Part shown: positions 1 through 64,000 of the stretch, in pieces | How positions within the stretch are numbered: position 1 is the first letter of the stretch | How the letters are laid out: every line of letters begins with the position of its first letter | NCBI GenBank assembly: GCA_000153445.1 | Contig: CH672399.1 | Coordinates: 113,580 to 177,579, forward strand | Origin: a gamma proteobacterium HTCC2207 | GTDB taxonomy: Bacteria > Pseudomonadota > Gammaproteobacteria > Pseudomonadales > Porticoccaceae | Direction: 5' to 3' | Length of the DNA: 64,000 nucleotides | Made by a program: the position numbers and the translations under genes | The notes under the pieces: model-generated | Told to the model about the DNA's origin: nothing | The model's input: the letters and a program-made list of their open reading frames with translations, nothing else | Database searches by the model: none

Positions 1-193
1 GCTTACCGATTTAAGATCGGCGGGATTATAAAGGTCTGGGCGCTGTGATTCCAGTCTGATTAGGACCAATAAAACCTAAAGTCGACCATATCGGAGTAAT
101 TTGTTTTATCGGATTGAGGATATGCTTGAGTGGCATTTTTAAAGGTAGTGCTAATGGGGGTCATAATGCTACCCACAATGCCCTGCACTGAAG

Positions 194-228
194 GAAAAAG
201 GACCCGCCGCAGAAGCTGCGGCGGGTCC
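194..228 (-). terminator. Rho-independent terminator of gap
   Basis: A perfect 13-bp stem (200-212 paired with 216-228, GC-rich, 3-nt loop) lies just beyond the stop codon of the minus-strand gap gene. On the minus strand it is followed by a run of T (complement of A195-A199). This is a textbook intrinsic terminator. The bases from 1 to 193 contain no gene that I can support. Confidence 0.9.
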
Positions 229-255
229 CGTGAAACACTAGTCTGTTAGAGTAAT

Positions 256-1725
256 TTACACCGGTTGCAAGACACTGGGATAAGAGGGCCAGCTAACGCC
301 CGCAAATTTTTCCAAGCAGCGCACCACCTGACAGCTGTAACCAAATTCATTGTCATACCAACAATAGAGTACACAGCTATTGCCTTCGACAATGGTGGCC
401 TGAGAATCGTAGACACAGGCTTGCCGCGAACCGACAAAATCTGTGGATACCGCTTCAGTGGAGATGGTGTAGCCAATCTGCTGCTGCAATTCAGAGTGCA
501 ACGCTTTCTGGCGCATAAACTCATTCAATTCTTCTACACTGGTGTCGCGTCCCAACTGCAGATTGAGGATCGCCATGGAGACATTGGGCGTGGGTACCCG
601 AATCGCATTGCCGGTCAATTTACCTTTTAGTTGCGGAATTACCTTGGCCACTGCCTTGGCGGCACCCGTAGAGGTCAACACCATATTCAGTGCCGCACTG
701 CGACCGCGACGATCACCTTTATGGTAGTTATCGATTAGGTTCTGATCGTTGGTGTAAGCGTGAACAGTTTCAACATGACCACTGTTGATGCCATATTCAT
801 CGAGCAGGCACTTGAGCACCGGCACAATGGCATTAGTGGTGCAGGACGCTGCCGAGATAATCTCACGCTCAGGGGTAATTTCACCATCGTTGACACCAAA
901 CACAATATTCGGAATATCGTCGCCGGCGGGGGCTGTCAGCAGAACCTTTGAGGCGCCGGGACGCAGATGACCGCCGAGGCCGGCATTGTCTTTCCAGACA
1001 CCGGTGTTATCGACAATTAAGGCGTTGTTGATACCGTACTCGGTGTAATCAATTTCCTCTGGTGAGTTAGCGTAGATTACCTTCACCGGATTACCATTGA
1101 TAACTAACGTATTCTCTTCTTCCAAAACACGAATGGTGCCCTTAAAGGATCCGTGGACCGAATCGCGACGCAGCAGTGCCGCGCGCTTCTCCAAATCATT
1201 GGCAATTTTACCTTTGCGGATTACGATTGCTCGCAGGCGCAGCACATCGCCGCCGCCAGCCTTATCAATCAGAATTCTTGCCACCAGTCGACCGATGCGA
1301 CCAAAGCCGTAAAGCACCACGTCCTGAGGCTGAGGCAACGGCTTCACATCCGAACCAACAATATCTTTCAGCTCATCGGCAACAAACTCATCGACGCTGC
1401 GGCCATTGCCAATACTCTTAAACTTAACCACCATCTTGCCCAGATCTATATGGGCAGGCCCCAAGTGCAAACGGGCGATAGCGTCGATCATGGGTGAAGA
1501 GTCAAATTCAGATAACTCATTTTGCTCAACCTGACGCACACGGCGATGGAACTTCATCAAATCGGTAACCGATTTGTTAACCATGCTGTTGCCATACATA
1601 TAGGTTGATACATTGCGCTCGCGATAGAGCTTGCCAATAATCGGGATCATTCCTTCGGCAAGGGCTTCGCGCTGTTTCCAATCTTTAAAAAAGTCGTCTG
1701 GGAGGGGTCTCTTCTGATCAATCAC
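256..1725 (-). CDS. gap: Long-form glyceraldehyde-3-phosphate dehydrogenase
   Basis: Oxidises or reduces glyceraldehyde-3-phosphate/1,3-bisphosphoglycerate in central carbon metabolism. The Rossmann motif GFGRIGR, the catalytic SCTTN cysteine motif and the YDNEFGYS C-terminal motif are all visible. An N-terminal extension of about 150 residues precedes the Rossmann fold, as in the roughly 460-residue Pseudomonas gap next to mfd. The reading frame is open up to a TTG at 1797; I prefer the GTG at 1725, which has AAAAGGA 7 nt upstream and matches the homologue's start. After the second beta strand the sequence is VIRKG where classical NAD enzymes carry an Asp (AINDL), suggesting NADP use (inference). 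The gene is divergent from mfd. Confidence 0.93.
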   Translation of the reverse strand: MIDQKRPLPDDFFKDWKQREALAEGMIPIIGKLYRERNVSTYMYGNSMVNKSVTDLMKFHRRVRQVEQNELSEFDSSPMIDAIARLHLGPAHIDLGKMVVKFKSIGNGRSVDEFVADELKDIVGSDVKPLPQPQDVVLYGFGRIGRLVARILIDKAGGGDVLRLRAIVIRKGKIANDLEKRAALLRRDSVHGSFKGTIRVLEEENTLVINGNPVKVIYANSPEEIDYTEYGINNALIVDNTGVWKDNAGLGGHLRPGASKVLLTAPAGDDIPNIVFGVNDGEITPEREIISAASCTTNAIVPVLKCLLDEYGINSGHVETVHAYTNDQNLIDNYHKGDRRGRSAALNMVLTSTGAAKAVAKVIPQLKGKLTGNAIRVPTPNVSMAILNLQLGRDTSVEELNEFMRQKALHSELQQQIGYTISTEAVSTDFVGSRQACVYDSQATIVEGNSCVLYCWYDNEFGYSCQVVRCLEKFAGVSWPSYPSVLQPV

Positions 1726-1943
1726 TGGCAGGTCCTTTTCAAGCGTTTGGGAGGTTTTTATATTATCGTGAACATTAGTCACACAGGCAACCAACAACAG
1801 ACGTCATCTGGTTTATACAGACTATTGCCTCTATCTATCACTGGCCGACCGCGAGTAAAATATCGGCCGCTGTAAACCAACGTTAACAACAATGCAGTAT
1901 TAGCTTAACTTTAGTACAACTTTCCAATAATTTTGTAGGTGTT

Positions 1944-4900
1944 ATGACAGCTTCAGCTTCGCAAACAACTTTAGACTTAGAACTCAGCGCAAAATCAAAG
2001 ACGATTCTAGATTTGGGTATAAGCGCTAAACCCGGAGATAAAAATCACTGGGGTGAACTGCAAGCCGCAGGTCGTGCACTGGCCATCGCCGAAGCCGCGC
2101 AACAATTCGACGGCCTCAGCATTCTTATCACTGAGACCGCCCGCGAAGCCGCAGCCCAGAGTCGAGCACTGGCATTTTTTAGTGCTGAGCAGGATTTTCC
2201 AATTCTAAACTTCCCCGACTGGGAAACCCTGCCCTACGATATCTTCTCGCCCCACCAAGATATTGTCTCGGCGCGCCTGCAAACACTGTCCAATCTGCCC
2301 AATGCCCAGCATGCGCTATTAATAGTACCGCTGCCAACACTAATGCACAGGCTGGCTCCTACAGACTTTATTGCCTCGCGAACTTTTGCCTATGAAGTGG
2401 GTGAACTGTTGGATCGCGATGAACTCCAGCAACAACTATCTCGGGCCGGCTACAACCGCGTAGACACAGTTTATGAGCATGGCGAGTACGCCTTTCGCGG
2501 CTCACTGATCGATATCTACCCCATGGGTGCCGTGCAGCCTTTCCGTATTGACTTGCTAGACGACGAAATCGAGAGCCTGCGACTATTTGATTCCGAGTCT
2601 CAGCGCACCTCTGAAAATGTCACTGAGATTGAACTGCTGCCGGCGCGAGAGTTCCCCCTCGACAAGCAGGCCTGCAACCAATTCTTAAATAACTGGCACA
2701 CGCATTTCGATAAGGATCCGGCGAAATGTCCGGTCTACCGCGATATTAAAGATGGCATTGCGCCCCAGGGGATCGAATATTATCTAAGTCTGTTTTTTGA
2801 TGAAACGGCCACCCTGTTTGACTACCTGCCCGAAAAAGTACAGTTATTTAGTCATGTGGGCATCGAAGACGCCGCCCTCGCCTTCTGGCAGGATAGCAAT
2901 GCCCGCTATGCCGAGTACGGCGTGGACCCGACCCGCCCGATTCTCTCTCCAAAGGAACTGTTTCTCGGCGTCGAAGAAGTGTTTCAGCAGATTAAAAAAC
3001 TGCCACGTACCGAAATAGATCGCCAGCCAGCCAAAGCCGGTGCTGGCAGCATCAACTTTAATCTGCGCGCTGTGCCCGACGTGGCCGTCAATTCTAAACT
3101 TGGCAACCCACTGTCGACACTGCAAGAGTTTATTGAACGCTTCGATGGCCGCGTGCTGTTCTGTGCTGAATCCGCCGGACGCCGTGAAGTGCTCGCCGGA
3201 TTTTTAAAGAAAATCAATATAGTCGCCACTGAGGTGGAGAACTGGCAGGGCTTTATCAATAGTAGCGGCAGTAATAATCGCTTCTCAGTTACCACCTATC
3301 CCATAGATCAGGGTGTCTACAGCCCAGATCAAGGCATATGCCTGATCACCGAAGGCGAGCTCTTTGGCCAACAGGTTATGCAGCGCCGTCGTCGCTCCAA
3401 AGCCTCAGAGTCTCCCGATCATATTTTCAAGAGCCTGGCCGAACTTCAGCACGGCGCACCAGTGGTGCATATGGATCATGGTGTCGGTCGTTTCCAGGGG
3501 CTGGTGACACTTGAAGTGGATAAGTCAGTGCAGGAATTCCTGATGCTGGTCTATGCCAATGACGCCAAACTCTATGTGCCGGTTTCGTCCCTGCACCTGA
3601 TCAGCCGCTTTGGCGGTGGTGATCAATCTATGGCGCCACTGCATAAACTCGGCACCGATAAATGGTCAAAGGCGAAAGAGAAAGCGGCTAAACAGATCCG
3701 CGATACCGCCGCCGAACTACTCGATATTTACGCTCGCCGAGCAGCCCGAAAAGGCTTTGCCTTCAACGATAATGAAGAGGATTACCGCAAATTTAGCGGC
3801 GAGTTCCCCTTTGAGGAGACTGCGGATCAGCTCGAGGCCATAGATGCAGTGCGTCGCGACCTGCTGAGCCCGCAACCTATGGATAGACTGGTCTGCGGTG
3901 ATGTGGGCTTTGGCAAAACCGAAGTCGCCATGCGTGCAGCCTTTACTGCAGTGTCCAGCAGCAAACAGGTGGTTATTCTGGTACCCACCACATTACTCGC
4001 CCACCAGCATCTACAAAATTTTCGCGATCGCTTTGCCAACTGGCCGATAAAAGTTGAAGAACTATCGCGCTTCCGCACCAGCCACGAACAGGATCAGGTA
4101 ATTGCCGACACTGAGAGCGGCAAAGTGGATATTCTTATCAGCACGCACAAACTGCTCCATGCCAAGATCGACTTCGAGCGCCTTGGTTTGCTGATTATCG
4201 ACGAAGAACACCGCTTTGGTGTGCGTCAAAAAGATAAGATTAAATCCATGCGCAGCTCGGTGGATATCCTCACCATGACCGCGACACCGATTCCACGGAC
4301 CCTCAACCTGTCCATGCACGCAGTGCGCGACCTGTCGATTATTGCCACACCCCCAGCGCGACGTCTATCGGTGAAAACCTTTATCCGTCAACGGGAAGAT
4401 CGAGTTACCCGCGAGGCTATACTTCGTGAAATTCTCCGTGGCGGTCAGGTCTACTTTTTACACAATGATGTTAAAAATATTCAGCGCACCGCCGATGAGT
4501 TGGCGCTGCTAGTGCCAGAGGCGCGGATAAATGTAGCTCATGGCCAGATGCGCGAGCGTCAGCTGGAACAGGTGATGTCGGACTTTTATCACCAGCGCTT
4601 TAATGTTCTTGTATGCACCACCATTATTGAAACCGGCATCGACATTCCCAGCGCCAATACGATTCTTATTGAGCGCGCTGATAAATTTGGCCTAGCGCAG
4701 CTGCACCAACTGCGCGGTCGTGTGGGTCGTTCCCATCATCAGGCCTATGCCTACCTGTTAACACCGCCACCGAAAACCATGACCTCGGATGCCTTAAAAC
4801 GGCTAGAAGCTATTTCCGCGGCAGATCACCTGGGCTCTGGCTTTACCCTAGCAACCAACGACTTAGAAATTCGCGGCGCTGGCGAACTGCTCGGTGAAGA

Positions 4901-5465
4901 GCAGAGTGGCCATATTCAAGCGATTGGCTTTACGCTTTATTTGGAAATGCTCGAGCGTGCGGTCAATGCAATTAAAAATGGCAAGCAGGCCGAACTGGGT
5001 TCTGCCTTGGATCAGGGTATTGAGGTCAACCTCCATCTGCCGGCACTGATTCCAGACGACTATCTGCCCGACGTCAATATGCGCCTGACGCTCTATAAGC
5101 GTCTCGCCAACTGTCAAACTGAGCGCGATCTGTATGAACTGCAGGTCGAGATGATTGACCGTTTTGGACTGTTGCCGGAACCCGCCAAAATGCTTTTTGA
5201 ACTCGCCAAACTGAGGCAGATGGGCGAACGTCTCGGATTAATAAAAATTGAAGCCGGCCCCAATGGTGGACGTCTCAAGTTTAGCGCCAGCACGCCAGTG
5301 GAACCCATGACTATTATTGAAATGGTGCAGAAGCGACCAGGCACATTCCGCTTGCAAAATAACGATCAATTGAGTTTCACTACAGAGATGGAAACGGCGG
5401 AAGAGCGCGTGGACAAGCTGACCTTTATTCTCGATCAGCTTATGCCAGCGGAGAATGCCAACTGA
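1944..5465 (+). CDS. mfd: Transcription-repair coupling factor
   Basis: Displaces stalled RNA polymerase at DNA lesions and recruits the UvrA2B complex. At 1173 residues it has the usual family length. An N-terminal UvrB-homology region comes first, then the CarD-like RNA polymerase-interaction domain (VVHMDHGVGRFQGL). The superfamily-2 translocase follows, with Walker A GDVGFGKT, the DEEH box and a motif VI region RGRVGRSHHQAY, and then the C-terminal TRCF domain. The ATG at 1944 is the first good start. It is divergent from gap and followed by the csiV-like gene, the same neighbourhood as in Pseudomonas. Confidence 0.97.
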   Translation: MTASASQTTLDLELSAKSKTILDLGISAKPGDKNHWGELQAAGRALAIAEAAQQFDGLSILITETAREAAAQSRALAFFSAEQDFPILNFPDWETLPYDIFSPHQDIVSARLQTLSNLPNAQHALLIVPLPTLMHRLAPTDFIASRTFAYEVGELLDRDELQQQLSRAGYNRVDTVYEHGEYAFRGSLIDIYPMGAVQPFRIDLLDDEIESLRLFDSESQRTSENVTEIELLPAREFPLDKQACNQFLNNWHTHFDKDPAKCPVYRDIKDGIAPQGIEYYLSLFFDETATLFDYLPEKVQLFSHVGIEDAALAFWQDSNARYAEYGVDPTRPILSPKELFLGVEEVFQQIKKLPRTEIDRQPAKAGAGSINFNLRAVPDVAVNSKLGNPLSTLQEFIERFDGRVLFCAESAGRREVLAGFLKKINIVATEVENWQGFINSSGSNNRFSVTTYPIDQGVYSPDQGICLITEGELFGQQVMQRRRRSKASESPDHIFKSLAELQHGAPVVHMDHGVGRFQGLVTLEVDKSVQEFLMLVYANDAKLYVPVSSLHLISRFGGGDQSMAPLHKLGTDKWSKAKEKAAKQIRDTAAELLDIYARRAARKGFAFNDNEEDYRKFSGEFPFEETADQLEAIDAVRRDLLSPQPMDRLVCGDVGFGKTEVAMRAAFTAVSSSKQVVILVPTTLLAHQHLQNFRDRFANWPIKVEELSRFRTSHEQDQVIADTESGKVDILISTHKLLHAKIDFERLGLLIIDEEHRFGVRQKDKIKSMRSSVDILTMTATPIPRTLNLSMHAVRDLSIIATPPARRLSVKTFIRQREDRVTREAILREILRGGQVYFLHNDVKNIQRTADELALLVPEARINVAHGQMRERQLEQVMSDFYHQRFNVLVCTTIIETGIDIPSANTILIERADKFGLAQLHQLRGRVGRSHHQAYAYLLTPPPKTMTSDALKRLEAISAADHLGSGFTLATNDLEIRGAGELLGEEQSGHIQAIGFTLYLEMLERAVNAIKNGKQAELGSALDQGIEVNLHLPALIPDDYLPDVNMRLTLYKRLANCQTERDLYELQVEMIDRFGLLPEPAKMLFELAKLRQMGERLGLIKIEAGPNGGRLKFSASTPVEPMTIIEMVQKRPGTFRLQNNDQLSFTTEMETAEERVDKLTFILDQLMPAENAN

Positions 5466-5545
5466 ATGATTGATTGGCTGATTGACTGAGCGACTGCAAT
5501 CAAATTAGGACTATCCTGTAAGGTACAGACAAGGGAATGGTAAAC

Positions 5546-6790
5546 ATGACGACAGATAAGCAACAGCAGAAAGCGCAACGGGCCATCGGCCTGTGGGTCG
5601 CCATGTTGATGCTAATCAGCAGCCTTAGTGTCGCCCAAGACAGTGATAAACAAACTGAAGACAGCCCACCCCCTTGGTATCAGGTTGAGGTGGTTATTTT
5701 TACCCAACAGGGCTACCAAGGCGAAGAGCAACCACCGCGGAACTATAGTCTCGACTTTCCTGAAAATAACCTCGAACTGATCGATCCAGATCAAATTGCA
5801 GACAATGACTTTCCCATCGCCATCAATAGCGTTATCTCAAAAACAGCTCAGAGAATAATTCCTCTAGCCAAAGTAGCGGATCCAGCACTGGGTTTATCTG
5901 ATTCGGAACTAGATAATTCAGAAGAACAGATTGGAGAACAGATTGGAGAACAGATTGGAGAACAGATTGGAGAGCAGATTGGAGAGCAGATTGGAGAGCA
6001 GATTGGAGAGCAGGTTGGAGAGCAGGTTGGAGAGCAAAACAGCCCTTTTGATGACTATGACCTGGCACAGATAAATGCCCAAGATGCCATGTTCTTGGCT
6101 AATAGTCTGATCGACAATCAAAGCGAAACTATCTCAGACGCCTACATCCCAGAATACGAAGACACATTCGTAAAGCTACCCCGAGAAGTCCGCAACCTCA
6201 ATGAGAGCTCTCGCGCTCTCGATCGGCAAGCGCAATACAATGTAGTGTTTCACGAAGCCTGGCGCTTCACCACAGATGAGCTTGAGCAGGATCCCTGGGT
6301 GATTATCAAAGCCGGTAAGCAGTATCTAGATCGCTTTGAGATTGAAGGTAGCCTGCGCTTTTATAAATCGCGTTTTTTACATTTTCAATCGGATCTCTGG
6401 TTGCTGGAATTTGAAACTCAGGACGACCCTGACAATATGATCGACCTGCCAGCGTTTCCACTTCGAGAGCAACCCAGCCTTATCGACAGTTATGTGATTG
6501 CTGATCTTCAGTTTGATGAGGAGCGCATTGAGGACTTTTTTATCGATAAGCCGACAAATAATGCCGCCGAAATGCAGAATGACGAAGATAGTGACGAGGA
6601 TTCAGAAATATTGCAGCCATCGCGGTATCCGGTCAAGTCACTTTGGACATTCGATCAGTCCAAGCGTCTCGAAGAAAAGCAGAGTTACTATATCGACCAT
6701 CCCAAAATGGGTGTGTTGGTGACTATTATTCCCTACGAGCCAGAAGTGCTTAATCCTATAGAGGAAGAGGCTTTAACTGAGGCTGAGTAG
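5546..6790 (+). CDS. CsiV-like periplasmic protein with an EQIG repeat
   Basis: The gene sits directly downstream of mfd, the position occupied by a CsiV-family (peptidoglycan-binding, envelope) gene in Pseudomonas. An N-terminal hydrophobic segment (GLWVAMLMLISSLSVAQ) looks like a signal peptide, followed by WYQVEVVIFTQ, the typical start of this family. The middle holds nine 4-residue repeats (seven EQIG, two EQVG), and the C-terminal half (RRLHF-type SLRFYKSRFLHFQSDLWL, then KSLWTFDQSKRLEEKQSYYIDHPKMG in pieces) looks conserved. The ATG at 5546 has better spacing from AAGGG (5531-5535) than the ATG at 5537. The family assignment rests on context and motif recall. The repeat is probably a length-variable linker. 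Confidence 0.75.
   Translation: MTTDKQQQKAQRAIGLWVAMLMLISSLSVAQDSDKQTEDSPPPWYQVEVVIFTQQGYQGEEQPPRNYSLDFPENNLELIDPDQIADNDFPIAINSVISKTAQRIIPLAKVADPALGLSDSELDNSEEQIGEQIGEQIGEQIGEQIGEQIGEQIGEQVGEQVGEQNSPFDDYDLAQINAQDAMFLANSLIDNQSETISDAYIPEYEDTFVKLPREVRNLNESSRALDRQAQYNVVFHEAWRFTTDELEQDPWVIIKAGKQYLDRFEIEGSLRFYKSRFLHFQSDLWLLEFETQDDPDNMIDLPAFPLREQPSLIDSYVIADLQFDEERIEDFFIDKPTNNAAEMQNDEDSDEDSEILQPSRYPVKSLWTFDQSKRLEEKQSYYIDHPKMGVLVTIIPYEPEVLNPIEEEALTEAE
5924..6031 (+). repeat. 12-bp in-frame coding minisatellite, 9 units
   Basis: Nine back-to-back 12-bp units (GARCAGRTTGGA) encode seven EQIG and two EQVG repeats. Units 1-4, 5-7 and 8-9 form three internally identical blocks, so the array has expanded stepwise. 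The unit length is a multiple of three, so slippage keeps the frame. Confidence 0.97.
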
Positions 6791-6825
6791 GGGTTTTTTG
6801 AGGTTTTTCTGGTAACTGCAGAATT

Positions 6826-6949
6826 GAGATCCCTCGTCGCTGCGCTCTGTCGGGATGACAAATTAGGGGCTCTGCCTGGGGTGACAAATTAGAGTCTCTG
6901 AGGCAGCGTTACTTCCAGACTGTCATCTCGAACGAATGTGAGAGATCTC
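6826..6949. repeat. Dispersed two-ended repeat element, copy 1
   Basis: End A (6826-6860, begins GAGATCCCTCGTCGC) and the reverse complement of end B (6921-6949, ends GTGAGAGATCTC) flank about 60 bp of unrelated DNA. Both ends recur at 48247-48497 in the opposite orientation with one mismatch each. It lies between the convergent csiV-like and lipocalin genes and carries no reading frame. Confidence 0.85.
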
Positions 6950-6962
6950 AATAACCTAACTG

Positions 6963-7568
6963 TCACCCTAAAACATTTTTCAAGGACGCTGCAGAATCAC
7001 TGCCGACCGCGTTTTGATTTAACCCTTGATCGACAAAAATTAAATCATCCACCTCAAAACCCAATTCCTCAGCACGCTGTAGAAAATATTTCGTCAACTC
7101 GTCACTAACGGTAGCAGTCCGTGACAACAGCCATAAATAGTTGGTGGTGTTACCTGCAACGAAGGCGTATTGATAATCCGAGTCCAATTCAAAAACCACG
7201 TAGGAACCGAAAAAAGGCCCAAAGAAAGAGACTTTGAGATGACCTGGCTGGTCTTCTGCAATGGTATAGGCCCTGCCCTCCGCCTGCTGCCAGTCGCCCT
7301 CTTCCGCAGAAAAACCGCGATTAATCACCCGCAAACCACCATCGTCGCGCAGTGAGTAAGTCGCAGTAACATTGCTTAAGCCGCGCTCAAATGAGTGATC
7401 GAGACGCGCCACCTCATACCAGGTGCCAAGATAACGCTGAGTATCTAAATCTGCGACAGGCAATACAGCTTCAGGTCTACCGAGACAGCTAGCCAATAGG
7501 CCGCAGCTTAGTATAAGTGCGACAGTCTTAATGCTTAACTTATCAATAAAAGTGGCCAATAGATTCAA
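6963..7568 (-). CDS. Outer-membrane lipocalin (Blc family)
   Basis: A bacterial lipocalin, a beta-barrel lipoprotein that binds hydrophobic ligands such as lysophospholipids. The sequence shows a lipobox (LLASC), the lipocalin signature RYLGTWYEVARLDHSFERG and the conserved strand motifs YVVFELDSDYQYAFVAG and YLWLLSRT. The start is a TTG at 7568; a TTG three codons later is equally possible, and neither has a strong ribosome site. The C-terminal 25 residues beyond the barrel are low in homology. A second lipocalin of the same family lies at about 51 kb. Confidence 0.88.
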   Translation of the reverse strand: MNLLATFIDKLSIKTVALILSCGLLASCLGRPEAVLPVADLDTQRYLGTWYEVARLDHSFERGLSNVTATYSLRDDGGLRVINRGFSAEEGDWQQAEGRAYTIAEDQPGHLKVSFFGPFFGSYVVFELDSDYQYAFVAGNTTNYLWLLSRTATVSDELTKYFLQRAEELGFEVDDLIFVDQGLNQNAVGSDSAASLKNVLG

Positions 7569-7607
7569 CCCATAAAAATCAAAAAGCGATTATAAAGTAA
7601 ATTGACC

Positions 7608-8546
7608 CTAGTGCTTCCAGGAGAGCTTTAAAAAATATCGACAGTCCGATGATAGCGCCGGCTCACTGGCAACGTCCTGCTGCCAATATAAGTCCAGCGC
7701 CCAGATACCTAGGCCGACAAACAGCATATGGATATTAATATGACTGATCGCAATTTGCGTGATAACTGCAATTAGCGGAGTAGCCATCACTAGGCATCCC
7801 AGCAATAAATAATTACTGAAAATTTGGCGGCCAAAACCGCGTTCATAAGCTTGACTAACTCTTCCGCCAAACGCCCTTTTAATCATCTCCAGTCCATAGC
7901 GACGTGCTAATAGATAGACAATCAGTGCTAGCCCAACAGCTGGCAATAACGCATTTAACGCATCGTTCATTAGCAGCTCTATATTCTGCTGTACCACCGC
8001 TGGGGCAACAAAGGGATATCTTAGCATTGCATCATCCACCAGCCAGTGACCGAAAAAATAACCCAGTGACAGCAACCGCACCAAATTGCACCAGAGACCA
8101 GCAAAGAAGATTATTGAAATCACGCAGCTATAAATAATCAGCGACATATGGCTGACTTCAGGCAGAAGCCACCAGCCAGCCGATGCTGAGATAATTAATA
8201 GCGGCGTACCCACACAGAAAAGCACATCAGCCGCAAGATAGACATTGACATAAACCGAGCGCAACCCCCTGACAACAATATCTCGAACAGTGATCAATGC
8301 AGGACCCACAACAGCAGCCAATCCGGTGTCGGCAAACCATTGCCTAATCCTAAGGTTGGCAACTCTCAGTGTCGAACTCCGCGACAGGCCAAACAATAGC
8401 AGCAGCGACCAAGCCTGGGCTTGCCTTGAGGTATCGATCAGTCCAGCGAGGTCACCGACTATATAGCCTATTAGAACTACTGCTAACAGGCACCAGCAGC
8501 TGATCACCAGAAATACCACTAGCGTCTGTTTGAGAAAATAGGTCAT
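7608..8546 (-). CDS. Multi-pass membrane protein of unknown function
   Basis: I do not recognise the family. About 312 residues with roughly seven or eight hydrophobic segments (for example VVFLVISCWCLLAVVLIG near the N-terminus, LLIISASAGWWLL, YSCVISIIFFAGLWC, and two near the C-terminus). A polar stretch after the first segments contains several Arg residues. The ATG at 8546 is preceded by AGGTGG at good spacing and is preferred over the GTG at 8555. It lies 39 nt upstream of the lipocalin and may be co-transcribed with it. Confidence 0.7.
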   Translation of the reverse strand: MTYFLKQTLVVFLVISCWCLLAVVLIGYIVGDLAGLIDTSRQAQAWSLLLLFGLSRSSTLRVANLRIRQWFADTGLAAVVGPALITVRDIVVRGLRSVYVNVYLAADVLFCVGTPLLIISASAGWWLLPEVSHMSLIIYSCVISIIFFAGLWCNLVRLLSLGYFFGHWLVDDAMLRYPFVAPAVVQQNIELLMNDALNALLPAVGLALIVYLLARRYGLEMIKRAFGGRVSQAYERGFGRQIFSNYLLLGCLVMATPLIAVITQIAISHINIHMLFVGLGIWALDLYWQQDVASEPALSSDCRYFLKLSWKH

Positions 8547-8887
8547 AGCTGCCACCTGATTAAACAGAGTCCATGGCAGATGAAATTTATTATCAAGGCT
8601 CTAGGGCTACATAAGCCAGAGTAGATTAAGCTCAGCCCAGTAAAACCTCGGCAGATGAAAAGCGGCGTCAAATCCATGACATGATCTCCTTATCCTGCGC
8701 AAGCTATCCATTTAGCTGCGCAATCCCTTTGCAGCATCTACTGCAACGCCCCCTATACATCCTTGTTATTGTTAATTCGATGACGCTGATCAGGCATCAT
8801 CTTCATAAACTGTAGTTAATCAGTTGCCACTGTGCCACGATTTTTTTTGCAACTGCCAGCCCGCAACTAAACCTGGCTCAAACCGCT
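8547..8887. other. Spacer with a bulged inverted repeat at 8696-8722
   Basis: Non-coding stretch of about 340 bp between two minus-strand genes. The only structure I see is an inverted repeat: 8696-8706 pairs with 8713-8722 (arms TGCGCAAGCTA and TAGCTGCGCA, one bulged base, 6-nt loop). It lies about 170 nt beyond the mscS stop and lacks a T-run, so it could be a weak terminator or an operator. Confidence 0.45.
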
Positions 8888-9988
8888 CTACTGATCCTTT
8901 ACCGCATTCACTTGGATACCATCTGGAACATGCAACGTTGAGGTTGGAAAGGCAACCTCGGCCTGATTTGCCGCAATAATATCGGCCACCTTTAGCAGTA
9001 CATCCTGCTTCACTTGATGATAAGCCTCCCAGTTGGTGGTCTTGGTAAAGACATAGATAAAAAAGTCTAGGGAGCTAGCGGCAAACTTATTGAAGTTAAC
9101 CATCATTGTTTGATTGGTATCAATATCAGGATGGGCCAACAACATCGCTTTCACCTGCTCAATAATTGGGCCCATCTGTGCCAGATCATCGTAGCGCACA
9201 CCAATGGTTTCGTATATTCGACGGTTGGTCATTCGCGAAGGATTCTCCACTGAAATATTGGCAAATACGGCATTGGGGATATATAACGGACGCTTGTCAA
9301 AGGTTCTAATTCGCGTCAGTCGCCAGCCAATATCTTCCACTGTGCCCTCAATCTCTTGATCTGGTGAGCGCACCCAGTCTCCGACTGAGAAAGGTCGATC
9401 TAGGTAGATCATCAAACCACCAAAAAAGTTAGCCAGCAGATCCTTGGCGGCAAAACCCATGGCAATACCGCCGATACCACCAAATGCTAGCAGGCCTGAA
9501 ATGCTATAACCGAAGAGCTGCATGGCGATTAACACACCGGTGATAATCACCGCGGCGCGGAGCAACTTGCCCACGGCACGCACAGTGGTCTCATCCATCG
9601 GTTTGGCAATATAGTCCGGATGCACCAGATTGCGCTCAGCGCGACTAATAAAGTTGGTCAGAAACATAACGCCCAAAAAGATCAGCGCCAAACGATTAAC
9701 CGGATCCACCAGATCATAAAGTCCAGAATCCATTTTTTGCGCAGCAATCCCGGCAGCAAAATTGACGCCAAGAATCCACACCACCCAGATCAGTGGGCGC
9801 CGGCAGGCTTCGATTAGGGCATCATCCCATACAGTTTTGGTCTTCGCGGCCTGCACTTCGAGTTTGTCGACAACTCGATTAATCACCATACCCAGACCCA
9901 GAGCCAGAACTACGATAACAAATAACTCCAGCACCCAGAGGTACTGTTCACCTGTCAAATTGACCAACCAGTTTTCTATCTTTTTCAT
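8888..9988 (-). CDS. MscS-family mechanosensitive ion channel
   Basis: A small-conductance mechanosensitive channel-type protein of the inner membrane that releases solutes on hypo-osmotic shock. Several N-terminal membrane segments are followed by the pore helix region rich in Gly/Ala (FGGIGGIAMGFAAKDLLAN). The beta-domain signature (DRPFSVGDWVRSPDQEIEGTVEDIG) and the usual RTFDKRPLYIPNA stretch come next. The 366-residue length is slightly above E. coli MscS because of extra N-terminal helices. It starts 24 nt after nagZ on the same strand, so the two are probably an operon. Confidence 0.93.
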   Translation of the reverse strand: MKKIENWLVNLTGEQYLWVLELFVIVVLALGLGMVINRVVDKLEVQAAKTKTVWDDALIEACRRPLIWVVWILGVNFAAGIAAQKMDSGLYDLVDPVNRLALIFLGVMFLTNFISRAERNLVHPDYIAKPMDETTVRAVGKLLRAAVIITGVLIAMQLFGYSISGLLAFGGIGGIAMGFAAKDLLANFFGGLMIYLDRPFSVGDWVRSPDQEIEGTVEDIGWRLTRIRTFDKRPLYIPNAVFANISVENPSRMTNRRIYETIGVRYDDLAQMGPIIEQVKAMLLAHPDIDTNQTMMVNFNKFAASSLDFFIYVFTKTTNWEAYHQVKQDVLLKVADIIAANQAEVAFPTSTLHVPDGIQVNAVKDQ

Positions 9989-10012
9989 CGACCCAACCTA
10001 CTCTGTTTGTTT

Positions 10013-11041
10013 CTAATTATTGGTATTAAGATTTTGCAGCAGCTCCATGGTAGCAACTCTACGCGGATGATTCTCTAACTGCGCCCATGATAGGGAGTTT
10101 GATTTAAGCATCATTTTAATTCTGTCACTGCCGCTGACCTGCTGCTGAGTCATAAAGTCGAGCACCTCAAGGGCACCCTCACGATCATTGCACACCAAAA
10201 TCATATCGCAGCCTGCATCCAGAGCAAGCTGTGCTTTTTGTACGTAGCCGCCGGCCACATCTGCGCCTTTCATGGCCAAGTCGTCACTAAAGATAACCCC
10301 ATTAAAACCGAGCTGGTCGCGAAGAACCTGCTTCAACCAAAATTCAGAGAACCCCACGGAGTCGGGGTCAATAGCGGGAAAGGTAATATGCGCCGGCATT
10401 ATGCCACCGAGACTGTCTGCCAGTGCCACAAAGGGCACTAAATCATGCTGGCTGAGTTGTACCCAGTCACGGTTATCCACCGGTGCTTCCAAATGACTGT
10501 CAGCAAAAATCCCTCCGTGCCCGGGAAAATGTTTGCCCGTAGCAGCCATTCCCGCCTCTTTCATACCCAGTATAAAAGCAGCAGCCACATCAGTGACCAG
10601 CTGCGGCTGATCGCTAAATGCGCGATCACCGATAATACTGCTGGTATCACGATCTACATCCAGTACCGGCGCAAAGCTGATATCCAAGCCGCAGGCAATC
10701 ACCTCGGCCGCCATCAACCAACCGCAGTCGCGTGTTAACTCAAGTCCAGCCTCTCTATCTGTAAGGCATAGATCGCCCAACTGCTGCATGGCTGGCAACA
10801 GAGTAAAGCCCTGCTTAAAGCGCTGAACACGACCACCCTCCTGATCCACAGCAATCAGTAACTGTGGTGCCACAGCCCTTATTTGGCCAACCAACGCCAC
10901 TACTTGCTCGCGACTCTCAACATTGCGGGCAAATAAAATCACGCCGCCCACTTGGGGATTGCAAAGCAATGCGGGCTCATCATCCTGTAATGAGGTACCA
11001 GCCAAATCGAGCATTAGGCGTCCGTGTAAGCTGTGGGGCAT
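10013..11041 (-). CDS. nagZ: Beta-N-acetylhexosaminidase of peptidoglycan recycling
   Basis: Cytoplasmic GH3 enzyme that removes N-acetylglucosamine from anhydromuropeptides during cell-wall recycling. The family motifs AVDQEGGRVQRF, GKHFPGHG (catalytic His-containing loop) and FSDDLAMKG (nucleophile Asp) are all present. The length of 342 residues is normal. The ATG at 11041 begins MPHSLHGRLMLDLAG, as in homologues. It is first in a likely nagZ-mscS operon, and its position between csiV-like and lexA matches Pseudomonas. Confidence 0.96.
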   Translation of the reverse strand: MPHSLHGRLMLDLAGTSLQDDEPALLCNPQVGGVILFARNVESREQVVALVGQIRAVAPQLLIAVDQEGGRVQRFKQGFTLLPAMQQLGDLCLTDREAGLELTRDCGWLMAAEVIACGLDISFAPVLDVDRDTSSIIGDRAFSDQPQLVTDVAAAFILGMKEAGMAATGKHFPGHGGIFADSHLEAPVDNRDWVQLSQHDLVPFVALADSLGGIMPAHITFPAIDPDSVGFSEFWLKQVLRDQLGFNGVIFSDDLAMKGADVAGGYVQKAQLALDAGCDMILVCNDREGALEVLDFMTQQQVSGSDRIKMMLKSNSLSWAQLENHPRRVATMELLQNLNTNN

Positions 11042-11295
11042 AGTTTTTCCAGAATTTAAATTTTTTAGATTAGTTTATTCTTTCACAAAGCGCGGCTATT
11101 CCATAAAGAAATTTTACCCACTGAGAGATTTTTTGCCGCTAAAATTTATTCCATTATTTTCCAATCGCTTATCTCTACAACCTCATGCGGCATCATTTAA
11201 AATTAGCGTAACTCTGGCAAAATTTATCCCCAAAGCACGGATGCAGAGAGCGCAACAAGGTGCTATTTTCTACGTTAAAGGAAGGAGGGTAAATC

Positions 11296-11589
11296 ATGGC
11301 TATCAGTGTTCCAATGATCAATCAGCGCTATCAGGACCTAGCAACCAATAGAACCTTTGAGGTACTCAGTATCGATGAGTGTCTCGCCGTTATCGACCTA
11401 CATTACGATGATGGTGAGCTCGACCAAATCAGTCTCGATGACTGGTCGAAAATGGGGGCTATAGCTCCCAGCGAGGTATACAGCCAAGCTGCGGCCCTAG
11501 CCATAGAAAATCAGGGCCAGATGCCCTGGTCGACTGATTTAGATGGCGCTATGCAGACTGACTATCTGTTTGGCTGGGATGAGTTCTGA
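11296..11589 (+). CDS. Small conserved acidic protein, DUF6763-like
   Basis: A 97-residue soluble acidic protein with no signal peptide or membrane segment. The ATG at 11296 has a strong GGAGGGT ribosome site. Conserved-looking elements are NQRYQDLATNRTFEVLSID at the N-terminus and a W-rich end (MPWSTDLDGAM, FGWDEF). I recall a family of this size and layout (DUF6763) in gammaproteobacteria, but cannot verify it. It is divergent from nagZ and convergent with the LOG gene. Confidence 0.72.
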   Translation: MAISVPMINQRYQDLATNRTFEVLSIDECLAVIDLHYDDGELDQISLDDWSKMGAIAPSEVYSQAAALAIENQGQMPWSTDLDGAMQTDYLFGWDEF

Positions 11590-11594
11590 ATAAG

Positions 11595-11656
11595 GCCTGC
11601 TCTGTAATTCAAAGCCTGTAATTCAAAGCCTGTAATTAAAAGCCTGTAAGTTAAAA
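11595..11656. repeat. 14-bp tandem repeat, about 4 units
   Basis: Units GCCTGTAATTCAAA (11614), GCCTGTAATTAAAA (11628) and GCCTGTAAGTTAAAA (11642), preceded by an expanded version from 11595. They fill the spacer between two convergent genes, beginning 6 nt after the stop codon of the small acidic protein. Confidence 0.9.
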
Positions 11657-11681
11657 GCAAGGCAAAGGCACCTGACACAAG

Positions 11682-12335
11682 CTATTCATTAGGGGCAAAC
11701 TCCCCCACACGAATATGCTTGAGTATCACCTGAGCCGCTTCGTTGGCGTCGCCCACCAACTCAAACAGATTGAGCTCAGCAGCGCTCAAACAGCCCTCCG
11801 CTACCATACGATCCTGCATCCATTCAACCAGCCCCTGCCAGAAAGGCCGCCCCACCAAAATAATCGGAAAGGGTTTTACTTTTAGTGTTTGCACCAGAGT
11901 CAGTGCTTCAAAAAGTTCATCCAAAGTGCCAAAGCCACCGGGGAAAATAACAAAGCCAACAGCGTGTTTCACAAACAGGTACTTGCGGACAACAAAGTAG
12001 CGGAAATCAAGGGCTATATCTTGGTAGGGATTCGGCGTCTGCTCAAAGGGTAAATCAATATTTAACCCAATCGAGGGCGTGGGCGTCGCGTAACAACCGC
12101 GATTGGCCCCCTCCATAATCCCTGGACCACCACCGGTAATAACCGGAATGCTTTCCTCACCAAGCAACTTACCGAGTAACTGTGCCTCACGGTAATAGCG
12201 ATTACTCGCGTCTAAACGGGCACCACCAAACACGGTTACTGCCGCGCCCAACTTGAGTAATTTATCGGTGCCGTCAACCAATTCAGACTGTATACGTAGC
12301 ACGCGCCATGCTTCCTGTACTTTTGCTTCCAGCAT
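11682..12335 (-). CDS. LOG-family nucleotide phosphoribohydrolase
   Basis: A LOG/TIGR00730-type Rossmann enzyme expected to cleave nucleoside monophosphates to base and ribose-5-phosphate. The sequence shows GGGPGIMEGANRG and the family signature PGGFGTLDELFEALT, whose Arg and Glu residues form the active site. The protein has 217 residues. It is divergent from lexA, sharing a 93-bp spacer that holds the LexA box, so some SOS effect on its promoter is possible (inference). Substrate is not assignable from sequence. Confidence 0.9.
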   Translation of the reverse strand: MLEAKVQEAWRVLRIQSELVDGTDKLLKLGAAVTVFGGARLDASNRYYREAQLLGKLLGEESIPVITGGGPGIMEGANRGCYATPTPSIGLNIDLPFEQTPNPYQDIALDFRYFVVRKYLFVKHAVGFVIFPGGFGTLDELFEALTLVQTLKVKPFPIILVGRPFWQGLVEWMQDRMVAEGCLSAAELNLFELVGDANEAAQVILKHIRVGEFAPNE

Positions 12336-12389
12336 AAACTTCTCCTGTTATATGGCTTAAATATAGTTTAACTTGCGCCATTTTGATTA

Positions 12390-12405
12390 CTGTATATAAT
12401 TACAG
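12390..12405. promoter_or_regulatory. LexA (SOS) box
   Basis: CTGTATATAATTACAG matches the gammaproteobacterial LexA consensus (CTG-N10-CAG with an AT-rich core). It ends 23 nt before the lexA start codon, the usual place for autoregulation. Confidence 0.92.
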
Positions 12406-12428
12406 GTACCTGTTTAAAGGAAATCACT

Positions 12429-13034
12429 ATGGATCGTCTCACTGCTCGACAACAACAAATTTTTGATTTGATTCGCGACAATATCGAAGACACTGGCTAC
12501 CCGCCGACACGTGCAGAAATTGCCCAGCAGCTTGGTTTTAAGTCAGCCAATGCGGCGGAAGACCATCTGCGTGCACTGGCGCGCAAAGGGGTTATTGAGA
12601 TGATTCCTGGGGCCTCCAGGGGTATCCGTATCGTCGAGCAGTTCTCTGGCATTCCGATTATCGGACGGGTTGCAGCCGGCGATCCAATTCTGGCGGAGCA
12701 GAATATTGAGGATTATCAAGAGGTGCCATCGAGTACATTCCATCCCCACGCTGATTACTTCCTGCGCGTTCAGGGTCAGAGCATGATCAATGTGGGTATT
12801 ATGGATGGCGATCTACTGGCAGTTCACCAGCAGCCTACCGCAGAGAATTCGCAGATTGTGGTGGCGCGAGTAGATGGTGAGGTGACGGTGAAGCGACTTA
12901 AGCGCACCCGCAGCAAGCATGAAATTCATTTGCTGCCAGAGAACCATGACTATTCACCGATTCTGGTAGACCTGCGAGCACAGGATTTTGCCATTGAGGG
13001 TTTAGCGGTTGGCGTGGTGCGGGTCAGTATTTAG
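12429..13034 (+). CDS. lexA: SOS repressor LexA
   Basis: Represses the DNA-damage regulon and self-cleaves when RecA is activated. The N-terminal winged-helix ([38 protein letters not shown]) is typical. The cleavage site is A83-G84, and the catalytic dyad is S118 (RVQGQSM) and K155 (TVKRLKR), close to E. coli numbering. The 201-residue length is normal. It is preceded by AAAGGAAATCACT and its own SOS box. Unlike in Pseudomonas, no sulA-like gene follows; the next gene is the opposite-strand ferredoxin. Confidence 0.98.
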
Positions 13035-13052
13035 ATCACTGATGTAACTAAC

Positions 13053-13427
13053 TTATGCCTCGGAGTCCTGAGGCATAGGGTTGGAGGCAAAAGCGTACTC
13101 CGCCACTACCTTACCGCCAAGCACATGCTCTTGGAGAATGCGCTCAATAACCTCTGGCGTACAACTGTGATACCAGGTCCCATCTGGATAGCTGACCATA
13201 ATCGGCCCCTGGCGACAGATGCGCAGGCACTCCACTTTTGAGCGGTAGACGCCGCCGTCCACATCGAGCAGCTCTAGCTCACGAATTCGTCGCTTTAAAT
13301 ATTCCCAAGCATCACTAGTCTGCTCTGCAGGGGCACATTTTCCCGCTGTACAAATCAGTAGATGCTGGCGATAGCTATGTATTTTGCGCGCATCGCTGCG
13401 CAGGCTAAGAAGATTATCGCGGTTCAT
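13053..13427 (-). CDS. (2Fe-2S) ferredoxin-domain protein
   Basis: A thioredoxin-fold 2Fe-2S ferredoxin-like protein of 124 residues. Four Cys sit in the family pattern: CTAGKC near residue 26-31, then ECLRIC followed by [15 protein letters not shown] about 45 residues later. The fold resembles the NuoE-type cluster domain. The ATG at 13427 begins [16 protein letters not shown]. Electron partner is unknown. It is convergent with lexA, with 18 bp between their stops. Confidence 0.85.
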
Positions 13428-13528
13428 TTGATTGGACTCGGGCTGTAGACTCTGAGGATATTACGGATTGCGAGATAGAGGTCGATCACAGTACCAGCAA
13501 CCACTCAAGCGTCCAATAAACAGACTAA

Positions 13529-13774
13529 CTAGTGAATGGTGTGGGCTTTGCTCTGAGCAGATTCCGCTGGCACTGCAGGCTCTTCAACCACATCAAACGC
13601 GGTTTTAATACCGGCATCCATCATGCTCTTGGCCACATCCAAATGCTTGCCATCAAGATAGTCGAGGACGTCGGGAGAGAAGCGAATGGTGACCAGTGTT
13701 TCATCTCCGCCGGCGCGCTGCAATGCAACTTCACCACTGTCCAACATGACTAATTCAAATTCCGCGAGAGGCAT
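13529..13774 (-). CDS. Small hypothetical acidic protein
   Basis: Not recognised. It is 81 residues, soluble, acidic, with a compact N-terminal part (FELVMLDSGEVALQRAG, LVTIRFSPDVLDYLDG) that reads like a real folded domain, and a low-complexity Pro/Ala tail. The ATG at 13774 has AGGGAACC upstream. It lies between the ferredoxin gene and the topA pair on the same strand. Confidence 0.6.
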   Translation of the reverse strand: MPLAEFELVMLDSGEVALQRAGGDETLVTIRFSPDVLDYLDGKHLDVAKSMMDAGIKTAFDVVEEPAVPAESAQSKAHTIH

Positions 13775-13923
13775 AAATAGGGTTCCCTAGAGAGTTCTGT
13801 TTTGTTCGTGATCATAGTGCCACCAAGGCATGGTCCTAACCTTAGTATAGTGCGCCAAAGCGCAGTCAGGTGGAGAGTCTAGCAGTTGCAACAATATCTG
13901 TTAACCGTTAACTGCTCCCACAG

Positions 13924-14430
13924 CTAAAACTCAATCATCATTTCCCGGTGGCGATCAATCAGCTCTTGCAGTGATTGCAGCCATAACTGAGCCGCCTCAA
14001 TAGTCCACTCCACCACTGCAGGACCATCTAAAGAAATTATCGGCAGGCGATCAACATCCATTTCTGCTTTGCGTACCACAGGCAGCAGATAGATATTCTT
14101 ATGGGCCAACAGCAGCTCACTGAGCCAGGAGTTAGGATCATGTTGCAATGTTTGCAGCTCAACGGCTTCGCCAGGACATTTTCCCTGCTTGGCCAAAAGT
14201 GCCACTAGAGAGTCACCGTCAGTAACAGATTCCAGGTCTTGCAACTTATAGCCTTCCGCTATATTCCGGCAGTGCCAAAACCAAGCCTGATGCAGCTGAA
14301 CCGCTACTGATTGGGCCGTAGCTGCGATCTGATGAGTACGGCTAACAGAAGAACCGCCGGCATCAAGCATGCGCAGTAATTGTCGAGCAAATACCAGCTT
14401 TTGATTAACCGCTGAAATATGGGTCGTCAT
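13924..14430 (-). CDS. DUF6586-like protein beside topA
   Basis: A 168-residue, mostly helical soluble protein. Its start (NQKLVFARQLLRMLDAG) and the segment QSVAVQLHQAWFWHCRNIAEGY resemble the DUF6586 family that accompanies topA in Pseudomonas (recalled, not verified). It begins 8 nt after the topA stop, so the two are almost certainly co-transcribed. Function unknown; the link to topA is positional. Confidence 0.75.
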   Translation of the reverse strand: MTTHISAVNQKLVFARQLLRMLDAGGSSVSRTHQIAATAQSVAVQLHQAWFWHCRNIAEGYKLQDLESVTDGDSLVALLAKQGKCPGEAVELQTLQHDPNSWLSELLLAHKNIYLLPVVRKAEMDVDRLPIISLDGPAVVEWTIEAAQLWLQSLQELIDRHREMMIEF

Positions 14431-14438
14431 AGGCCCGC

Positions 14439-17105
14439 CTACTTACTGCCCTTTTCAGCAGCGACCCATTTGCCGCTGTTGTAAAAAGCGCTCCAGCCGG
14501 AGGGCTTGCCATCTTCTTCACTGCGCACATACTGCTCTTTGGTTTTACGGCTGTAGCGAATAATTGTCTCAAGGCCATTGGGATCTTTGACCGGTGCAGT
14601 GAGCAAGAACTGATACTTTTCATCGATCTGATCTTTGTAAGGGAGCAGCTCCGCGACACTTGGCGCACGGGTTTCACGGTTTTTGGGGAACTGACTGGCA
14701 GCCAAAAACAGTCCTGAAGCGCCGTCGCGAAGCACATAGTGATCCTCGACTTTTAAGCAGCGCAATTCCGGCATGGAAATCGGATCCACTTTCGGAGGCG
14801 CGGCTTGTCCATTGCGCAGCAGTTTGCGGGTATTCTTGCACGGCTCACCGGGAGCGGACTCGCCAGTACAGCCAAAGTATTTACCAAAGCGACCGGTCTT
14901 TAACTGCATCTCATTGGTGCATTTATCACATTCGAGCACTGGCCCTTCATAACCCTTGATAACATATTGCCCAGACTCAAGTTCAAAACCACTGCAATCT
15001 GGATTATTGCCACAGACATGCAGTTTAAGGGTTTCATTTACCAGATAGCTGTCCATAACCGTATCGCAGGTTTTACAGCGATGGCGGTGCATGAGCTGCT
15101 TGGATTCCGCCTCATCGTCTTCATCTATATTAACGGCTTCGTCGCCAGCGGTGAGATTCAGGGTGTGCTTGCAGCGCTCCTTGGGAGGCAGTGCATAGCC
15201 GGAACAACCGAGAAATACGCCGGTGCCAGCGGTTCGAATCATCATTGGACGATCGCATAGCTTGCACGGGATGTCGGTTTCAGTGGGAGAGTTGGGACGC
15301 ATACCTGCATCCGCTTCTTTGGCACTTTCCACCTTGTCGCTGAAGTCGCGATAAAAACGGTTTAGCAGATCTTTCCACTTGAGGGTGCCCTTGGCGATTT
15401 CATCCAAGTGCTCTTCCATGGTGGCGGTAAAGCCATAGTCCATTAGGTCGGTGAAACTCTCGGCCAGCCTATCGGTAACTACATCACCAATTTTTTCGGC
15501 AAATAGGCGCTTGTTTTCAATGCGCACATAGCCGCGGTCTTGGATCGTGGAAATAATCGAAGCATAGGTGGAGGGACGGCCAATACCGCGCTTCTCCAAT
15601 TCTTTCACCAGTGACGCTTCAGAGAAACGGGCGATGGGTTTGGTAAAGTGCTGTTGCGGCACCAATACCAACATATTCATCTTGTCACCCTTTTGCAGAT
15701 CCGGCAGTTCTCCGTCCTCGTCGCCTTTGCGATTAGTTGGCATCACCGCCAGATAACCATCAAAGCGGGTAACGCGACCTTTTACCGTCATCTCGTAATC
15801 GCCAGCGGCCACGGTAACTAGGGTCGAGGTGAACTGAGCCGGCACCATCTGACAGGCGACAAACTGCTGCCAAATCAATTGATAGAGTTTCTTCGCATCC
15901 AGCTCCATACCATCCAGGCTGCCGGGAGAGATATCGATATTCGACGGGCGAATCGCCTCGTGAGCTTCCTGAGCCCCCGACTTGCTACCGTAAATCTTCG
16001 GCTCATCTGGCAGATAACGCGCGCCGTGACGAACTTTAATATAGTCGCGACAGGCAGCGATGGCATCTTCGCTTAGATTGGTCGAGTCGGTACGCATATA
16101 GGTAATGTAGCCGCCTTCATAGAGACGCTGGGCCATCATCATGGTTTTCTTAACCCCAAAGCCAAGCCGGGTACTGGCAGCCTGCTGCAAGGTAGACGTA
16201 ATAAACGGTGCCGAAGGTTTAGAGGACGTGGGCTTGTCTTCGCGCTTAGACACTAGGTAGTCAGACTCTCTAAGAGTGGCTAGGGCTGTGTCTGTGGCGG
16301 CCTTATCAACTGGGCGGAAGGCTTTGCCTAAGTGACGTTTAACTTCAAAGCGGATTTTTCCGGCGTCGTCACTGGCGGCTTCGGACTGGGCTTCAAGATC
16401 GGCATGAACTGTCCAATATTCTTCGGGCAAGAAGGCGCGAATTTCACGCTCGCGCTCAACAATCATCTTTAAGGCAACCGACTGAACTCGACCGGCAGAT
16501 AAGCCGCGGCCTACTCTTTCCCACAGCAGTGGCGAGACCATAAAGCCCACCACACGATCGAGAAAGCGTCGTGCCTGCTGGGCATCGACACGATTGGTGT
16601 CGACGACACCAGGCTCTTCAAAGGCCGCTCGAATCGCTTTCTTGGTAATTTCGTTAAACACTACACGTTTGTAGCGACTGTCATCGCCGCCAATCACCTG
16701 AGTCAGATGCCAGGCAATCGCCTCCCCCTCCCTGTCCAAATCCGTCGCGAGATAGACAGTATCGGCATTTTTAGCCAGCTTCTTAAGCTCGGCTACGACC
16801 TTCTCTTTGCCCGGCAGAGTCGCATATTCCGCTTTCCAATCATTTTCTGGGTCTATACCCATACTATTAATAAGCTGAGATTTAGCCTTGGCAGCACGGT
16901 GAATAATTTTATCTTCTGGCGATAACTTGCGGGTTATCGCTGCCTGTCGAGCGCGTTCTTTGGGATCTGTAGGGACCCGATTACCCCCTGTAGGCAAGTC
17001 GCGAATATGGCCTACACTGGACTTAACGATATAGTCATCGCCGAGATAGCGATTGATCGTTTTGGCTTTAGCAGGTGACTCTACAATGACTAACGACTTT
17101 CCCAT
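14439..17105 (-). CDS. topA: DNA topoisomerase I
   Basis: Type IA topoisomerase that relaxes negative supercoils. The TOPRIM domain starts at [10 protein letters not shown] and includes [13 protein letters not shown]. The catalytic Tyr is in [15 protein letters not shown]. The C-terminal third has several Cys4 zinc ribbons ([29 protein letters not shown] each with downstream Cys) ending in the topoisomerase C-terminal repeats. At 888 residues it is close to E. coli TopA. It is followed at 8 nt by the DUF6586-like gene. Confidence 0.98.
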
Positions 17106-17234
17106 TTAGGCTAGCTTCCCTAATTGCGCATCTGCCATCAGAGCAGGATGCTGAAGATTATTTGGCTCAATTTCTAACGAGCTTTAGACTCAAGGTGCGC
17201 ATATATACGTGTTTGTGCGCCCTCTGGTCAAGTT

Positions 17235-17720
17235 TCATCGACAAATTTCTTTTGCTTGATCTCTAAATTTCTTTAGTTTGTCGACAATTTTTTCTAAATC
17301 CGCGGCGTCCTCGCGCTCATTCCAGATTACACCTATACCCGCCCCTGTGGCCACAAGGGCGCTGACGCCGGCGGGAAAATCATCCAATTGATCCGCCAGT
17401 AAAGTATCCCAATAGGGCGCTGCCTGATTAAGGGTCCACAGCCATCCCGGGAAGACAGAATCCCAGCCGCGAGCGCTAAAGCGATGCAGTACCCAATTCT
17501 GGCGGCAGTCGCCATCCAACCAGGGTATGCGATAACAGACGCACTCCAGACGGGTCTCCTCATCACGGGCATCGGGCCGACGGTAGAGGCTCACCTGCAA
17601 CCCGGCACTGCCTGCTGAGCGCCTAAGCTCAGTGATCAACTTCTGCCGCGGCGACTGCCGAAACCACATCAGTGGCGATATCACCACGGCAACGCCCAAT
17701 ACTATTATCAACCATGTCAT
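17235..17720 (-). CDS. Membrane-anchored protein of unknown function
   Basis: A 161-residue protein with one N-terminal membrane segment (WLIIVLGVAVVISPLMW) followed by a basic turn (RQSPRQKLITELRRSAG) and a soluble domain rich in Trp. The C-terminus is a charged helix. This layout resembles an uncharacterised protein often found next to topA in Pseudomonadales-type genomes; I do not know its function. It lies upstream of topA on the same strand, separated by about 130 bp. Confidence 0.7.
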   Translation of the reverse strand: MTWLIIVLGVAVVISPLMWFRQSPRQKLITELRRSAGSAGLQVSLYRRPDARDEETRLECVCYRIPWLDGDCRQNWVLHRFSARGWDSVFPGWLWTLNQAAPYWDTLLADQLDDFPAGVSALVATGAGIGVIWNEREDAADLEKIVDKLKKFRDQAKEICR

Positions 17721-17867
17721 TTCGCACTACTCTATAGTTAATGACTGCACTCAGCGAGTTACAATCTATTTGGCGATTAAAATGTACCGACTCATATACC
17801 CGTTGCTGGCGTAACGATCAATGCGGCGATCAACACAGCCGCTAACCAATCTCAAAGGAGTATTCCC

Positions 17868-18308
17868 ATGGCTACATACTCACACCTGCTGATAGGCCTT
17901 GATCTATCTCCAGAATCACAGCAAGTGGTAGACCGCGTCAAGCAACTTTTTGCTGACCGTGACGTAAAAATATCAATCTGCCATATTCTTGAGCCCCTCG
18001 CCTTCACGTACGGCGGCGATATACCCGTGGATTTATCCGATGTGCAGGTGCAGTTGGAAGACCAAGCCAGAACGCGTTTAGCCGCGCTTGCCGAGCAATT
18101 AGCCATACCAGAGGAGGATCAGCATATAGTCCTAGGTCAGCCAGCCAATGAAATGCGCCGTATGGCCAAAGAGGAAGATGTAGACCTTATTATAGTAGGC
18201 AGTCATGGTCGTCATGGTTTGGCTTTAATATTTGGCTCTACCAGCAATAGTGTTCTGCATGGTGCTCCCTGCGATGTTCTGGCGGTGCGGATCGCTGAAG
18301 ACGACTAA
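17868..18308 (+). CDS. Universal stress protein (UspA family)
   Basis: A 146-residue single USP domain. It starts with YSHLLIGLDLSPESQQVVDRV and carries the ATP-binding signature VGSHGRHG followed by GSTSNSVLHGAPCDVLAVR. It should be an ATP-binding stress protein like UspA or UspG. The ATG at 17868 has a strong AAAGGAG site. It is divergent from the membrane-anchored gene upstream. Confidence 0.95.
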   Translation: MATYSHLLIGLDLSPESQQVVDRVKQLFADRDVKISICHILEPLAFTYGGDIPVDLSDVQVQLEDQARTRLAALAEQLAIPEEDQHIVLGQPANEMRRMAKEEDVDLIIVGSHGRHGLALIFGSTSNSVLHGAPCDVLAVRIAEDD

Positions 18309-18584
18309 GTAAAGTGCCAGCTTTGGCAGTGAGACTTTTAAGGGCGCCCTTGATGGCAACGGTTTTTAACCAAGGTACTCTCAAAGAAGGCGCTCTTAAA
18401 GAAGGTGCTTTCAACCTACCGGCCTCTCGTTTTACACTCTGCTCTTAAATTCGGCACTTAAACTTTCGCTTCGCACTCTCTTTTTATACCCTGAACCGAG
18501 ACAACAGTATTTACTAACATCGCTCCCTACAAGGCTGTTCCTATTTTTAACCTCACTCACTCCAGTCTAAAATTCGCCGTTATT
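18309..18584. repeat. Spacer with hairpins and a 15-bp triple repeat
   Basis: Immediately after uspA come a short hairpin (TGCCA/TGGCA, 18315-18328) and a perfect 12-bp palindrome AAGGGCGCCCTT (18340-18351). Three 15-bp tandem units follow at 18372-18416 (AAGGTACTCTCAAAG, AAGGCGCTCTTAAAG, AAGGTGCTTTCAACC). No reading frame of note. Confidence 0.75.
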
Positions 18585-20573
18585 GTGGGGATATTGCTGT
18601 GCAGCAGTGTAATAACAAACCTGAGTTATGCGGACTCAATTCAGGCCATATCAAAGCCATCAGCCGAAGATAATCTTGCTCATCAACGCTTGCTCTATCG
18701 CGACGCCCTCGAGTTAGCGCGCCAGGGCAAGTGGCAGCGGCTAAAGCAGCATCGAGAGCAACTTCAATCGTACCCGCTCTACCCCTATCTGGTTTATGCC
18801 GATCTGGCTTCTAATCTGCGTTATTCGCGACGTTCGGAAGTCAGCCAATATCTTGAGGATTATTCTGGCAGTATAAAAGCGCGGCATCTACGCAATCACT
18901 GGCTCAACTATCTCGCCAAGCGTCAGTATTGGAGCACTTTTACCCGTTTTTACGCCCCACAGCAGGCGAGTATCAAACAGCAATGTCAATTTCAACTGGC
19001 GCGCTATTACGCTGACCCAGAAGACCCACAATTGGATAAAAGGCGCGCGCAAGCGTTGAGCGCTGCGCTTAAACTATGGAATGTCGGCAAGTCTCAACCC
19101 AAGCAATGTGACAGATTATTTAATCGCTTAATCGCCGACAATCGCATTACCGAGGCGCTGGCTTGGCAGCGCTTTAACAAGGCATTGATCAATCACCAGT
19201 ACCAGCTCGCCCGATATCTTCAACGCTTTATTAAAACGCCTTATTACAGTCAGTTAACCAAGCTCTACTATCAGGCCGACCGCTCACCTGAGAACATCGG
19301 CCAGTTTCAGCACTTCAACAATGACAGCGCTGAAGAACTGCTTATTATTCAACATGCTCTAGTTCACTTAGCGCGTCGCGATAGTCATGCCAGCCTCAAA
19401 TACTGGAGCCACTATCAGCAGACCCATGAGTTCGATGATAACGCCCGCAGCGCCGTTGTCAGCGCGATTATCAAAGGTCTCTATAAACAGCGAGCAACGA
19501 CCATCGCCGACGCCTACTTTGCCGACCACCTGCAATTGCTCAACGACAGCTTGGACGGCAGTTTAGTGGAATGGCGAATTCGTTTAGCACTGCAGGACAA
19601 AGATTGGCCCAGCGTGCGCCTATGGCTGCAGCGACTGCCGGTTGAATTGCAAAACAGCAGCGCCTGGCGCTACTGGCATATCCGCAGCATGCAGAGTGAT
19701 CCCTTGAGTACTGACAAACCTGAGCTCCAGAAAATGACCGAAAGCCTAGCTCAGGAACGCGATTTTTACGGCTTTCTCGCCAGCGATATGCTCGACAAAG
19801 AATACCGCCTAAACCACCATCCAGTGGCAATTGATGAGCAGCGCCTAGAAACCATTAAAGCGTTACCCGCCATGGCGCGAGCCCGTGAACTGATGTTTCA
19901 TCAAGACAGTCTCGCCGCCAATCGCGAGTGGAACCAAGCGACAGCAAGCTTTGTCTATGACGATTGGCTGATGGCAGCCATCGCCGCTGGACAGTGGCAA
20001 TGGCATAGCAAAGCCATAGCCAGCCTCGGTCGCGCTCAGTACTGGGACGATGTCGAACTGCGCTTTCCACTCGCCTTTGAGCCAACCATTCGCAGTGCAG
20101 CCGAAGACAATAACGTGGATAGCGCCCTACTCTTCGCGCTGGCTCGTCAGGAGAGCGCCTTTGATGCCTCGGCCACCTCTCCAGCCGGTGCCATGGGCTT
20201 AATGCAAGTGATGCCAGCTACCGCCAAGGGCACGGCGCGGAAATATAAAATTCCTTACCTCAAAAGTTCCCAGTTACATGACCCTGAAACCAATATTGCG
20301 ATTGCCAGCCACTACTATGAGGAACTGCTTAAACGCTATAATGGCAGTCGCATTCTTGCCAGCGCTGCTTATAATGCTGGCCCGTCCAGGGTTGCTCAAT
20401 GGCTCAACAAGAGCGACGGAAAGCTGCCGTTCGACATTTGGATTGAAGTGATTCCCTACCGGGAGACCCGCGCCTATGTGCGCAATATTTTGATGTATTC
20501 GATTATCTACTCTCGCAAAATCGGCGAGCGCGCGCCGCTGTTGATGCAGGATGAAATCTTTAGGCTACTGTAA
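18585..20573 (+). CDS. slt: Soluble lytic murein transglycosylase Slt70
   Basis: Periplasmic exo-lytic transglycosylase that cuts the MurNAc-GlcNAc bond of peptidoglycan with formation of 1,6-anhydroMurNAc. A long alpha-superhelical N-terminal part (about 470 residues) is followed by the lysozyme-like domain with catalytic E523 (LARQESAFD) and the motifs SPAGAMGLMQVMPATA and ASAAYNAGPSRV. The start is a GTG at 18585. The hydrophobic signal segment reads through upstream (LKFAVIV), yet no ATG, GTG or TTG lies in frame there, so the true start is uncertain. tatD follows after 2 bp. Confidence 0.94.
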   Translation: MGILLCSSVITNLSYADSIQAISKPSAEDNLAHQRLLYRDALELARQGKWQRLKQHREQLQSYPLYPYLVYADLASNLRYSRRSEVSQYLEDYSGSIKARHLRNHWLNYLAKRQYWSTFTRFYAPQQASIKQQCQFQLARYYADPEDPQLDKRRAQALSAALKLWNVGKSQPKQCDRLFNRLIADNRITEALAWQRFNKALINHQYQLARYLQRFIKTPYYSQLTKLYYQADRSPENIGQFQHFNNDSAEELLIIQHALVHLARRDSHASLKYWSHYQQTHEFDDNARSAVVSAIIKGLYKQRATTIADAYFADHLQLLNDSLDGSLVEWRIRLALQDKDWPSVRLWLQRLPVELQNSSAWRYWHIRSMQSDPLSTDKPELQKMTESLAQERDFYGFLASDMLDKEYRLNHHPVAIDEQRLETIKALPAMARARELMFHQDSLAANREWNQATASFVYDDWLMAAIAAGQWQWHSKAIASLGRAQYWDDVELRFPLAFEPTIRSAAEDNNVDSALLFALARQESAFDASATSPAGAMGLMQVMPATAKGTARKYKIPYLKSSQLHDPETNIAIASHYYEELLKRYNGSRILASAAYNAGPSRVAQWLNKSDGKLPFDIWIEVIPYRETRAYVRNILMYSIIYSRKIGERAPLLMQDEIFRLL

Positions 20574-20575
20574 TT

Positions 20576-21373
20576 ATGTTAATCGATATAGGCGTTAACC
20601 TATCCAACTCACGCTTTGATAATGACCGCCCTGAGATTCTTCAGCGCGCTCAGGACGCCGGTGTGGAAAAACTGATTCTCACCGGCACCTCCGTGAGCGA
20701 GAGTGAATCGGTTGTCGAACTCTGTCGCCAGTTCGCAGATCAATTTCCCGAGATGCTCTATGCCACCGCAGGCATTCATCCCCACGACGCTAAGTCTTTA
20801 AATAGAGAGTCTATAAGCACCCTAAAGGCGCTGGCCGCGCAACCATATGTGGTCGCAATGGGCGAAATGGGTCTCGATTTTAACCGTAACTTTTCCACTT
20901 CGGCGCAACAGGAAAAAGCCTTTGAGGCGCAACTCGAATTGGCAGCAGAATTAAAGCTGCCGGTATTTCTCCATGAGCGCGATGCCGCCAACAGACAGCT
21001 GCAAATCCTCCGAACTTACCGAGACCACTTAGTTGACGCCGTAACCCATTGCTTTACAGGCTCGAGAGAGGCCCTTTACGGCTATTTAGATCTGGATGTG
21101 CATATCGGCATCACTGGATGGGTTTGCGACGACAAGCGCGGCACAGAGCTTCAGGGGCTAGTGGCTGATATCCCACTGCAGCGGTTAATGGTGGAAACCG
21201 ATGCGCCCTACCTGCTACCCAAGACAATGCCGGAGCCGCCGAAGGGCAAGCGCAATGAGCCGGCGTTTTTACCCTGGGTGGTTAGCACTATAGCTGAGCA
21301 TAGAAATGAGTCCGCTGAGGAGATTGCTCAGCGGACCAATGAAAACAGCCTTAGATTTTTTCGACTGAGCTAA
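20576..21373 (+). CDS. tatD: TatD-family metal-dependent DNase
   Basis: A TIM-barrel metallohydrolase with 3'-5' exonuclease activity in E. coli. It begins MLIDIGVNLSNSRF, the TatD-specific variant of the family N-terminus rather than the DxHxH form. Further motifs are ATAGIHPHDAK, GEMGLDFNRN, PVFLHERDA, DAVTHCFTGS and VETDAPYLLP. The 265-residue length is normal. It is translationally close to slt, and its last 23 bp overlap the convergent MOSC gene. Confidence 0.95.
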   Translation: MLIDIGVNLSNSRFDNDRPEILQRAQDAGVEKLILTGTSVSESESVVELCRQFADQFPEMLYATAGIHPHDAKSLNRESISTLKALAAQPYVVAMGEMGLDFNRNFSTSAQQEKAFEAQLELAAELKLPVFLHERDAANRQLQILRTYRDHLVDAVTHCFTGSREALYGYLDLDVHIGITGWVCDDKRGTELQGLVADIPLQRLMVETDAPYLLPKTMPEPPKGKRNEPAFLPWVVSTIAEHRNESAEEIAQRTNENSLRFFRLS

Positions 21374-21830
21374 GCTTGTCGCCCACTGCGATCACACCAT
21401 TGCTGCGGATTTGCGCACGCAGGCCCCCTTTACCTATAAGCTCAGGGAGGATACTCACCGCGAGACGACGCTGCAGACTGGCACAGGGCTCACAAAGCTG
21501 AACACCATAGAAGCTAACATTGTTGATGGTGAAGGTTTTGCCCACTAGGTCATTTAGCCCAATACCCTGGGTGACCAGATTTCGGCGAAAGTCACTCTCG
21601 TGAAAGCTGTGCCCCTTCTGTTGATTGAATGCCTCAATCACTTCGGATTCGATCAGAGTAATTTCCCAGTCCGGCTGACCTTTGTAATTAGAGCGATTCT
21701 TGCCCGTTTGCGAAAAATAGCGATCCCCTTCAATGCCTTTGCCTGCGCGCAATGAAACCTTTTTATAGCCCATCACCCCAGCACCTTTGCTTGGTGCAAT
21801 ATAGATTCCGAGAATACTTCCCACTGTCAT
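21351..21830 (-). CDS. MOSC-domain protein
   Basis: A 159-residue stand-alone MOSC domain, related to the C-terminal part of molybdenum cofactor sulfurase. Visible family features are an N-terminal IYIAPSKGAGV, GKGIEGDRYF, RNLVTQGIGLNDLVGKTF and the conserved Cys in YGVQLCEPC. Such proteins may carry sulfur or bind a molybdenum cofactor; substrate is unknown. It is 9 nt downstream of the HD-domain gene, so they are likely an operon, and it overlaps the 3' end of tatD. Confidence 0.9.
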   Translation of the reverse strand: MTVGSILGIYIAPSKGAGVMGYKKVSLRAGKGIEGDRYFSQTGKNRSNYKGQPDWEITLIESEVIEAFNQQKGHSFHESDFRRNLVTQGIGLNDLVGKTFTINNVSFYGVQLCEPCASLQRRLAVSILPELIGKGGLRAQIRSNGVIAVGDKLSSVEKI

Positions 21831-21839
21831 TAGGTTTCC

Positions 21840-22412
21840 TTAGTCTTCAAGAAAGCTTTTATACATACTGTTTTTCGGCGCGCTAAAGACCCTGTGAACC
21901 ATGGGCTCAAAGACACTTAACGCCAACTTAGGCATCTCGGGATCAAAAGAGGGATCATCGTACTTGGCAATAAATCTCGCGGTGCGCTTAAAGTTTGGGT
22001 TTTCACGATACTGGTCCCGCATATTGCGATCGGCGCCGAGAAAATGGAAAAAATTATAACCCTGAAAAATAGCGTGATGCTTAATCATCCAGTGATTTTC
22101 TGGCGATACAAAAGGCTCTAAAATCGCCGCGGCGACATCGGCATGGTTGGCACTGCCAAGGGTGTCACCAATATCATGAAGTAGCGCGCAGACAACATAC
22201 TCTTCATCTTCACCGGCCTCAGCAGCGCGGTGCGCGGTCTGCAATGAGTGCTGTAATCTGTCTACGGCGAAGCCGCCATAATCCCCAGTCAGCAATTCCA
22301 GATGAGTTAATATGCGATCTGGCAATTTCTTAAAATAGGCCATTTGCTCGGGAAGAATAATATTCCAATCTTCCGCTGTACTCTCAGACATCTTGGTAAA
22401 TGATGCGTTCAT
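21840..22412 (-). CDS. HD-domain protein, possibly an oxygenase-type HD
   Basis: A 190-residue HD-superfamily protein. Metal ligands are recognisable in CALLHDIGDTLG and in ENHWMIKHHAIFQGY. It could be a phosphohydrolase or, as in PhnZ and inositol oxygenase, a diiron oxygenase of the HD fold; the HDIGD context and the small size fit the latter weakly (inference). The ATG at 22412 begins MNASFTKMSE; the internal MSES is an alternative. First gene of a pair with the MOSC protein. Confidence 0.82.
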   Translation of the reverse strand: MNASFTKMSESTAEDWNIILPEQMAYFKKLPDRILTHLELLTGDYGGFAVDRLQHSLQTAHRAAEAGEDEEYVVCALLHDIGDTLGSANHADVAAAILEPFVSPENHWMIKHHAIFQGYNFFHFLGADRNMRDQYRENPNFKRTARFIAKYDDPSFDPEMPKLALSVFEPMVHRVFSAPKNSMYKSFLED

Positions 22413-22585
22413 GTCATCTCCTCTTGGCGGACAAAGCGAAGTTCCGCAGTCAGATTAATTCTTATTTTTATTGTCGGAATGGTTCGATACTAGCAGCAAC
22501 CTGAGGGTTTTTCTATGGCCGAAAAAGGCTCCTTTTTGACGTTCTAGATTAAGTGCCTAAGTCAAACAGTACAGCCAAACGCAAA

Positions 22586-22605
22586 CCAGCCCTAAAAAGG
22601 GCTGG
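22586..22605 (-). terminator. Terminator of the GH3 gene
   Basis: A perfect 7-bp stem (CCAGCCC / GGGCTGG, 6-nt loop) lies 35 nt beyond the minus-strand GH3 stop and is followed on that strand by TTTGCGTTT. The T-run is interrupted, so efficiency is uncertain. Confidence 0.65.
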
Positions 22606-22639
22606 CAGCGAGAACAAACTCTGTCAATCGGGCGAAGAC

Positions 22640-25144
22640 CTACTCACAGTTAATCGTAGACTTGTCTGAAATATCTGAGGTAATCAGAGCATCCGACAAT
22701 GTGATTGCAAAGACATCGGAGCTGGATAAAACAAATGGCGAATTCACTCTGCTGAGGTTGACGCCGACATTTTCAAAGCAACTCAACCTGACACCCATTC
22801 GGACCGCCTGCCCTTCGGGAATTTTTCGCAGGCGCGAAGTAAAATCGAACCCGCCCGAGCAGGGCCATCCGCAGTCCATACGCAGAGTCACAGGCCCTTG
22901 GGGATGCTTGTTAACCGTAAACGCTAATACCAAGGACGCGTCCTCTTCAAGCAGGGCGCTAAAATCCATAGAGGTTTCTGACTGCCAGTAAAATTGACTT
23001 TCACGTCCCTTTTTCCACTCTACCAGACGCGAGTCTTCCTGCACTGCACCATCAACCTTAGTCACCGTTAAATCGCCAAACGCACTCGAGGATTTATGAC
23101 CCTCAACCAACTTCTGCCAATTGCTCGAGTCACCAACAAACGTTTTGTAAGGTGGTTTTACACTGCCATTAAAGATAACCCGAGCTACTTTGGACACATC
23201 TAACATTGGCGTCTCGCTGAGCTTGCCGGCAAGAATTTCACCATCGCCATAACTAAGCCCCTGCCCACGAACCAATAGATTATCCCGGACTTCAAGATTT
23301 TTATTTACAGCGTTTAACTCACGGTTAGGCCAGTCAAAAGAGAGCCGACCAGTGAAGTCAAAACGTGGTTTGCCAGCCTTATCGGCCACCAATACATCGG
23401 CAATACCTACACCTTCGGAACCGGGTAACCAGGCCACAACAAAGGCATCTGAACTATTGATTTCGGCATTCACCCACAGCGGTCGCCCCGTCAAAAACAC
23501 TGCGACAACCGGAATATTCTTTCCCTTTAATGACTGCAGTAAATCGAGATCGGCTCTGTAACCATCGCGGTACATCAGTGACTCCACATCACCAACACCT
23601 TCAGCATAGGGCTCTTCGCCAAACACCACCACGGCCACATCAGGCTTTTTCACCCAGCTGTCATCAGCACTTAACTCAACCGAACCGCCATTGCTTCCAA
23701 CGGCCTGCTTGAGGCCAGTATAAATCGACGTGGCTCCCGGGAAATCGCTATTCTTGTTCTCAGTACCCTGCCAAGTAATAGTCCAGCCACCATTCTGTTT
23801 ACCGATGTTGTCAGCGCCATCACCGGTAACAAGGATATGTTGTTCGCCTTTTAAAGGCAGAAGTTGATTTTTGTTTTTCAGCAGCACCAGGGATTTGCGT
23901 ACAGCCTCGCGGGCGATCGCGCGGTGCTCAGCAGAGCCGAGAATTTTTGAGTCTCCGACTAGTGCGCGGGTCGATGGCGCACCTTTATCAAACAGACCTG
24001 CACGAACTTTTATACGCAATATACGGGTTACCGCATCATCGATCCGCGCCATAGGAATGACGCCACTCTGCACCTGTGCCAGAGTATTGCTAATGAGGTT
24101 TTTCCAGCCCTTAGGCACCATAATCAGATCGATACCGGCATTAATTGCCAGGGGACAGCTTTCGGTAGTGCAGCCTTCGACTTGACCTACACCGTCCCAA
24201 TCGCTGACCACCAAACCATCAAAGCCAAGCTGCCCTTTTAGTACGTCGGTAAGCAATTCCTTATGGCCGTGAATTTTGCGCCCATTCCAGCTATTAAATG
24301 ACACCATTACCGATTGCACATCAGCATCAAGCGCACTCAGATAACCCTGACCGTGTAACTCAAGCAGCTGATCAAATTCGAGTATGGTATTGCCCTGATC
24401 CATACCACGATAAGTACCACCGTCACCAATCCAGTGTTTGGCCGTAGCCACCACTTTTGAGGAGTCGGACCCTAACTGGCCTGGCTCACCCTGAATGCCT
24501 CTAACAATTTCACCGGCATACGCTTTAACCAGCGCAGCATCGCTACTGTATCCCTCATACGTACGTCCCCAGCGGAGGTCTTTGACCACCGCTACAGTAG
24601 GCGCAAAAACCCAGTCAATACCTGTGGCTGCCACCTCTTTGGCTGTTACTTCACCAATCTGGCGCAACAGCTGAGGATCGTTCGCCGCTCCCAAACCAAT
24701 ATTGTGCGGGAACAGCGTAGCCCCGATCACATTGTTGTGGCCGTGCACCGCATCGGTACCCCAGATAACCGGGATACCTGTGCCGCCGTTGGATAGATCA
24801 ACAGATGCGTTGTAATAATCGTCAGCAAGATCGATCCAGTCTTGGATAGCAGAGTTTTTGCGTTCACCTGGAAATGAACCGCCGCCATTGAGAATCGAAC
24901 CAATATGGTATTCTTTGACTTCGGAGGGCGAGATAAACTTAATTTCTGGCTGGATCATCTGACCCACTTTCTGTTCGACGGACATGCTTGCCAAAATTGT
25001 CGCCACACGCTTTTCAACAATTGCGGCCTTATCTGGAGCATTGAGGTCTTGAGCAACCAGCTTTACCGGCATCATAGACAATGCCAATCCAGCCACTACA
25101 GCTACCAATCCCTTCGCCAAAGCATAACGTCTGACTGTCAACAT
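22640..25144 (-). CDS. Secreted GH3 beta-glucosidase, ExoP-like
   Basis: A periplasmic exo-beta-glucosidase expected to release glucose from short beta-glucans. Order of parts: signal peptide (ends KLVAQD), GH3 N-terminal barrel with KHWIGDGGT and nucleophile D315 in VVSDWDGV, GH3 C-terminal domain with GEEPYAEGVGD, and an extra C-terminal carbohydrate-binding-like domain as in the marine ExoP enzymes. I chose the ATG at 25144 because it gives a proper signal peptide; an in-frame GTG exists at 25180. It is downstream of a LytTR two-component pair on the same strand and 3.5 kb from a TonB receptor, so it is part of a sugar-uptake locus. Confidence 0.93.
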   Translation of the reverse strand: MLTVRRYALAKGLVAVVAGLALSMMPVKLVAQDLNAPDKAAIVEKRVATILASMSVEQKVGQMIQPEIKFISPSEVKEYHIGSILNGGGSFPGERKNSAIQDWIDLADDYYNASVDLSNGGTGIPVIWGTDAVHGHNNVIGATLFPHNIGLGAANDPQLLRQIGEVTAKEVAATGIDWVFAPTVAVVKDLRWGRTYEGYSSDAALVKAYAGEIVRGIQGEPGQLGSDSSKVVATAKHWIGDGGTYRGMDQGNTILEFDQLLELHGQGYLSALDADVQSVMVSFNSWNGRKIHGHKELLTDVLKGQLGFDGLVVSDWDGVGQVEGCTTESCPLAINAGIDLIMVPKGWKNLISNTLAQVQSGVIPMARIDDAVTRILRIKVRAGLFDKGAPSTRALVGDSKILGSAEHRAIAREAVRKSLVLLKNKNQLLPLKGEQHILVTGDGADNIGKQNGGWTITWQGTENKNSDFPGATSIYTGLKQAVGSNGGSVELSADDSWVKKPDVAVVVFGEEPYAEGVGDVESLMYRDGYRADLDLLQSLKGKNIPVVAVFLTGRPLWVNAEINSSDAFVVAWLPGSEGVGIADVLVADKAGKPRFDFTGRLSFDWPNRELNAVNKNLEVRDNLLVRGQGLSYGDGEILAGKLSETPMLDVSKVARVIFNGSVKPPYKTFVGDSSNWQKLVEGHKSSSAFGDLTVTKVDGAVQEDSRLVEWKKGRESQFYWQSETSMDFSALLEEDASLVLAFTVNKHPQGPVTLRMDCGWPCSGGFDFTSRLRKIPEGQAVRMGVRLSCFENVGVNLSRVNSPFVLSSSDVFAITLSDALITSDISDKSTINCE

Positions 25145-25187
25145 TATTGACTCTACCCTATTTTTGCAACTGCGCAGCACCGGACAT

Positions 25188-25219
25188 CATCCGATCTATC
25201 ATCCGATCTATCATCCGCA
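25188..25219. repeat. 12-bp tandem repeat upstream of the GH3 gene
   Basis: CATCCGATCTAT at 25188 and again at 25200, followed by a partial third unit at 25212. It lies 44 bp upstream of the GH3 start codon, within the likely leader or promoter. Confidence 0.85.
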
Positions 25220-25386
25220 CGGTTCTTTCTGACTAATGCCAATTTTCGGGGGTTATTTGCTCCCTCTTCGTAAATCGCAGTCTTTCATGGACAGCTGTGC
25301 CGAGGGAAGATCAGATGAGATGACGCGCTTGACCGCTGCGTTGAGTGGGGCAATCAGGCTGAGAGCGGAGAAAGGTACACGGACGC

Positions 25387-26199
25387 TTAGTGGAATAAAG
25401 TGCGAATAGCTTCTCGGTAATTGCGACTTACGCGCAGAGAGTTGCCGTCGGCCAGATGCAGCAGACTGCCACCTTTTTGAAGCCTTGTGATACTCGCCAC
25501 ACGCTCAATATTCACCACGGTCGACCGATGAATACGGATAAACATTTTTTCATCGAGTTTTTCCAATAACTCACGTAACGTACTGCGCACAATATGCGTC
25601 TCACCGAGAGCGTGCACACACATATAGTCACCAGCTGCATCGACCCAATCTATATCGTCAAAAGGTACCACCTTGACCACACCGGAGTCGCGAATCAGCA
25701 GTTTTCGCTTAATGCCTTCAGGTAACTCCTCGGCCAAACTATCACTGGCCCCGGGCTCTTTATCGAGACGCTTGGTGATTTCATTGATTGCCCCAATCAG
25801 GGGAACCTTGTGAACCGTATCCTCATCTTGTACCGAAAAGCGTTCAAGTGCTCGCTGCACTGCTCGCTCGACACGTTCTGGATCCAGAGGCTTGAGCACA
25901 TAATCGACGGCATGCATATCAAAGGCATCAATCGCAAATTGGTTAAATGCCGTGGCAAAAATAACCATGGGCATGGCGTCCGACTGCATCGCCTTGACCA
26001 CTTCAAAACCATTGACACCAGGCATTTGAATATCGAGAAAGATTAAATCCGGATGCAGAGAACTCGCCGCGGCAATCGCATCGCGACCATTGCTGCACTC
26101 ACCAATTATCTCGACACCCTCAATATCACCCAGAATAGAGCGCAGAAGATCCAGAGCCAAAGGCTCATCATCAACAATAATGGTTTTTAGTTTAGACAT
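25387..26199 (-). CDS. LytTR-family response regulator
   Basis: A two-component regulator of the AlgR/LytR type. The receiver domain has acidic residues D10-D11, phospho-acceptor D56 (IFLDIQMP) and the KPLDPERV Lys. A linker (about 125-170) leads to a C-terminal LytTR DNA-binding domain (VPFDDIDWVDAAGDYMCVH, MFIRIHRSTVVNIERV). It begins 32 nt after the histidine kinase gene, so the pair is co-transcribed. The adjacency to the GH3 gene and TonB receptor suggests it controls them (inference). Confidence 0.95.
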   Translation of the reverse strand: MSKLKTIIVDDEPLALDLLRSILGDIEGVEIIGECSNGRDAIAAASSLHPDLIFLDIQMPGVNGFEVVKAMQSDAMPMVIFATAFNQFAIDAFDMHAVDYVLKPLDPERVERAVQRALERFSVQDEDTVHKVPLIGAINEITKRLDKEPGASDSLAEELPEGIKRKLLIRDSGVVKVVPFDDIDWVDAAGDYMCVHALGETHIVRSTLRELLEKLDEKMFIRIHRSTVVNIERVASITRLQKGGSLLHLADGNSLRVSRNYREAIRTLFH

Positions 26200-26231
26200 A
26201 CTGATACATTCTCACTCTTCGAAATACTGCT

Positions 26232-27392
26232 TTATCCGCCAAGCACGAGTTCAGCATTACTCTCTGCTGTCTGTTTTTCCAGCGGCAGACGAATATAAAT
26301 AGTCATGCCGCTGGCATTCGGGCCACGCAGTTCAAAAACATAGTTATCACCATAAAAGGCGCTCAATCGGTCAACCGTATTTTTCAAACCAATACCGGGC
26401 CCCGATACCATGGAATGGTGATCGCCCTCTATACCAGCACCAGTATCTTTTACTTCAATAACAAGGTGCTCCCCATCGAGCTTTGAAAAGACGCTAATCT
26501 TACCGCCTTTCTCAGCTGGAGCAATGGCATATTTGATCGCATTTTCTACCAGAGGCTGCAATAGCAGACTAGGAATCTTAATTTCATGAGCAGCGGGATC
26601 TACATCAAACTCCAATTCCAGGCGATCGGCAAAACGCGTCTTCTCAATATCAAGGTATAACCTTAACGCTCGAACCTCTTCCTCTAAGGTCACTCTTTTG
26701 ATCGGGTCATTCTCAAGTGAATAGCGTAAAAAATTGCTCAGCTGCATAATCATAGTATTGGCATTGGCCGAGCTGCGGCTAACCACTAGCGCTGAAATCG
26801 CATTTAATGTGTTAAACAAAAAATGAGGATTAAGCTGATAGCGCAGCATTTTTAGCTGTGCTTCCTGCGCAAACGTTTCAGCGCGACTGCGCTTCAATTG
26901 CTCTTCCTTATTCTCGGCGGCAAAATGAAGCAGCGCCTCGTGCTCAGACTGTAATAACTGATAATATTTGATGCCGTGATAAAACGCCGCCCAGCATAAG
27001 AAAATCATAATCGAACCAAATAGCCAACCGCCAAAGTCTGCCCAGACATCGGTCTCAGTCGTCATCCACAAAAAAGCTCCTATGCGCAGAGCCGACCAAA
27101 TAATGGAGCAGGCCAAAACCGACAGCACTGTCAACAGTAGACGCGACAGCAGTGGCTTGTTCCACAGATAGTGAAACACTGACCGCAATGGCCAAGATAC
27201 GGCCACACCCAAGACAGACTGCAATAGAGTGTGCGAGATATAGGCAAAGCTCTGCTGGTTGTACCACAGTGTCAAACTAAAAAAGCTTATCAGAGAAAGG
27301 CTAAACCATCCGAGGATCTGCAGAAATAGAAACTGAGTGTTACGATCTCGATAGAGCCTCCCAAGCCAGGGATTCACAGTAGTCTGATTCAT
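26232..27392 (-). CDS. LytS/YehU-type sensor histidine kinase
   Basis: Inner-membrane sensor kinase of 386 residues. Four membrane segments (about residues 22-45, 52-75, 82-110 and 122-140) leave no sizeable periplasmic sensor domain, so it probably senses within the membrane or through another protein. The His_kinase motif RYQLNPHFLFNTLNA gives phosphorylated H190. The ATPase domain has LVENAIKYAI and DTGAGIEGDHHSMVSGPGIGL. Partner of the LytTR regulator immediately downstream. Confidence 0.95.
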   Translation of the reverse strand: MNQTTVNPWLGRLYRDRNTQFLFLQILGWFSLSLISFFSLTLWYNQQSFAYISHTLLQSVLGVAVSWPLRSVFHYLWNKPLLSRLLLTVLSVLACSIIWSALRIGAFLWMTTETDVWADFGGWLFGSIMIFLCWAAFYHGIKYYQLLQSEHEALLHFAAENKEEQLKRSRAETFAQEAQLKMLRYQLNPHFLFNTLNAISALVVSRSSANANTMIMQLSNFLRYSLENDPIKRVTLEEEVRALRLYLDIEKTRFADRLELEFDVDPAAHEIKIPSLLLQPLVENAIKYAIAPAEKGGKISVFSKLDGEHLVIEVKDTGAGIEGDHHSMVSGPGIGLKNTVDRLSAFYGDNYVFELRGPNASGMTIYIRLPLEKQTAESNAELVLGG

Positions 27393-27552
27393 ATATATGC
27401 CTATAAGTGCTGCCGTATTCTTCAGCGTCTTTGGAACAGCCTTCCATCATAGAGATTTACCGTAAAAAGACAAATCGCAACATTATCCAATCACCGGTTT
27501 CGTTTACTGCTAGAATTTCTGTTCAAATCGACCCTAACATCGACTCAAGCCT

Positions 27553-28182
27553 ATGACTTCAAGTTCACAGCCAAAATCTCATACAGTGTCATATATGAAC
27601 ATCGAAGCACTCAAGGCGTCGCACCCCGGCGTGAGAAGGCTCAAGCGTCAACAGTCTCACGCGGCTCATGGCAACAAAGTTTGGCGCTCAAGCTTTGTTT
27701 TAATCGACTATTTAAGTACCTGGGAGATTCCCGACCGCTCTAAGGTCTTAGATATTGGCTGCGGCTGGGGGCTAACTGGAATCTATCTGGCAAAAAATTA
27801 TCAGGCGCAGGTCACTGGAGTGGATATAGATGCCAGCGTTGAGCCTTTCCTAAAACTCCAGGCGAGTATCAATCAATGCAGCGTTGAATTTCAACAGCGC
27901 AGTTTCGAGTCGCTACAAAATGACGAGCTGACCCAATTGCACACTCTGATGGGCACAGATATCTGCTTCTGGGATGAAATGACCACTCCGCTATTCAAGC
28001 TTATTCAGCGAGCTCGTGCGGCCGGTGTCGAACAGGTGCTGATTGCCGACCCAGGCAGGCCGCCATTCTGGGATCTCGCCGATCGCTGCGTTGAGCTGCT
28101 AGGCGCCGAGGTGATATCGCGGAGAATCGATCATCCCTGGAAGACCGAAAAGTATATTCTCGCCATCGGCGGACGCGACTGA
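27553..28182 (+). CDS. Class I SAM-dependent methyltransferase
   Basis: A 209-residue methyltransferase. Motif I is VLDIGCGWGLTGIYLAKN, followed by VTGVDID for the ribose-binding acidic residue, and a C-terminal region with VLIADPGRPPFWDLADRC. This layout resembles the small ETFB-lysine or FkbM-unrelated protein methyltransferases; the target cannot be told from sequence. The ATG at 27553 begins MTSSSQPKSH; an internal ATG (MNIEALK) 14 codons on is a possible start. It is divergent from the histidine kinase gene. Confidence 0.88.
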   Translation: MTSSSQPKSHTVSYMNIEALKASHPGVRRLKRQQSHAAHGNKVWRSSFVLIDYLSTWEIPDRSKVLDIGCGWGLTGIYLAKNYQAQVTGVDIDASVEPFLKLQASINQCSVEFQQRSFESLQNDELTQLHTLMGTDICFWDEMTTPLFKLIQRARAAGVEQVLIADPGRPPFWDLADRCVELLGAEVISRRIDHPWKTEKYILAIGGRD

Positions 28183-28633
28183 CTGGCTAACCATTCTGAC
28201 AAAAGATCGACGCCCGATTTAACGCAAAAACGGTAAGTCGCTCTTGGCTAACATATTCTCTTGCAGACTCTAGTGAAAAAAAACAAAACCGAGTTACATT
28301 CCAACTGAGAGCGGCCTTATATAAAGTAGTCGGCAGATCTCACGAATGCCCGCTTTAAAGGCTACTCAAAGACCACATAAGCCCCACTCAATTAGTCCCA
28401 TAACTTTGCGCCCAACGGGGCACTTTATGACTCGTGAAGTGCAGGCTAAATCACCTTAGACAAGGATACGGCAGGTGATGCCCTCCTTAACCTCAAAAAA
28501 TTAACCGTTTAACTCATATAAGTTGTTTGCCGGCCATGAAAAGGTAGAGTACCGATGGGGACGTAGTAAATATAAAAAGCGACAGCTAACCTATGTTCAT
28601 AGATTTTTTTGTTTACCCAGGGGGTTAATCAGT
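28183..28633 (+). promoter_or_regulatory. Long leader of the TonB receptor gene
   Basis: About 450 bp separate the methyltransferase stop from the receptor start codon, the longest gene-free stretch in the window. It contains a perfect 7-bp inverted repeat ATCACCT/AGGTGAT (28450-28456 with 28473-28479) and a GCCCC/GGGGC pair at about 28380-28425. A T-rich run follows a short CTATG/CATAG repeat near 28591-28610. I recognise no known riboswitch. It presumably carries the promoter for the receptor-halogenase operon. Confidence 0.5.
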
Positions 28634-31591
28634 ATGTTATTTAAAAAGAAAATTCTTTCTAGCAGTGTTGCCTTAGCGCTAGTTGGAGCGGCTATTCCAG
28701 CTTACGCACAAGATGGCGTGCTAATCGAGGAAGTGATTGTTCAAGGCGGTATCCGCGGAAGCCTTACGCGCTCCATGGACGTCAAGCGTGACTCGGCTGG
28801 TGTTGTAGACGCAATCTCAGCGGAAGATATGGGTAAGTTCCCAGACGCTAACTTGGCAGAATCTCTGCAGCGTATCACTGGTGTTTCCATCAACCGCCAA
28901 CGCGGTGAAGGCAGCCAGGTTACAGTTCGCGGCTTCGGCCCCGAGTACAACCTAGTGACCTTAAATGGTCGTCAAATGCCTACTCACAGTAACACTAGTC
29001 GTTCTTTTGACTTTGGTGATCTGGCCTCCGAAGGCATTGCCGGTGTACAGGTGTACAAAACAGGCCGCGCCGATGTCCCAACCGGTGGTATCGGCTCATT
29101 AATCAATATCTCAACCACTCGTCCTCTTGAGAGCCCAGGCCAAACCGCCAGCTTCTCAGCAAAACTGGTTAACGACACATCGACTAGAGAAGGCGATGAA
29201 ATTACCCCAGAATTCTCTGGAATTTACTCCAACACATTTGCCAATGACACAATTGGCATTGCGATCACTGCAACATCACAGACGCGTAATAATGGCGTTA
29301 ACGCAGCAGAGACTACAGGTTGGTTTACCAATCCAGGAGATTACTCCGGAGCCCGCGGCGTCCCCAACGATGCTAACCAGGTTAACCGCTCTACAAGCGA
29401 CGCTGAGTTCTATTCTATTCCCCAGCAGCTCGCCTACTCGATTAGTGAGTACGAGTCTAAGCGAATTAATGGACAGCTCGTTTTACAGTGGGCCCCAACT
29501 GACACTATCACCGGCACATTAGATTACATCCACTCAGAACTAGACCTTGATCACACGATGAGCGACATGTCTGCTTGGTTTAGCAACGCTAATGCATCGA
29601 GCCAAACAAGCCTTTGGAATGATGGCGAGCAGCGCTCTCCCCTGATGTACTCCGAAACACACGATAACGCTGACTTTGCGATGGGTGTGCACGAAATGGG
29701 TCGCAAAAACGAGAATTCCTCTGTTGGCTTAAACCTCGAATGGCAAGCGTCAGATCGTCTCAACATTGCGTTGGACTACCACGATTCATCAGCAGAGACT
29801 GGCGCCAACACCCCTTATGGCACCAGCTCACTGGTAACTATGGCATCCTTTAACAAGGTTGGCTCTACAGTTTTCTACGATACTGAACTACCAATCCTCT
29901 CTCAGAACCTGAACTCAGGTGCTGATGGTGCTGATCGTCCACTCTACAAGAACGACATGATTATCACTGGTAGCGTATTTAGCAACGAAGCAGCCAAGAT
30001 GGACATCGAGCAAGCCAAACTTAGCGGTGTCTTCGAATTATCGGAAAGCACCAGCATCGATTTTGGTGTACAGCTAACCGAAGTAAGCAACCGCTTTGTC
30101 AGCAGCAATGTTCAGCTTGACAACTGGGGCGGCTTTACTCAGCCAGGCGAACTAACCGATATTCTGACTCGCTCTTCGATCGCAGGACAGTTCGATCAGG
30201 TCGACGGTGGCAATGACCCACGTCTGCACACTGAATACTTCACCACGTCTCTTGAAGAAATAATCAGCGTTGGCGAAGCAAGCTACACTGCCCGCGGCGC
30301 AGATTACGCTGCTGTTGGAGATTGTGGCACTGGATATTGTGCATCTACCGACTGGACCGTAGACAAGCGCACTACAGAAGAAACGTCATCAGCGTATATT
30401 CAACTGAACAGCGCTCTGGAATACTATGACATGCCGGTTAACCTGCAAGTTGGTCTTCGCTATGAAGAAACTGACGTTACTTCTGCAGCTCTTGCTCCAA
30501 CTTATGACGAAGTCTTCTGGTTGGGCGGTAATGAGTTCACTATGGTTGCAGCAGTGGACGAAAATGGCGATCCAATTCAGGCATTTGACGACTACGTTGG
30601 CGATTACTCCTTACTTCTGCCAAGTATCGACATGGATATTGAAGTAGCAGAAAACGTGATTGTGCGCGCTTCATACAGCCAAACAGCGACACGTCCAAGC
30701 TTCACCGATGTTCAAGGCGGCATTACAGTTGGCGGCACTTCGTTTAAGAATGACGGCGGTTTTGCTAACGGTGGTAACCCAGGTCTGATACCTATTGAGT
30801 CAGACAACTATGACGTCTCTGTTGAATGGTACTACGATGAAGGCAGCTACCTCTCGGTAGGCTACTTTGAGAAAAGCGTAGCTAACTTTATCGGCTCGTC
30901 AGTTCGCAAGGGTGAGACGCTGTTTAACCTGAACTTCCCACTTGAAGGAGCGCTGTTTAACCAAGCGGTTGCGGATAGCGGCATAGACCCACTGAAGTAC
31001 AGCGAAGTTGGTGCCTATATCCTAGCCAACTATCCGGACAACGCAGCAATTGACGGCGATCGTATCTACGGCGTAGACGGTGACCCATTGGTAACCTTCC
31101 AGATCACTAGCCCGGCAAACCAAGAAAATGCATCGGTTGATGGCGTTGAAATCAACCTGCAGCACAACTTCGGTGAGACTGGCTTCGGTATGATTGCCAA
31201 CGCTACCTTCGTTAATGCTGACGTTGCCTATAACAACATGCAGATCGACTCACAGTTTGTACTTAACGGCTTGAGCGACTCGGCTAACTTGGTTGCGTTC
31301 TACGACAAAGACGGCTTGCAGGCGCGCTTAGCCTACAACTGGCGTGATGAGTTTCTCGCCGGCGTTGGTCAGGGTGCAGGTACCACCACTAACCCTACTA
31401 ATGTGGAAGCCTACGGTCAGCTGGATATAAGTGCTAGTTACGACTACAGCGACAACCTAACGATCTTCTTCGCCGGACTTAATGTCCTTGAAGAGACTTA
31501 CAACGTCTACGGTCGCGACGAACTGCAAGTATTGCAGGCTGGTCAGACTGGTGCTCGTTACGACATCGGCGTACGTTACAGCTTTAAGTAA
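28634..31591 (+). CDS. TonB-dependent receptor, carbohydrate type
   Basis: Outer-membrane active transporter of about 985 residues, of the Proteobacterial receptor subfamily that imports oligosaccharides. A signal peptide ends at AYAQ, a TonB box-like segment follows (VLIEEVIVQGG), then the plug (AISAEDMGKFPDANLAESLQ, GSQVTVRGFGPEYN, RADVPTGGIGSLINI) and a 22-strand barrel ending in Phe-Lys. The ATG at 28634 with GGGGG upstream gives the signal peptide; the frame is open further upstream from a TTG at 28523. It leads the halogenase/SapC/cupin group and is followed by a hairpin. Confidence 0.96.
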   Translation: MLFKKKILSSSVALALVGAAIPAYAQDGVLIEEVIVQGGIRGSLTRSMDVKRDSAGVVDAISAEDMGKFPDANLAESLQRITGVSINRQRGEGSQVTVRGFGPEYNLVTLNGRQMPTHSNTSRSFDFGDLASEGIAGVQVYKTGRADVPTGGIGSLINISTTRPLESPGQTASFSAKLVNDTSTREGDEITPEFSGIYSNTFANDTIGIAITATSQTRNNGVNAAETTGWFTNPGDYSGARGVPNDANQVNRSTSDAEFYSIPQQLAYSISEYESKRINGQLVLQWAPTDTITGTLDYIHSELDLDHTMSDMSAWFSNANASSQTSLWNDGEQRSPLMYSETHDNADFAMGVHEMGRKNENSSVGLNLEWQASDRLNIALDYHDSSAETGANTPYGTSSLVTMASFNKVGSTVFYDTELPILSQNLNSGADGADRPLYKNDMIITGSVFSNEAAKMDIEQAKLSGVFELSESTSIDFGVQLTEVSNRFVSSNVQLDNWGGFTQPGELTDILTRSSIAGQFDQVDGGNDPRLHTEYFTTSLEEIISVGEASYTARGADYAAVGDCGTGYCASTDWTVDKRTTEETSSAYIQLNSALEYYDMPVNLQVGLRYEETDVTSAALAPTYDEVFWLGGNEFTMVAAVDENGDPIQAFDDYVGDYSLLLPSIDMDIEVAENVIVRASYSQTATRPSFTDVQGGITVGGTSFKNDGGFANGGNPGLIPIESDNYDVSVEWYYDEGSYLSVGYFEKSVANFIGSSVRKGETLFNLNFPLEGALFNQAVADSGIDPLKYSEVGAYILANYPDNAAIDGDRIYGVDGDPLVTFQITSPANQENASVDGVEINLQHNFGETGFGMIANATFVNADVAYNNMQIDSQFVLNGLSDSANLVAFYDKDGLQARLAYNWRDEFLAGVGQGAGTTTNPTNVEAYGQLDISASYDYSDNLTIFFAGLNVLEETYNVYGRDELQVLQAGQTGARYDIGVRYSFK

Positions 31592-31628
31592 CCCGCCATA
31601 GTGAGAAATCACTAGTATGATGAAAACG

Positions 31629-31658
31629 GAAGCCGCTTAAAGTATTTTGAGCGGCTTC
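31629..31658 (+). terminator. Hairpin after the TonB receptor gene
   Basis: A perfect 9-bp stem, GAAGCCGCT (31629-31637) with AGCGGCTTC (31650-31658), is followed by TTTC, 37 nt beyond the receptor stop codon. It may terminate or attenuate, giving the receptor higher expression than the downstream halogenase genes. Confidence 0.8.
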
Positions 31659-31799
31659 TTTCATTGCGCCGTATATAATGAGTTGGATTGTATTAATGCG
31701 GTCATGCTTTTATCAAAACAGGAAAGCGGATAAGGTTAATAGAGAAAGTCCAGATCTAGACAATCAGATTTTTCAATAGTAAAAAAGTAACTGAAGCCC

Positions 31800-33377
31800 A
31801 TGAATCATAAAATCAATAGAGTAGTGATAGTTGGTGGCGGCACAGCGGGCTGGTTAAGCGCGGGTATAATTGCTGCTGAGCACTGTATTGGAACCAAAAC
31901 TAGTAGCCCTGAGAATCCTTTCCAGCTAACTCTGGTGGAGTCACCAGATATTGCTACCATTGGCGTTGGCGAAGGCACCTGGCCTTCCATGCGCAGCACC
32001 CTGCAAAAGATGGGTATTTCAGAAACAGACTTTTTTCGTGAGTGCAGCGCAAGCTTTAAGCAAGGCACCTTATTTAAAGGCTGGCGTACGGGCGCAGACG
32101 ATATCTATACTCATCCTTTTACCCCACCTCAAGGTTATACCGAGGTCAATCTGGCACCCCACTGGCAGACTGCACGCGAGCAGATCAACTTTGCTCAGGC
32201 AGTGTCACCACAGAGCGCCCTGTTTACAGATAAGCTAGCCCCAAAACAAATTTCAACACCGGAATACGCCTTTAACGTCAATTACGGTTACCATCTGGAT
32301 GCAGCAAAATTTGCCGAATTCCTGCGTAAACACTGTGTCGAAAAACTCGGCGTCACCCATATAAAGGCCAATGTTACCGGGATCAACTCTGCGGACAATG
32401 GCGACATAGCTTCCATAGCCACAGACAGTCACGGCACTATCGAAGGGGAACTTTTTATCGACTGCAGTGGTTCAAGAGCCCTGCTGATAGGTGAGCACTT
32501 CGGCATCCCAGTGTGCAGCAAGAGTGATATTCTTTTCAATAACACGGCCCTGGCGGCGCAAATTCCCTACACTCATGAAAACGACCCGATTGAGTCTTGC
32601 ACGCTTTCGACAGCCCAATCTGCTGGCTGGATATGGGAAATTGGCTTGCCCACAAGACGCGGTATCGGTCATGTGTATTCCAGCGACCACAACACCGAAG
32701 AGCGTGCCAGTGAAGAGCTGCTGGCCTATATAGCCAGCACGGTCAGCGATCAAGCGGCAGCGGCTGCAACACTGCGCAAGGTGAAATTTAGCCCCGGTCA
32801 TCGGGCAAAGTTTTGGCATAAAAACTGTGTGGCCATAGGCATGTCTGCTGGATTTATCGAACCTTTAGAGGCCTCAGCACTGGTATTAGTAGAACTCTCT
32901 GCGGCAATGATCGCCGAGCAGTTACCCGCCAATCGTCAGATTATGGATCTGGTTGCCAAACGCTTTAATGACAAATTTTTATATCGCTGGGATCGCATCA
33001 TTGAGTTTCTTAAGTTGCACTATATTCTCACCCAGCGCAGAGACACAGAGTACTGGCGTGATAACTGCGAATCCTCAAGCGTGCCAGAACAGTTAGTCGA
33101 TTTACTCGCCCTCTGGCGTCATCAGAGCCCATGGCATCGCGACAACAATAATGTTGACGATATGTTTCCATCGGCGAGCTTTCAATATGTTATCTACGGC
33201 ATGGATTTTGAGACCATGCCGAGCCAAACTCAGCGCCGCTCAGAGTTAGCCGAGCGACAGCGAGCAGGCGCCCTGTTTCAAGAAAATGCAACGCGCACTC
33301 AACAGTTGCAGACTTCTCTTCCGAGTAATCGCGACCTGATCAACAAAATTTATACCTTCGGGTTTCAAAAAATATAA
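31800..33377 (+). CDS. Flavin-dependent halogenase-family protein 1
   Basis: A tryptophan-halogenase-family FAD enzyme (525 residues). The FAD motif GGGTAGW starts at residue 12, and the candidate catalytic Lys is K87 in SFKQGTLFKGW. The IDCSGSRALL and FIEPLEASAL stretches are also typical. The family motif WxWxIP is altered: residues 277-284 read WIWEIGLP, with Gly in the Pro place. The protein is expected to need reduced FAD from a partner reductase, none of which is nearby. It lies 140 nt beyond the receptor terminator and is followed 56 nt later by sapC. Substrate unknown; free tryptophan is unlikely given the sugar-uptake context. Confidence 0.9.
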   Translation: MNHKINRVVIVGGGTAGWLSAGIIAAEHCIGTKTSSPENPFQLTLVESPDIATIGVGEGTWPSMRSTLQKMGISETDFFRECSASFKQGTLFKGWRTGADDIYTHPFTPPQGYTEVNLAPHWQTAREQINFAQAVSPQSALFTDKLAPKQISTPEYAFNVNYGYHLDAAKFAEFLRKHCVEKLGVTHIKANVTGINSADNGDIASIATDSHGTIEGELFIDCSGSRALLIGEHFGIPVCSKSDILFNNTALAAQIPYTHENDPIESCTLSTAQSAGWIWEIGLPTRRGIGHVYSSDHNTEERASEELLAYIASTVSDQAAAAATLRKVKFSPGHRAKFWHKNCVAIGMSAGFIEPLEASALVLVELSAAMIAEQLPANRQIMDLVAKRFNDKFLYRWDRIIEFLKLHYILTQRRDTEYWRDNCESSSVPEQLVDLLALWRHQSPWHRDNNNVDDMFPSASFQYVIYGMDFETMPSQTQRRSELAERQRAGALFQENATRTQQLQTSLPSNRDLINKIYTFGFQKI

Positions 33378-33433
33378 CCACTGGGCCTCTTACCACTTAA
33401 CCTCAGGGGCCTCAGAACTATGCTGGAGTAAGC

Positions 33434-34177
33434 ATGAGCAACTACACAATCCTCAATAACAATGTTCACAAAGATCTTAGGGTGAACACCATGAGAAGCG
33501 CAGAGTACGGCGATAACATTATGTACACCATGACGTTTCCTATGGAGTTTAGAGATATCCAGTCGTGCTACCCGATCTTCTTTTGCAAAGACCCAGAATC
33601 TGGGCAGCTCTACCCCGCTGCCCTACTCGGCTTTGAGCAGGATCAAAATCTGTTCCTTAGCGACAGCGGATGGGACGCGACTTACATACCATTGATGGTT
33701 CGCCGTCACCCTTTCCTGATCGGCTTTCAAGCGGATCCAGACGGCGCTGAAGGCGCTACCAAGCCGGTAGTGTCGATTGACTCTGATAGCCCACGTTTGA
33801 TTGAAGCGAGCGGCGACGATAGCCAAGAAGGCGAAGCACTGTTTAAACAAGATGGCACGCCAAGTGATTTTTTACAGACCAGCATAGGTACATTGGAGTC
33901 CATTCATCGCGGTCTAGAACACAATAAAGGCTTTATAGCAGCACTGCTTGAACATGAGTTGCTCGAGTCCTTTAGCCTGGAAATAACCCTCAACGATGGT
34001 TCAAATAACCAGCTGATGGGTTTCTACACAATCGCTGAAGAAAAACTCCAGTCATTGGACGGCGAAACACTAGCCAAATTTAATACTCAGGGTTACCTGC
34101 AGTCTATCTATATGGCGATTGCCTCATTCGCACGTCTGCGCCCAATGATCGATAAGAAAAATGCCCAGCTGGGATAG
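33434..34177 (+). CDS. SapC-family protein
   Basis: A 247-residue protein of the SapC family, named for a Campylobacter S-layer-associated protein. It starts YTILNNNVHKDLRV and has the typical PMEFRDIQSCYPIFFCKD and RRHPFLIGF stretches. No signal peptide or membrane segment is visible, so it is probably cytoplasmic. In many Proteobacterial sugar-receptor loci SapC lies between halogenase-like and cupin genes, as here; its molecular role is unknown. Confidence 0.9.
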   Translation: MSNYTILNNNVHKDLRVNTMRSAEYGDNIMYTMTFPMEFRDIQSCYPIFFCKDPESGQLYPAALLGFEQDQNLFLSDSGWDATYIPLMVRRHPFLIGFQADPDGAEGATKPVVSIDSDSPRLIEASGDDSQEGEALFKQDGTPSDFLQTSIGTLESIHRGLEHNKGFIAALLEHELLESFSLEITLNDGSNNQLMGFYTIAEEKLQSLDGETLAKFNTQGYLQSIYMAIASFARLRPMIDKKNAQLG

Positions 34178-34230
34178 CCCTGTGCTCAGGGAACCATTTA
34201 CATACAGGCTGGTACATAAGGTGAGTGACT

Positions 34231-35244
34231 GTGCTTGAAATTAAAACAGCGGTGAGAGAGATCGACGGCTGCAAGGCCGATTCGATTCCCCATGAGGTGT
34301 TGACGTCCAGCCAGCCATTATTGCTGCGTGGTCTGGTTTCTGACTGGCCCCTGGTTACCGCGGCAAAAAACTCCCACACAGAAGCGGCTGACTATCTGCT
34401 GTCTTTTGATAGCGGCAAGCCTTTGACCGCTATGGTCGGTGATGCCTCGATAAAAGGGCATATTTTCTACAACAGCGAGCTCAGTGGCTTCAACTTTGAC
34501 TATCAGCGCTTGCACCTAGCAGAGGTGCTAGAGCAGCTTGCCACGCACAGAGATTCCAGCGCCCCACCGACATTCTATGTGGGCTCCACCAATGTCGACC
34601 ACTGGCTCCCAGGATTTCGACAACACAATGACCTCAATCTGACAGATCACAAGCCCATTGCTAGCGTCTGGATCGGTAACCGCAGTCGTATATCGGCGCA
34701 CTATGATTTCCCAACGAATATTGCCTGCTGCGCAGCTGGACGGCGGCGCTTTACCCTCTTCCCCCCAGACCAGCTTAAGAATCTCTATGTGGGCCCTATA
34801 GATGTCACCCCAGCTGGACAGCCTATTAGCCTGGTGGATTTTAACGATCCCGACTACCGGCGCTTTCCCAAATTTCGTCAGGCTTTAGAGTCAGCACAGG
34901 TAGTTGAGCTGGAGCCCGGCGACGCCATCTTAATTCCCAGTATGTGGTGGCATCATGTGGAAGCCCTTGAACCTCTCAATGTATTGGTTAATTACTGGTG
35001 GCGCGACACGCCCACTTTTCTAGGCGGCCCATTAAATGTTCTGCAGCACGGTATTCTCGGCTTGCGCGATCTGCCACCAGAACAGCGCGAAGTGTGGAAG
35101 CAGTTATTTGACTACTATGTGTTTAACCCGGATCCAGAGCATGTAGCTCATATACCCGAGCAGGCCCGTGGCGTGCTAAATAAAATCGACGACGTCACGG
35201 CAAAAAAGATCCGCAATATGCTGGCGCAAAAACTCGGCCACTAA
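34231..35244 (+). CDS. Cupin-8 / JmjC-like Fe(II) oxygenase
   Basis: A 337-residue JmjC/FIH-like cupin, probably a 2-oxoglutarate- and Fe(II)-dependent hydroxylase. The HxD metal pair is H157 and D159 (SAHYDFPTN), and the distal His lies in WWHHVEAL (H241 or H242). The segment RRFTLFPPDQLKNLY is typical of the family. The GTG at 34231 has AAGG at good spacing and is preferred over the GTG at 34225. It lies between sapC and halogenase 2, all on one strand with short gaps, so operon membership is clear. Confidence 0.9.
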   Translation: MLEIKTAVREIDGCKADSIPHEVLTSSQPLLLRGLVSDWPLVTAAKNSHTEAADYLLSFDSGKPLTAMVGDASIKGHIFYNSELSGFNFDYQRLHLAEVLEQLATHRDSSAPPTFYVGSTNVDHWLPGFRQHNDLNLTDHKPIASVWIGNRSRISAHYDFPTNIACCAAGRRRFTLFPPDQLKNLYVGPIDVTPAGQPISLVDFNDPDYRRFPKFRQALESAQVVELEPGDAILIPSMWWHHVEALEPLNVLVNYWWRDTPTFLGGPLNVLQHGILGLRDLPPEQREVWKQLFDYYVFNPDPEHVAHIPEQARGVLNKIDDVTAKKIRNMLAQKLGH

Positions 35245-35267
35245 ATTAGATTATTGGAGAACCGATA

Positions 35268-36758
35268 ATGACCGATAAAAATATCACCAAGGTAGTGGTC
35301 GTCGGCGGCGGCACCGCAGGTTGGATGGCCGCGGCCTCCCTATCCAAGCTGATTGGACCCAATATTCGAGTCTGCGTAGTCGAGTCTGATGAAATCGGCA
35401 CCGTGGGTGTTGGCGAAGCCACCATTCCGACTATGATGACGCTCCACCAACTGCTTAAGATTGACCAGCCTGAGTTTATGGCTGCGGTTCAGGGTACCTT
35501 TAAACTGGGGATTAATTTTGAGAACTGGAATAAGCTCGGCGACAGCTATATGCACGCCTTTGGACGCACCGGCCAGGACTGCTGGGCAGGCGGTTTTCAG
35601 CACTTTTGGACTAGAGGTAAGGAACTAGGCATTAGTGAAGGCTACGGCCGCTACAGCGCCTCCTACGTGGCTGCAAAGGCAGGGAAATTTGCCGTGTTAC
35701 CAGACCATAGCCTCAGCTATGCCTTTCATATGAATGCCACACTGTATGCCAAGTTTTTGCGCAATATGGCCGAAAAACATGGTTGTGAGCGTGTTGAAGG
35801 CAAGATTACTCAGGTCAATACTCACAGTGATAGCGGTTACATAGATAGTATCACTCTTGAGTCTGGCCAAAAGATAGAGGGCGATCTATTTGTTGACTGC
35901 AGTGGCTTTCGCGGCCTTTTGATCGATGAAACCCTGCAAACCGAATACGAAGATTGGTCCAACTGGCTGCCCTGCGATAGCGCCGTAGCCGTGCAAACTG
36001 AATCCGTCGGTGAACCGATTCCCTACACCAGAGCCATAGCGCGCGATGCCGGCTGGCAGTGGCGTATCCCACTGCAGTCGCGAGTCGGTAATGGCATGGT
36101 GTTCTGCAGCAAGTATCTGTCCGATGACGAAGCTGTAGACAGTCTCTTAAAGAATGTCGAGGGGACTCCTCTGACCAAACCACGAATAATTAAATTCCGC
36201 ACTGGCCAGCGCAAGCAGCACTGGAATAAAAACTGCATTGCCCTAGGTCTCGCCAGCGGCTTTGTTGAACCGCTAGAATCCACTAGTATCCACCTTATTC
36301 AGCGTGGCATTATTCGTCTGTTACAGATGTTCCCCCACCAGGGTATATGTCAGCCGGATGTGGTTGAATTCAATCGGCAGATGAGCGATGAGTTTGTGTT
36401 TGTGCGGGACTTTATCGTAATGCATTATCACCTCACTGAGCGCGACGACACGCCGTTTTGGCGTCACTGTCAGTCAATGCCCATTCCCGATGGTCTGCGT
36501 CACCGTCTCGATTTATTTAAACAGACTGGCCGGGTCTTTCAGGAGGCCGGAGATGTATTTGCCGAAAATAACTGGGTGCAGGTGATGCTCGGCCAAGGTT
36601 TACTGCCAGAGCAATACCATCCAATTGTCGACAGTATGAGTGAGGCTGAACTGGATAACTTCTTGAAAGGATTAGCTGGCAATATCGATCATCTTGTAAA
36701 TCAGCTGCCCAGTCATCAGAGCTTTGTCTCAAACTACTGCCCGGCCGACTCAGTATAA
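35268..36758 (+). CDS. Flavin-dependent halogenase-family protein 2
   Basis: A 496-residue tryptophan-halogenase-family protein with all canonical motifs: FAD motif GGGTAGW at residues 13-19, candidate catalytic K79 in GTFKLGINFENW (same number as in PrnA and RebH), WQWRIP at 263-268, and FVEPLESTSIHL. It is 23 nt downstream of the cupin gene and ends the operon. It is clearly paralogous to halogenase 1 but keeps the intact WxWxIP motif, so it is the better candidate for real halogenating activity. Substrate unknown. Confidence 0.92.
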   Translation: MTDKNITKVVVVGGGTAGWMAAASLSKLIGPNIRVCVVESDEIGTVGVGEATIPTMMTLHQLLKIDQPEFMAAVQGTFKLGINFENWNKLGDSYMHAFGRTGQDCWAGGFQHFWTRGKELGISEGYGRYSASYVAAKAGKFAVLPDHSLSYAFHMNATLYAKFLRNMAEKHGCERVEGKITQVNTHSDSGYIDSITLESGQKIEGDLFVDCSGFRGLLIDETLQTEYEDWSNWLPCDSAVAVQTESVGEPIPYTRAIARDAGWQWRIPLQSRVGNGMVFCSKYLSDDEAVDSLLKNVEGTPLTKPRIIKFRTGQRKQHWNKNCIALGLASGFVEPLESTSIHLIQRGIIRLLQMFPHQGICQPDVVEFNRQMSDEFVFVRDFIVMHYHLTERDDTPFWRHCQSMPIPDGLRHRLDLFKQTGRVFQEAGDVFAENNWVQVMLGQGLLPEQYHPIVDSMSEAELDNFLKGLAGNIDHLVNQLPSHQSFVSNYCPADSV

Positions 36759-36827
36759 GTTACCCAGTAATACCAATTAGCTCTACGATGCCCTGACAAT
36801 AGACACCGACTTAACATTTAACAGACG

Positions 36828-36862
36828 AAAAAAAACCGCACTGATTGCAGTGCGGTTTTTTT
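36828..36862. terminator. Bidirectional terminator
   Basis: A perfect 8-bp stem CCGCACTG (36836-36843) with CAGTGCGG (36848-36855) is flanked by A8 on the left and T7 on the right. It therefore works on both strands, ending the halogenase operon and the convergent lipoprotein gene. Confidence 0.93.
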
Positions 36863-36883
36863 GTATTGCTAGTTAGTAGCTTA

Positions 36884-39361
36884 TTACTGCTTCACAAAAT
36901 CATATGACCAGTAGACACCGTCACCCGCTACAACTTCAACAGATAAGAAATCACTCTCAATGATCAATACAGTATAAGTAACCGACTCAGGCGCATCAGA
37001 AGGCGATGCGAGCTCAGAACCGTTAACCACTTTGGCCAGACCTAGATGTGCACCTTTACCGTTTAAGGTAAGAGTACCTGCAGCTTCATCATAGACAGAC
37101 GATGCAGCAATGCTGCCATCATGCGGTGCAACAGGAGTAGCACAACCATCGGCTGCAGCGCCCTGCCAAGCTTCAACCCAAGTGGCATCGCCCATTTGGT
37201 TAGCAAAGGAGCCATCGGCACCAATGACAAACGCGTCGTCAAACAGACAGGGACGGGCTGCAACATCAGCGTCAGTGCTGCGATTGAGGGCAAACCACTC
37301 TCGGCTACCAGAACTAGGACCTACGCCAGCTGCGTCAAGTACCCATTTACCTTCAAGTACCGAAGATGAAGCGTCGGGAGTATCTGTGGTATCGGCATCT
37401 TTAACCAGATCATAAGACCAGTAGACGCCGTCACCTGCTACAACCTCAACAGATAGGAAATCACCATCAAAAGTCAACACGGTATAAGTAACCGACTCAG
37501 GCGCATCAGAAGGCGATGCGAGCTCAGAACCGTTAACCACTTTGGCCAGACCTAGATGTGCGCCTTTACCGTTTAAGGTAAGAGTTCCTGCAGCTTCATC
37601 ATAGACAGACGATGCAGCAATGCTGCCATCATGCGGTGCAACAGGAGTAGCACAACCATCGGCTGCAGCGCCCTGCCAAGCTTCAACCCAAGTGGCATCG
37701 CCCATTTGGTTAGCAAAGGAGCCATCGGCACCAATGACAAACGCGTCGTCAAACAGACAGGGACGGGCGGCAACATCATCGGCACTGCTGCGATTGAGGG
37801 CAAACCACTCTCGGCTGCCAGAACTAGGACCTACGCCAGCTGCGTCAAGTCTCCAAGTACCTGCCAACGCAGACGGTTGATCTTTAACCAGATCATAAGA
37901 CCAGTAGACGCCGTCACCTGCTACAACCTCAACAGATAGGAAATCACCATCAAAAGTCAACACGGTATAAGTAACCGACTCAGGCGCATCAGAAGGCGAT
38001 GCGAGCTCAGAACCGTTAACCACTTTGGCCAGACCTAGATGTGCGCCTTTACCGTTTAAGGTAAGAGTTCCTGCAGCTTCATCATAGACAGACGATGCAG
38101 CAATGCTGCCGTCATGCGGTGCAACAGGCGTTAAACAAGCGCCTTCACCAGCATCGGCATTCTGCCAACCTTCAACCCAAGTCGTGTCGCCCATTTGGTT
38201 AGCAAAGGAGCCATCGGCACCAATGACAAACGCGTCGTCAAACAGACAGGGACGGGCGGCAACATCATCGGCACTGCTGCGATTGAGGGCAAACCACTCT
38301 CGGCTGCCAGAACTAGGACCTACGCCAGCTGCGCCAAGTCTCCAAGTACCTGCCAACGCAGACGGTTGATCTTTAACCAGATCATAAGACCAGTAGACGC
38401 CGTCACCTGCTACAACCACAACAGATAGGAAATCACCATCAAAAGTCAATACGGTGTAAGTAACCGACTCAGGCGCTTCAGAGGGCGATGCGAGTTCAGA
38501 GCCGTTAACTACTTTGGCCAGACCCAGATGTGCACCTTGACCATTTAAAGTAAGAGTCGCTGCAGCTTCATCATAGACATACGATGCAGCAATGCTGCCA
38601 TCATGGGGCGCGACAGGCGTTAAACAAGCGCCTTCACCGGCTTCAGTATCTTGCCAACCTTCAACCCAAGTCGTGTCGCCCATTTGGTTAGCAAAGGAGC
38701 CATCGGCACCCAATACAAACGCGTCATCGAACAAACAGGGACGGGCGGCAACATCATCGGCATTGCTACGATTGAGGGCAAACCACTCTCGGCTGCCTGC
38801 AGCTGGACCTACGCCAGCTGCGTCAAGACGCCAAGTACCAGTTAGAGAAATTGGCTCTGGCTCTACACAACCCTCTGCGCAGTATTCAACAGCACTTTCG
38901 TCGGTGGTTGCAGTACCTGCAACACCCTCAACACCGCTAATATCGGTATAAGTAATTGTAAAGTCGACTACGCCGTCCATATCGAGTTCGGTCATCTCGC
39001 GAACAGCAGTCCAATCACCAATCTTACCGTTAACATCTGCGGCAAAGCCACCGATGGTAACCTCAGGCCGCATGAGGCCTTCGCTGGCTTCAAAGGTCAC
39101 AGTAATAGAATCGCCGAGTTTAGCCGTTCCGTCTGCAGAACCATTTCTAGTCTTGGACTGCTTGATCGAAACATTCAAAAGAGTTGGCGCAATGCCATCT
39201 GGACCTGGGTCTGCAGCAGGATTGTCAGTAACAGTGCTGCCACCGCCACCACAAGCCGTAAGAATTAAAGAAAGAGACAGCGCGAGGATCGCACCGAAAT
39301 GATTTGTTTGTCGCAATCCACTGATCCGACTGAGACTGCTTAAAAGCGATCTATATTGCAT
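36884..39361 (-). CDS. Lipoprotein with four near-identical tandem domains
   Basis: A secreted lipoprotein of about 825 residues. The ATG at 39361 has AGGGGGAAGT upstream and gives a signal peptide ending in the lipobox LTAC followed by GGGG; the frame is open further to 39454. An N-terminal Ig-like part (about residues 35-165, with SIKQSKTRNGSADGTAKLGDSITVTFEAS-type sequence) precedes four domains of about 160 residues. Each runs from GTWRLDAAGVGP to GVYWSYDLVKD and contains SREWFALNRS, RPCLFDDAFV, TPVAPHDGS and GAHLGLAKVVNG. I recall similar domains in marine Bacteroidetes laminarinases and sugar-binding lipoproteins (unverified). Convergent with the halogenase operon. Confidence 0.85.
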   Translation of the reverse strand: MQYRSLLSSLSRISGLRQTNHFGAILALSLSLILTACGGGGSTVTDNPAADPGPDGIAPTLLNVSIKQSKTRNGSADGTAKLGDSITVTFEASEGLMRPEVTIGGFAADVNGKIGDWTAVREMTELDMDGVVDFTITYTDISGVEGVAGTATTDESAVEYCAEGCVEPEPISLTGTWRLDAAGVGPAAGSREWFALNRSNADDVAARPCLFDDAFVLGADGSFANQMGDTTWVEGWQDTEAGEGACLTPVAPHDGSIAASYVYDEAAATLTLNGQGAHLGLAKVVNGSELASPSEAPESVTYTVLTFDGDFLSVVVVAGDGVYWSYDLVKDQPSALAGTWRLGAAGVGPSSGSREWFALNRSSADDVAARPCLFDDAFVIGADGSFANQMGDTTWVEGWQNADAGEGACLTPVAPHDGSIAASSVYDEAAGTLTLNGKGAHLGLAKVVNGSELASPSDAPESVTYTVLTFDGDFLSVEVVAGDGVYWSYDLVKDQPSALAGTWRLDAAGVGPSSGSREWFALNRSSADDVAARPCLFDDAFVIGADGSFANQMGDATWVEAWQGAAADGCATPVAPHDGSIAASSVYDEAAGTLTLNGKGAHLGLAKVVNGSELASPSDAPESVTYTVLTFDGDFLSVEVVAGDGVYWSYDLVKDADTTDTPDASSSVLEGKWVLDAAGVGPSSGSREWFALNRSTDADVAARPCLFDDAFVIGADGSFANQMGDATWVEAWQGAAADGCATPVAPHDGSIAASSVYDEAAGTLTLNGKGAHLGLAKVVNGSELASPSDAPESVTYTVLIIESDFLSVEVVAGDGVYWSYDFVKQ
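36887..38850 (-). repeat. Four tandem ~485-bp coding repeats
   Basis: Units lie at about 38370-38850, 37881-38369, 37398-37880 and 36887-37360. The same junction sequence (TTAACCAGATCATA) recurs at 37401, 37884 and 38373, giving periods of 483 and 489 bp. Long stretches of the middle units are identical at DNA level, including third codon positions, so the duplications are recent or kept uniform by gene conversion. Confidence 0.9.
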
Positions 39362-39567
39362 ACTTCCCCCTAAATAACTTCTTTTATAATTCTTGGAACC
39401 TTTTACGGCTTCTACAGAATTTCGAATCGTAATTCTCTGCGCCCTTCCCTTCAAGCTCCAGTCTTAAACGGCGAAGGGGGATTATTATGCGATAAAGAGG
39501 CGATTGTTCTTTAAGAAGGGGCCTAAGGAAGAGTATTGCGAAGTTTAGGGCGGATTTGTTTCAAATA

Positions 39568-39888
39568 TTAATCTGTTTCTTTAGTACCTCGGCACTGAGG
39601 AGAGCTTGGTGCCTGCCCTTGAGCCTCAGCCCATTCATCGCCGCTGTAAGTGTGTAGTGCCAGAGCATGAATAGGCCCAGACAGTTCCTCGGCCAACAGC
39701 TTGTAAATCGCCTGATGACGCTGTACCTGGCGCTGGCCAGCAAACTGGTCGGTCACCAGCACCACTTTAAAGTGAGTCTCAGATCCTGCAGGCACAGAGT
39801 GCATATAGCTCTCATTTGTGACCTGCAAAACCTCGCTCTCAAACTGACCAACGAGCTTATCGGTAACAATCTGCTCAACGGGACCCAT
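39568..39888 (-). CDS. BolA-family protein
   Basis: A BolA-like protein of 106 residues. It has the compact fold markers VLQVTNESYMHSVPAGSETHFKVVLVTD (in pieces) and the conserved RHQAIYKLLAEEL helix and HALALHTYSGDEW end. BolA proteins bind monothiol glutaredoxins with Fe-S clusters or DNA. The ATG at 39888 lies 4 nt after the oadB stop, so it is the last gene of the oad operon. The C-terminal tail after the domain is unusual in ending with a Cys-containing low-complexity segment. Confidence 0.9.
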   Translation of the reverse strand: MGPVEQIVTDKLVGQFESEVLQVTNESYMHSVPAGSETHFKVVLVTDQFAGQRQVQRHQAIYKLLAEELSGPIHALALHTYSGDEWAEAQGQAPSSPQCRGTKETD

Positions 39889-39892
39889 CGAC

Positions 39893-41065
39893 TTACATGC
39901 CGCCGACAAGGTTAATCATTACACCAGCGGCCACTGCCGAACCAATCACACCGGCCACATTTGGGCCCATAGCATGCATCAGCAGGAAATTTTGTGGATT
40001 GGCATCCAAGCCCACTTTATTGGCCACTCGTGCAGCCATAGGCACTGCTGAAACACCAGCGGCACCAATCAATGGGTTGACCTTGTGCTTGGCAAACATA
40101 TTCATCAGCTTGGCCATCAATACACCAGAGGCAGTACCTATACAAAAGGCCACCGCACCCAGGGCAAGAATACCCATAGTTTCTGGATTGAGGAATTTCT
40201 CGGCGCTCATTTTGGAGCCCACACCCAGACCCAAAAAGATGGTCACAACATTGATCAATGCGTTTTGCGCTGTATCACTAAGACGGTTAACCACACCACA
40301 TTCTCGCATCAGATTACCAAAACAGAACATGCCTAATAATGGAGCAGCATCTGGCAGCAACATGGCTACCAAGACCAATAGCGCCAGCGGGAAGACAATG
40401 CGCTCAGCTTTGGTCACTGGACGCAGCTGGACCATTTTAATCTGGCGTTCCTCTGGGGTTGTCAGGGCGCGCATAATTGGCGGCTGAATAATCGGCACCA
40501 GCGCCATATAGGAATAGGCTGCCACCGCAATGGGCCCGAGCAGATCCGGCGCCAGTTTGCTGGTAACAAAGATCGCGGTAGGGCCATCTGCACCACCAAT
40601 AATACCGATGGATGCCGCCTCCTGAATGGTGAAATCAAAAATACCAAAATGGCTTAGAGCCACTGCGCCCACTACAGTGGTAAAGATACCCACCTGAGCT
40701 GCAGCACCCAGTAATAAGGTTTTTGGGTTGGCCAGCAGCGGACCGAAGTCGGTCATAGCGCCGACACCCATAAAGATCACCAGAGGGAACAGACCGGTCT
40801 CAATACCGGCGTGATAAATATAGTAGAGCAACCCACCAGGGCTCTCCATATGGCCCATGGCATCATAGACCGGCGCTGCATCAAAGCCTGCACCAGGAAC
40901 GTTGGCCAAAATAGTACCGAAACCGATTGGCACTAACAGCAAAGGCTCAAAACCTTTACTGATAGCGAGAAAGAGCAAGCCCAGACCGACCAGCATCATC
41001 ACCAGCTGACCCGCCTGAATCTGCGCAAGACCTGAACTGGCCCATAAACTGAGTAGATTATCCAT
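39893..41065 (-). CDS. oadB: Na+-pumping oxaloacetate decarboxylase beta subunit
   Basis: Integral membrane subunit that couples carboxybiotin decarboxylation to Na+ export. Several membrane segments surround the family motifs [28 protein letters not shown] (with the Na+-binding Asp) and [19 protein letters not shown]. The length of 390 residues is normal. It is 15 nt downstream of oadA and 4 nt upstream of bolA. Confidence 0.96.
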
Positions 41066-41080
41066 TTTTCAAATGACTCC

Positions 41081-42889
41081 TTAAGCCAGGGTTAGCAACA
41101 CATCGCCGACAGTTACGCTGTCGCCACTCTTTGCTCTGACCTCAACAATTTGACCGGCTTTAGGCGCACTGACCGATGTCTCCATCTTCATGGCTTCAAG
41201 AATCGCAATGCTTTCACCTTCAACAACCTGCTGTCCGGGCTGAACCAAGATCTTAACCACAGTTCCCGCTAGCGGGGCTGGGACAGGATCGCCGCCCGTT
41301 GCTGGAGCTGCACCACTTGCTGCTGCGACAGATGGTGCACCAGTTCCCGTCCCGGCAATTGCCGTCACATCACCGCCATCGCTGACCGCCACAGTGTAAG
41401 AGACACCCTCAACTTCAACGGTATAAATCTCTTCGCCAGCGTCGTTAGTCTGCACTGCAGATTTGGCTTTACCTGTGGGCACTGGCTCAAAGGCATCCGG
41501 GTTATCTTTGTTCTGCAAAAACTTGAGGCCGACCTGAGGGAACAGTGCATAAGTCAGAACATCATCAATCTGCCCTTCTCCGGCACTCAGCTGAAAACCA
41601 TGCTCTGCTGAAAGGCCCTCCAGCTCCAGGGTCAATGCTTCCAACTCAGGTTCAATATTGTCTGCGGGGCGGCAGGTAATCGCCTCTTCGCCTTCATCCA
41701 ATACGCGCGACTGCAATTCCGCATTCATCGGCGCTGGTGTGGCACCGTACTCACCGCGCAAGACGCCGGATGTCTCTTTTGAAATTGATTTGTAACGCTC
41801 GCCGGTAAGAACATTTAACACCGCCTGAGTACCAACAATCTGCGAGGTAGGCGTAACCAATGGGATAAAGCCAAGGTCTTCCCGCACTCGAGGAATTTCA
41901 GCTAACACTTCATCGATACGATCTTCCGCACCCTGCTGACGCAGTTGACCTTCCATATTAGTAAGCATGCCACCAGGCACCTGAGCCACTAAAATACGCG
42001 AATCAACACCGCGCATTGAACCTTCGAATTCAGAATATTTCTTACGTACTTCTCTAAAATAAGCAGCAATTTCTTCAAGCTTTACTATATCCAGACCCGA
42101 GTCGCGCTCAGTGCCTTTAAAAATAGAGACTACCGATTCTGTCGCCGAGTGGCCATAGGTCATAGACATTGAAGAGATGGCGGTGTCCACACGGTCAATC
42201 CCTGCCTCGACACATTTCATAATGGTGCTGGTAGAGAGACCAGTTGTGGCGTGAGCATGCAGCTGAAGCGGGATAGAAACGGCTTGTTTAAGCTTACTGA
42301 CCAGCTCAAAACCCGCATAGGGAGTCAGCAGTCCGGCCATATCTTTAATACAGATTGAGTGTGCGCCGGCATCTTCAAGCTGGCGACCCATATCCACCCA
42401 GCGATCAATAGTGTGCACTGGGCTAACTGTGTACGAGATAGTGCCCTGAGCATGTTTGCCCACCTGAACCACTGCACGTAGAGCGGTTTCGAGGTTGCGC
42501 ATATCATTCATGGCGTCGAATACACGGAACACATCTATACCGTTTACCGCAGCGCGTTCAACAAACTTTTCCACCACATCATCTGCATAGTGACGATAGC
42601 CAAGAATATTCTGACCGCGAAACAGCATCTGCTGCGGCGTGTTGGGCATGACTTTTTTAATTTCGCGGATACGGTCCCAGGGATCTTCACCCAAAAAACG
42701 GATACAAGAATCAAATGTCGCTCCACCCCATGACTCCATTGACCAATAACCAATCTGATCGAGCTTCTCGGCGATCGGCAGCATATCGTCGATACGCATA
42801 CGGGTTGCAAAGAGAGACTGGTGCGCATCGCGCAGAACAACTTCGGTAATGCCAAGGGCGGCAGGTGTCGAGGGCATATTCATGTCCAT
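41081..42889 (-). CDS. oadA: Oxaloacetate decarboxylase alpha subunit
   Basis: Carboxyltransferase plus biotin-carrier subunit of the oxaloacetate decarboxylase sodium pump. The N-terminal TIM barrel starts with [16 protein letters not shown] and has HAHATTGLS metal ligands. A conserved PYC-type middle domain follows, then an Ala/Gly/Pro linker (about residues 505-535) and a biotinyl domain with the biotin Lys in EAMKMETS. The length is 602 residues. It lies in oadG-oadA-oadB-bolA order on the minus strand. A pyruvate carboxylase B subunit would look similar, but oadB and oadG settle the call. Confidence 0.96.
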
Positions 42890-42929
42890 TTTGGTAAGTT
42901 CGTTGAGAGTTCGTTTTAGGCGGCTATAA

Positions 42930-43175
42930 CTACTTCTTACTGCGGTGCTGATCGATCGCAGCCTGAATCACTTTGGCAATGCGCGGTTCAACAGGAGACT
43001 GTACTAGTACAGTTGCAACTGAGCTAACAGCGGTCTCTGGCTGTTCAACGACCAGCTTATTGACTGTCTTGGACATCAGGGTGGTAACACCCACCAAAAG
43101 GGTCAAAAAGGTAAACACAGTGCCCATACCATAGAGCATCAGATCTAAGCCTTGCGAGATCAGTGTTGAGTCCAT
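42930..43175 (-). CDS. oadG: Oxaloacetate decarboxylase gamma subunit
   Basis: Small assembly subunit with one N-terminal membrane helix ([20 protein letters not shown]) and a charged cytoplasmic tail, 81 residues. The ATG at 43175 has AGGA at good spacing and yields the standard start ([16 protein letters not shown]); the frame is open to 43196. It leads the oad operon, divergent from argS. Confidence 0.93.
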
Positions 43176-43365
43176 CGGAGATCCTAAAGAATGCAAAAGT
43201 GTTTAAAGGGTGGTCACGGTATGACCGAACGGCAAAACTATAGCAATACCGCGATTATTTGCAAGTATGGCTTTGCTTTCCGTCGCGGGAAACCTACAAT
43301 TCACCTCAATTTTTTGCCTCGCTCTATATTTAGGGCCTGAACCACACTCAAGGAAAGCTCCAGTT

Positions 43366-45105
43366 ATGCGCATCAAAGAGATTCTCAATCAGCGATTTTC
43401 CGCCGCTATGCAGGCCGCGGGAGTTCCCAGTGAATGCTCTCCGATTTTAGCGTTAAGTGGCAAACCACAATTTGGCGACTATCAGGCCAACGGCGCCATG
43501 GCTGCGGCCAAGCGTTTAAAGATGAATCCCCGAGACTTAGCTGAAAAAATTATTCAGCTTGCGGATCTCGACGGCATTGCCGACAGACTTGAAATTGCTG
43601 GCCCCGGCTTTATCAACATACATCTCTGTGACGCGTTTCTGACAGCCAGTCTGGGTACTAATACTCTTTACACTCAGAGTGAATCAGATCTCGATGGCAC
43701 CCAGAAAAGAGTCGTTGTGGATTATTCCTCACCCAATCTCGCCAAAGAAATGCATGTCGGCCACCTGCGCTCAACCATTATTGGTGACGCGGTTGCTCGC
43801 GTACTCGAATATCAGGGTCATACAGTCCTGCGTCAAAACCATATGGGCGACTGGGGCACTCAGTTCGGCATGTTGATTGCGGAGCTGGAACAGCAACTCA
43901 GCGAAGGGGAACAAGCCGAATTGGCATTAGGTGATTTAGAACTGTTTTATCAGCAGTCAAAAAAGCATTTTGATGCCGACCTAGAATTTGCCGATACAGC
44001 TCGTGCCTATGTGGTCAAATTACAGTCCGGCGACGCTCACTGCCGAGGCCTTTGGCAGAAATTTATTCAGGTGTCTGTGGCGCATAATTTGGAAATCTAT
44101 GCCCAGCTCAATGTCGGCCTCACCGCCGAGCACATTATGCCCGAGAGCGCCTATAACGATGATCTACAAAATGTTCTCGACGATCTGCTGGCGAAAGATT
44201 TAGCCTTAGAGAGCGACGGAGCAAAGGTCGTCTTCCTCGATGAGTTGGCTGACAAGAACGGCAATCCCTCTCCGATGATTGTGCAAAAATCCGGTGGCGG
44301 CTTTCTCTATGCCACCTCTGATCTTGCCGCTATGCGCTATCGTGTTGGCCAACTGCAGGCCGACCGCATTCTCTACTTTATTGACGCAAGACAATCTCTG
44401 CATATGAAACAGGTGTTTGCCGCCGCTCGCAAAGCCGACTATGTCTCTGATGCAGTGAGTCTTGAGCATCACCCCTTTGGCACCATGATGGGCAAAGACG
44501 GTAGACCGTTTAAAACCCGCAGCGGTGGAACCGTAAAGCTGGCTGATCTTTTAGTGGAAGCGGTGGAGCGTGCCGAGCAGTTGCTGCGCAGTAAAAATAC
44601 TGATCTCGGCGAAGACGAGATCAGCAACATCGCCCGCAGTGTTGGTATAGGTGCAATTAAGTACGCCGATCTGAGCAAGACCCGCACCAATGATTATATT
44701 TTTGACTGGGATGCGATGCTTTCATTTGAAGGTAATACCGCACCCTATCTACAGTATGCCTACACCCGCATACGCAGTATTTTCCGCAAAGCCGGAATCA
44801 GCGCCGAAAGCTTTAGCGCAGAGATCAGTATTACTGAACACCAAGAAAAAGCCCTGATTATGAAGTTGCTCCAGTTTGACAATGTAGTAGATCAGGTTGC
44901 CGCAGAGGGTTACCCGCATATTCTGTGTAACTATGTCTATGAACTGGCCAGCGCCTATATGACTTTTTATGAGCACTGCCCGGTACTAAAAGATGAGGTG
45001 CCGGAGGAACTGCAGAAAAGTCGCCTGCAACTGTGCAAGCTGACCTCAGAAACCATTGCCAAAGGTCTAGATCTGCTGGGTATTGAAGTGATGGAGAAGA
45101 TGTAA
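43366..45105 (+). CDS. argS: Arginyl-tRNA synthetase
   Basis: Class I aminoacyl-tRNA synthetase of 579 residues. It has the ArgRS N-terminal domain ([17 protein letters not shown]), the HIGH-type signature ([16 protein letters not shown]), the KMSK-type loop region ([17 protein letters not shown]) and the DALR anticodon-binding end. The ATG at 43366 with AGGAAAG upstream is preferred over an earlier in-frame start at 43267. Its stop codon is the first base group of a 17-bp tandem repeat. Confidence 0.97.
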
Positions 45106-45171
45106 GCGCCACTGCTGATTAAGCGCTGCGGCTAATCAAGCGCTGTGGCCAATTAAGCGCCCCGGCCTACT
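45104..45171. repeat. 17-bp tandem repeat, 4 units
   Basis: Units begin AAGCGC at 45104, 45121, 45138 and 45155 (for example AAGCGCTGCGGCTAATC and AAGCGCTGTGGCCAATT). The array starts inside the argS stop codon and ends inside the stop codon of the convergent macro-domain gene. Confidence 0.93.
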
Positions 45172-45640
45172 TTCCTAATCGACTGCGGTAAAGCGCAGTA
45201 GTCACCGGGTCAAAGCAGCAAAAAATCACTGATTCAATTAATGGATTTCTCCCCAGGCCTAGCTTAATTTGCTGAATAGCAACGTTGGTTGCACGGTTGG
45301 CGGGAAACCCCAGGGGGCCGCAACTAATGGGCGTAAAAGCGATACTGCGAACATTATATTGCTTGGCTACATCCATGGCTTTGCTATAGCAAGAGGCCAA
45401 CTGCTGCTCTTCCTGGTAATCACCGCCACGCCAGCGCGGACCAATTGCCTCAATCAAAATCCTGCTGGTGACTTCAACAGCCTCTGCGACCACATGCACA
45501 TCGCCAATCCTGAGCGGCACCAGCCCATCACCACTGGCCACTGCTAGCCTCTCTAGCGCACCACTCTGCGAGTAGCAGCTGACCACAGCCTCAACATTGA
45601 GAGTGGCGATTTTTCCTTGATGAATTTTTATTCGGTGCAC
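45167..45640 (-). CDS. Degenerate macro-domain protein
   Basis: A macro domain of about 157 residues. Family strands remain: IKIHQGKIATLNVEAVV, ILIEAIGPRWRGGDYQEEQQLASCY (as in YmdB-type HTVGPVWRGG) and FTPISCGPLGFPANRAT. The NAAN ligand motif is replaced by SCYS, and the following GGGGVDGAIHRAAGP-type loop is missing. It is therefore unlikely to be a standard ADP-ribosyl hydrolase. The GTG at 45640 fits the family start; the frame extends upstream to a TTG at 45691, and neither has a clear ribosome site. It lies between argS and putP. Confidence 0.75.
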   Translation of the reverse strand: MHRIKIHQGKIATLNVEAVVSCYSQSGALERLAVASGDGLVPLRIGDVHVVAEAVEVTSRILIEAIGPRWRGGDYQEEQQLASCYSKAMDVAKQYNVRSIAFTPISCGPLGFPANRATNVAIQQIKLGLGRNPLIESVIFCCFDPVTTALYRSRLGK

Positions 45641-45761
45641 GTCGTTTGCCGCCTTTCCCACCCAAAACAAGATTCTGGCAGTATATGGCAAACAACTTAT
45701 CGGAATGTTGACGGCTCTCTCAATGCTGGCGGCAAGCTGTTACTCACCGCACACAAGGCAA

Positions 45762-47252
45762 CTAGGCGCCACCTCTCATCTTCGTGAGCATATCGTCAAA
45801 TTGAATGCCAACGGCATCACGAACCGCGGGGCTGCGCTTGCTAACGAGCACCACCGCAATAGACGAGAGAATAAAGCCCGGCACCAATTCATAAACATCA
45901 AATAGGCCGCCACTGAGCTGCGACCAGACTATGACGGTAACCGCCCCGACTAAGACACCTGCCAGAGCGCCCTGAGAGGTCATCGAACGCCAGTAGAGAC
46001 TGATTAAAATAGCGGGCCCCAAGGAAGCCCCAAGACCGGCCCAAGCGTAACTTACTACATCTAGCACTTTACTTTCAGGATCCATGGCCAGTGCGGAAGC
46101 CACCATTGCCAGCACAACCACGGCAATGCGACCAATTTTCATGCGCGCCTCTGCAGAGAGCGCTCTCTTTACCACCAGCGGATATAAATCCTCAGCCAGC
46201 GCTGCTGAACAGACCAACAGCTGGGAGTCCACAGTGCTCATAATGGCCGCGAGAATCGCCGCCAATAAAATACCGGCGACCAGAGGATGAAAAACCAAAC
46301 TGGTCAGGGTGATAAAGACCTTTTCAGGATCTGCCAAAGGCTCATTCAAAAAAGCAATACCGCAGAATCCAACCAGTATTGCCGTCAGATAACCAAAGGA
46401 TGCCCAGCCCACGCCAATAACCGTTGCCACACCCGTTTCGTCGGCAGACCGGATCGCTTTAAAACGGGCGAGAATATGCGGTTGACCAAAGTAACCGAAG
46501 CCCCAACCGAGCAGACCAACAATTGTCAGCCAACCCAGCGGCTCCCCTGCTGCGTCGGTAAACATATTTAACAACTCGGGATTGGTCGCATCGATATCCG
46601 CCGCAACTGCCAAGACACCGCCAAGATTACTGGTCACCAGAATCGGCACAGCGACTAGAGCAATTAGCATCAGCGTGCCCTGAAACACATCGGTCCAAGA
46701 AACCGCTAAAAAGCCGCCAAACAGGGTGTAAAACAGAATCAGGATGACGCCAACAAACACCGCGATATAGTAGTCGAGACCAAAGACCACATTAAATAAC
46801 TTACCGCCGGCGATCAATCCTGAGGCCACATAGAAGAGAAAGAACAGCAAAATGCTGATTGCGGCAATCGACTTTAACCAAACTTTTGAGTCCTGAAAGC
46901 GGCGTTGCAAATAGGCCGGAATAGTCACGGCATCATCGAGCATAGCGGTGTAGATACGCAGACGTTTGGCTACCAGCACCCAATTGGCTGCTACGCCGAT
47001 GGTCAGGCCGATAGTGATCCACGCAGCCTCCAAGCCTGCTAGATAGGCATATCCGGGTAGCCCGAGTAAAATCCAGCCACTCATATCGGAGGCGGCAGCA
47101 CTAATTGCTGCGACTAGCGGTGACAGCTTTCGACCGCCGAGAAAATAATCGCTGGCGTCTTTAGTTTTACTGTAAGCATAGACACCGATTGCCAAAACGA
47201 TGGTCACATAGAGCAGAAAGGCAATGGTGGTGGGCAGTGATAGTTGAGACAT
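45762..47252 (-). CDS. putP: Sodium/proline symporter
   Basis: A sodium:solute symporter (SSS family) of 496 residues with about 13 membrane segments. The PutP-like start (TTIAFLLYVTIVLAIGVYAY), the conserved DYFLGGRKL and SDMSGWILLGLPG, and the motif GYFGQPHILARFKAI identify the proline subfamily. It takes up proline with Na+ as compatible solute or nutrient. It lies 57 nt downstream of ttcA. No putA is nearby. Confidence 0.93.
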   Translation of the reverse strand: MSQLSLPTTIAFLLYVTIVLAIGVYAYSKTKDASDYFLGGRKLSPLVAAISAAASDMSGWILLGLPGYAYLAGLEAAWITIGLTIGVAANWVLVAKRLRIYTAMLDDAVTIPAYLQRRFQDSKVWLKSIAAISILLFFLFYVASGLIAGGKLFNVVFGLDYYIAVFVGVILILFYTLFGGFLAVSWTDVFQGTLMLIALVAVPILVTSNLGGVLAVAADIDATNPELLNMFTDAAGEPLGWLTIVGLLGWGFGYFGQPHILARFKAIRSADETGVATVIGVGWASFGYLTAILVGFCGIAFLNEPLADPEKVFITLTSLVFHPLVAGILLAAILAAIMSTVDSQLLVCSAALAEDLYPLVVKRALSAEARMKIGRIAVVVLAMVASALAMDPESKVLDVVSYAWAGLGASLGPAILISLYWRSMTSQGALAGVLVGAVTVIVWSQLSGGLFDVYELVPGFILSSIAVVLVSKRSPAVRDAVGIQFDDMLTKMRGGA

Positions 47253-47309
47253 AAGATCCCTCTACGTTGCTATTATTTTTTTTAACTCATTACAAGGCTA
47301 ACATGCCTG

Positions 47310-48185
47310 CTAAAGATTAATCGCTTTAATCTCAGTAGCCTGATCGAATTTCTCGCGCTCGATTTGCAACGTCTCAAAATCAAACAGCTCAGTGTCGGCA
47401 AGCTGGGATGGGGAAACATTTTTTATCGAACTGAAAATGCTCTCCACACGACCCGGATACTGACGCTCCCACTGCACCAACATATCTTTGACCACATTGC
47501 GCTGCAGTCCATCCTGAGAGCCACAGAGGTTGCAGGGAATAATCGGGAATTCTTTGAGTTCCGCCAAGGCCACCAAATCACTTTCTCGACAGTACGCCAG
47601 CGGTCGAATAACAATATTCTTTTTATCGTCTGAGAGTAGTTTAGGCGGCATGGCTTTGAGCTTAGACTGGTAGAACATATTCAAAAACAGTGTTTCGACT
47701 ATATCATCTCGGTGATGGCCCAAGGCTACTTTGGTACAGCCGATCTGTTCGGCAAAGCCATACAGTGTGCCACGACGCAGACGGGAGCAGAGACTGCAGT
47801 AGGTTTTACCCTCAGGCACCTTGCTGGTGACGATGCTGTAGGTATCTTTCTCAAGGATATGGTATTCGATATCGAGTTTATCCAGATACTCGGGCAATAC
47901 ATGTTCGGGGAAGCCGGGTTGTTTTTGATCCAGATTCACCGCCACCAGCTCAAACTTGATAGGCGCACTAGATTGCAGGCCCATCAAAATATCCAGCATT
48001 GCGTAGGAATCTTTGCCACCAGAGAGACAGACCATAATGCGGTCGCCCTCTTCAATCATATTGTAATCGGCGATCGCTTTGCCCACATTGCGGCGCAGAC
48101 GCTTCTGCAGTTTGTTGGCTTCCAGCTGGTTTTTGCGGATCGACATTGGGGCTGCTCTGAGGGTCGTGGTTTGAAAGCTGGGCAT
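47310..48185 (-). CDS. ttcA: tRNA 2-thiocytidine biosynthesis protein
   Basis: Fe-S-dependent enzyme that thiolates C32 of some tRNAs. It has the PP-loop [10 protein letters not shown], the [13 protein letters not shown] cysteine pair and the third Cys in [10 protein letters not shown]. The sequence [28 protein letters not shown] is split across its N-terminal part as in E. coli TtcA. The ATG at 48185 gives 291 residues; an ATG at 48146 (MSIRKNQ) is equally plausible because neither has a strong ribosome site. Confidence 0.95.
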
Positions 48186-48246
48186 TGTAATTGCAGCGTA
48201 GGGGTTTCACCAAGTCTTAGGTTGATATTCTCTGTTCGGGGAGTTT

Positions 48247-48497
48247 GAGATCTCTCACATACGTTCGAGATGACAGGCTGGAGGTGGCTTGCCGCTCACT
48301 AACCTGTCACCTCAAGAGAGTTCTAAAAACCTGTCATCCCGACAGAGCTCTAAAAACCCGCCATCCCCACAGAGCCCTAAAACCCGTCATCCCGACACAG
48401 CTCTAAATCCCGTCATCCCGACACAGCTCTAAAACCCGTCATCCCGACACAGCTCTAAAACCCGTCATCCCGACAGAGCGGAGCGACGAGGGATCTC
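48247..48497. repeat. Dispersed two-ended repeat element, copy 2, with 26-bp array
   Basis: End B (48247-48275) and the reverse complement of end A (48464-48497) match copy 1 at 6826-6949 with one mismatch each, in the opposite orientation. Between them lie about six 26-bp tandem units of the form CCCGTCATCCCGACACAGCT plus CTAAAA, from about 48329 to 48480; the units derive from the inner part of end A. This fills the gene-free stretch between ttcA and the DUF547 gene. Confidence 0.88.
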
Positions 48498-48515
48498 AAA
48501 CCACCCAAACCCCAC

Positions 48516-49316
48516 TTAAAGCGGCCAGCGCGTCTCCGGTGCATTAATCCGCTTGTCGTAAGCATATTCAATATCCCCACTAAAACCCAAAATATACAGC
48601 GCCTTACTATCCTCGGCGTAATGGGAAAATAGACGAATCAACTGGCGGTCTCCACCACCAAAGTCATCTCGATACCAAGAAAATATCCTCGACACACGCA
48701 ACTGATCCCGAGACACAGTCAAACCACGGGGATGATTAATAAACTCACGAGCGTACTGCTTGAGCAATTTATTGGTATTGCGTCCAGTAAAGGCCTGAGC
48801 ATGAATTGCCGGACAGCCGACAGTGGCGCAGCTGAGACCAAACACCATTTTGTAGTCCTGCCAGATGGGCCGCAGAATACGCTGATCTATATCGGCTACC
48901 GATAGCTTCTTGCCGGCCACCGATACCCGGCGCTTGCGACTTATTTTGTCACGGTCCACAGCAGTCACCGGATAGACCTTAAGCAGACCTTGCAGAGTCA
49001 GCGCATTATAGAGATTCAACCAATAGGCCTTTTGCTCAAGCTTGCGATAATCTCGGGGATCAATCGATGCCATCTTGGCAATATACTTGTCTAGCGCCTT
49101 GGCGTCTCGGCGGGTCACATCAGCATAGCGAAAGCGGTTAATTCCCGAGGAATGATTGCTCAATACATAGGTTTTTAAAAAGCCATCAAACGCCGAATGA
49201 TCTATAATCATCGAATTGGTCTCGTCACTGCTATTCCACATAGCCCAGGCTTGACTGTCTTTTTTTGCAAGTGCATTTGAGGCGCAAGATAGGGCGACTA
49301 GAACCACCACCAACAA
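48516..49316 (-). CDS. DUF547 secreted protein with interrupted start
   Basis: A DUF547 protein of about 266 residues. Family motifs are AYWLNLYNALTLQGLL, the Cys pair in GLSCATVGCPAIH, and SWYRDDFG. Function is unknown; the fold resembles transglutaminase-like families. A hydrophobic segment LVVVLVALSCASNALA looks like a signal peptide. The in-frame ATG at 49334 begins MQRL, but TAA at 49320-49322 follows, so the only usable start is the TTG at 49316, giving a signal peptide with no positive N-terminus. Either translation starts weakly there or the gene is damaged. Confidence 0.8.
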   Translation of the reverse strand: MLVVVLVALSCASNALAKKDSQAWAMWNSSDETNSMIIDHSAFDGFLKTYVLSNHSSGINRFRYADVTRRDAKALDKYIAKMASIDPRDYRKLEQKAYWLNLYNALTLQGLLKVYPVTAVDRDKISRKRRVSVAGKKLSVADIDQRILRPIWQDYKMVFGLSCATVGCPAIHAQAFTGRNTNKLLKQYAREFINHPRGLTVSRDQLRVSRIFSWYRDDFGGGDRQLIRLFSHYAEDSKALYILGFSGDIEYAYDKRINAPETRWPL

Positions 49317-49476
49317 TATTTATAACCGCTGCATAACCAACTCCATTTGAATCCGTTGTGAGGTAAAAATTATTTTAATCAAACCGGCGAAATAGCTGAC
49401 GCCGAGAACACAATTTCTGTAACCCGTCTTTAGTAACATCGCCCCTGTTATCAATCAATTTGGAGCCCATAAAACT

Positions 49477-50775
49477 TTGAACAGCATCACCAAAACCGCG
49501 CAGCAAAATGCAGAACTGCTACAAAAAGACCAGCAATTTGTCTGGCACCCCTACTCCTCACTCAGTGACCCCATACCCGCCTATGAGGTAGTGTCAGCCT
49601 CAGGGGTCTATCTCAAACTGGCCGATGGTCGGGAGCTAATCGACGGTATGTCTTCTTGGTGGTGCACGATCCACGGCTACAACCACCCAGTGTTAAATCA
49701 AGCGGCAAAAGACCAGATCGACAGAGTCAGCCACGTGATGTTTGGCGGCATTACCCATGCGCCAGCGGTGGAGCTCTGTGAAAAACTGGTGGCCATTACG
49801 CCGTCAGGATTAGACAAGGTGTTTCTCTCGGACTCGGGTTCGGTGGCAGTTGAAGTGGCGATCAAGATGGCTTTTCAATACTGGATTTCTCAGGGCCAGA
49901 CGCAAAAATCTCAGCTTTTAACGCTGCGCAGTGGCTACCATGGCGATACCTTTGCCGCCATGTCCGTGTGCGACCCCAAGACTGGGATGCACCATATGTT
50001 TGATCAGGTAGTGAACAAACATCATTTTGCCCCGGCACCTCAGACTGGCGTTTACGAGGAGTGGAACGAAGAGGATATCGCTGAGTTTACCGAAATAATT
50101 TCAACTAGAAGCGATCAGTTAGCTGCAGTGATTCTGGAGCCAATTGTTCAGGGTGCTGGCGGCATGCGCTTTTACTCACCGCACTATTTAAAGCGTGTCC
50201 GCGAACTCTGCGATCAGCACAATGTGTTGTTAATCGCCGATGAGATCGCCACCGGGTTTGGTCGTAGCGGAAAATTGTTTGCCTGCGAATGGGCGGGAAT
50301 TTCTCCGGATATTCTCTGTTTAGGCAAAGCCATTACCGGCGGCTATATGACTCTGGCCGCAACTCTGTGCAGTGAAGAAGTGAGCCGTGGAATCTGCGAG
50401 GGAGAGGCTGGCTGCTTTATGCATGGCCCAACATTTATGGGTAATCCCCTGGCCTGTGCGGTGGCGAATGCCAGCATTGATCTATTACTAAGCAGCGATT
50501 GGCAGGCCAATATTCAGCGTATTGAAACGCTTTTAAGTGCTCAGATGGAAGTCTTTAGCGCGTTAGATAGCGTCGACGAAATTCGCGTTCTAGGCGCCAT
50601 AGGGGTAATACAGATGAAGGAGCCGGTCAATCTAGCCGAGATTCAGAAAAAGTTTGTCGCCGAGGGTATTTGGGTTCGTCCCTTCGGCAAGCTGGTCTAT
50701 GTTATGCCGCCCTACATTATTAGCGACAGGGAACTCACAACGTTGTTAAGGGGGATTTACAAGGTTCTGGCTTAA
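49477..50775 (+). CDS. bioA: Adenosylmethionine-8-amino-7-oxononanoate aminotransferase
   Basis: PLP enzyme of biotin synthesis that makes 7,8-diaminopelargonic acid using SAM as amino donor. Characteristic parts are WHPYSSLSDP at the start, DGMSSWWCTIHGYNHP, SDSGSVAVEVAIKMA, LIADEIATGFGRSGKLF and the PLP Lys in CLGKAITGGYM. The length of 432 residues is normal. The start is the TTG at 49477 with GGAG about 11 nt upstream. No other bio gene is in the window. Its last codons are part of a 13-bp tandem repeat. Confidence 0.96.
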   Translation: MNSITKTAQQNAELLQKDQQFVWHPYSSLSDPIPAYEVVSASGVYLKLADGRELIDGMSSWWCTIHGYNHPVLNQAAKDQIDRVSHVMFGGITHAPAVELCEKLVAITPSGLDKVFLSDSGSVAVEVAIKMAFQYWISQGQTQKSQLLTLRSGYHGDTFAAMSVCDPKTGMHHMFDQVVNKHHFAPAPQTGVYEEWNEEDIAEFTEIISTRSDQLAAVILEPIVQGAGGMRFYSPHYLKRVRELCDQHNVLLIADEIATGFGRSGKLFACEWAGISPDILCLGKAITGGYMTLAATLCSEEVSRGICEGEAGCFMHGPTFMGNPLACAVANASIDLLLSSDWQANIQRIETLLSAQMEVFSALDSVDEIRVLGAIGVIQMKEPVNLAEIQKKFVAEGIWVRPFGKLVYVMPPYIISDRELTTLLRGIYKVLA

Positions 50776-50820
50776 GGTTCTCGCTTAAAGTACGGGTGTA
50801 AGGCTATGGAAAAGCCTTAC
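50761..50820 (+). terminator. 13-bp repeat plus terminator after bioA
   Basis: AAGGTTCTGGCTT (50761) is the coding end of bioA (KVLA-stop) and is repeated as AAGGTTCTCGCTT at 50774. Then a perfect 8-bp stem GTAAGGCT (50798-50805) with AGCCTTAC (50813-50820) is followed by CCCCTTTT, a likely intrinsic terminator. Confidence 0.75.
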
Positions 50821-50838
50821 CCCTTTTGACTGTAACCA

Positions 50839-51369
50839 TTACTGGGGCAGTTGATGAGGTGCCTTTTGCAACAGCTTAGGGTCATAACCCAAGTCGATCA
50901 CAAAGTCGCGCAACTCTGCGTAGGTCTTATCCGGGATCTGTGCGCTACGCGCCATAATCCATACATAGTCGCGGCTATTGCGGCCGATCACGGTGTATTG
51001 ATAATCCTCGTCTAAATAGACTATGCGGTAGTCAGCTTTAATCGGCCAGAGAAACTGCATACCCCATTCCGCATTGCTGTCGGCGTTTCGAATAAAGCCC
51101 TTGGGTTGGTAGACCTTCTCCTCCCCCTCAAAAGAACCTGCATTAAAGGTAAACGTGGTGGCAATAGTGCCATCGGCATTCAGCTCATAGGATTCAACGG
51201 GATTGTGAGCACCTTTCTCAAGAAACGTTGGGATATTGGCAATGACATACCAATCGCCCATAAAGCGAGGCAGATCAACCTCGTCCACAGTAGCCATAGG
51301 CGGCTGACTGCTGCAGGCGGTGAGTACCATCATCAATGTAGCGGCGGTCATTACTCTTATTAGTTTCAT
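50839..51369 (-). CDS. blc: Outer-membrane lipocalin Blc
   Basis: A 176-residue lipocalin lipoprotein. The ATG at 51369 gives a signal peptide with lipobox LTAC, followed by RFMGDWYVIANIPTFLEKGAHN and the family strands KADYRIVYLDEDYQYTVIGR and YVWIMARSAQI. It is closer to canonical bacterial Blc than the first lipocalin. It lies 46 nt downstream of the DUF6134-like gene and belongs to a DUF1295-DUF6134-lipocalin operon, which suggests a lipid-related role. Confidence 0.93.
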   Translation of the reverse strand: MKLIRVMTAATLMMVLTACSSQPPMATVDEVDLPRFMGDWYVIANIPTFLEKGAHNPVESYELNADGTIATTFTFNAGSFEGEEKVYQPKGFIRNADSNAEWGMQFLWPIKADYRIVYLDEDYQYTVIGRNSRDYVWIMARSAQIPDKTYAELRDFVIDLGYDPKLLQKAPHQLPQ

Positions 51370-51415
51370 TTTTTCCGCTCTCTTTTTTGCCAATGTTTTA
51401 CCAATTTTTTTGAGG

Positions 51416-52042
51416 CTAAAGGACGCGCTGATAGCGCAGTGTGCCGCCAATTAACAGTTCGGTCTCTAGCGACAGCCACTCTCCTGCAGCGTCATATTGC
51501 AGATCAATATCGACTTTAGGTAAGACAATCTTGATATGGGTAATACTGTCCTTTTCAGAAACCTGGGAGCTGATATCGACCGGCACATTGATCCCGGTCT
51601 CTGCGTTTAATAAATTTTCACCCCGCAACCATTGCGAGTTCCAATAAGCAAAGCCACGTACACAGCCAGTGAGTGTTTCTGTCTCGTCGGGGCGCTGAAC
51701 CACAAGCCCGGTCTGATCAGTGCTGGCCTCGATGGCAAAGGCATTACCCTGCTTCTCGGTTTCGCTCTGCAGCGAAACCAAACAACCAGACTGCCAAATT
51801 TCATTAGCTTGATGGAGGTACTTAACGCGCTTTATTTTAAAAACTTTGAAATCTAGCGCCATCGTTGAGGAAACTTCAGTCGACTCGCCCCGCTGTAACA
51901 GTTCAAACTGATGCTGCCCTACTTCACGGTCATTTAAAAAAACGTCAAAATCCAAAAATCTGATACTCGTATCCTCAAGCTCATTGCTTACAACTTGGTT
52001 AGTAGCCAGTAAAAAGAAAACAATAAACAAACTGCGAATCAT
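51416..52042 (-). CDS. DUF6134-like secreted protein
   Basis: A 208-residue protein with a signal peptide (IRSLFIVFFLLATNQVVS) and a beta-rich body starting FDVFLNDREVGQHQFEL, with FAYWNSQWLRGENLLN in the middle. This resembles the DUF6134 family (recalled). The ATG at 52042 overlaps the stop of the DUF1295 gene by 4 nt, so the two are translationally coupled. Function unknown. Confidence 0.78.
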   Translation of the reverse strand: MIRSLFIVFFLLATNQVVSNELEDTSIRFLDFDVFLNDREVGQHQFELLQRGESTEVSSTMALDFKVFKIKRVKYLHQANEIWQSGCLVSLQSETEKQGNAFAIEASTDQTGLVVQRPDETETLTGCVRGFAYWNSQWLRGENLLNAETGINVPVDISSQVSEKDSITHIKIVLPKVDIDLQYDAAGEWLSLETELLIGGTLRYQRVL

Positions 52043-52872
52043 AGATCTGTGCCTATTTTTTGCGCTGGCTTCCACGGAATAAAAGCACTGGTCGTTTCGA
52101 TATACTGCCGGTAGTCGAGACGCCGTTCAGTGATGCCTCGCTCCATATGACCGATACCGGATAATTTTAATAACAGGGCTATCATAATCATCGGCGCCAA
52201 CAAAAGCCAAGGCAGGGTTGCAGCACTCGCAGAGGGGATGGAAAAAACGACCCAGCCGCACCAGACACAGCACTCGCCAAAATAATTGGGATGACGGGAA
52301 TAGCGCCAGAGACCGCTGCTCAGCGTCTCCGAATCACGCAACACCAACTGATTAAATCTATACAGCTGCAGGTCAGCAAGCACCTCCATGGTAAAGCCAG
52401 CCATCCAAAGAGCAGCGCCAGCTGTATGCCAGTAATTCCAACTTAGGCTAGCCCCAGAACCCAGCGCTACTGCAAACAGCGAGCTAAGTATCCAAATTAA
52501 AAGTGCCCGAAACAGAAATACATTAAACAGACTTTTGATGGCGAAATTAGGCGACAACTTTTGACGCATCGCCTTATAGCGCCGCTCTTCCCCAAGGTTT
52601 CGCCCGCGAAGTAAGAGAAAGGTACTCAGGCGCAGAGCCCAGACTGCGAGCATTAGGAGGAAAACCAAATTGACCGTATTGAGACTGATCTCAAAACCGA
52701 TCTGGTAGGCATAGACCAACGCGCTTACCAACAACATTGGCGACCAGAGATAGTCGATAATTCTGATATCCTCAATCACTAAGCTCACCAACCAGGCGCT
52801 CAGAGCGATTAAAAGTATTAGGGGAACAGCCTCCAACATAAGTTGTATATCGAGGCCTAGAAACAGATTCAT
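52039..52872 (-). CDS. DUF1295 steroid 5-alpha-reductase-like membrane protein
   Basis: A 277-residue protein with six or seven membrane segments. The DUF1295 hallmarks are GRNLGEERRYKAMRQ, GLWRYSRHPNYFGECCVWCGW and the C-terminal RRLDYRQYIETTSAFIPW. The family is related to steroid 5-alpha reductases and isoprenyl methyltransferases. Similar genes accompany fatty-acid modification clusters in many Proteobacteria, so a lipid substrate is likely (inference). First gene of a three-gene operon. Confidence 0.92.
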   Translation of the reverse strand: MNLFLGLDIQLMLEAVPLILLIALSAWLVSLVIEDIRIIDYLWSPMLLVSALVYAYQIGFEISLNTVNLVFLLMLAVWALRLSTFLLLRGRNLGEERRYKAMRQKLSPNFAIKSLFNVFLFRALLIWILSSLFAVALGSGASLSWNYWHTAGAALWMAGFTMEVLADLQLYRFNQLVLRDSETLSSGLWRYSRHPNYFGECCVWCGWVVFSIPSASAATLPWLLLAPMIMIALLLKLSGIGHMERGITERRLDYRQYIETTSAFIPWKPAQKIGTDL

Positions 52873-52983
52873 AGGCTTACCCAGTGCTTCGGATTATTCT
52901 ATTTATTATCTGTCCTTTACGCGGGTCTTGAAAAAAAAGATCAACCTCACTTAGACGCTGAGGAGTAGGCTGCGATGCTATAA

Positions 52984-53625
52984 CTAAGGCTTATAATGCC
53001 CCGCTCGTTCTAAATTCTCACTGGTAGTCTGACGAGCAGCACTGCCCTTTTTGATCAATACATAGGTGGCACCCAAACCACCGTGATACTTCTGCGCCGT
53101 GTGGAAGGCCAAGACCTGATCAAACTGTTTTAGCCAGTGATTGACACAGCTTTTAAGCACAGCAGGTCGCGCAAGGTGCTCACCCTTACCATGAGTGATA
53201 AGGGCGCAACGCACCGAGTGTTTCTGACAATCATCGACAAAATTCCACAGCGCAGCTCGTGCCTGTTCCACCGTGTGACGGTGCAAGTCGAGGCGCGATT
53301 GAATTTCATACTTACCCATGCGGAGATTTTTATACACACCGTGCTGCACACCGGGGCGAGAAAATTCTAGCGGATCCAGTGCCGCGACCTGTTCAATAAT
53401 ACTATTGGGATCCAGAAAATTACCCTCGTCTTGAACCTCCAACTGAGCCGCCTGACGACGCGCCAAGACACCTGGCGTCAACTGAGCAGACTTGGCCACA
53501 AAAGCGGCACCCTTGCCGCGCAGAGGTTCGACGGCATCGCCAAACAGCGCATCGAAGTCCTCTTCGAGATCATCTTGGCTGCCAGCGCCGGTATTTATTT
53601 CGCGGTTTTTATTGGCCCCTGACAT
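52984..53625 (-). CDS. Smr-domain (MutS2 C-terminal type) protein
   Basis: A 213-residue SmrA/SmrB-type protein. The N-terminal half is charged and probably disordered. The Smr domain shows LDLHRHTVEQARAALWNFV and ALITHGKGEHL followed by LGATYVLIKKG. Smr proteins are endonucleases acting on DNA or on mRNA in collided ribosomes. The ATG at 53625 is the natural start; the frame extends to 53643. It is divergent from slyD. Confidence 0.92.
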   Translation of the reverse strand: MSGANKNREINTGAGSQDDLEEDFDALFGDAVEPLRGKGAAFVAKSAQLTPGVLARRQAAQLEVQDEGNFLDPNSIIEQVAALDPLEFSRPGVQHGVYKNLRMGKYEIQSRLDLHRHTVEQARAALWNFVDDCQKHSVRCALITHGKGEHLARPAVLKSCVNHWLKQFDQVLAFHTAQKYHGGLGATYVLIKKGSAARQTTSENLERAGHYKP

Positions 53626-53751
53626 AACTGCCCTTCTCCTCACTCGATTACTTAAATTTGTGCCCGTTATTTAGTACTTGCGACAATGTTGCCGATGGCA
53701 CAACTGATGTAAACTGCAGCCCTCAGAATTCGCTCCCCAGAGGTCAGCGCC

Positions 53752-54237
53752 ATGCCGGTCAAGCACAATCACGTTATCACCCTTCACTACCAGCTTAAAG
53801 ATGATAATGACAAGATCCTTGATAAAAGTTACGACAGTCAGGAGCCAATGGTTTATCTCCATGGCCATCGCCAGATGATCCGTGGTTTCGAAGCCGCCAT
53901 TGCCGGTGCCGAGGAAGGTGAAAAGCGCGCTTTTAGCGTTAGCCCAGCCGAGGGCTATGGACTGCGCAATGTGAATAATATGCAGCGCATTCCAACCAAA
54001 TACCTCAAGCACGAAGGCAAGTTATCCGCGGGTCAGGCAATCAACGTCAATACTGAAAACGGGGTTAAGCCAGGCACCATAATGAAGGTCGGAAAATTCA
54101 ATGCGGATGTGGATATGAATCATCCACTGGCCGGTAAAAACCTGCATTTCGAAATCGAAGTGATTAGCATTCGCCCCGCCACCGATGACGAAGTGGGCCA
54201 TGGTCATGTTCACGGCAGCGGTGGCTGTGATCATTAG
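53752..54237 (+). CDS. slyD: FKBP-type peptidyl-prolyl isomerase SlyD
   Basis: Cytoplasmic prolyl isomerase and chaperone of 161 residues. It has the split FKBP domain (VITLHYQLKDDNDKILDKS, PMVYLHGHRQMIRGFEAAIAG), the inserted IF chaperone domain (about residues 75-125), and a short His-rich tail (GHGHVHGSGGCDH) that may bind nickel. The tail is much shorter than in E. coli SlyD. The TauE/SafE gene follows after 13 bp. Confidence 0.96.
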   Translation: MPVKHNHVITLHYQLKDDNDKILDKSYDSQEPMVYLHGHRQMIRGFEAAIAGAEEGEKRAFSVSPAEGYGLRNVNNMQRIPTKYLKHEGKLSAGQAINVNTENGVKPGTIMKVGKFNADVDMNHPLAGKNLHFEIEVISIRPATDDEVGHGHVHGSGGCDH

Positions 54238-54250
54238 AGCGGCCGATTAA

Positions 54251-55057
54251 ATGAATTTGGATTTTCAGTGGTATCAGTACGCGCTGATTGTTTTGGTGTT
54301 TATCTGGAGCGGCTTTGTTCGCGCTGGCTTCGGTTTTGGTGGCGCACTATTTACTATTCCGTTTTTGCTGTTAATCCACAATGATCCGCTGTTTTTCCTG
54401 CCGATCATTTCCATACATCTGCTATTTTTTGCCGGCCTAACACTGTTTTTATCTCACTGGGCAGCTGCTGTTACTGTTGCGGTCGCTGAAACTGGAGAGA
54501 AACAGTCCGAGTCGCCTCAAGAAGCGATCAATTGGCGCTTTGTACGCTACGCCCTGCTGATTATGCTAATCCCCAAGCTAGCAGGGGTTGTGGGGCTTTT
54601 GATACTGCCTAGCAACCTGATGAACAGCATTATTTTTCTGTTAATTGCGGCCTACTCGATCACCTATATTATCGGCAAACCTCTGCAGAGTAACAGTCGC
54701 CTGCTGGATACGGTCTTTTTGATACTCGGCGCCTATATCAGCGGCACCTCGCTAATCGGTGGACCCTTGGTGATCGCCGTGGCCATGCGCCACATTCAAG
54801 CCCATGAGTTTCGCAATACCTTGTATGTACTCTGGTTTGTCTTAGTTGGCATCAAACTCTTTGCCTTTAACCTAGCCGGTGTCGACTTGCAGCTGATGGC
54901 CTCATTATGGCTCCTGCCCTTTGCCGGAATCGGTCATATGATCGGACAGAAATTCCACCAGCGCTTACTGCAGCACAGCAATGCGCGCTTCTATCAAATT
55001 CTCGGGTGGGTGTTATTGAGCACTAGTCTGATTGGACTCCTGCAGATCGTCGTTTAG
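54251..55057 (+). CDS. TauE/SafE-family membrane permease
   Basis: A 268-residue protein with about eight membrane segments in two halves, each starting with the family-like GFGFGGALFTIPFLL and GTSLIGGPLVIAVAM. The family exports or imports sulfur-containing anions such as sulfoacetate or sulfite. It lies 13 bp downstream of slyD and is probably co-transcribed. Substrate cannot be told. Confidence 0.92.
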   Translation: MNLDFQWYQYALIVLVFIWSGFVRAGFGFGGALFTIPFLLLIHNDPLFFLPIISIHLLFFAGLTLFLSHWAAAVTVAVAETGEKQSESPQEAINWRFVRYALLIMLIPKLAGVVGLLILPSNLMNSIIFLLIAAYSITYIIGKPLQSNSRLLDTVFLILGAYISGTSLIGGPLVIAVAMRHIQAHEFRNTLYVLWFVLVGIKLFAFNLAGVDLQLMASLWLLPFAGIGHMIGQKFHQRLLQHSNARFYQILGWVLLSTSLIGLLQIVV

Positions 55058-55123
55058 CCTCCTTTGACTTAAAAGTTGACTACTATTAAGGGAGTGTTTA
55101 ACAAGAAGCCTTGAGCTAGCCCT

Positions 55124-56371
55124 ATGTCCTCGACAATTTTGCGCCTTATGCTGCCGCTTACCTGTCCAGTAGCCGCTTTAGCCCTACGTTATCTATTTGT
55201 CGATCACCCCCTATACAGCACCAGCCAACTAGACTTTTTACTGCTTCAGCTACCCTATATTTTACTGGGGCTGGCGGCCCTTACAGCACTTCTAAGCAAT
55301 CATGCTCTAGAGGCCGGAATCACCATTGGCCTGCTCTGCGCCTATTGGCTAATTCAACGTTTTTTGCAGTCGCCACTTAATACCCAACCTGCCAGTCAAA
55401 TTTTCTATCTGCTGACCTTGCTCAGTCCGGCGCTATTGATCACCTATGCACTGCTGCCACAGCGCAGTTGTCTTCAGTTACAGGGGCTGCTGACGGTCCT
55501 GCTGGCACCATTGATTATTCTTTTGGTCGCCGGTCTATTGGCAATTAATCACTCGTTATTTCTTACTTCTGCTACCGACGCCCTGAGTACCAGTCTAATC
55601 GGCAGCTATCTCTCAGCGTTGAGTTGGATGCTCTATTTTGCCGCTGTCGGTCTGAGCTTGGGTTTAAGCCTCTATCAGCATCAGAGCATTCACAACTCAG
55701 TATTGGGCTGCGCACTGATGAGTGTGATCACCTATGGTTGGATCCAACTCAATAGCATCTCAGCGTTTATGTTTTCCGGCATGGGTCTGTTGCTGACAAT
55801 TAACCTCACTATCAGCCTTTTACAGATAGGCTACCGCGACGATTTAACTCAAATAGGCAATCGTCGCGCTCTACAGCAGACGGCCAAAACATTGCGTGGC
55901 CCCTACAGCATTGCCATGGTAGATGCGGATTACTTTAAAAAAATAAATGATCAGTTTGGCCATGATTTGGGAGACCAAGCCCTGCGCGTGATCGCCAGCC
56001 TGCTTAACCAAACCGCTGAGGGCGGCAAACCTTTTCGCTACGGTGGTGAAGAGTTCTGTCTGCTGTTCAGGGGTAAAACTGAGCAGGAAGTATTGGATGC
56101 ACTGGAAGCCTGCCGTCAGGCCATAGCCAACTATGATATGGTGGTGCGGGATAAACAACTGCGCCCAAAGAAGCTTAAACAGGGCGAGACCAGACGCGGT
56201 GCCAGCAAGAGAAAAAGTAATCTGCGCCTGACGGTAAGTATTGGCGTCGCCAGCAGTGATATGGCCCACTCTAGCAACAGTCTCAATCCATTTGAGCAGG
56301 TTTTAAAGCGCGCTGACCAGGCGCTCTATCGCGCTAAAGCCTCAGGCCGCAACTGTATTCAGGCGGCCTGA
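55124..56371 (+). CDS. Membrane diguanylate cyclase (GGDEF)
   Basis: Synthesises the second messenger c-di-GMP. The first 230 residues hold about six or seven membrane segments with no recognisable sensor domain. The GGDEF domain (about 245-415) begins RDDLTQIGNRRAL, has DADYFKKINDQFGHDLGDQAL and the active-site motif YGGEEF. The upstream RxxD inhibitory site is absent (AEGG in its place), so product inhibition may be weak. An insert rich in Lys/Arg (about residues 340-365) interrupts the C-terminal part of the domain. Confidence 0.94.
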   Translation: MSSTILRLMLPLTCPVAALALRYLFVDHPLYSTSQLDFLLLQLPYILLGLAALTALLSNHALEAGITIGLLCAYWLIQRFLQSPLNTQPASQIFYLLTLLSPALLITYALLPQRSCLQLQGLLTVLLAPLIILLVAGLLAINHSLFLTSATDALSTSLIGSYLSALSWMLYFAAVGLSLGLSLYQHQSIHNSVLGCALMSVITYGWIQLNSISAFMFSGMGLLLTINLTISLLQIGYRDDLTQIGNRRALQQTAKTLRGPYSIAMVDADYFKKINDQFGHDLGDQALRVIASLLNQTAEGGKPFRYGGEEFCLLFRGKTEQEVLDALEACRQAIANYDMVVRDKQLRPKKLKQGETRRGASKRKSNLRLTVSIGVASSDMAHSSNSLNPFEQVLKRADQALYRAKASGRNCIQAA

Positions 56372-56385
56372 CTCTTGTGGAAAGA

Positions 56386-56445
56386 AAGCCTAGCTATAAA
56401 AAGCCTAACTATAAAAAGCCTAGCTGTAAAAAACTTAGCTATGAA
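56386..56445. repeat. 15-bp tandem repeat, 4 units
   Basis: Units AAGCCTAGCTATAAA (56386), AAGCCTAACTATAAA (56401), AAGCCTAGCTGTAAA (56416) and AAACTTAGCTATGAA (56431). The last unit contains the stop codon and final codons of the minus-strand nitroreductase; the array starts 14 nt after the diguanylate cyclase stop. Confidence 0.95.
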
Positions 56446-57103
56446 AAGTCGTAGACTGCTCTAGGGTTGCACGATCAGTGCGCAGATTATTGGCACTGTC
56501 TGAATGATCTACATAACCAAAGGAGAGGCCCATCATCAATTTAAAACGGCTCTCAATACCCAGTTCTTCACGTACTAGATCCGGATAGCAGCTCACTGAT
56601 GTCTGTGGGCAAGAACCCAGACCGGCATTTTCCATTGCCAACATCAGGGTCTGAGCGTACATACCTGTATCACCTGCCAGACGCACCAGCTCGGGAAATT
56701 CGTCGGTAACAAAAATAAATGCTATGTGCGGTGCATCGAAGAATTCAAAGTTGCGCATCCACGACCAGGCGCGCTTTTCACGATCTTCGCGAGTGACTCC
56801 CTGATGCTCCCAGAGACCCAATGCAGAACAAATCTGACGCTCACGATAGTCGCCGCTAAACTTACCCTGCCAGGGGAAATCGGGATTGCCGCTGGGCTCT
56901 TTTACCGCCGCCGCCTTCATCTTTTCACGCATATTATTGCAGGCATCACCGGATAGAACATGCACATGCCAGGGCTGAACATTACAGTTGGAGGGCGCCC
57001 AGTTGGCCAGCTCAAAAATCTCTTTTAGGGTCTTTTCGTCCACCGCCTTGGGTAAAAATCCACGATAGGAGTGTCGAGCCTTAACCACATCTGCAAATTC
57101 CAT
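56435..57103 (-). CDS. Nitroreductase-family flavoprotein
   Basis: An FMN-dependent NAD(P)H nitroreductase-fold protein of 222 residues. Conserved parts are KARHSYRGFLPKAVDEKTL, ANWAPSNCNVQPWHVHV and GLGSCPQTSVSCYPDLVREELGI. It may reduce nitro compounds, quinones or enoates; the substrate is not clear. The C-terminus ends within the 15-bp tandem repeat. Confidence 0.92.
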   Translation of the reverse strand: MEFADVVKARHSYRGFLPKAVDEKTLKEIFELANWAPSNCNVQPWHVHVLSGDACNNMREKMKAAAVKEPSGNPDFPWQGKFSGDYRERQICSALGLWEHQGVTREDREKRAWSWMRNFEFFDAPHIAFIFVTDEFPELVRLAGDTGMYAQTLMLAMENAGLGSCPQTSVSCYPDLVREELGIESRFKLMMGLSFGYVDHSDSANNLRTDRATLEQSTTFHS

Positions 57104-57181
57104 TCTCTCTTCCTTTGACTATTTTGTATGCGTTGGACTGTAACAATGCCGCTATAACCTGTCACGTATTTCAGGCCTATA

Positions 57182-57240
57182 GCAACTATTTATTGGGTAA
57201 CTATTTAAAGAGCAACTATTTAAATGCTAGCTATTTAAAA
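57182..57240. repeat. 14-16-bp degenerate tandem repeat, 4 units
   Basis: Units around the core AACTATTTA occur at 57182, 57198, 57212 and 57226 (for example GCAACTATTTAAAT and GCTAGCTATTTAAAA). The array lies between the nitroreductase start and the acyl-CoA dehydrogenase terminator. Confidence 0.85.
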
Positions 57241-57250
57241 CGCTGGATGT

Positions 57251-57281
57251 AAAAAAACCCTGCAGCGCAAACTACAGGGTT
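57251..57281 (-). terminator. Terminator of the acyl-CoA dehydrogenase gene
   Basis: AACCCTG (57256-57262) pairs with CAGGGTT (57275-57281), with further pairing inside. On the minus strand the stem is followed by T7 (complement of A57251-A57257). It lies 28 nt beyond the stop codon at 57309. Confidence 0.88.
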
Positions 57282-57308
57282 CCTGAACGTTTTTCTTGGC
57301 AATACTAT

Positions 57309-59120
57309 CTATTCGAAGTAGCTAGTCGGCATTGCCATCAGGCTTTCAAGATTGGCACTCAGGGTTTTAGCATGGGCGTCAGCTCGGGGCAAAATACGCT
57401 CAAAGAAAAACTCTGCGCTGTGCAACTTAGACTCGAGGAAGTTCTTGTCACCCCCACCCGCCGCCAACTGTTTGTGTGCAGCGAAACTCATCTTTGCCCA
57501 CATAAAGCCCATATAGGCGTAACCAGAGTACATCAGGAAATCAACCGATGAAGCGCCGACATTATCTGGATTCTTCTTCGCTCGCATCGCCATGCGATAA
57601 GCCAGATAGCGCCACTTGATCGCTAGTTTGGCAACAGTCCAAGCCTGCTTGCGCATCTGCTTAGCCTGAGGTGATTTTTTCCAAGGCAGAAACTGGCCAG
57701 CAAAACTGAGCATCTCGCCAGTAAAGACATTGAGCTGCTTGAATTTATCCATCAGCACTTTACGCCCAACCAGATCCAAGGCCTGAATACCGGTGGTGCC
57801 TTCATACAAGGTGGCAATGCGACTGTCCCGAAGAATCTGTTCCATGCCCCACTCTTTAATGTAGCCGTGACCCCCAAACACCTGGACACCATGATTGGCT
57901 GCTTCAACACCCAGCTCAGTAATAAAACCTTTTAAAATAGGGGTACAGAAGCCCAAGCGAATTTCTGCAGCATCACGTTCCTCCTGACTGTTGCCGCCGC
58001 GATAGAGGTCGGCAAACTGGCTGGCATAAGTCACCATGGCACGACCGCCTTCGGCGATAACTCTCTGGGTCAGCAACATGCGACGCACATCTGGATGCTC
58101 AATAATGGCATCGGCTGGACCTTCCGGATTCTTTACACCTGAAATAGAGCGCATAGCCAGACGCTCGCGAGCATATTTGGCGGCACCCTGATAAGAGCGC
58201 TCAGCTGCCGCGGCACCCTGACTAGCAGTTCCTATGCGCGCAACATTCATGTAGGTGAACATAGCCGCCAGACCCTGGTTGGGTTCGCCGATCAAAAAGG
58301 CTTTGGCGTCGTCAAAATTGAGCACTGCAGTACCGTTTCCGTGGATACCCATTTTGTGCTCAATGGAGCCACAGCGAACGCCATTGCGCTCCCCTGCAGA
58401 ACCATCCTCAGCAACCAAGAATTTAGGAATAATAAACAGCGACAGACCTTTGGTACCCTTGGGTGCATCCGGCAATTTGGCTAGCACTATATGAACAATA
58501 TTGTCAGTCAGATCGTGCTCGCCTGCGCTGATAAAGATCTTGGTACCATTGACCTTATAGCTGCCGTCATCGTTGGGAACCGCCTTAGTCTTCATCAAAC
58601 CTAGATCAGTACCGCAGTGGGGTTCAGTGAGACACATGGTGCCACTCCAAACGCCGCTGATCAGCTTGACCAAATAATCCTTCTTCTGCTGCTCGGTACC
58701 GCTGGTTTCAAGCGTCGCAACAGCGCCTTCACTGAGACCGGGGTACATAGCCCAGGCCCAGTTGGCGGTAGTCATCATCTCATTGATCGCGATACCAATA
58801 GACGATGGCAATCCCTGGCCTCCCATATCGGTGCTACCCGTCAAGCTAGTCCAACCAGCCTCAATAAACTTCTGATAGGCTTCCTTAAAGCCTGCAGGTG
58901 TAGTTACCACACCGTTATCCCAAGTACAGCCATCGTCGCCGCTCTGATAGATGGGCGCCAATTCGTTTTCACAGAACTTGGCTGCTTCAGTAAAGATAGC
59001 CTCAACCATGTCATTGCTGGCTTCGTCTCCGCCCTGAACACTTTTATATTTGCTCTGCATATCGAGCACATCGTTGAACAGAAACAGGTAATCATTTACC
59101 GGAACTTTATAATCAGGCAT
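57309..59120 (-). CDS. Long-form acyl-CoA dehydrogenase
   Basis: FAD-dependent acyl-CoA dehydrogenase of 603 residues, the long type with an extra C-terminal domain. It has the flavin-binding MCLTEPHCGTDLGLM, HKMGIHGNGTAVL, the QVFGGHGYIKEWGMEQ signature and a catalytic Glu in LYEGTTGIQALDL. This type acts on fatty acyl-CoAs (FadE-like) and also includes DmdC, which acts on methylmercaptopropionyl-CoA; no dmdA, dmdB or dmdD is nearby, so I do not choose. It begins 10 nt before... its start codon is 10 nt from the MaoC-like gene stop on the same strand, so MaoC-like precedes it in one operon. Confidence 0.93.
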   Translation of the reverse strand: MPDYKVPVNDYLFLFNDVLDMQSKYKSVQGGDEASNDMVEAIFTEAAKFCENELAPIYQSGDDGCTWDNGVVTTPAGFKEAYQKFIEAGWTSLTGSTDMGGQGLPSSIGIAINEMMTTANWAWAMYPGLSEGAVATLETSGTEQQKKDYLVKLISGVWSGTMCLTEPHCGTDLGLMKTKAVPNDDGSYKVNGTKIFISAGEHDLTDNIVHIVLAKLPDAPKGTKGLSLFIIPKFLVAEDGSAGERNGVRCGSIEHKMGIHGNGTAVLNFDDAKAFLIGEPNQGLAAMFTYMNVARIGTASQGAAAAERSYQGAAKYARERLAMRSISGVKNPEGPADAIIEHPDVRRMLLTQRVIAEGGRAMVTYASQFADLYRGGNSQEERDAAEIRLGFCTPILKGFITELGVEAANHGVQVFGGHGYIKEWGMEQILRDSRIATLYEGTTGIQALDLVGRKVLMDKFKQLNVFTGEMLSFAGQFLPWKKSPQAKQMRKQAWTVAKLAIKWRYLAYRMAMRAKKNPDNVGASSVDFLMYSGYAYMGFMWAKMSFAAHKQLAAGGGDKNFLESKLHSAEFFFERILPRADAHAKTLSANLESLMAMPTSYFE

Positions 59121-59130
59121 TACTACTCTC

Positions 59131-60039
59131 CTATGAGATTTGGCCTAGCAAGTGGAGAACTCCACTGGTCTTGTTTTGTAATGAGAAACTCTCACCCTGT
59201 TGATTTACGTGGCTATTAAAGACTACCTCAGCGGGCAAAAACAATGGGCGATGAAATGCCACATCGACGCTGTAGCCGGCGCTCGGCAGTTTTTCTTCCA
59301 GTGCGGCCAAACAGCGCGCTTTGGACCACATACCGTGGGCAATCGCCTGTTTAAAACCAAATAGTTTAGCCGTGATATCGGAGAGATGAATCGGGTTGTA
59401 GTCAGCGGAGACCTTGGCGTAGCGGCGGCCAATATCAGCCTCAACTGTCCAATTTTGCGAGTTGCCCTGAGGAGAGGTTTCTTTGCTCCGAATTACGGGC
59501 ACACCCGTCTCACAGCGATTCAAATAGGTCGAGGTGCTAGACCAGACCAGTTGATTATCCACCACAGCAGAGACATCTATATCCCATTCAACACCGCGAC
59601 TGGTCACCTCACTGTTGCCAATCGTCGCTCTCATACTGATCGGCGCCCGCAGATCAAACGCTTCAAGAACCGAGATCTGATTACGCAAATGGACCTGACC
59701 CATGGCTTTCATGGGAAAGTCCTGCTGAATAAGTAAATTTAACGACAGCGGAAAAGACAGCATATGCAGATAGGTAGCGGGCAGCACTGAGTTATCACTA
59801 AAACCGCAGAGGGCCCGATAAGCGCGCAGGTCAGCCTGACGAATTCGCAGGTGGTTGATTTCGGTACTCAGCGCCGGCAGCACATCACCCAGCTGATAGT
59901 AGCCAGATTTAAACGCGGCTCGGCCTAAAAGAGAAGGCATGCTCGGCAAATGGTCCAATACTATTGGCGCGAAGCCTACAGATGGCGAACTGCTATGGGC
60001 TTTATCGGACTGCTGGTTTTGACTATTCATATCTTTCAT
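59131..60039 (-). CDS. MaoC-like double hot-dog dehydratase
   Basis: A protein of about 302 residues with two hot-dog domains. The C-terminal one carries the hydratase-2 motif YAKVSADYNPIHLSD followed by FGFKQAIAHGMW, with the Asp-His pair of (R)-specific enoyl-CoA hydratases. It should hydrate enoyl-CoA or enoyl-ACP. The ATG at 60039 has GGAGG 11 nt upstream; the frame is open to an ATG at 60066. It lies 10 nt upstream of the acyl-CoA dehydrogenase, so a fatty-acid or PHA-type role is likely. Confidence 0.88.
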   Translation of the reverse strand: MKDMNSQNQQSDKAHSSSPSVGFAPIVLDHLPSMPSLLGRAAFKSGYYQLGDVLPALSTEINHLRIRQADLRAYRALCGFSDNSVLPATYLHMLSFPLSLNLLIQQDFPMKAMGQVHLRNQISVLEAFDLRAPISMRATIGNSEVTSRGVEWDIDVSAVVDNQLVWSSTSTYLNRCETGVPVIRSKETSPQGNSQNWTVEADIGRRYAKVSADYNPIHLSDITAKLFGFKQAIAHGMWSKARCLAALEEKLPSAGYSVDVAFHRPLFLPAEVVFNSHVNQQGESFSLQNKTSGVLHLLGQIS

Positions 60040-60200
60040 TCTGCGTGAAACCTCCCTGGTAGTCATTGGCAGTAAAAAAACTCTATATTGTCATTTCGGC
60101 CAATCACATATAATATCAATCTTCGCCGTTATCTCAGACTCATAGAGCCTAATGGCGTCGTGTTGAGCGCTATGGAGCGGGTCAAGAGCGCCATCAAGCA

Positions 60201-60264
60201 TTTTTAAGAGCTGCTATTTTTAAGAGCTACAATTTTAAGAACTACTATTTTTAATCGGCTACTA
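60201..60264. repeat. 15-17-bp tandem repeat, 4 units
   Basis: Units TTTTTAAGAGCTGCTA (60201), TTTTTAAGAGCTACAA (60217), TTTTAAGAACTACTA (60233) and TTTTTAATCGGCTACTA (60248). The array ends 9 nt before the AraC-type start codon, so it forms most of that gene's leader. Confidence 0.93.
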
Positions 60265-60273
60265 GGTAAGTGT

Positions 60274-61287
60274 ATGTCAGGTTTAACCGATGCGGGAACT
60301 TTAGTCAGACTGGCATATCAAGGTTTAGCCAGCTTAGATGTCGATGCCGACGCCGTTCTGCGCCGCAGTGGACTGGATCCACAACAACTCTACCAAACTA
60401 ATTTACGCACCCAATTCTCGGCCCAACCCCATTTTTGGAAAGCCGCAGTTGAGCTTTCCGGGGACCCCTGCATAGGACTTCATCTGGGCGAAAAGATGCC
60501 CGTCTACAAGGGTCAGATCCTCGAATATTTGTTTCTCAGTAGCGCCACCTTTGGCGATGGCTTGCGCCGAGTAATCAGCTATCAGCGCCTGATCAGCGAT
60601 GCGCTCCATGGACAGCTCAGTGAACATCCAAGACCCTGCCTAACCAGCTACTTTGCCGAGCATCAATACGCCACCTCGCACCTGGCAGAAGCCATGGTTC
60701 TGGGACTCATTAAATCTTTTCAAGCGGTTACCGACGGCGCGTTTAAGGCGGAAAAAATTGTTTTCAATCATGCGCCCAATACCAATCTGGACGAATACCA
60801 GCGGATATTTCAATGTGAGGTTGAGTTTAATGCGCCATCGTTTCAACTCCACTTTGCCCCAGAGATTCTCAACTACCGTTCACTGAATGCGGTGCCTGAG
60901 TTACTCAACCTCCATGTTAAGGCCGCCGATCAGCATCTGGCACGACTGCAACAGCAGGATTTTGTGCGTTTGGTTCGCACTCAGATTGCAGCGCTATTGG
61001 AAAGTGCTGAGGTAACATTGGAAAAGGTTGCCGAGCAACTTGAGATCACGCCGCGGAATCTTAGGCATCAGCTCAATTCCGCAGAGACCAGCTTTCAGCG
61101 ATTACTCAATGAGCACCGCCGCTCACTGGCCAAACGACTGCTATCGCAAACCGATGAGGAGATTAGCGAAATTGTCTATCTCACCGGTTTCTCTGAACCC
61201 AGTACCTTTTATCGCGCCTTTAAACGCTGGGAGGGAACTACACCGATTGAGTACCGCAAGCGGGCGAAAGCTAGGCTCTTAATCTAG
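60274..61287 (+). CDS. AraC-family regulator with arabinose-binding-type N domain
   Basis: A 337-residue transcription regulator. The N-terminal domain (about 1-200) is of the Arabinose_bd/OruR type, with GDPCIGLHLGEKMP typical. The C-terminal AraC HTH shows VAEQLEITPRNLRHQLNSA and the motif SEIVYLTGFSEPSTFYRAFKRWEG with TPIEYR. Related regulators often control fatty-acid or polyhydroxyalkanoate genes. It is divergent from the MaoC/acyl-CoA dehydrogenase pair, which it may control (inference). Its last codons lie within a 13-bp tandem repeat. Confidence 0.93.
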   Translation: MSGLTDAGTLVRLAYQGLASLDVDADAVLRRSGLDPQQLYQTNLRTQFSAQPHFWKAAVELSGDPCIGLHLGEKMPVYKGQILEYLFLSSATFGDGLRRVISYQRLISDALHGQLSEHPRPCLTSYFAEHQYATSHLAEAMVLGLIKSFQAVTDGAFKAEKIVFNHAPNTNLDEYQRIFQCEVEFNAPSFQLHFAPEILNYRSLNAVPELLNLHVKAADQHLARLQQQDFVRLVRTQIAALLESAEVTLEKVAEQLEITPRNLRHQLNSAETSFQRLLNEHRRSLAKRLLSQTDEEISEIVYLTGFSEPSTFYRAFKRWEGTTPIEYRKRAKARLLI

Positions 61288-61335
61288 GCTCTTACACTAA
61301 GGTCTTAAACTAAGGTCTTGGCCTAGAATCTTGAA
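61271..61335. repeat. 13-bp tandem repeat, 5 units, starting inside araC-like gene
   Basis: Units CTAGGCTCTTAAT (61271), CTAGGCTCTTACA (61284), CTAAGGTCTTAAA (61297), CTAAGGTCTTGGC (61310) and CTAGAATCTTGAA (61323). The first unit encodes the final RLLI and holds part of the stop codon of the AraC-type gene. Confidence 0.93.
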
Positions 61336-61443
61336 TAAGCCCCTAAAACCCGCCACCAATGATCGACGGCATTTCCCCCACAAGTCACATGCAGTAGAAT
61401 GCAGCCTGATTTTATTTTTCCATCTCACAGAGCAACAGTCCCT

Positions 61444-64000
61444 ATGACCCAGCACCCAGCGTTTGAGCTTTTGCGCGAGCAAGAGATACCCTCCCTAAAT
61501 GTTTGCTATCAGGAATATCGCCACCGAGTGACTGGTGCGCAACATATCCACCTAGCTGCCGACAATAAAGAGAATGTGTTCCTCGTTGCCCTGCGCACAG
61601 TGCCAATGGACTCTACAGGTGTTGCCCATATTCTCGAGCATACCGCGCTCTGTGGCAGTGAAAAATACCCGGTTCGCGACCCATTCTTTATGATGATTCG
61701 GCGCTCACTCAACACCTTTATGAATGCCTTTACCAGTTCCGACTGGACCGCTTATCCCTTTGCCAGCCAGAACAAAAAAGATTTCAACAATCTCCTCGAT
61801 GTGTACCTGGATTCAGTGTTTTTTGCCCGCCTAGACCCCTTGGATTTTGCTCAGGAAGGCCATCGCCTAGAATTTGCCGATGCCGCCGACTCAAGCTCTG
61901 AGCTCACCTACAAAGGTGTGGTATTCAATGAAATGAAAGGTGCCATGAGCTCGATCAACTCGACTCTGTGGCAAACCATGAGTAAGCATCTCTACCCTAC
62001 CAGTACCTATCACTACAACAGTGGCGGCGAGCCAGCGGATATTCCGGACCTGACCTACGATCAATTTAAAGCGTTTTATAAAACTCACTATCACCCGAGC
62101 AATGCGATTTTTGTGACCTTTGGTGATATAGACGCCGCCGAGCATCAGGCGACTTTTGAAACCAACGCCCTCAGTCGCTTTGAAAAACTCGACTGTCATA
62201 TTGCCGTCACTGACGAACAGCGCTACACCACACCACAGTATTTTGAAGAGACCTACGCCGCTGATGATCAAGCACCTTTAGACGATCACACCCATATTGT
62301 TGTGTCCTGGCTGCTGGGTGACTCGACTAATTTAGAAGCTACTATGCAGGCCCGCCTACTGGCCAGTGTACTGCTGGATAACAGCGGCTCACCGTTACTC
62401 AAAGCATTGGAAACCACCGATCTGGGTACGTCGCCCTCACCCATGTGCGGCCTTGAAGACTCGCAGAAAGAGCTGTGTTTTGCCTGTGGTATCGAGGGCT
62501 CTAATCCTGAGCAGGCGGATGCCGTTGAAAAACTGATTCTCGATGTGTTGCAGGACGTTGCTGACAATGGACTACCCCTAGAACAGGTGGCTGCCAGTCT
62601 CCATCAGTTGGAGCTGTCTCAGCGGGAAGTGTCCGGTGGCGGCTACCCTTATGGTCTCAATTTAATTCTTACCTCATTGACCAGCGCCACTCATCGGGGT
62701 GATCCGGTGGATCTGTTAAATCTGGATCCGGTACTGGAAAAGCTCCAGCAGCAGATCCAAGATCCGCAGTTTATACGGTCCCTCGCCAAGGATCTGCTAA
62801 TCAATAATCAGCACCGCATTCGCTTGGTGATGAAACCCGATCACCAGCTCGCCAACACCAGAGATCAGGCTGAGAAAAATCAGCTAGCAGCGATTCAGGT
62901 CAAGCTCAACGACAGTGAGAAACAGGCCATAGTAGACAACGCCGCGGCGCTTAAAGAGCGTCAGGAAATGGAAGAGAATCTGGATATCCTACCCAAGGTT
63001 GGCATTGAAGATGTACCCGCCGATATTGCCTATGCCGAGCGCCACAGTGTCGATAGCACGCCTCTGCCCCTAACCAGCTACAGCGCCGGCACCAATGGCC
63101 TGGCCTACCAGCAGATCATTATGCCAATGCCCGCGCTAACCCAGCAGCAAATGGACCTTCTGCCACTCTACAGCACCTGTGTAACGGAAATGGGAGTCGG
63201 CGACAGAGACTATCAGGCTACACAGCTTTGGCACTCGAGTGTGGTGGGTGCCTACTCGGCCTCTGCATCTGTGCGCAGTGACAAAGATCGCCTGGATCAA
63301 CTCCACGGCAATATTAGCTTCTCGGCAAAAGGTCTGGCGCGCAACCAAAGCGCCATGAGTGATCTGATGCATGAGTCTATGCAAAACAACCGCTTTAACG
63401 AGCTCTCGCGACTGCGCGAACTGGTATCTCAAATCCGCACTCACCGTGAATCGTCCATCGTTGGCAACGGCCATGTGCTGGCGATGACCGCAGCGGCCAG
63501 TGGCCTCTCGGCTAATGCCTATTTAAACCAGCGTTGGGGCGGTATGAGCGGATTGGCCCAGATCAAAGCCTTGGACCAGAGCCTCGAGTCCCAAGCCGGT
63601 CTAGAATCCTTAGCTGCCCAGCTAGAGGAGATACATCAGTTGGTACTGCAGCAACCGCGACAGTATTTACTGGTCGCTGAAGAGCACCGCCTGGATGGCT
63701 TTAAGCAGAGCATTAATAACACCTTTGGCGCTGATCAGCAGGTCGCAGCCCTGCCAACCAACCTGATCGACTACCAGCCCAATCTACAATCGGTCAATCA
63801 CTGCTGGACCGCTAATACTCAGGTGAGTTTCTGCGCTAAAGCCTATGCCACAGTGCCTTCAAGCCATGCAGATTCAGCGGCCCTCACAGTACTCGGCGGC
63901 GTATTGCGCAATGGCTATCTACACCGCACTATTCGCGAACAGGGCGGCGCCTACGGTGGTGGCGCGTCGCAGGATAATCAATCCGGTGCATTCCGCTTTT
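61444..64000 (+). CDS. M16C presequence-protease-like zinc peptidase (partial)
   Basis: The start of a large insulinase-family metallopeptidase of the PreP type; about 852 residues are in the window and the gene continues beyond 64000. The inverted zinc motif HILEH (H62, E65, H66 in VAHILEHTALCGSEKYP) and the downstream Glu in GVVFNEMKGAM are present. The ATG at 61444 begins MTQHPAFELLREQEIPS. It probably degrades peptides in the cytoplasm or, if exported, in the periplasm; no signal peptide is visible. The family usually has about 970 residues, so roughly 120 are missing. Confidence 0.95.
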   Translation, partial: MTQHPAFELLREQEIPSLNVCYQEYRHRVTGAQHIHLAADNKENVFLVALRTVPMDSTGVAHILEHTALCGSEKYPVRDPFFMMIRRSLNTFMNAFTSSDWTAYPFASQNKKDFNNLLDVYLDSVFFARLDPLDFAQEGHRLEFADAADSSSELTYKGVVFNEMKGAMSSINSTLWQTMSKHLYPTSTYHYNSGGEPADIPDLTYDQFKAFYKTHYHPSNAIFVTFGDIDAAEHQATFETNALSRFEKLDCHIAVTDEQRYTTPQYFEETYAADDQAPLDDHTHIVVSWLLGDSTNLEATMQARLLASVLLDNSGSPLLKALETTDLGTSPSPMCGLEDSQKELCFACGIEGSNPEQADAVEKLILDVLQDVADNGLPLEQVAASLHQLELSQREVSGGGYPYGLNLILTSLTSATHRGDPVDLLNLDPVLEKLQQQIQDPQFIRSLAKDLLINNQHRIRLVMKPDHQLANTRDQAEKNQLAAIQVKLNDSEKQAIVDNAAALKERQEMEENLDILPKVGIEDVPADIAYAERHSVDSTPLPLTSYSAGTNGLAYQQIIMPMPALTQQQMDLLPLYSTCVTEMGVGDRDYQATQLWHSSVVGAYSASASVRSDKDRLDQLHGNISFSAKGLARNQSAMSDLMHESMQNNRFNELSRLRELVSQIRTHRESSIVGNGHVLAMTAAASGLSANAYLNQRWGGMSGLAQIKALDQSLESQAGLESLAAQLEEIHQLVLQQPRQYLLVAEEHRLDGFKQSINNTFGADQQVAALPTNLIDYQPNLQSVNHCWTANTQVSFCAKAYATVPSSHADSAALTVLGGVLRNGYLHRTIREQGGAYGGGASQDNQSGAFRF

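Follow-up and report, generated by a model that had tools for sequence, protein, structure and literature searches.

A TonB-dependent receptor lineage accompanied by two halogenase-family proteins, SapC and a cupin oxygenase

Genes for two proteins of the flavin-dependent halogenase family (H1 and H2), a SapC protein and an FIH-like cupin stand in a conserved module behind one kind of TonB-dependent receptor gene, and within one clade of our receptor tree 100 of 101 receptors adjoin such a module. That the module is so strictly tied to the receptor points to an action on the receptor itself or on something that the receptor handles. The enzymes and regulators encoded next to the module vary from locus to locus while the module stays constant, and thus its function appears to follow the receptor rather than any one catabolic enzyme.

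In the window, i.e., the whole stretch of 64,000 nucleotides that was analysed, the five genes of the operon are intact and lie on the plus strand in the order receptor, H1, SapC, cupin and H2; every gene named in the first-pass annotation was recovered as an intact open reading frame. The receptor (28634-31591) is of the TonB-Xanth-Caul type, with a TIGR01782 score of 615 bits compared with the curated cut-off of 310, and contains Plug and barrel domains as well as an N-terminal signal peptide. Its AF2 model (pLDDT 85) has the TonB-receptor fold. On the basis of upstream conservation, its true start was placed at the ATG at 28634, inside a longer reading frame that begins at 28523. The receptor gene is followed by those for H1 (31800-33377; PF04820, 384 bits), SapC (33434-34177; PF07277, 222 bits, cut-off 28.9), the Cupin_8 protein, an FIH/JmjC-like Fe(II)/2-oxoglutarate oxygenase (34225-35244; PF13621, 248 bits), and H2 (35268-36758; PF04820, 624 bits). 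As judged from the translations, all four of these proteins are devoid of a signal peptide.

Just past the stop codon of the receptor gene is a terminator- or attenuator-like hairpin with a 14-bp stem (31628-31658, plus strand; fold z -3.3 for the intergenic stretch), which is unique in the window. Counting stem lengths against mononucleotide shuffles, we found a stem of at least 9 bp after the receptor in 57 of 89 module loci, with a median length of 11 compared with 2.5 in the shuffles. The probable effect of the hairpin is that the enzymes are expressed at a lower level than the receptor. Nothing in Rfam matched positions 22000-40000.

The genome to which the window belongs comprises 2.63 Mb in six contigs. 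Its SapC is 91% identical to that of MOLA455, which we take to be a SAR92 strain, and to that of a Porticoccaceae MAG, which places the host in the SAR92 clade of the Porticoccaceae; SAR92 strain H231 is also among the genomes matched by this SapC. Four halogenase-family genes are present in the genome, spread over two modules. The second module (C5:473-481 kb; locus L111, G000:C5:468000-487900) has the order receptor-SapC-cupin-H2-H1 and has diverged, with 39-52% identity between the two copies in every gene. In SAR92 genomes, this second module has its own GH3 gene close by. Other genomes, too, carry separate modules for separate receptors.

Loci were gathered by SapC similarity (80 named loci), by family searches in 56 relatives and 232 genomes of the class, and by receptor similarity only in 195 genomes of the order. 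Together, the module set was found in 94 distinct receptor-led loci, mostly from Gammaproteobacteria, including Oxalobacteraceae. The order receptor-H1-SapC-cupin-H2 occurs in 41 of the 94 modules and the same order followed by a DUF6445 gene in 20; minor variants include receptor-SapC-cupin-H2-H1 in six loci and a receptor followed only by H2 in three. Because most loci were found through SapC, complete modules are over-represented in these counts. The receptor-led search, which is free of that bias, recovered the module beside almost every one of the closest receptors. Among the carriers are Porticoccaceae, Arenicella, Shewanella, Colwellia, Thalassotalea and Paraglaciecola, as well as Microbulbifer, Rheinheimera, Steroidobacter and Duganella, and neighbouring SapC-H2 pairs also occur beyond the class of the window, within the phylum. 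Gaps inside the module are short (medians 12, 27 and 42 bp), as in a tight operon. Among the 232 sampled genomes of the class, 13 have a TIGR01782 receptor and 14 a full-length halogenase, and nine have both (Fisher p about 3e-10). Based on the recurrence of the gene order across families and on this co-occurrence, the grouping is far beyond chance. The conserved linkage of receptor, halogenase, SapC, cupin and halogenase on which the first-pass annotation had staked its proposal is thus borne out in relatives.

The receptor tree was computed from 144 receptors with FastTree, which gave a warning on long branches. The single receptor of the main clade with no adjoining module lies at a contig end, and further linkages occur elsewhere in the tree. 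Other receptor lineages have reduced sets, e.g., H1-SapC, or only H2 next to GH13 enzymes. The linkage label requires at least nine changes on the tree, so that the association must have been gained or lost several times. Pairwise distances between receptors correlate with those between module proteins (r 0.70-0.88), a correlation that is explained equally by shared operon descent and by functional coupling.

Among linked receptors, several aromatic positions hardly vary. Trp352 (W352, numbered from the ORF start at 28523) first seemed invariant and was then rejected as a module-specific tryptophan: it is kept in the nearest unlinked receptors (L241-L243), absent from the linked receptor L235 and missing in most receptors that have H2 beside GH13 enzymes. 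In the main clade, W535 and W940 track the joint presence of H2 and SapC; among the GH13-type receptors they do not. The residue comparison thus yielded no clearly module-specific tryptophan, which lowers our confidence in the receptor as substrate, one of the targets that the first-pass annotation had suggested. One receptor with no adjacent module (L213, G274:C7) has W352, W535 and W940 in common with linked receptors, and its genome holds modules elsewhere.

H2 retains the GxGxxG motif, the catalytic lysine, the WxWxIP motif (as WxWRIP) and the glutamate, all of which are also kept in most of 93 homologues. Its nearest solved structures are 6Y1W, which we take to be Xcc4156, 9LUQ and 6FRL. 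The last of these is BrvH from Brevundimonas BAL3, which has the same motifs and the same short, open loop; H2 and BrvH align free of gaps across the short substrate loop, where PrnA has an insertion. By sequence, H2 is a member of the BrvH/Xcc4156 group, with a short loop and a predicted open substrate site. The first-pass annotation had pointed to bromide-preferring halogenases, and H2 does group with the bromide-preferring BrvH and with Xcc4156. The BrvH gene, too, adjoins a second halogenase gene. In BrvH, contacts to the indole ring are kept, those to the amino and carboxyl groups of tryptophan are absent and the site is open; the enzyme prefers bromide and brominates indole, not tryptophan, with slow halogenation of free indole in vitro (PMC5945002). 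The site was likened by the authors to that of MibH, which chlorinates tryptophan only in a peptide (PMC5945002). The substrate site of MibH is open, as in BrvH, and its substrate is a lanthipeptide. No gene for a precursor peptide was identified at our locus, where small ORFs were covered only unsystematically.

In H1, compared with 79 homologues, the GxGxxG motif and the catalytic lysine and glutamate are likewise kept. In place of WxWxIP, the H1 of the window has WIWEIG, and most of the 79 homologues have WxWDIG or WxWDIA. The replacement of WxWxIP by WxWDIG is a signature of a separate halogenase-like subfamily comprising H1 and its homologues. The nearest solved structures are 2PYX (607 bits), 9LTB and 9LU2. 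The closest of them, 2PYX, is presumably a halogenase-like protein from Shewanella frigidimarina for which we know of no function, and a genome of S. frigidimarina holds the whole module (L088). Weak matches to QhpG and LodB were obtained for both H1 and H2, and to GoxB for H2 only.

The metal triad of the cupin, HxD...H, is intact (H159, D161 and H243) and conserved in homologues. The nearest solved relatives are the protein hydroxylases FIH and JMJD5, which have the same Fe(II) triad; the sequence match to them covers the C-terminal part of the catalytic domain only. In about a quarter of the modules, a DUF6445 protein (PF20043) is encoded downstream of H2 as a frequent fifth enzyme (L063-L107). 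Its conserved residues, HFD, a distal His and an Arg, are as expected of a second 2-oxoglutarate oxygenase, to which family we would assign it.

SapC has a confident AF2 model (pLDDT 94), for which no match to a PDB or viral protein was found at E<=0.001. A search for a link to phages found neither SapC nor close relatives of H1 in viral contigs, the latter with a single-protein query that detects close relatives only. Outside the module, SapC genes adjoin giant adhesin-like ORFs (1200-3200 residues) at 21 of 38 loci, compared with 27 of 1514 background genes; a Fisher test against a smaller background (20/451) gave p about 1e-15, where the loci are not phylogenetically independent and the link is a correlation. 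Genes for a ShlB/FhaC-type transporter, or for SecA-like and HlyD-like proteins, are found near some of these non-module loci. The loci with adhesin-like neighbours are L113, L147, L151-L155, L159-L163, L168, L169, L172, L176, L177, L180, L182, L183 and L186. SapC takes its name from sapCDEF, the S-layer locus of C. fetus (PMC4943207). Given this origin and the adjacency to adhesin-like ORFs, the partners that SapC has in common across these settings are large exported surface proteins, and the link to adhesins would give a first handle on a family of hitherto unassigned function.

Our favoured, though tentative, reading is that the module is a companion system that acts on the receptor or on a co-exported protein. 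One TonB receptor would be co-transcribed with cytoplasmic enzymes that have no signal peptide. SapC may help by presenting the substrate, aromatic side chains of the indole type would be halogenated or oxygenated by H2 and H1, and hydroxylation would fall to the FIH-like cupin. The likeliest substrate would be a protein that the operon itself encodes or that is exported together with its product, foremost the receptor precursor while still in the cytoplasm. The terminator-like hairpin would keep the enzymes scarcer than the receptor, and the modification could alter the glucan binding or the durability of the receptor. Several pieces of evidence lead us to favour a companion system: the nearly complete linkage in one receptor clade, with more linkages elsewhere; the two receptors of one genome, each with its own diverged module; the tightness of the operon; the constancy of the module while neighbouring enzymes and regulators change; the BrvH-like loop of H2, given that the BrvH site is open and MibH-like (PMC5945002); the protein hydroxylases FIH and JMJD5 as the nearest solved relatives of the cupin; and the surface-protein genes that SapC adjoins elsewhere. 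Against it, W352 is not module-specific, co-inheritance of receptor and module is expected from any shared pathway, and free indole is halogenated by BrvH in vitro, albeit slowly. A bolder proposal, which we consider unlikely, is that dedicated, co-encoded enzymes brominate and hydroxylate aromatic residues of the TonB receptors of one clade while these are still in the cytoplasm, SapC being a general helper for exported surface proteins.

The first-pass annotation had instead treated the module as part of a glucan-scavenging locus under LytTR control. Upstream of the receptor, on the minus strand, are genes for an exported GH3 beta-glucosidase with an Exop_C domain (22640-25180; Pfam), a LytTR response regulator (25387-26199; Pfam) and a LytS-type sensor kinase (26232-27392; His_kinase and HATPase_c). 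All three are neighbours; the GH3 gene is no fixed part of the module, and the regulator gene travels with it. That they form one unit with the module is very improbable. The genes are adjacent in the window and in two close relatives, but the LytS-LytTR-GH3 cassette, which is present in all 14 SAR92 genomes examined and whose LytTR and GH3 orthologues are mutually adjacent in most of them, adjoins the module in three of the 14 (G000, G002 and G415), lies 11 kb from it in G023 and is located elsewhere, unlinked, in 10. At other loci LacI or AraC genes are found in its place: LacI-type regulator genes are near 24 of 87 module loci, LytTR genes near eight and AraC genes near seven. Moreover, the region upstream of the receptor is equally conserved with or without an adjacent LytTR gene, and a search there with a LytTR-box consensus gave no match, only imperfect GTT repeats. 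LytTR control is therefore unsupported as a general trait of the module; the cassette forms a unit of its own, and LytTR regulation is incidental to the lineage of the window. The glucan side of the proposal stands on better ground. When co-occurrence with GH families is scored, as that annotation had asked, beta-glucan enzymes (GH3, GH1 or GH16) prove strongly enriched beside the module, being encoded near 47 of 87 module loci versus 1 of 18 unlinked TIGR01782 receptors. Many copies of the module thus have a genuine connection to glucans. In the carbohydrate utilisation (CUT) loci of TonB receptors, a receptor likewise stands beside GH genes, sugar transporters and a regulator; as far as we know, the CUT definition includes no halogenases, SapC or hydroxylases. 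In many SAR92 relatives, a gene for an RPE65-family dioxygenase replaces GH3 beside the module (L038, L040, L042, L044, L045, L049, L120, L121, L126 and L136).

A serious rival close behind the companion reading, though somewhat unlikely when taken by itself, is that the module processes a small aromatic compound imported by the receptor, or an aromatic substituent on an imported glycan, for breakdown or detoxification by oxygenation and halogenation. Enzymes encoded next to a receptor frequently process what that receptor imports, many of the module loci have beta-glucan genes nearby, and the substrate brominated by BrvH is free indole rather than tryptophan (PMC5945002). However, the module remains constant where its neighbours shift from GH3, GH1 or GH16 to other genes, and halogenases without SapC are found beside GH13 receptors. 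Laminarin-type glucans are not known to have an aromatic part, and among the annotated neighbour families, which are a minority of clusters, the only ring-cleavage family is the RPE65-type dioxygenase of some SAR92 loci. Production of a halogenated small molecule, a signal or deterrent switched on with the receptor when sugar is plentiful, seems distinctly unlikely. It would fit the classical role of flavin-dependent halogenases in tailoring small natural products, and the bromide preference of BrvH fits sea water (PMC5945002), but the annotated neighbours include no recognisable scaffold gene of the NRPS, PKS or any other type, and separate diverged copies for each receptor are unexpected for one diffusible product. 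We consider it improbable that the halogenase-like proteins, H1 above all, are flavin monooxygenases or redox helpers that do not halogenate in the cell. H1 does depart from WxWxIP, a conserved halogenase motif (PMC5945002), and the weak matches are to flavoenzymes that oxidise protein residues (QhpG, LodB and, for H2 only, GoxB); however, the lysine and glutamate of the mechanism are conserved in both H1 and H2, and halogenase activity has been shown for their near relative BrvH (PMC5945002).

If, as in the companion reading, the receptor is the substrate, the module would represent a new level at which ocean bacteria control their uptake of glucans, and the receptor would be, to our knowledge, the first halogenated outer-membrane protein. 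The operon link to one receptor clade, together with the hydroxylases and SapC, makes concrete the question of the natural substrate of BrvH, which was left open (PMC5945002). In a literature search we found no paper linking a halogenase, a TonB receptor and SapC, nor one describing a receptor-SapC-cupin context; papers with both halogenase and TonB treat other contexts (e.g., PMC11337851). The gene families are known already, and their joint role is the new question.

Two further genes flank the operon. Between the kinase and the receptor is a gene for a small class I SAM methyltransferase-like protein (27553-28182, plus strand; Pfam), which was absent from the gene list of the first-pass annotation and is found in a few close relatives only (cluster 32, four loci). 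Downstream of H2, on the minus strand, is a gene for a lipoprotein (36884-39361) whose lipobox and four repeats were read from the translation. It is mainly a SAR92 neighbour of the module (cluster 16, eight loci), with a single weak Pfam match (FKBP-like_N, 30 bits) and a sub-cut-off NCBIfam repeat match.
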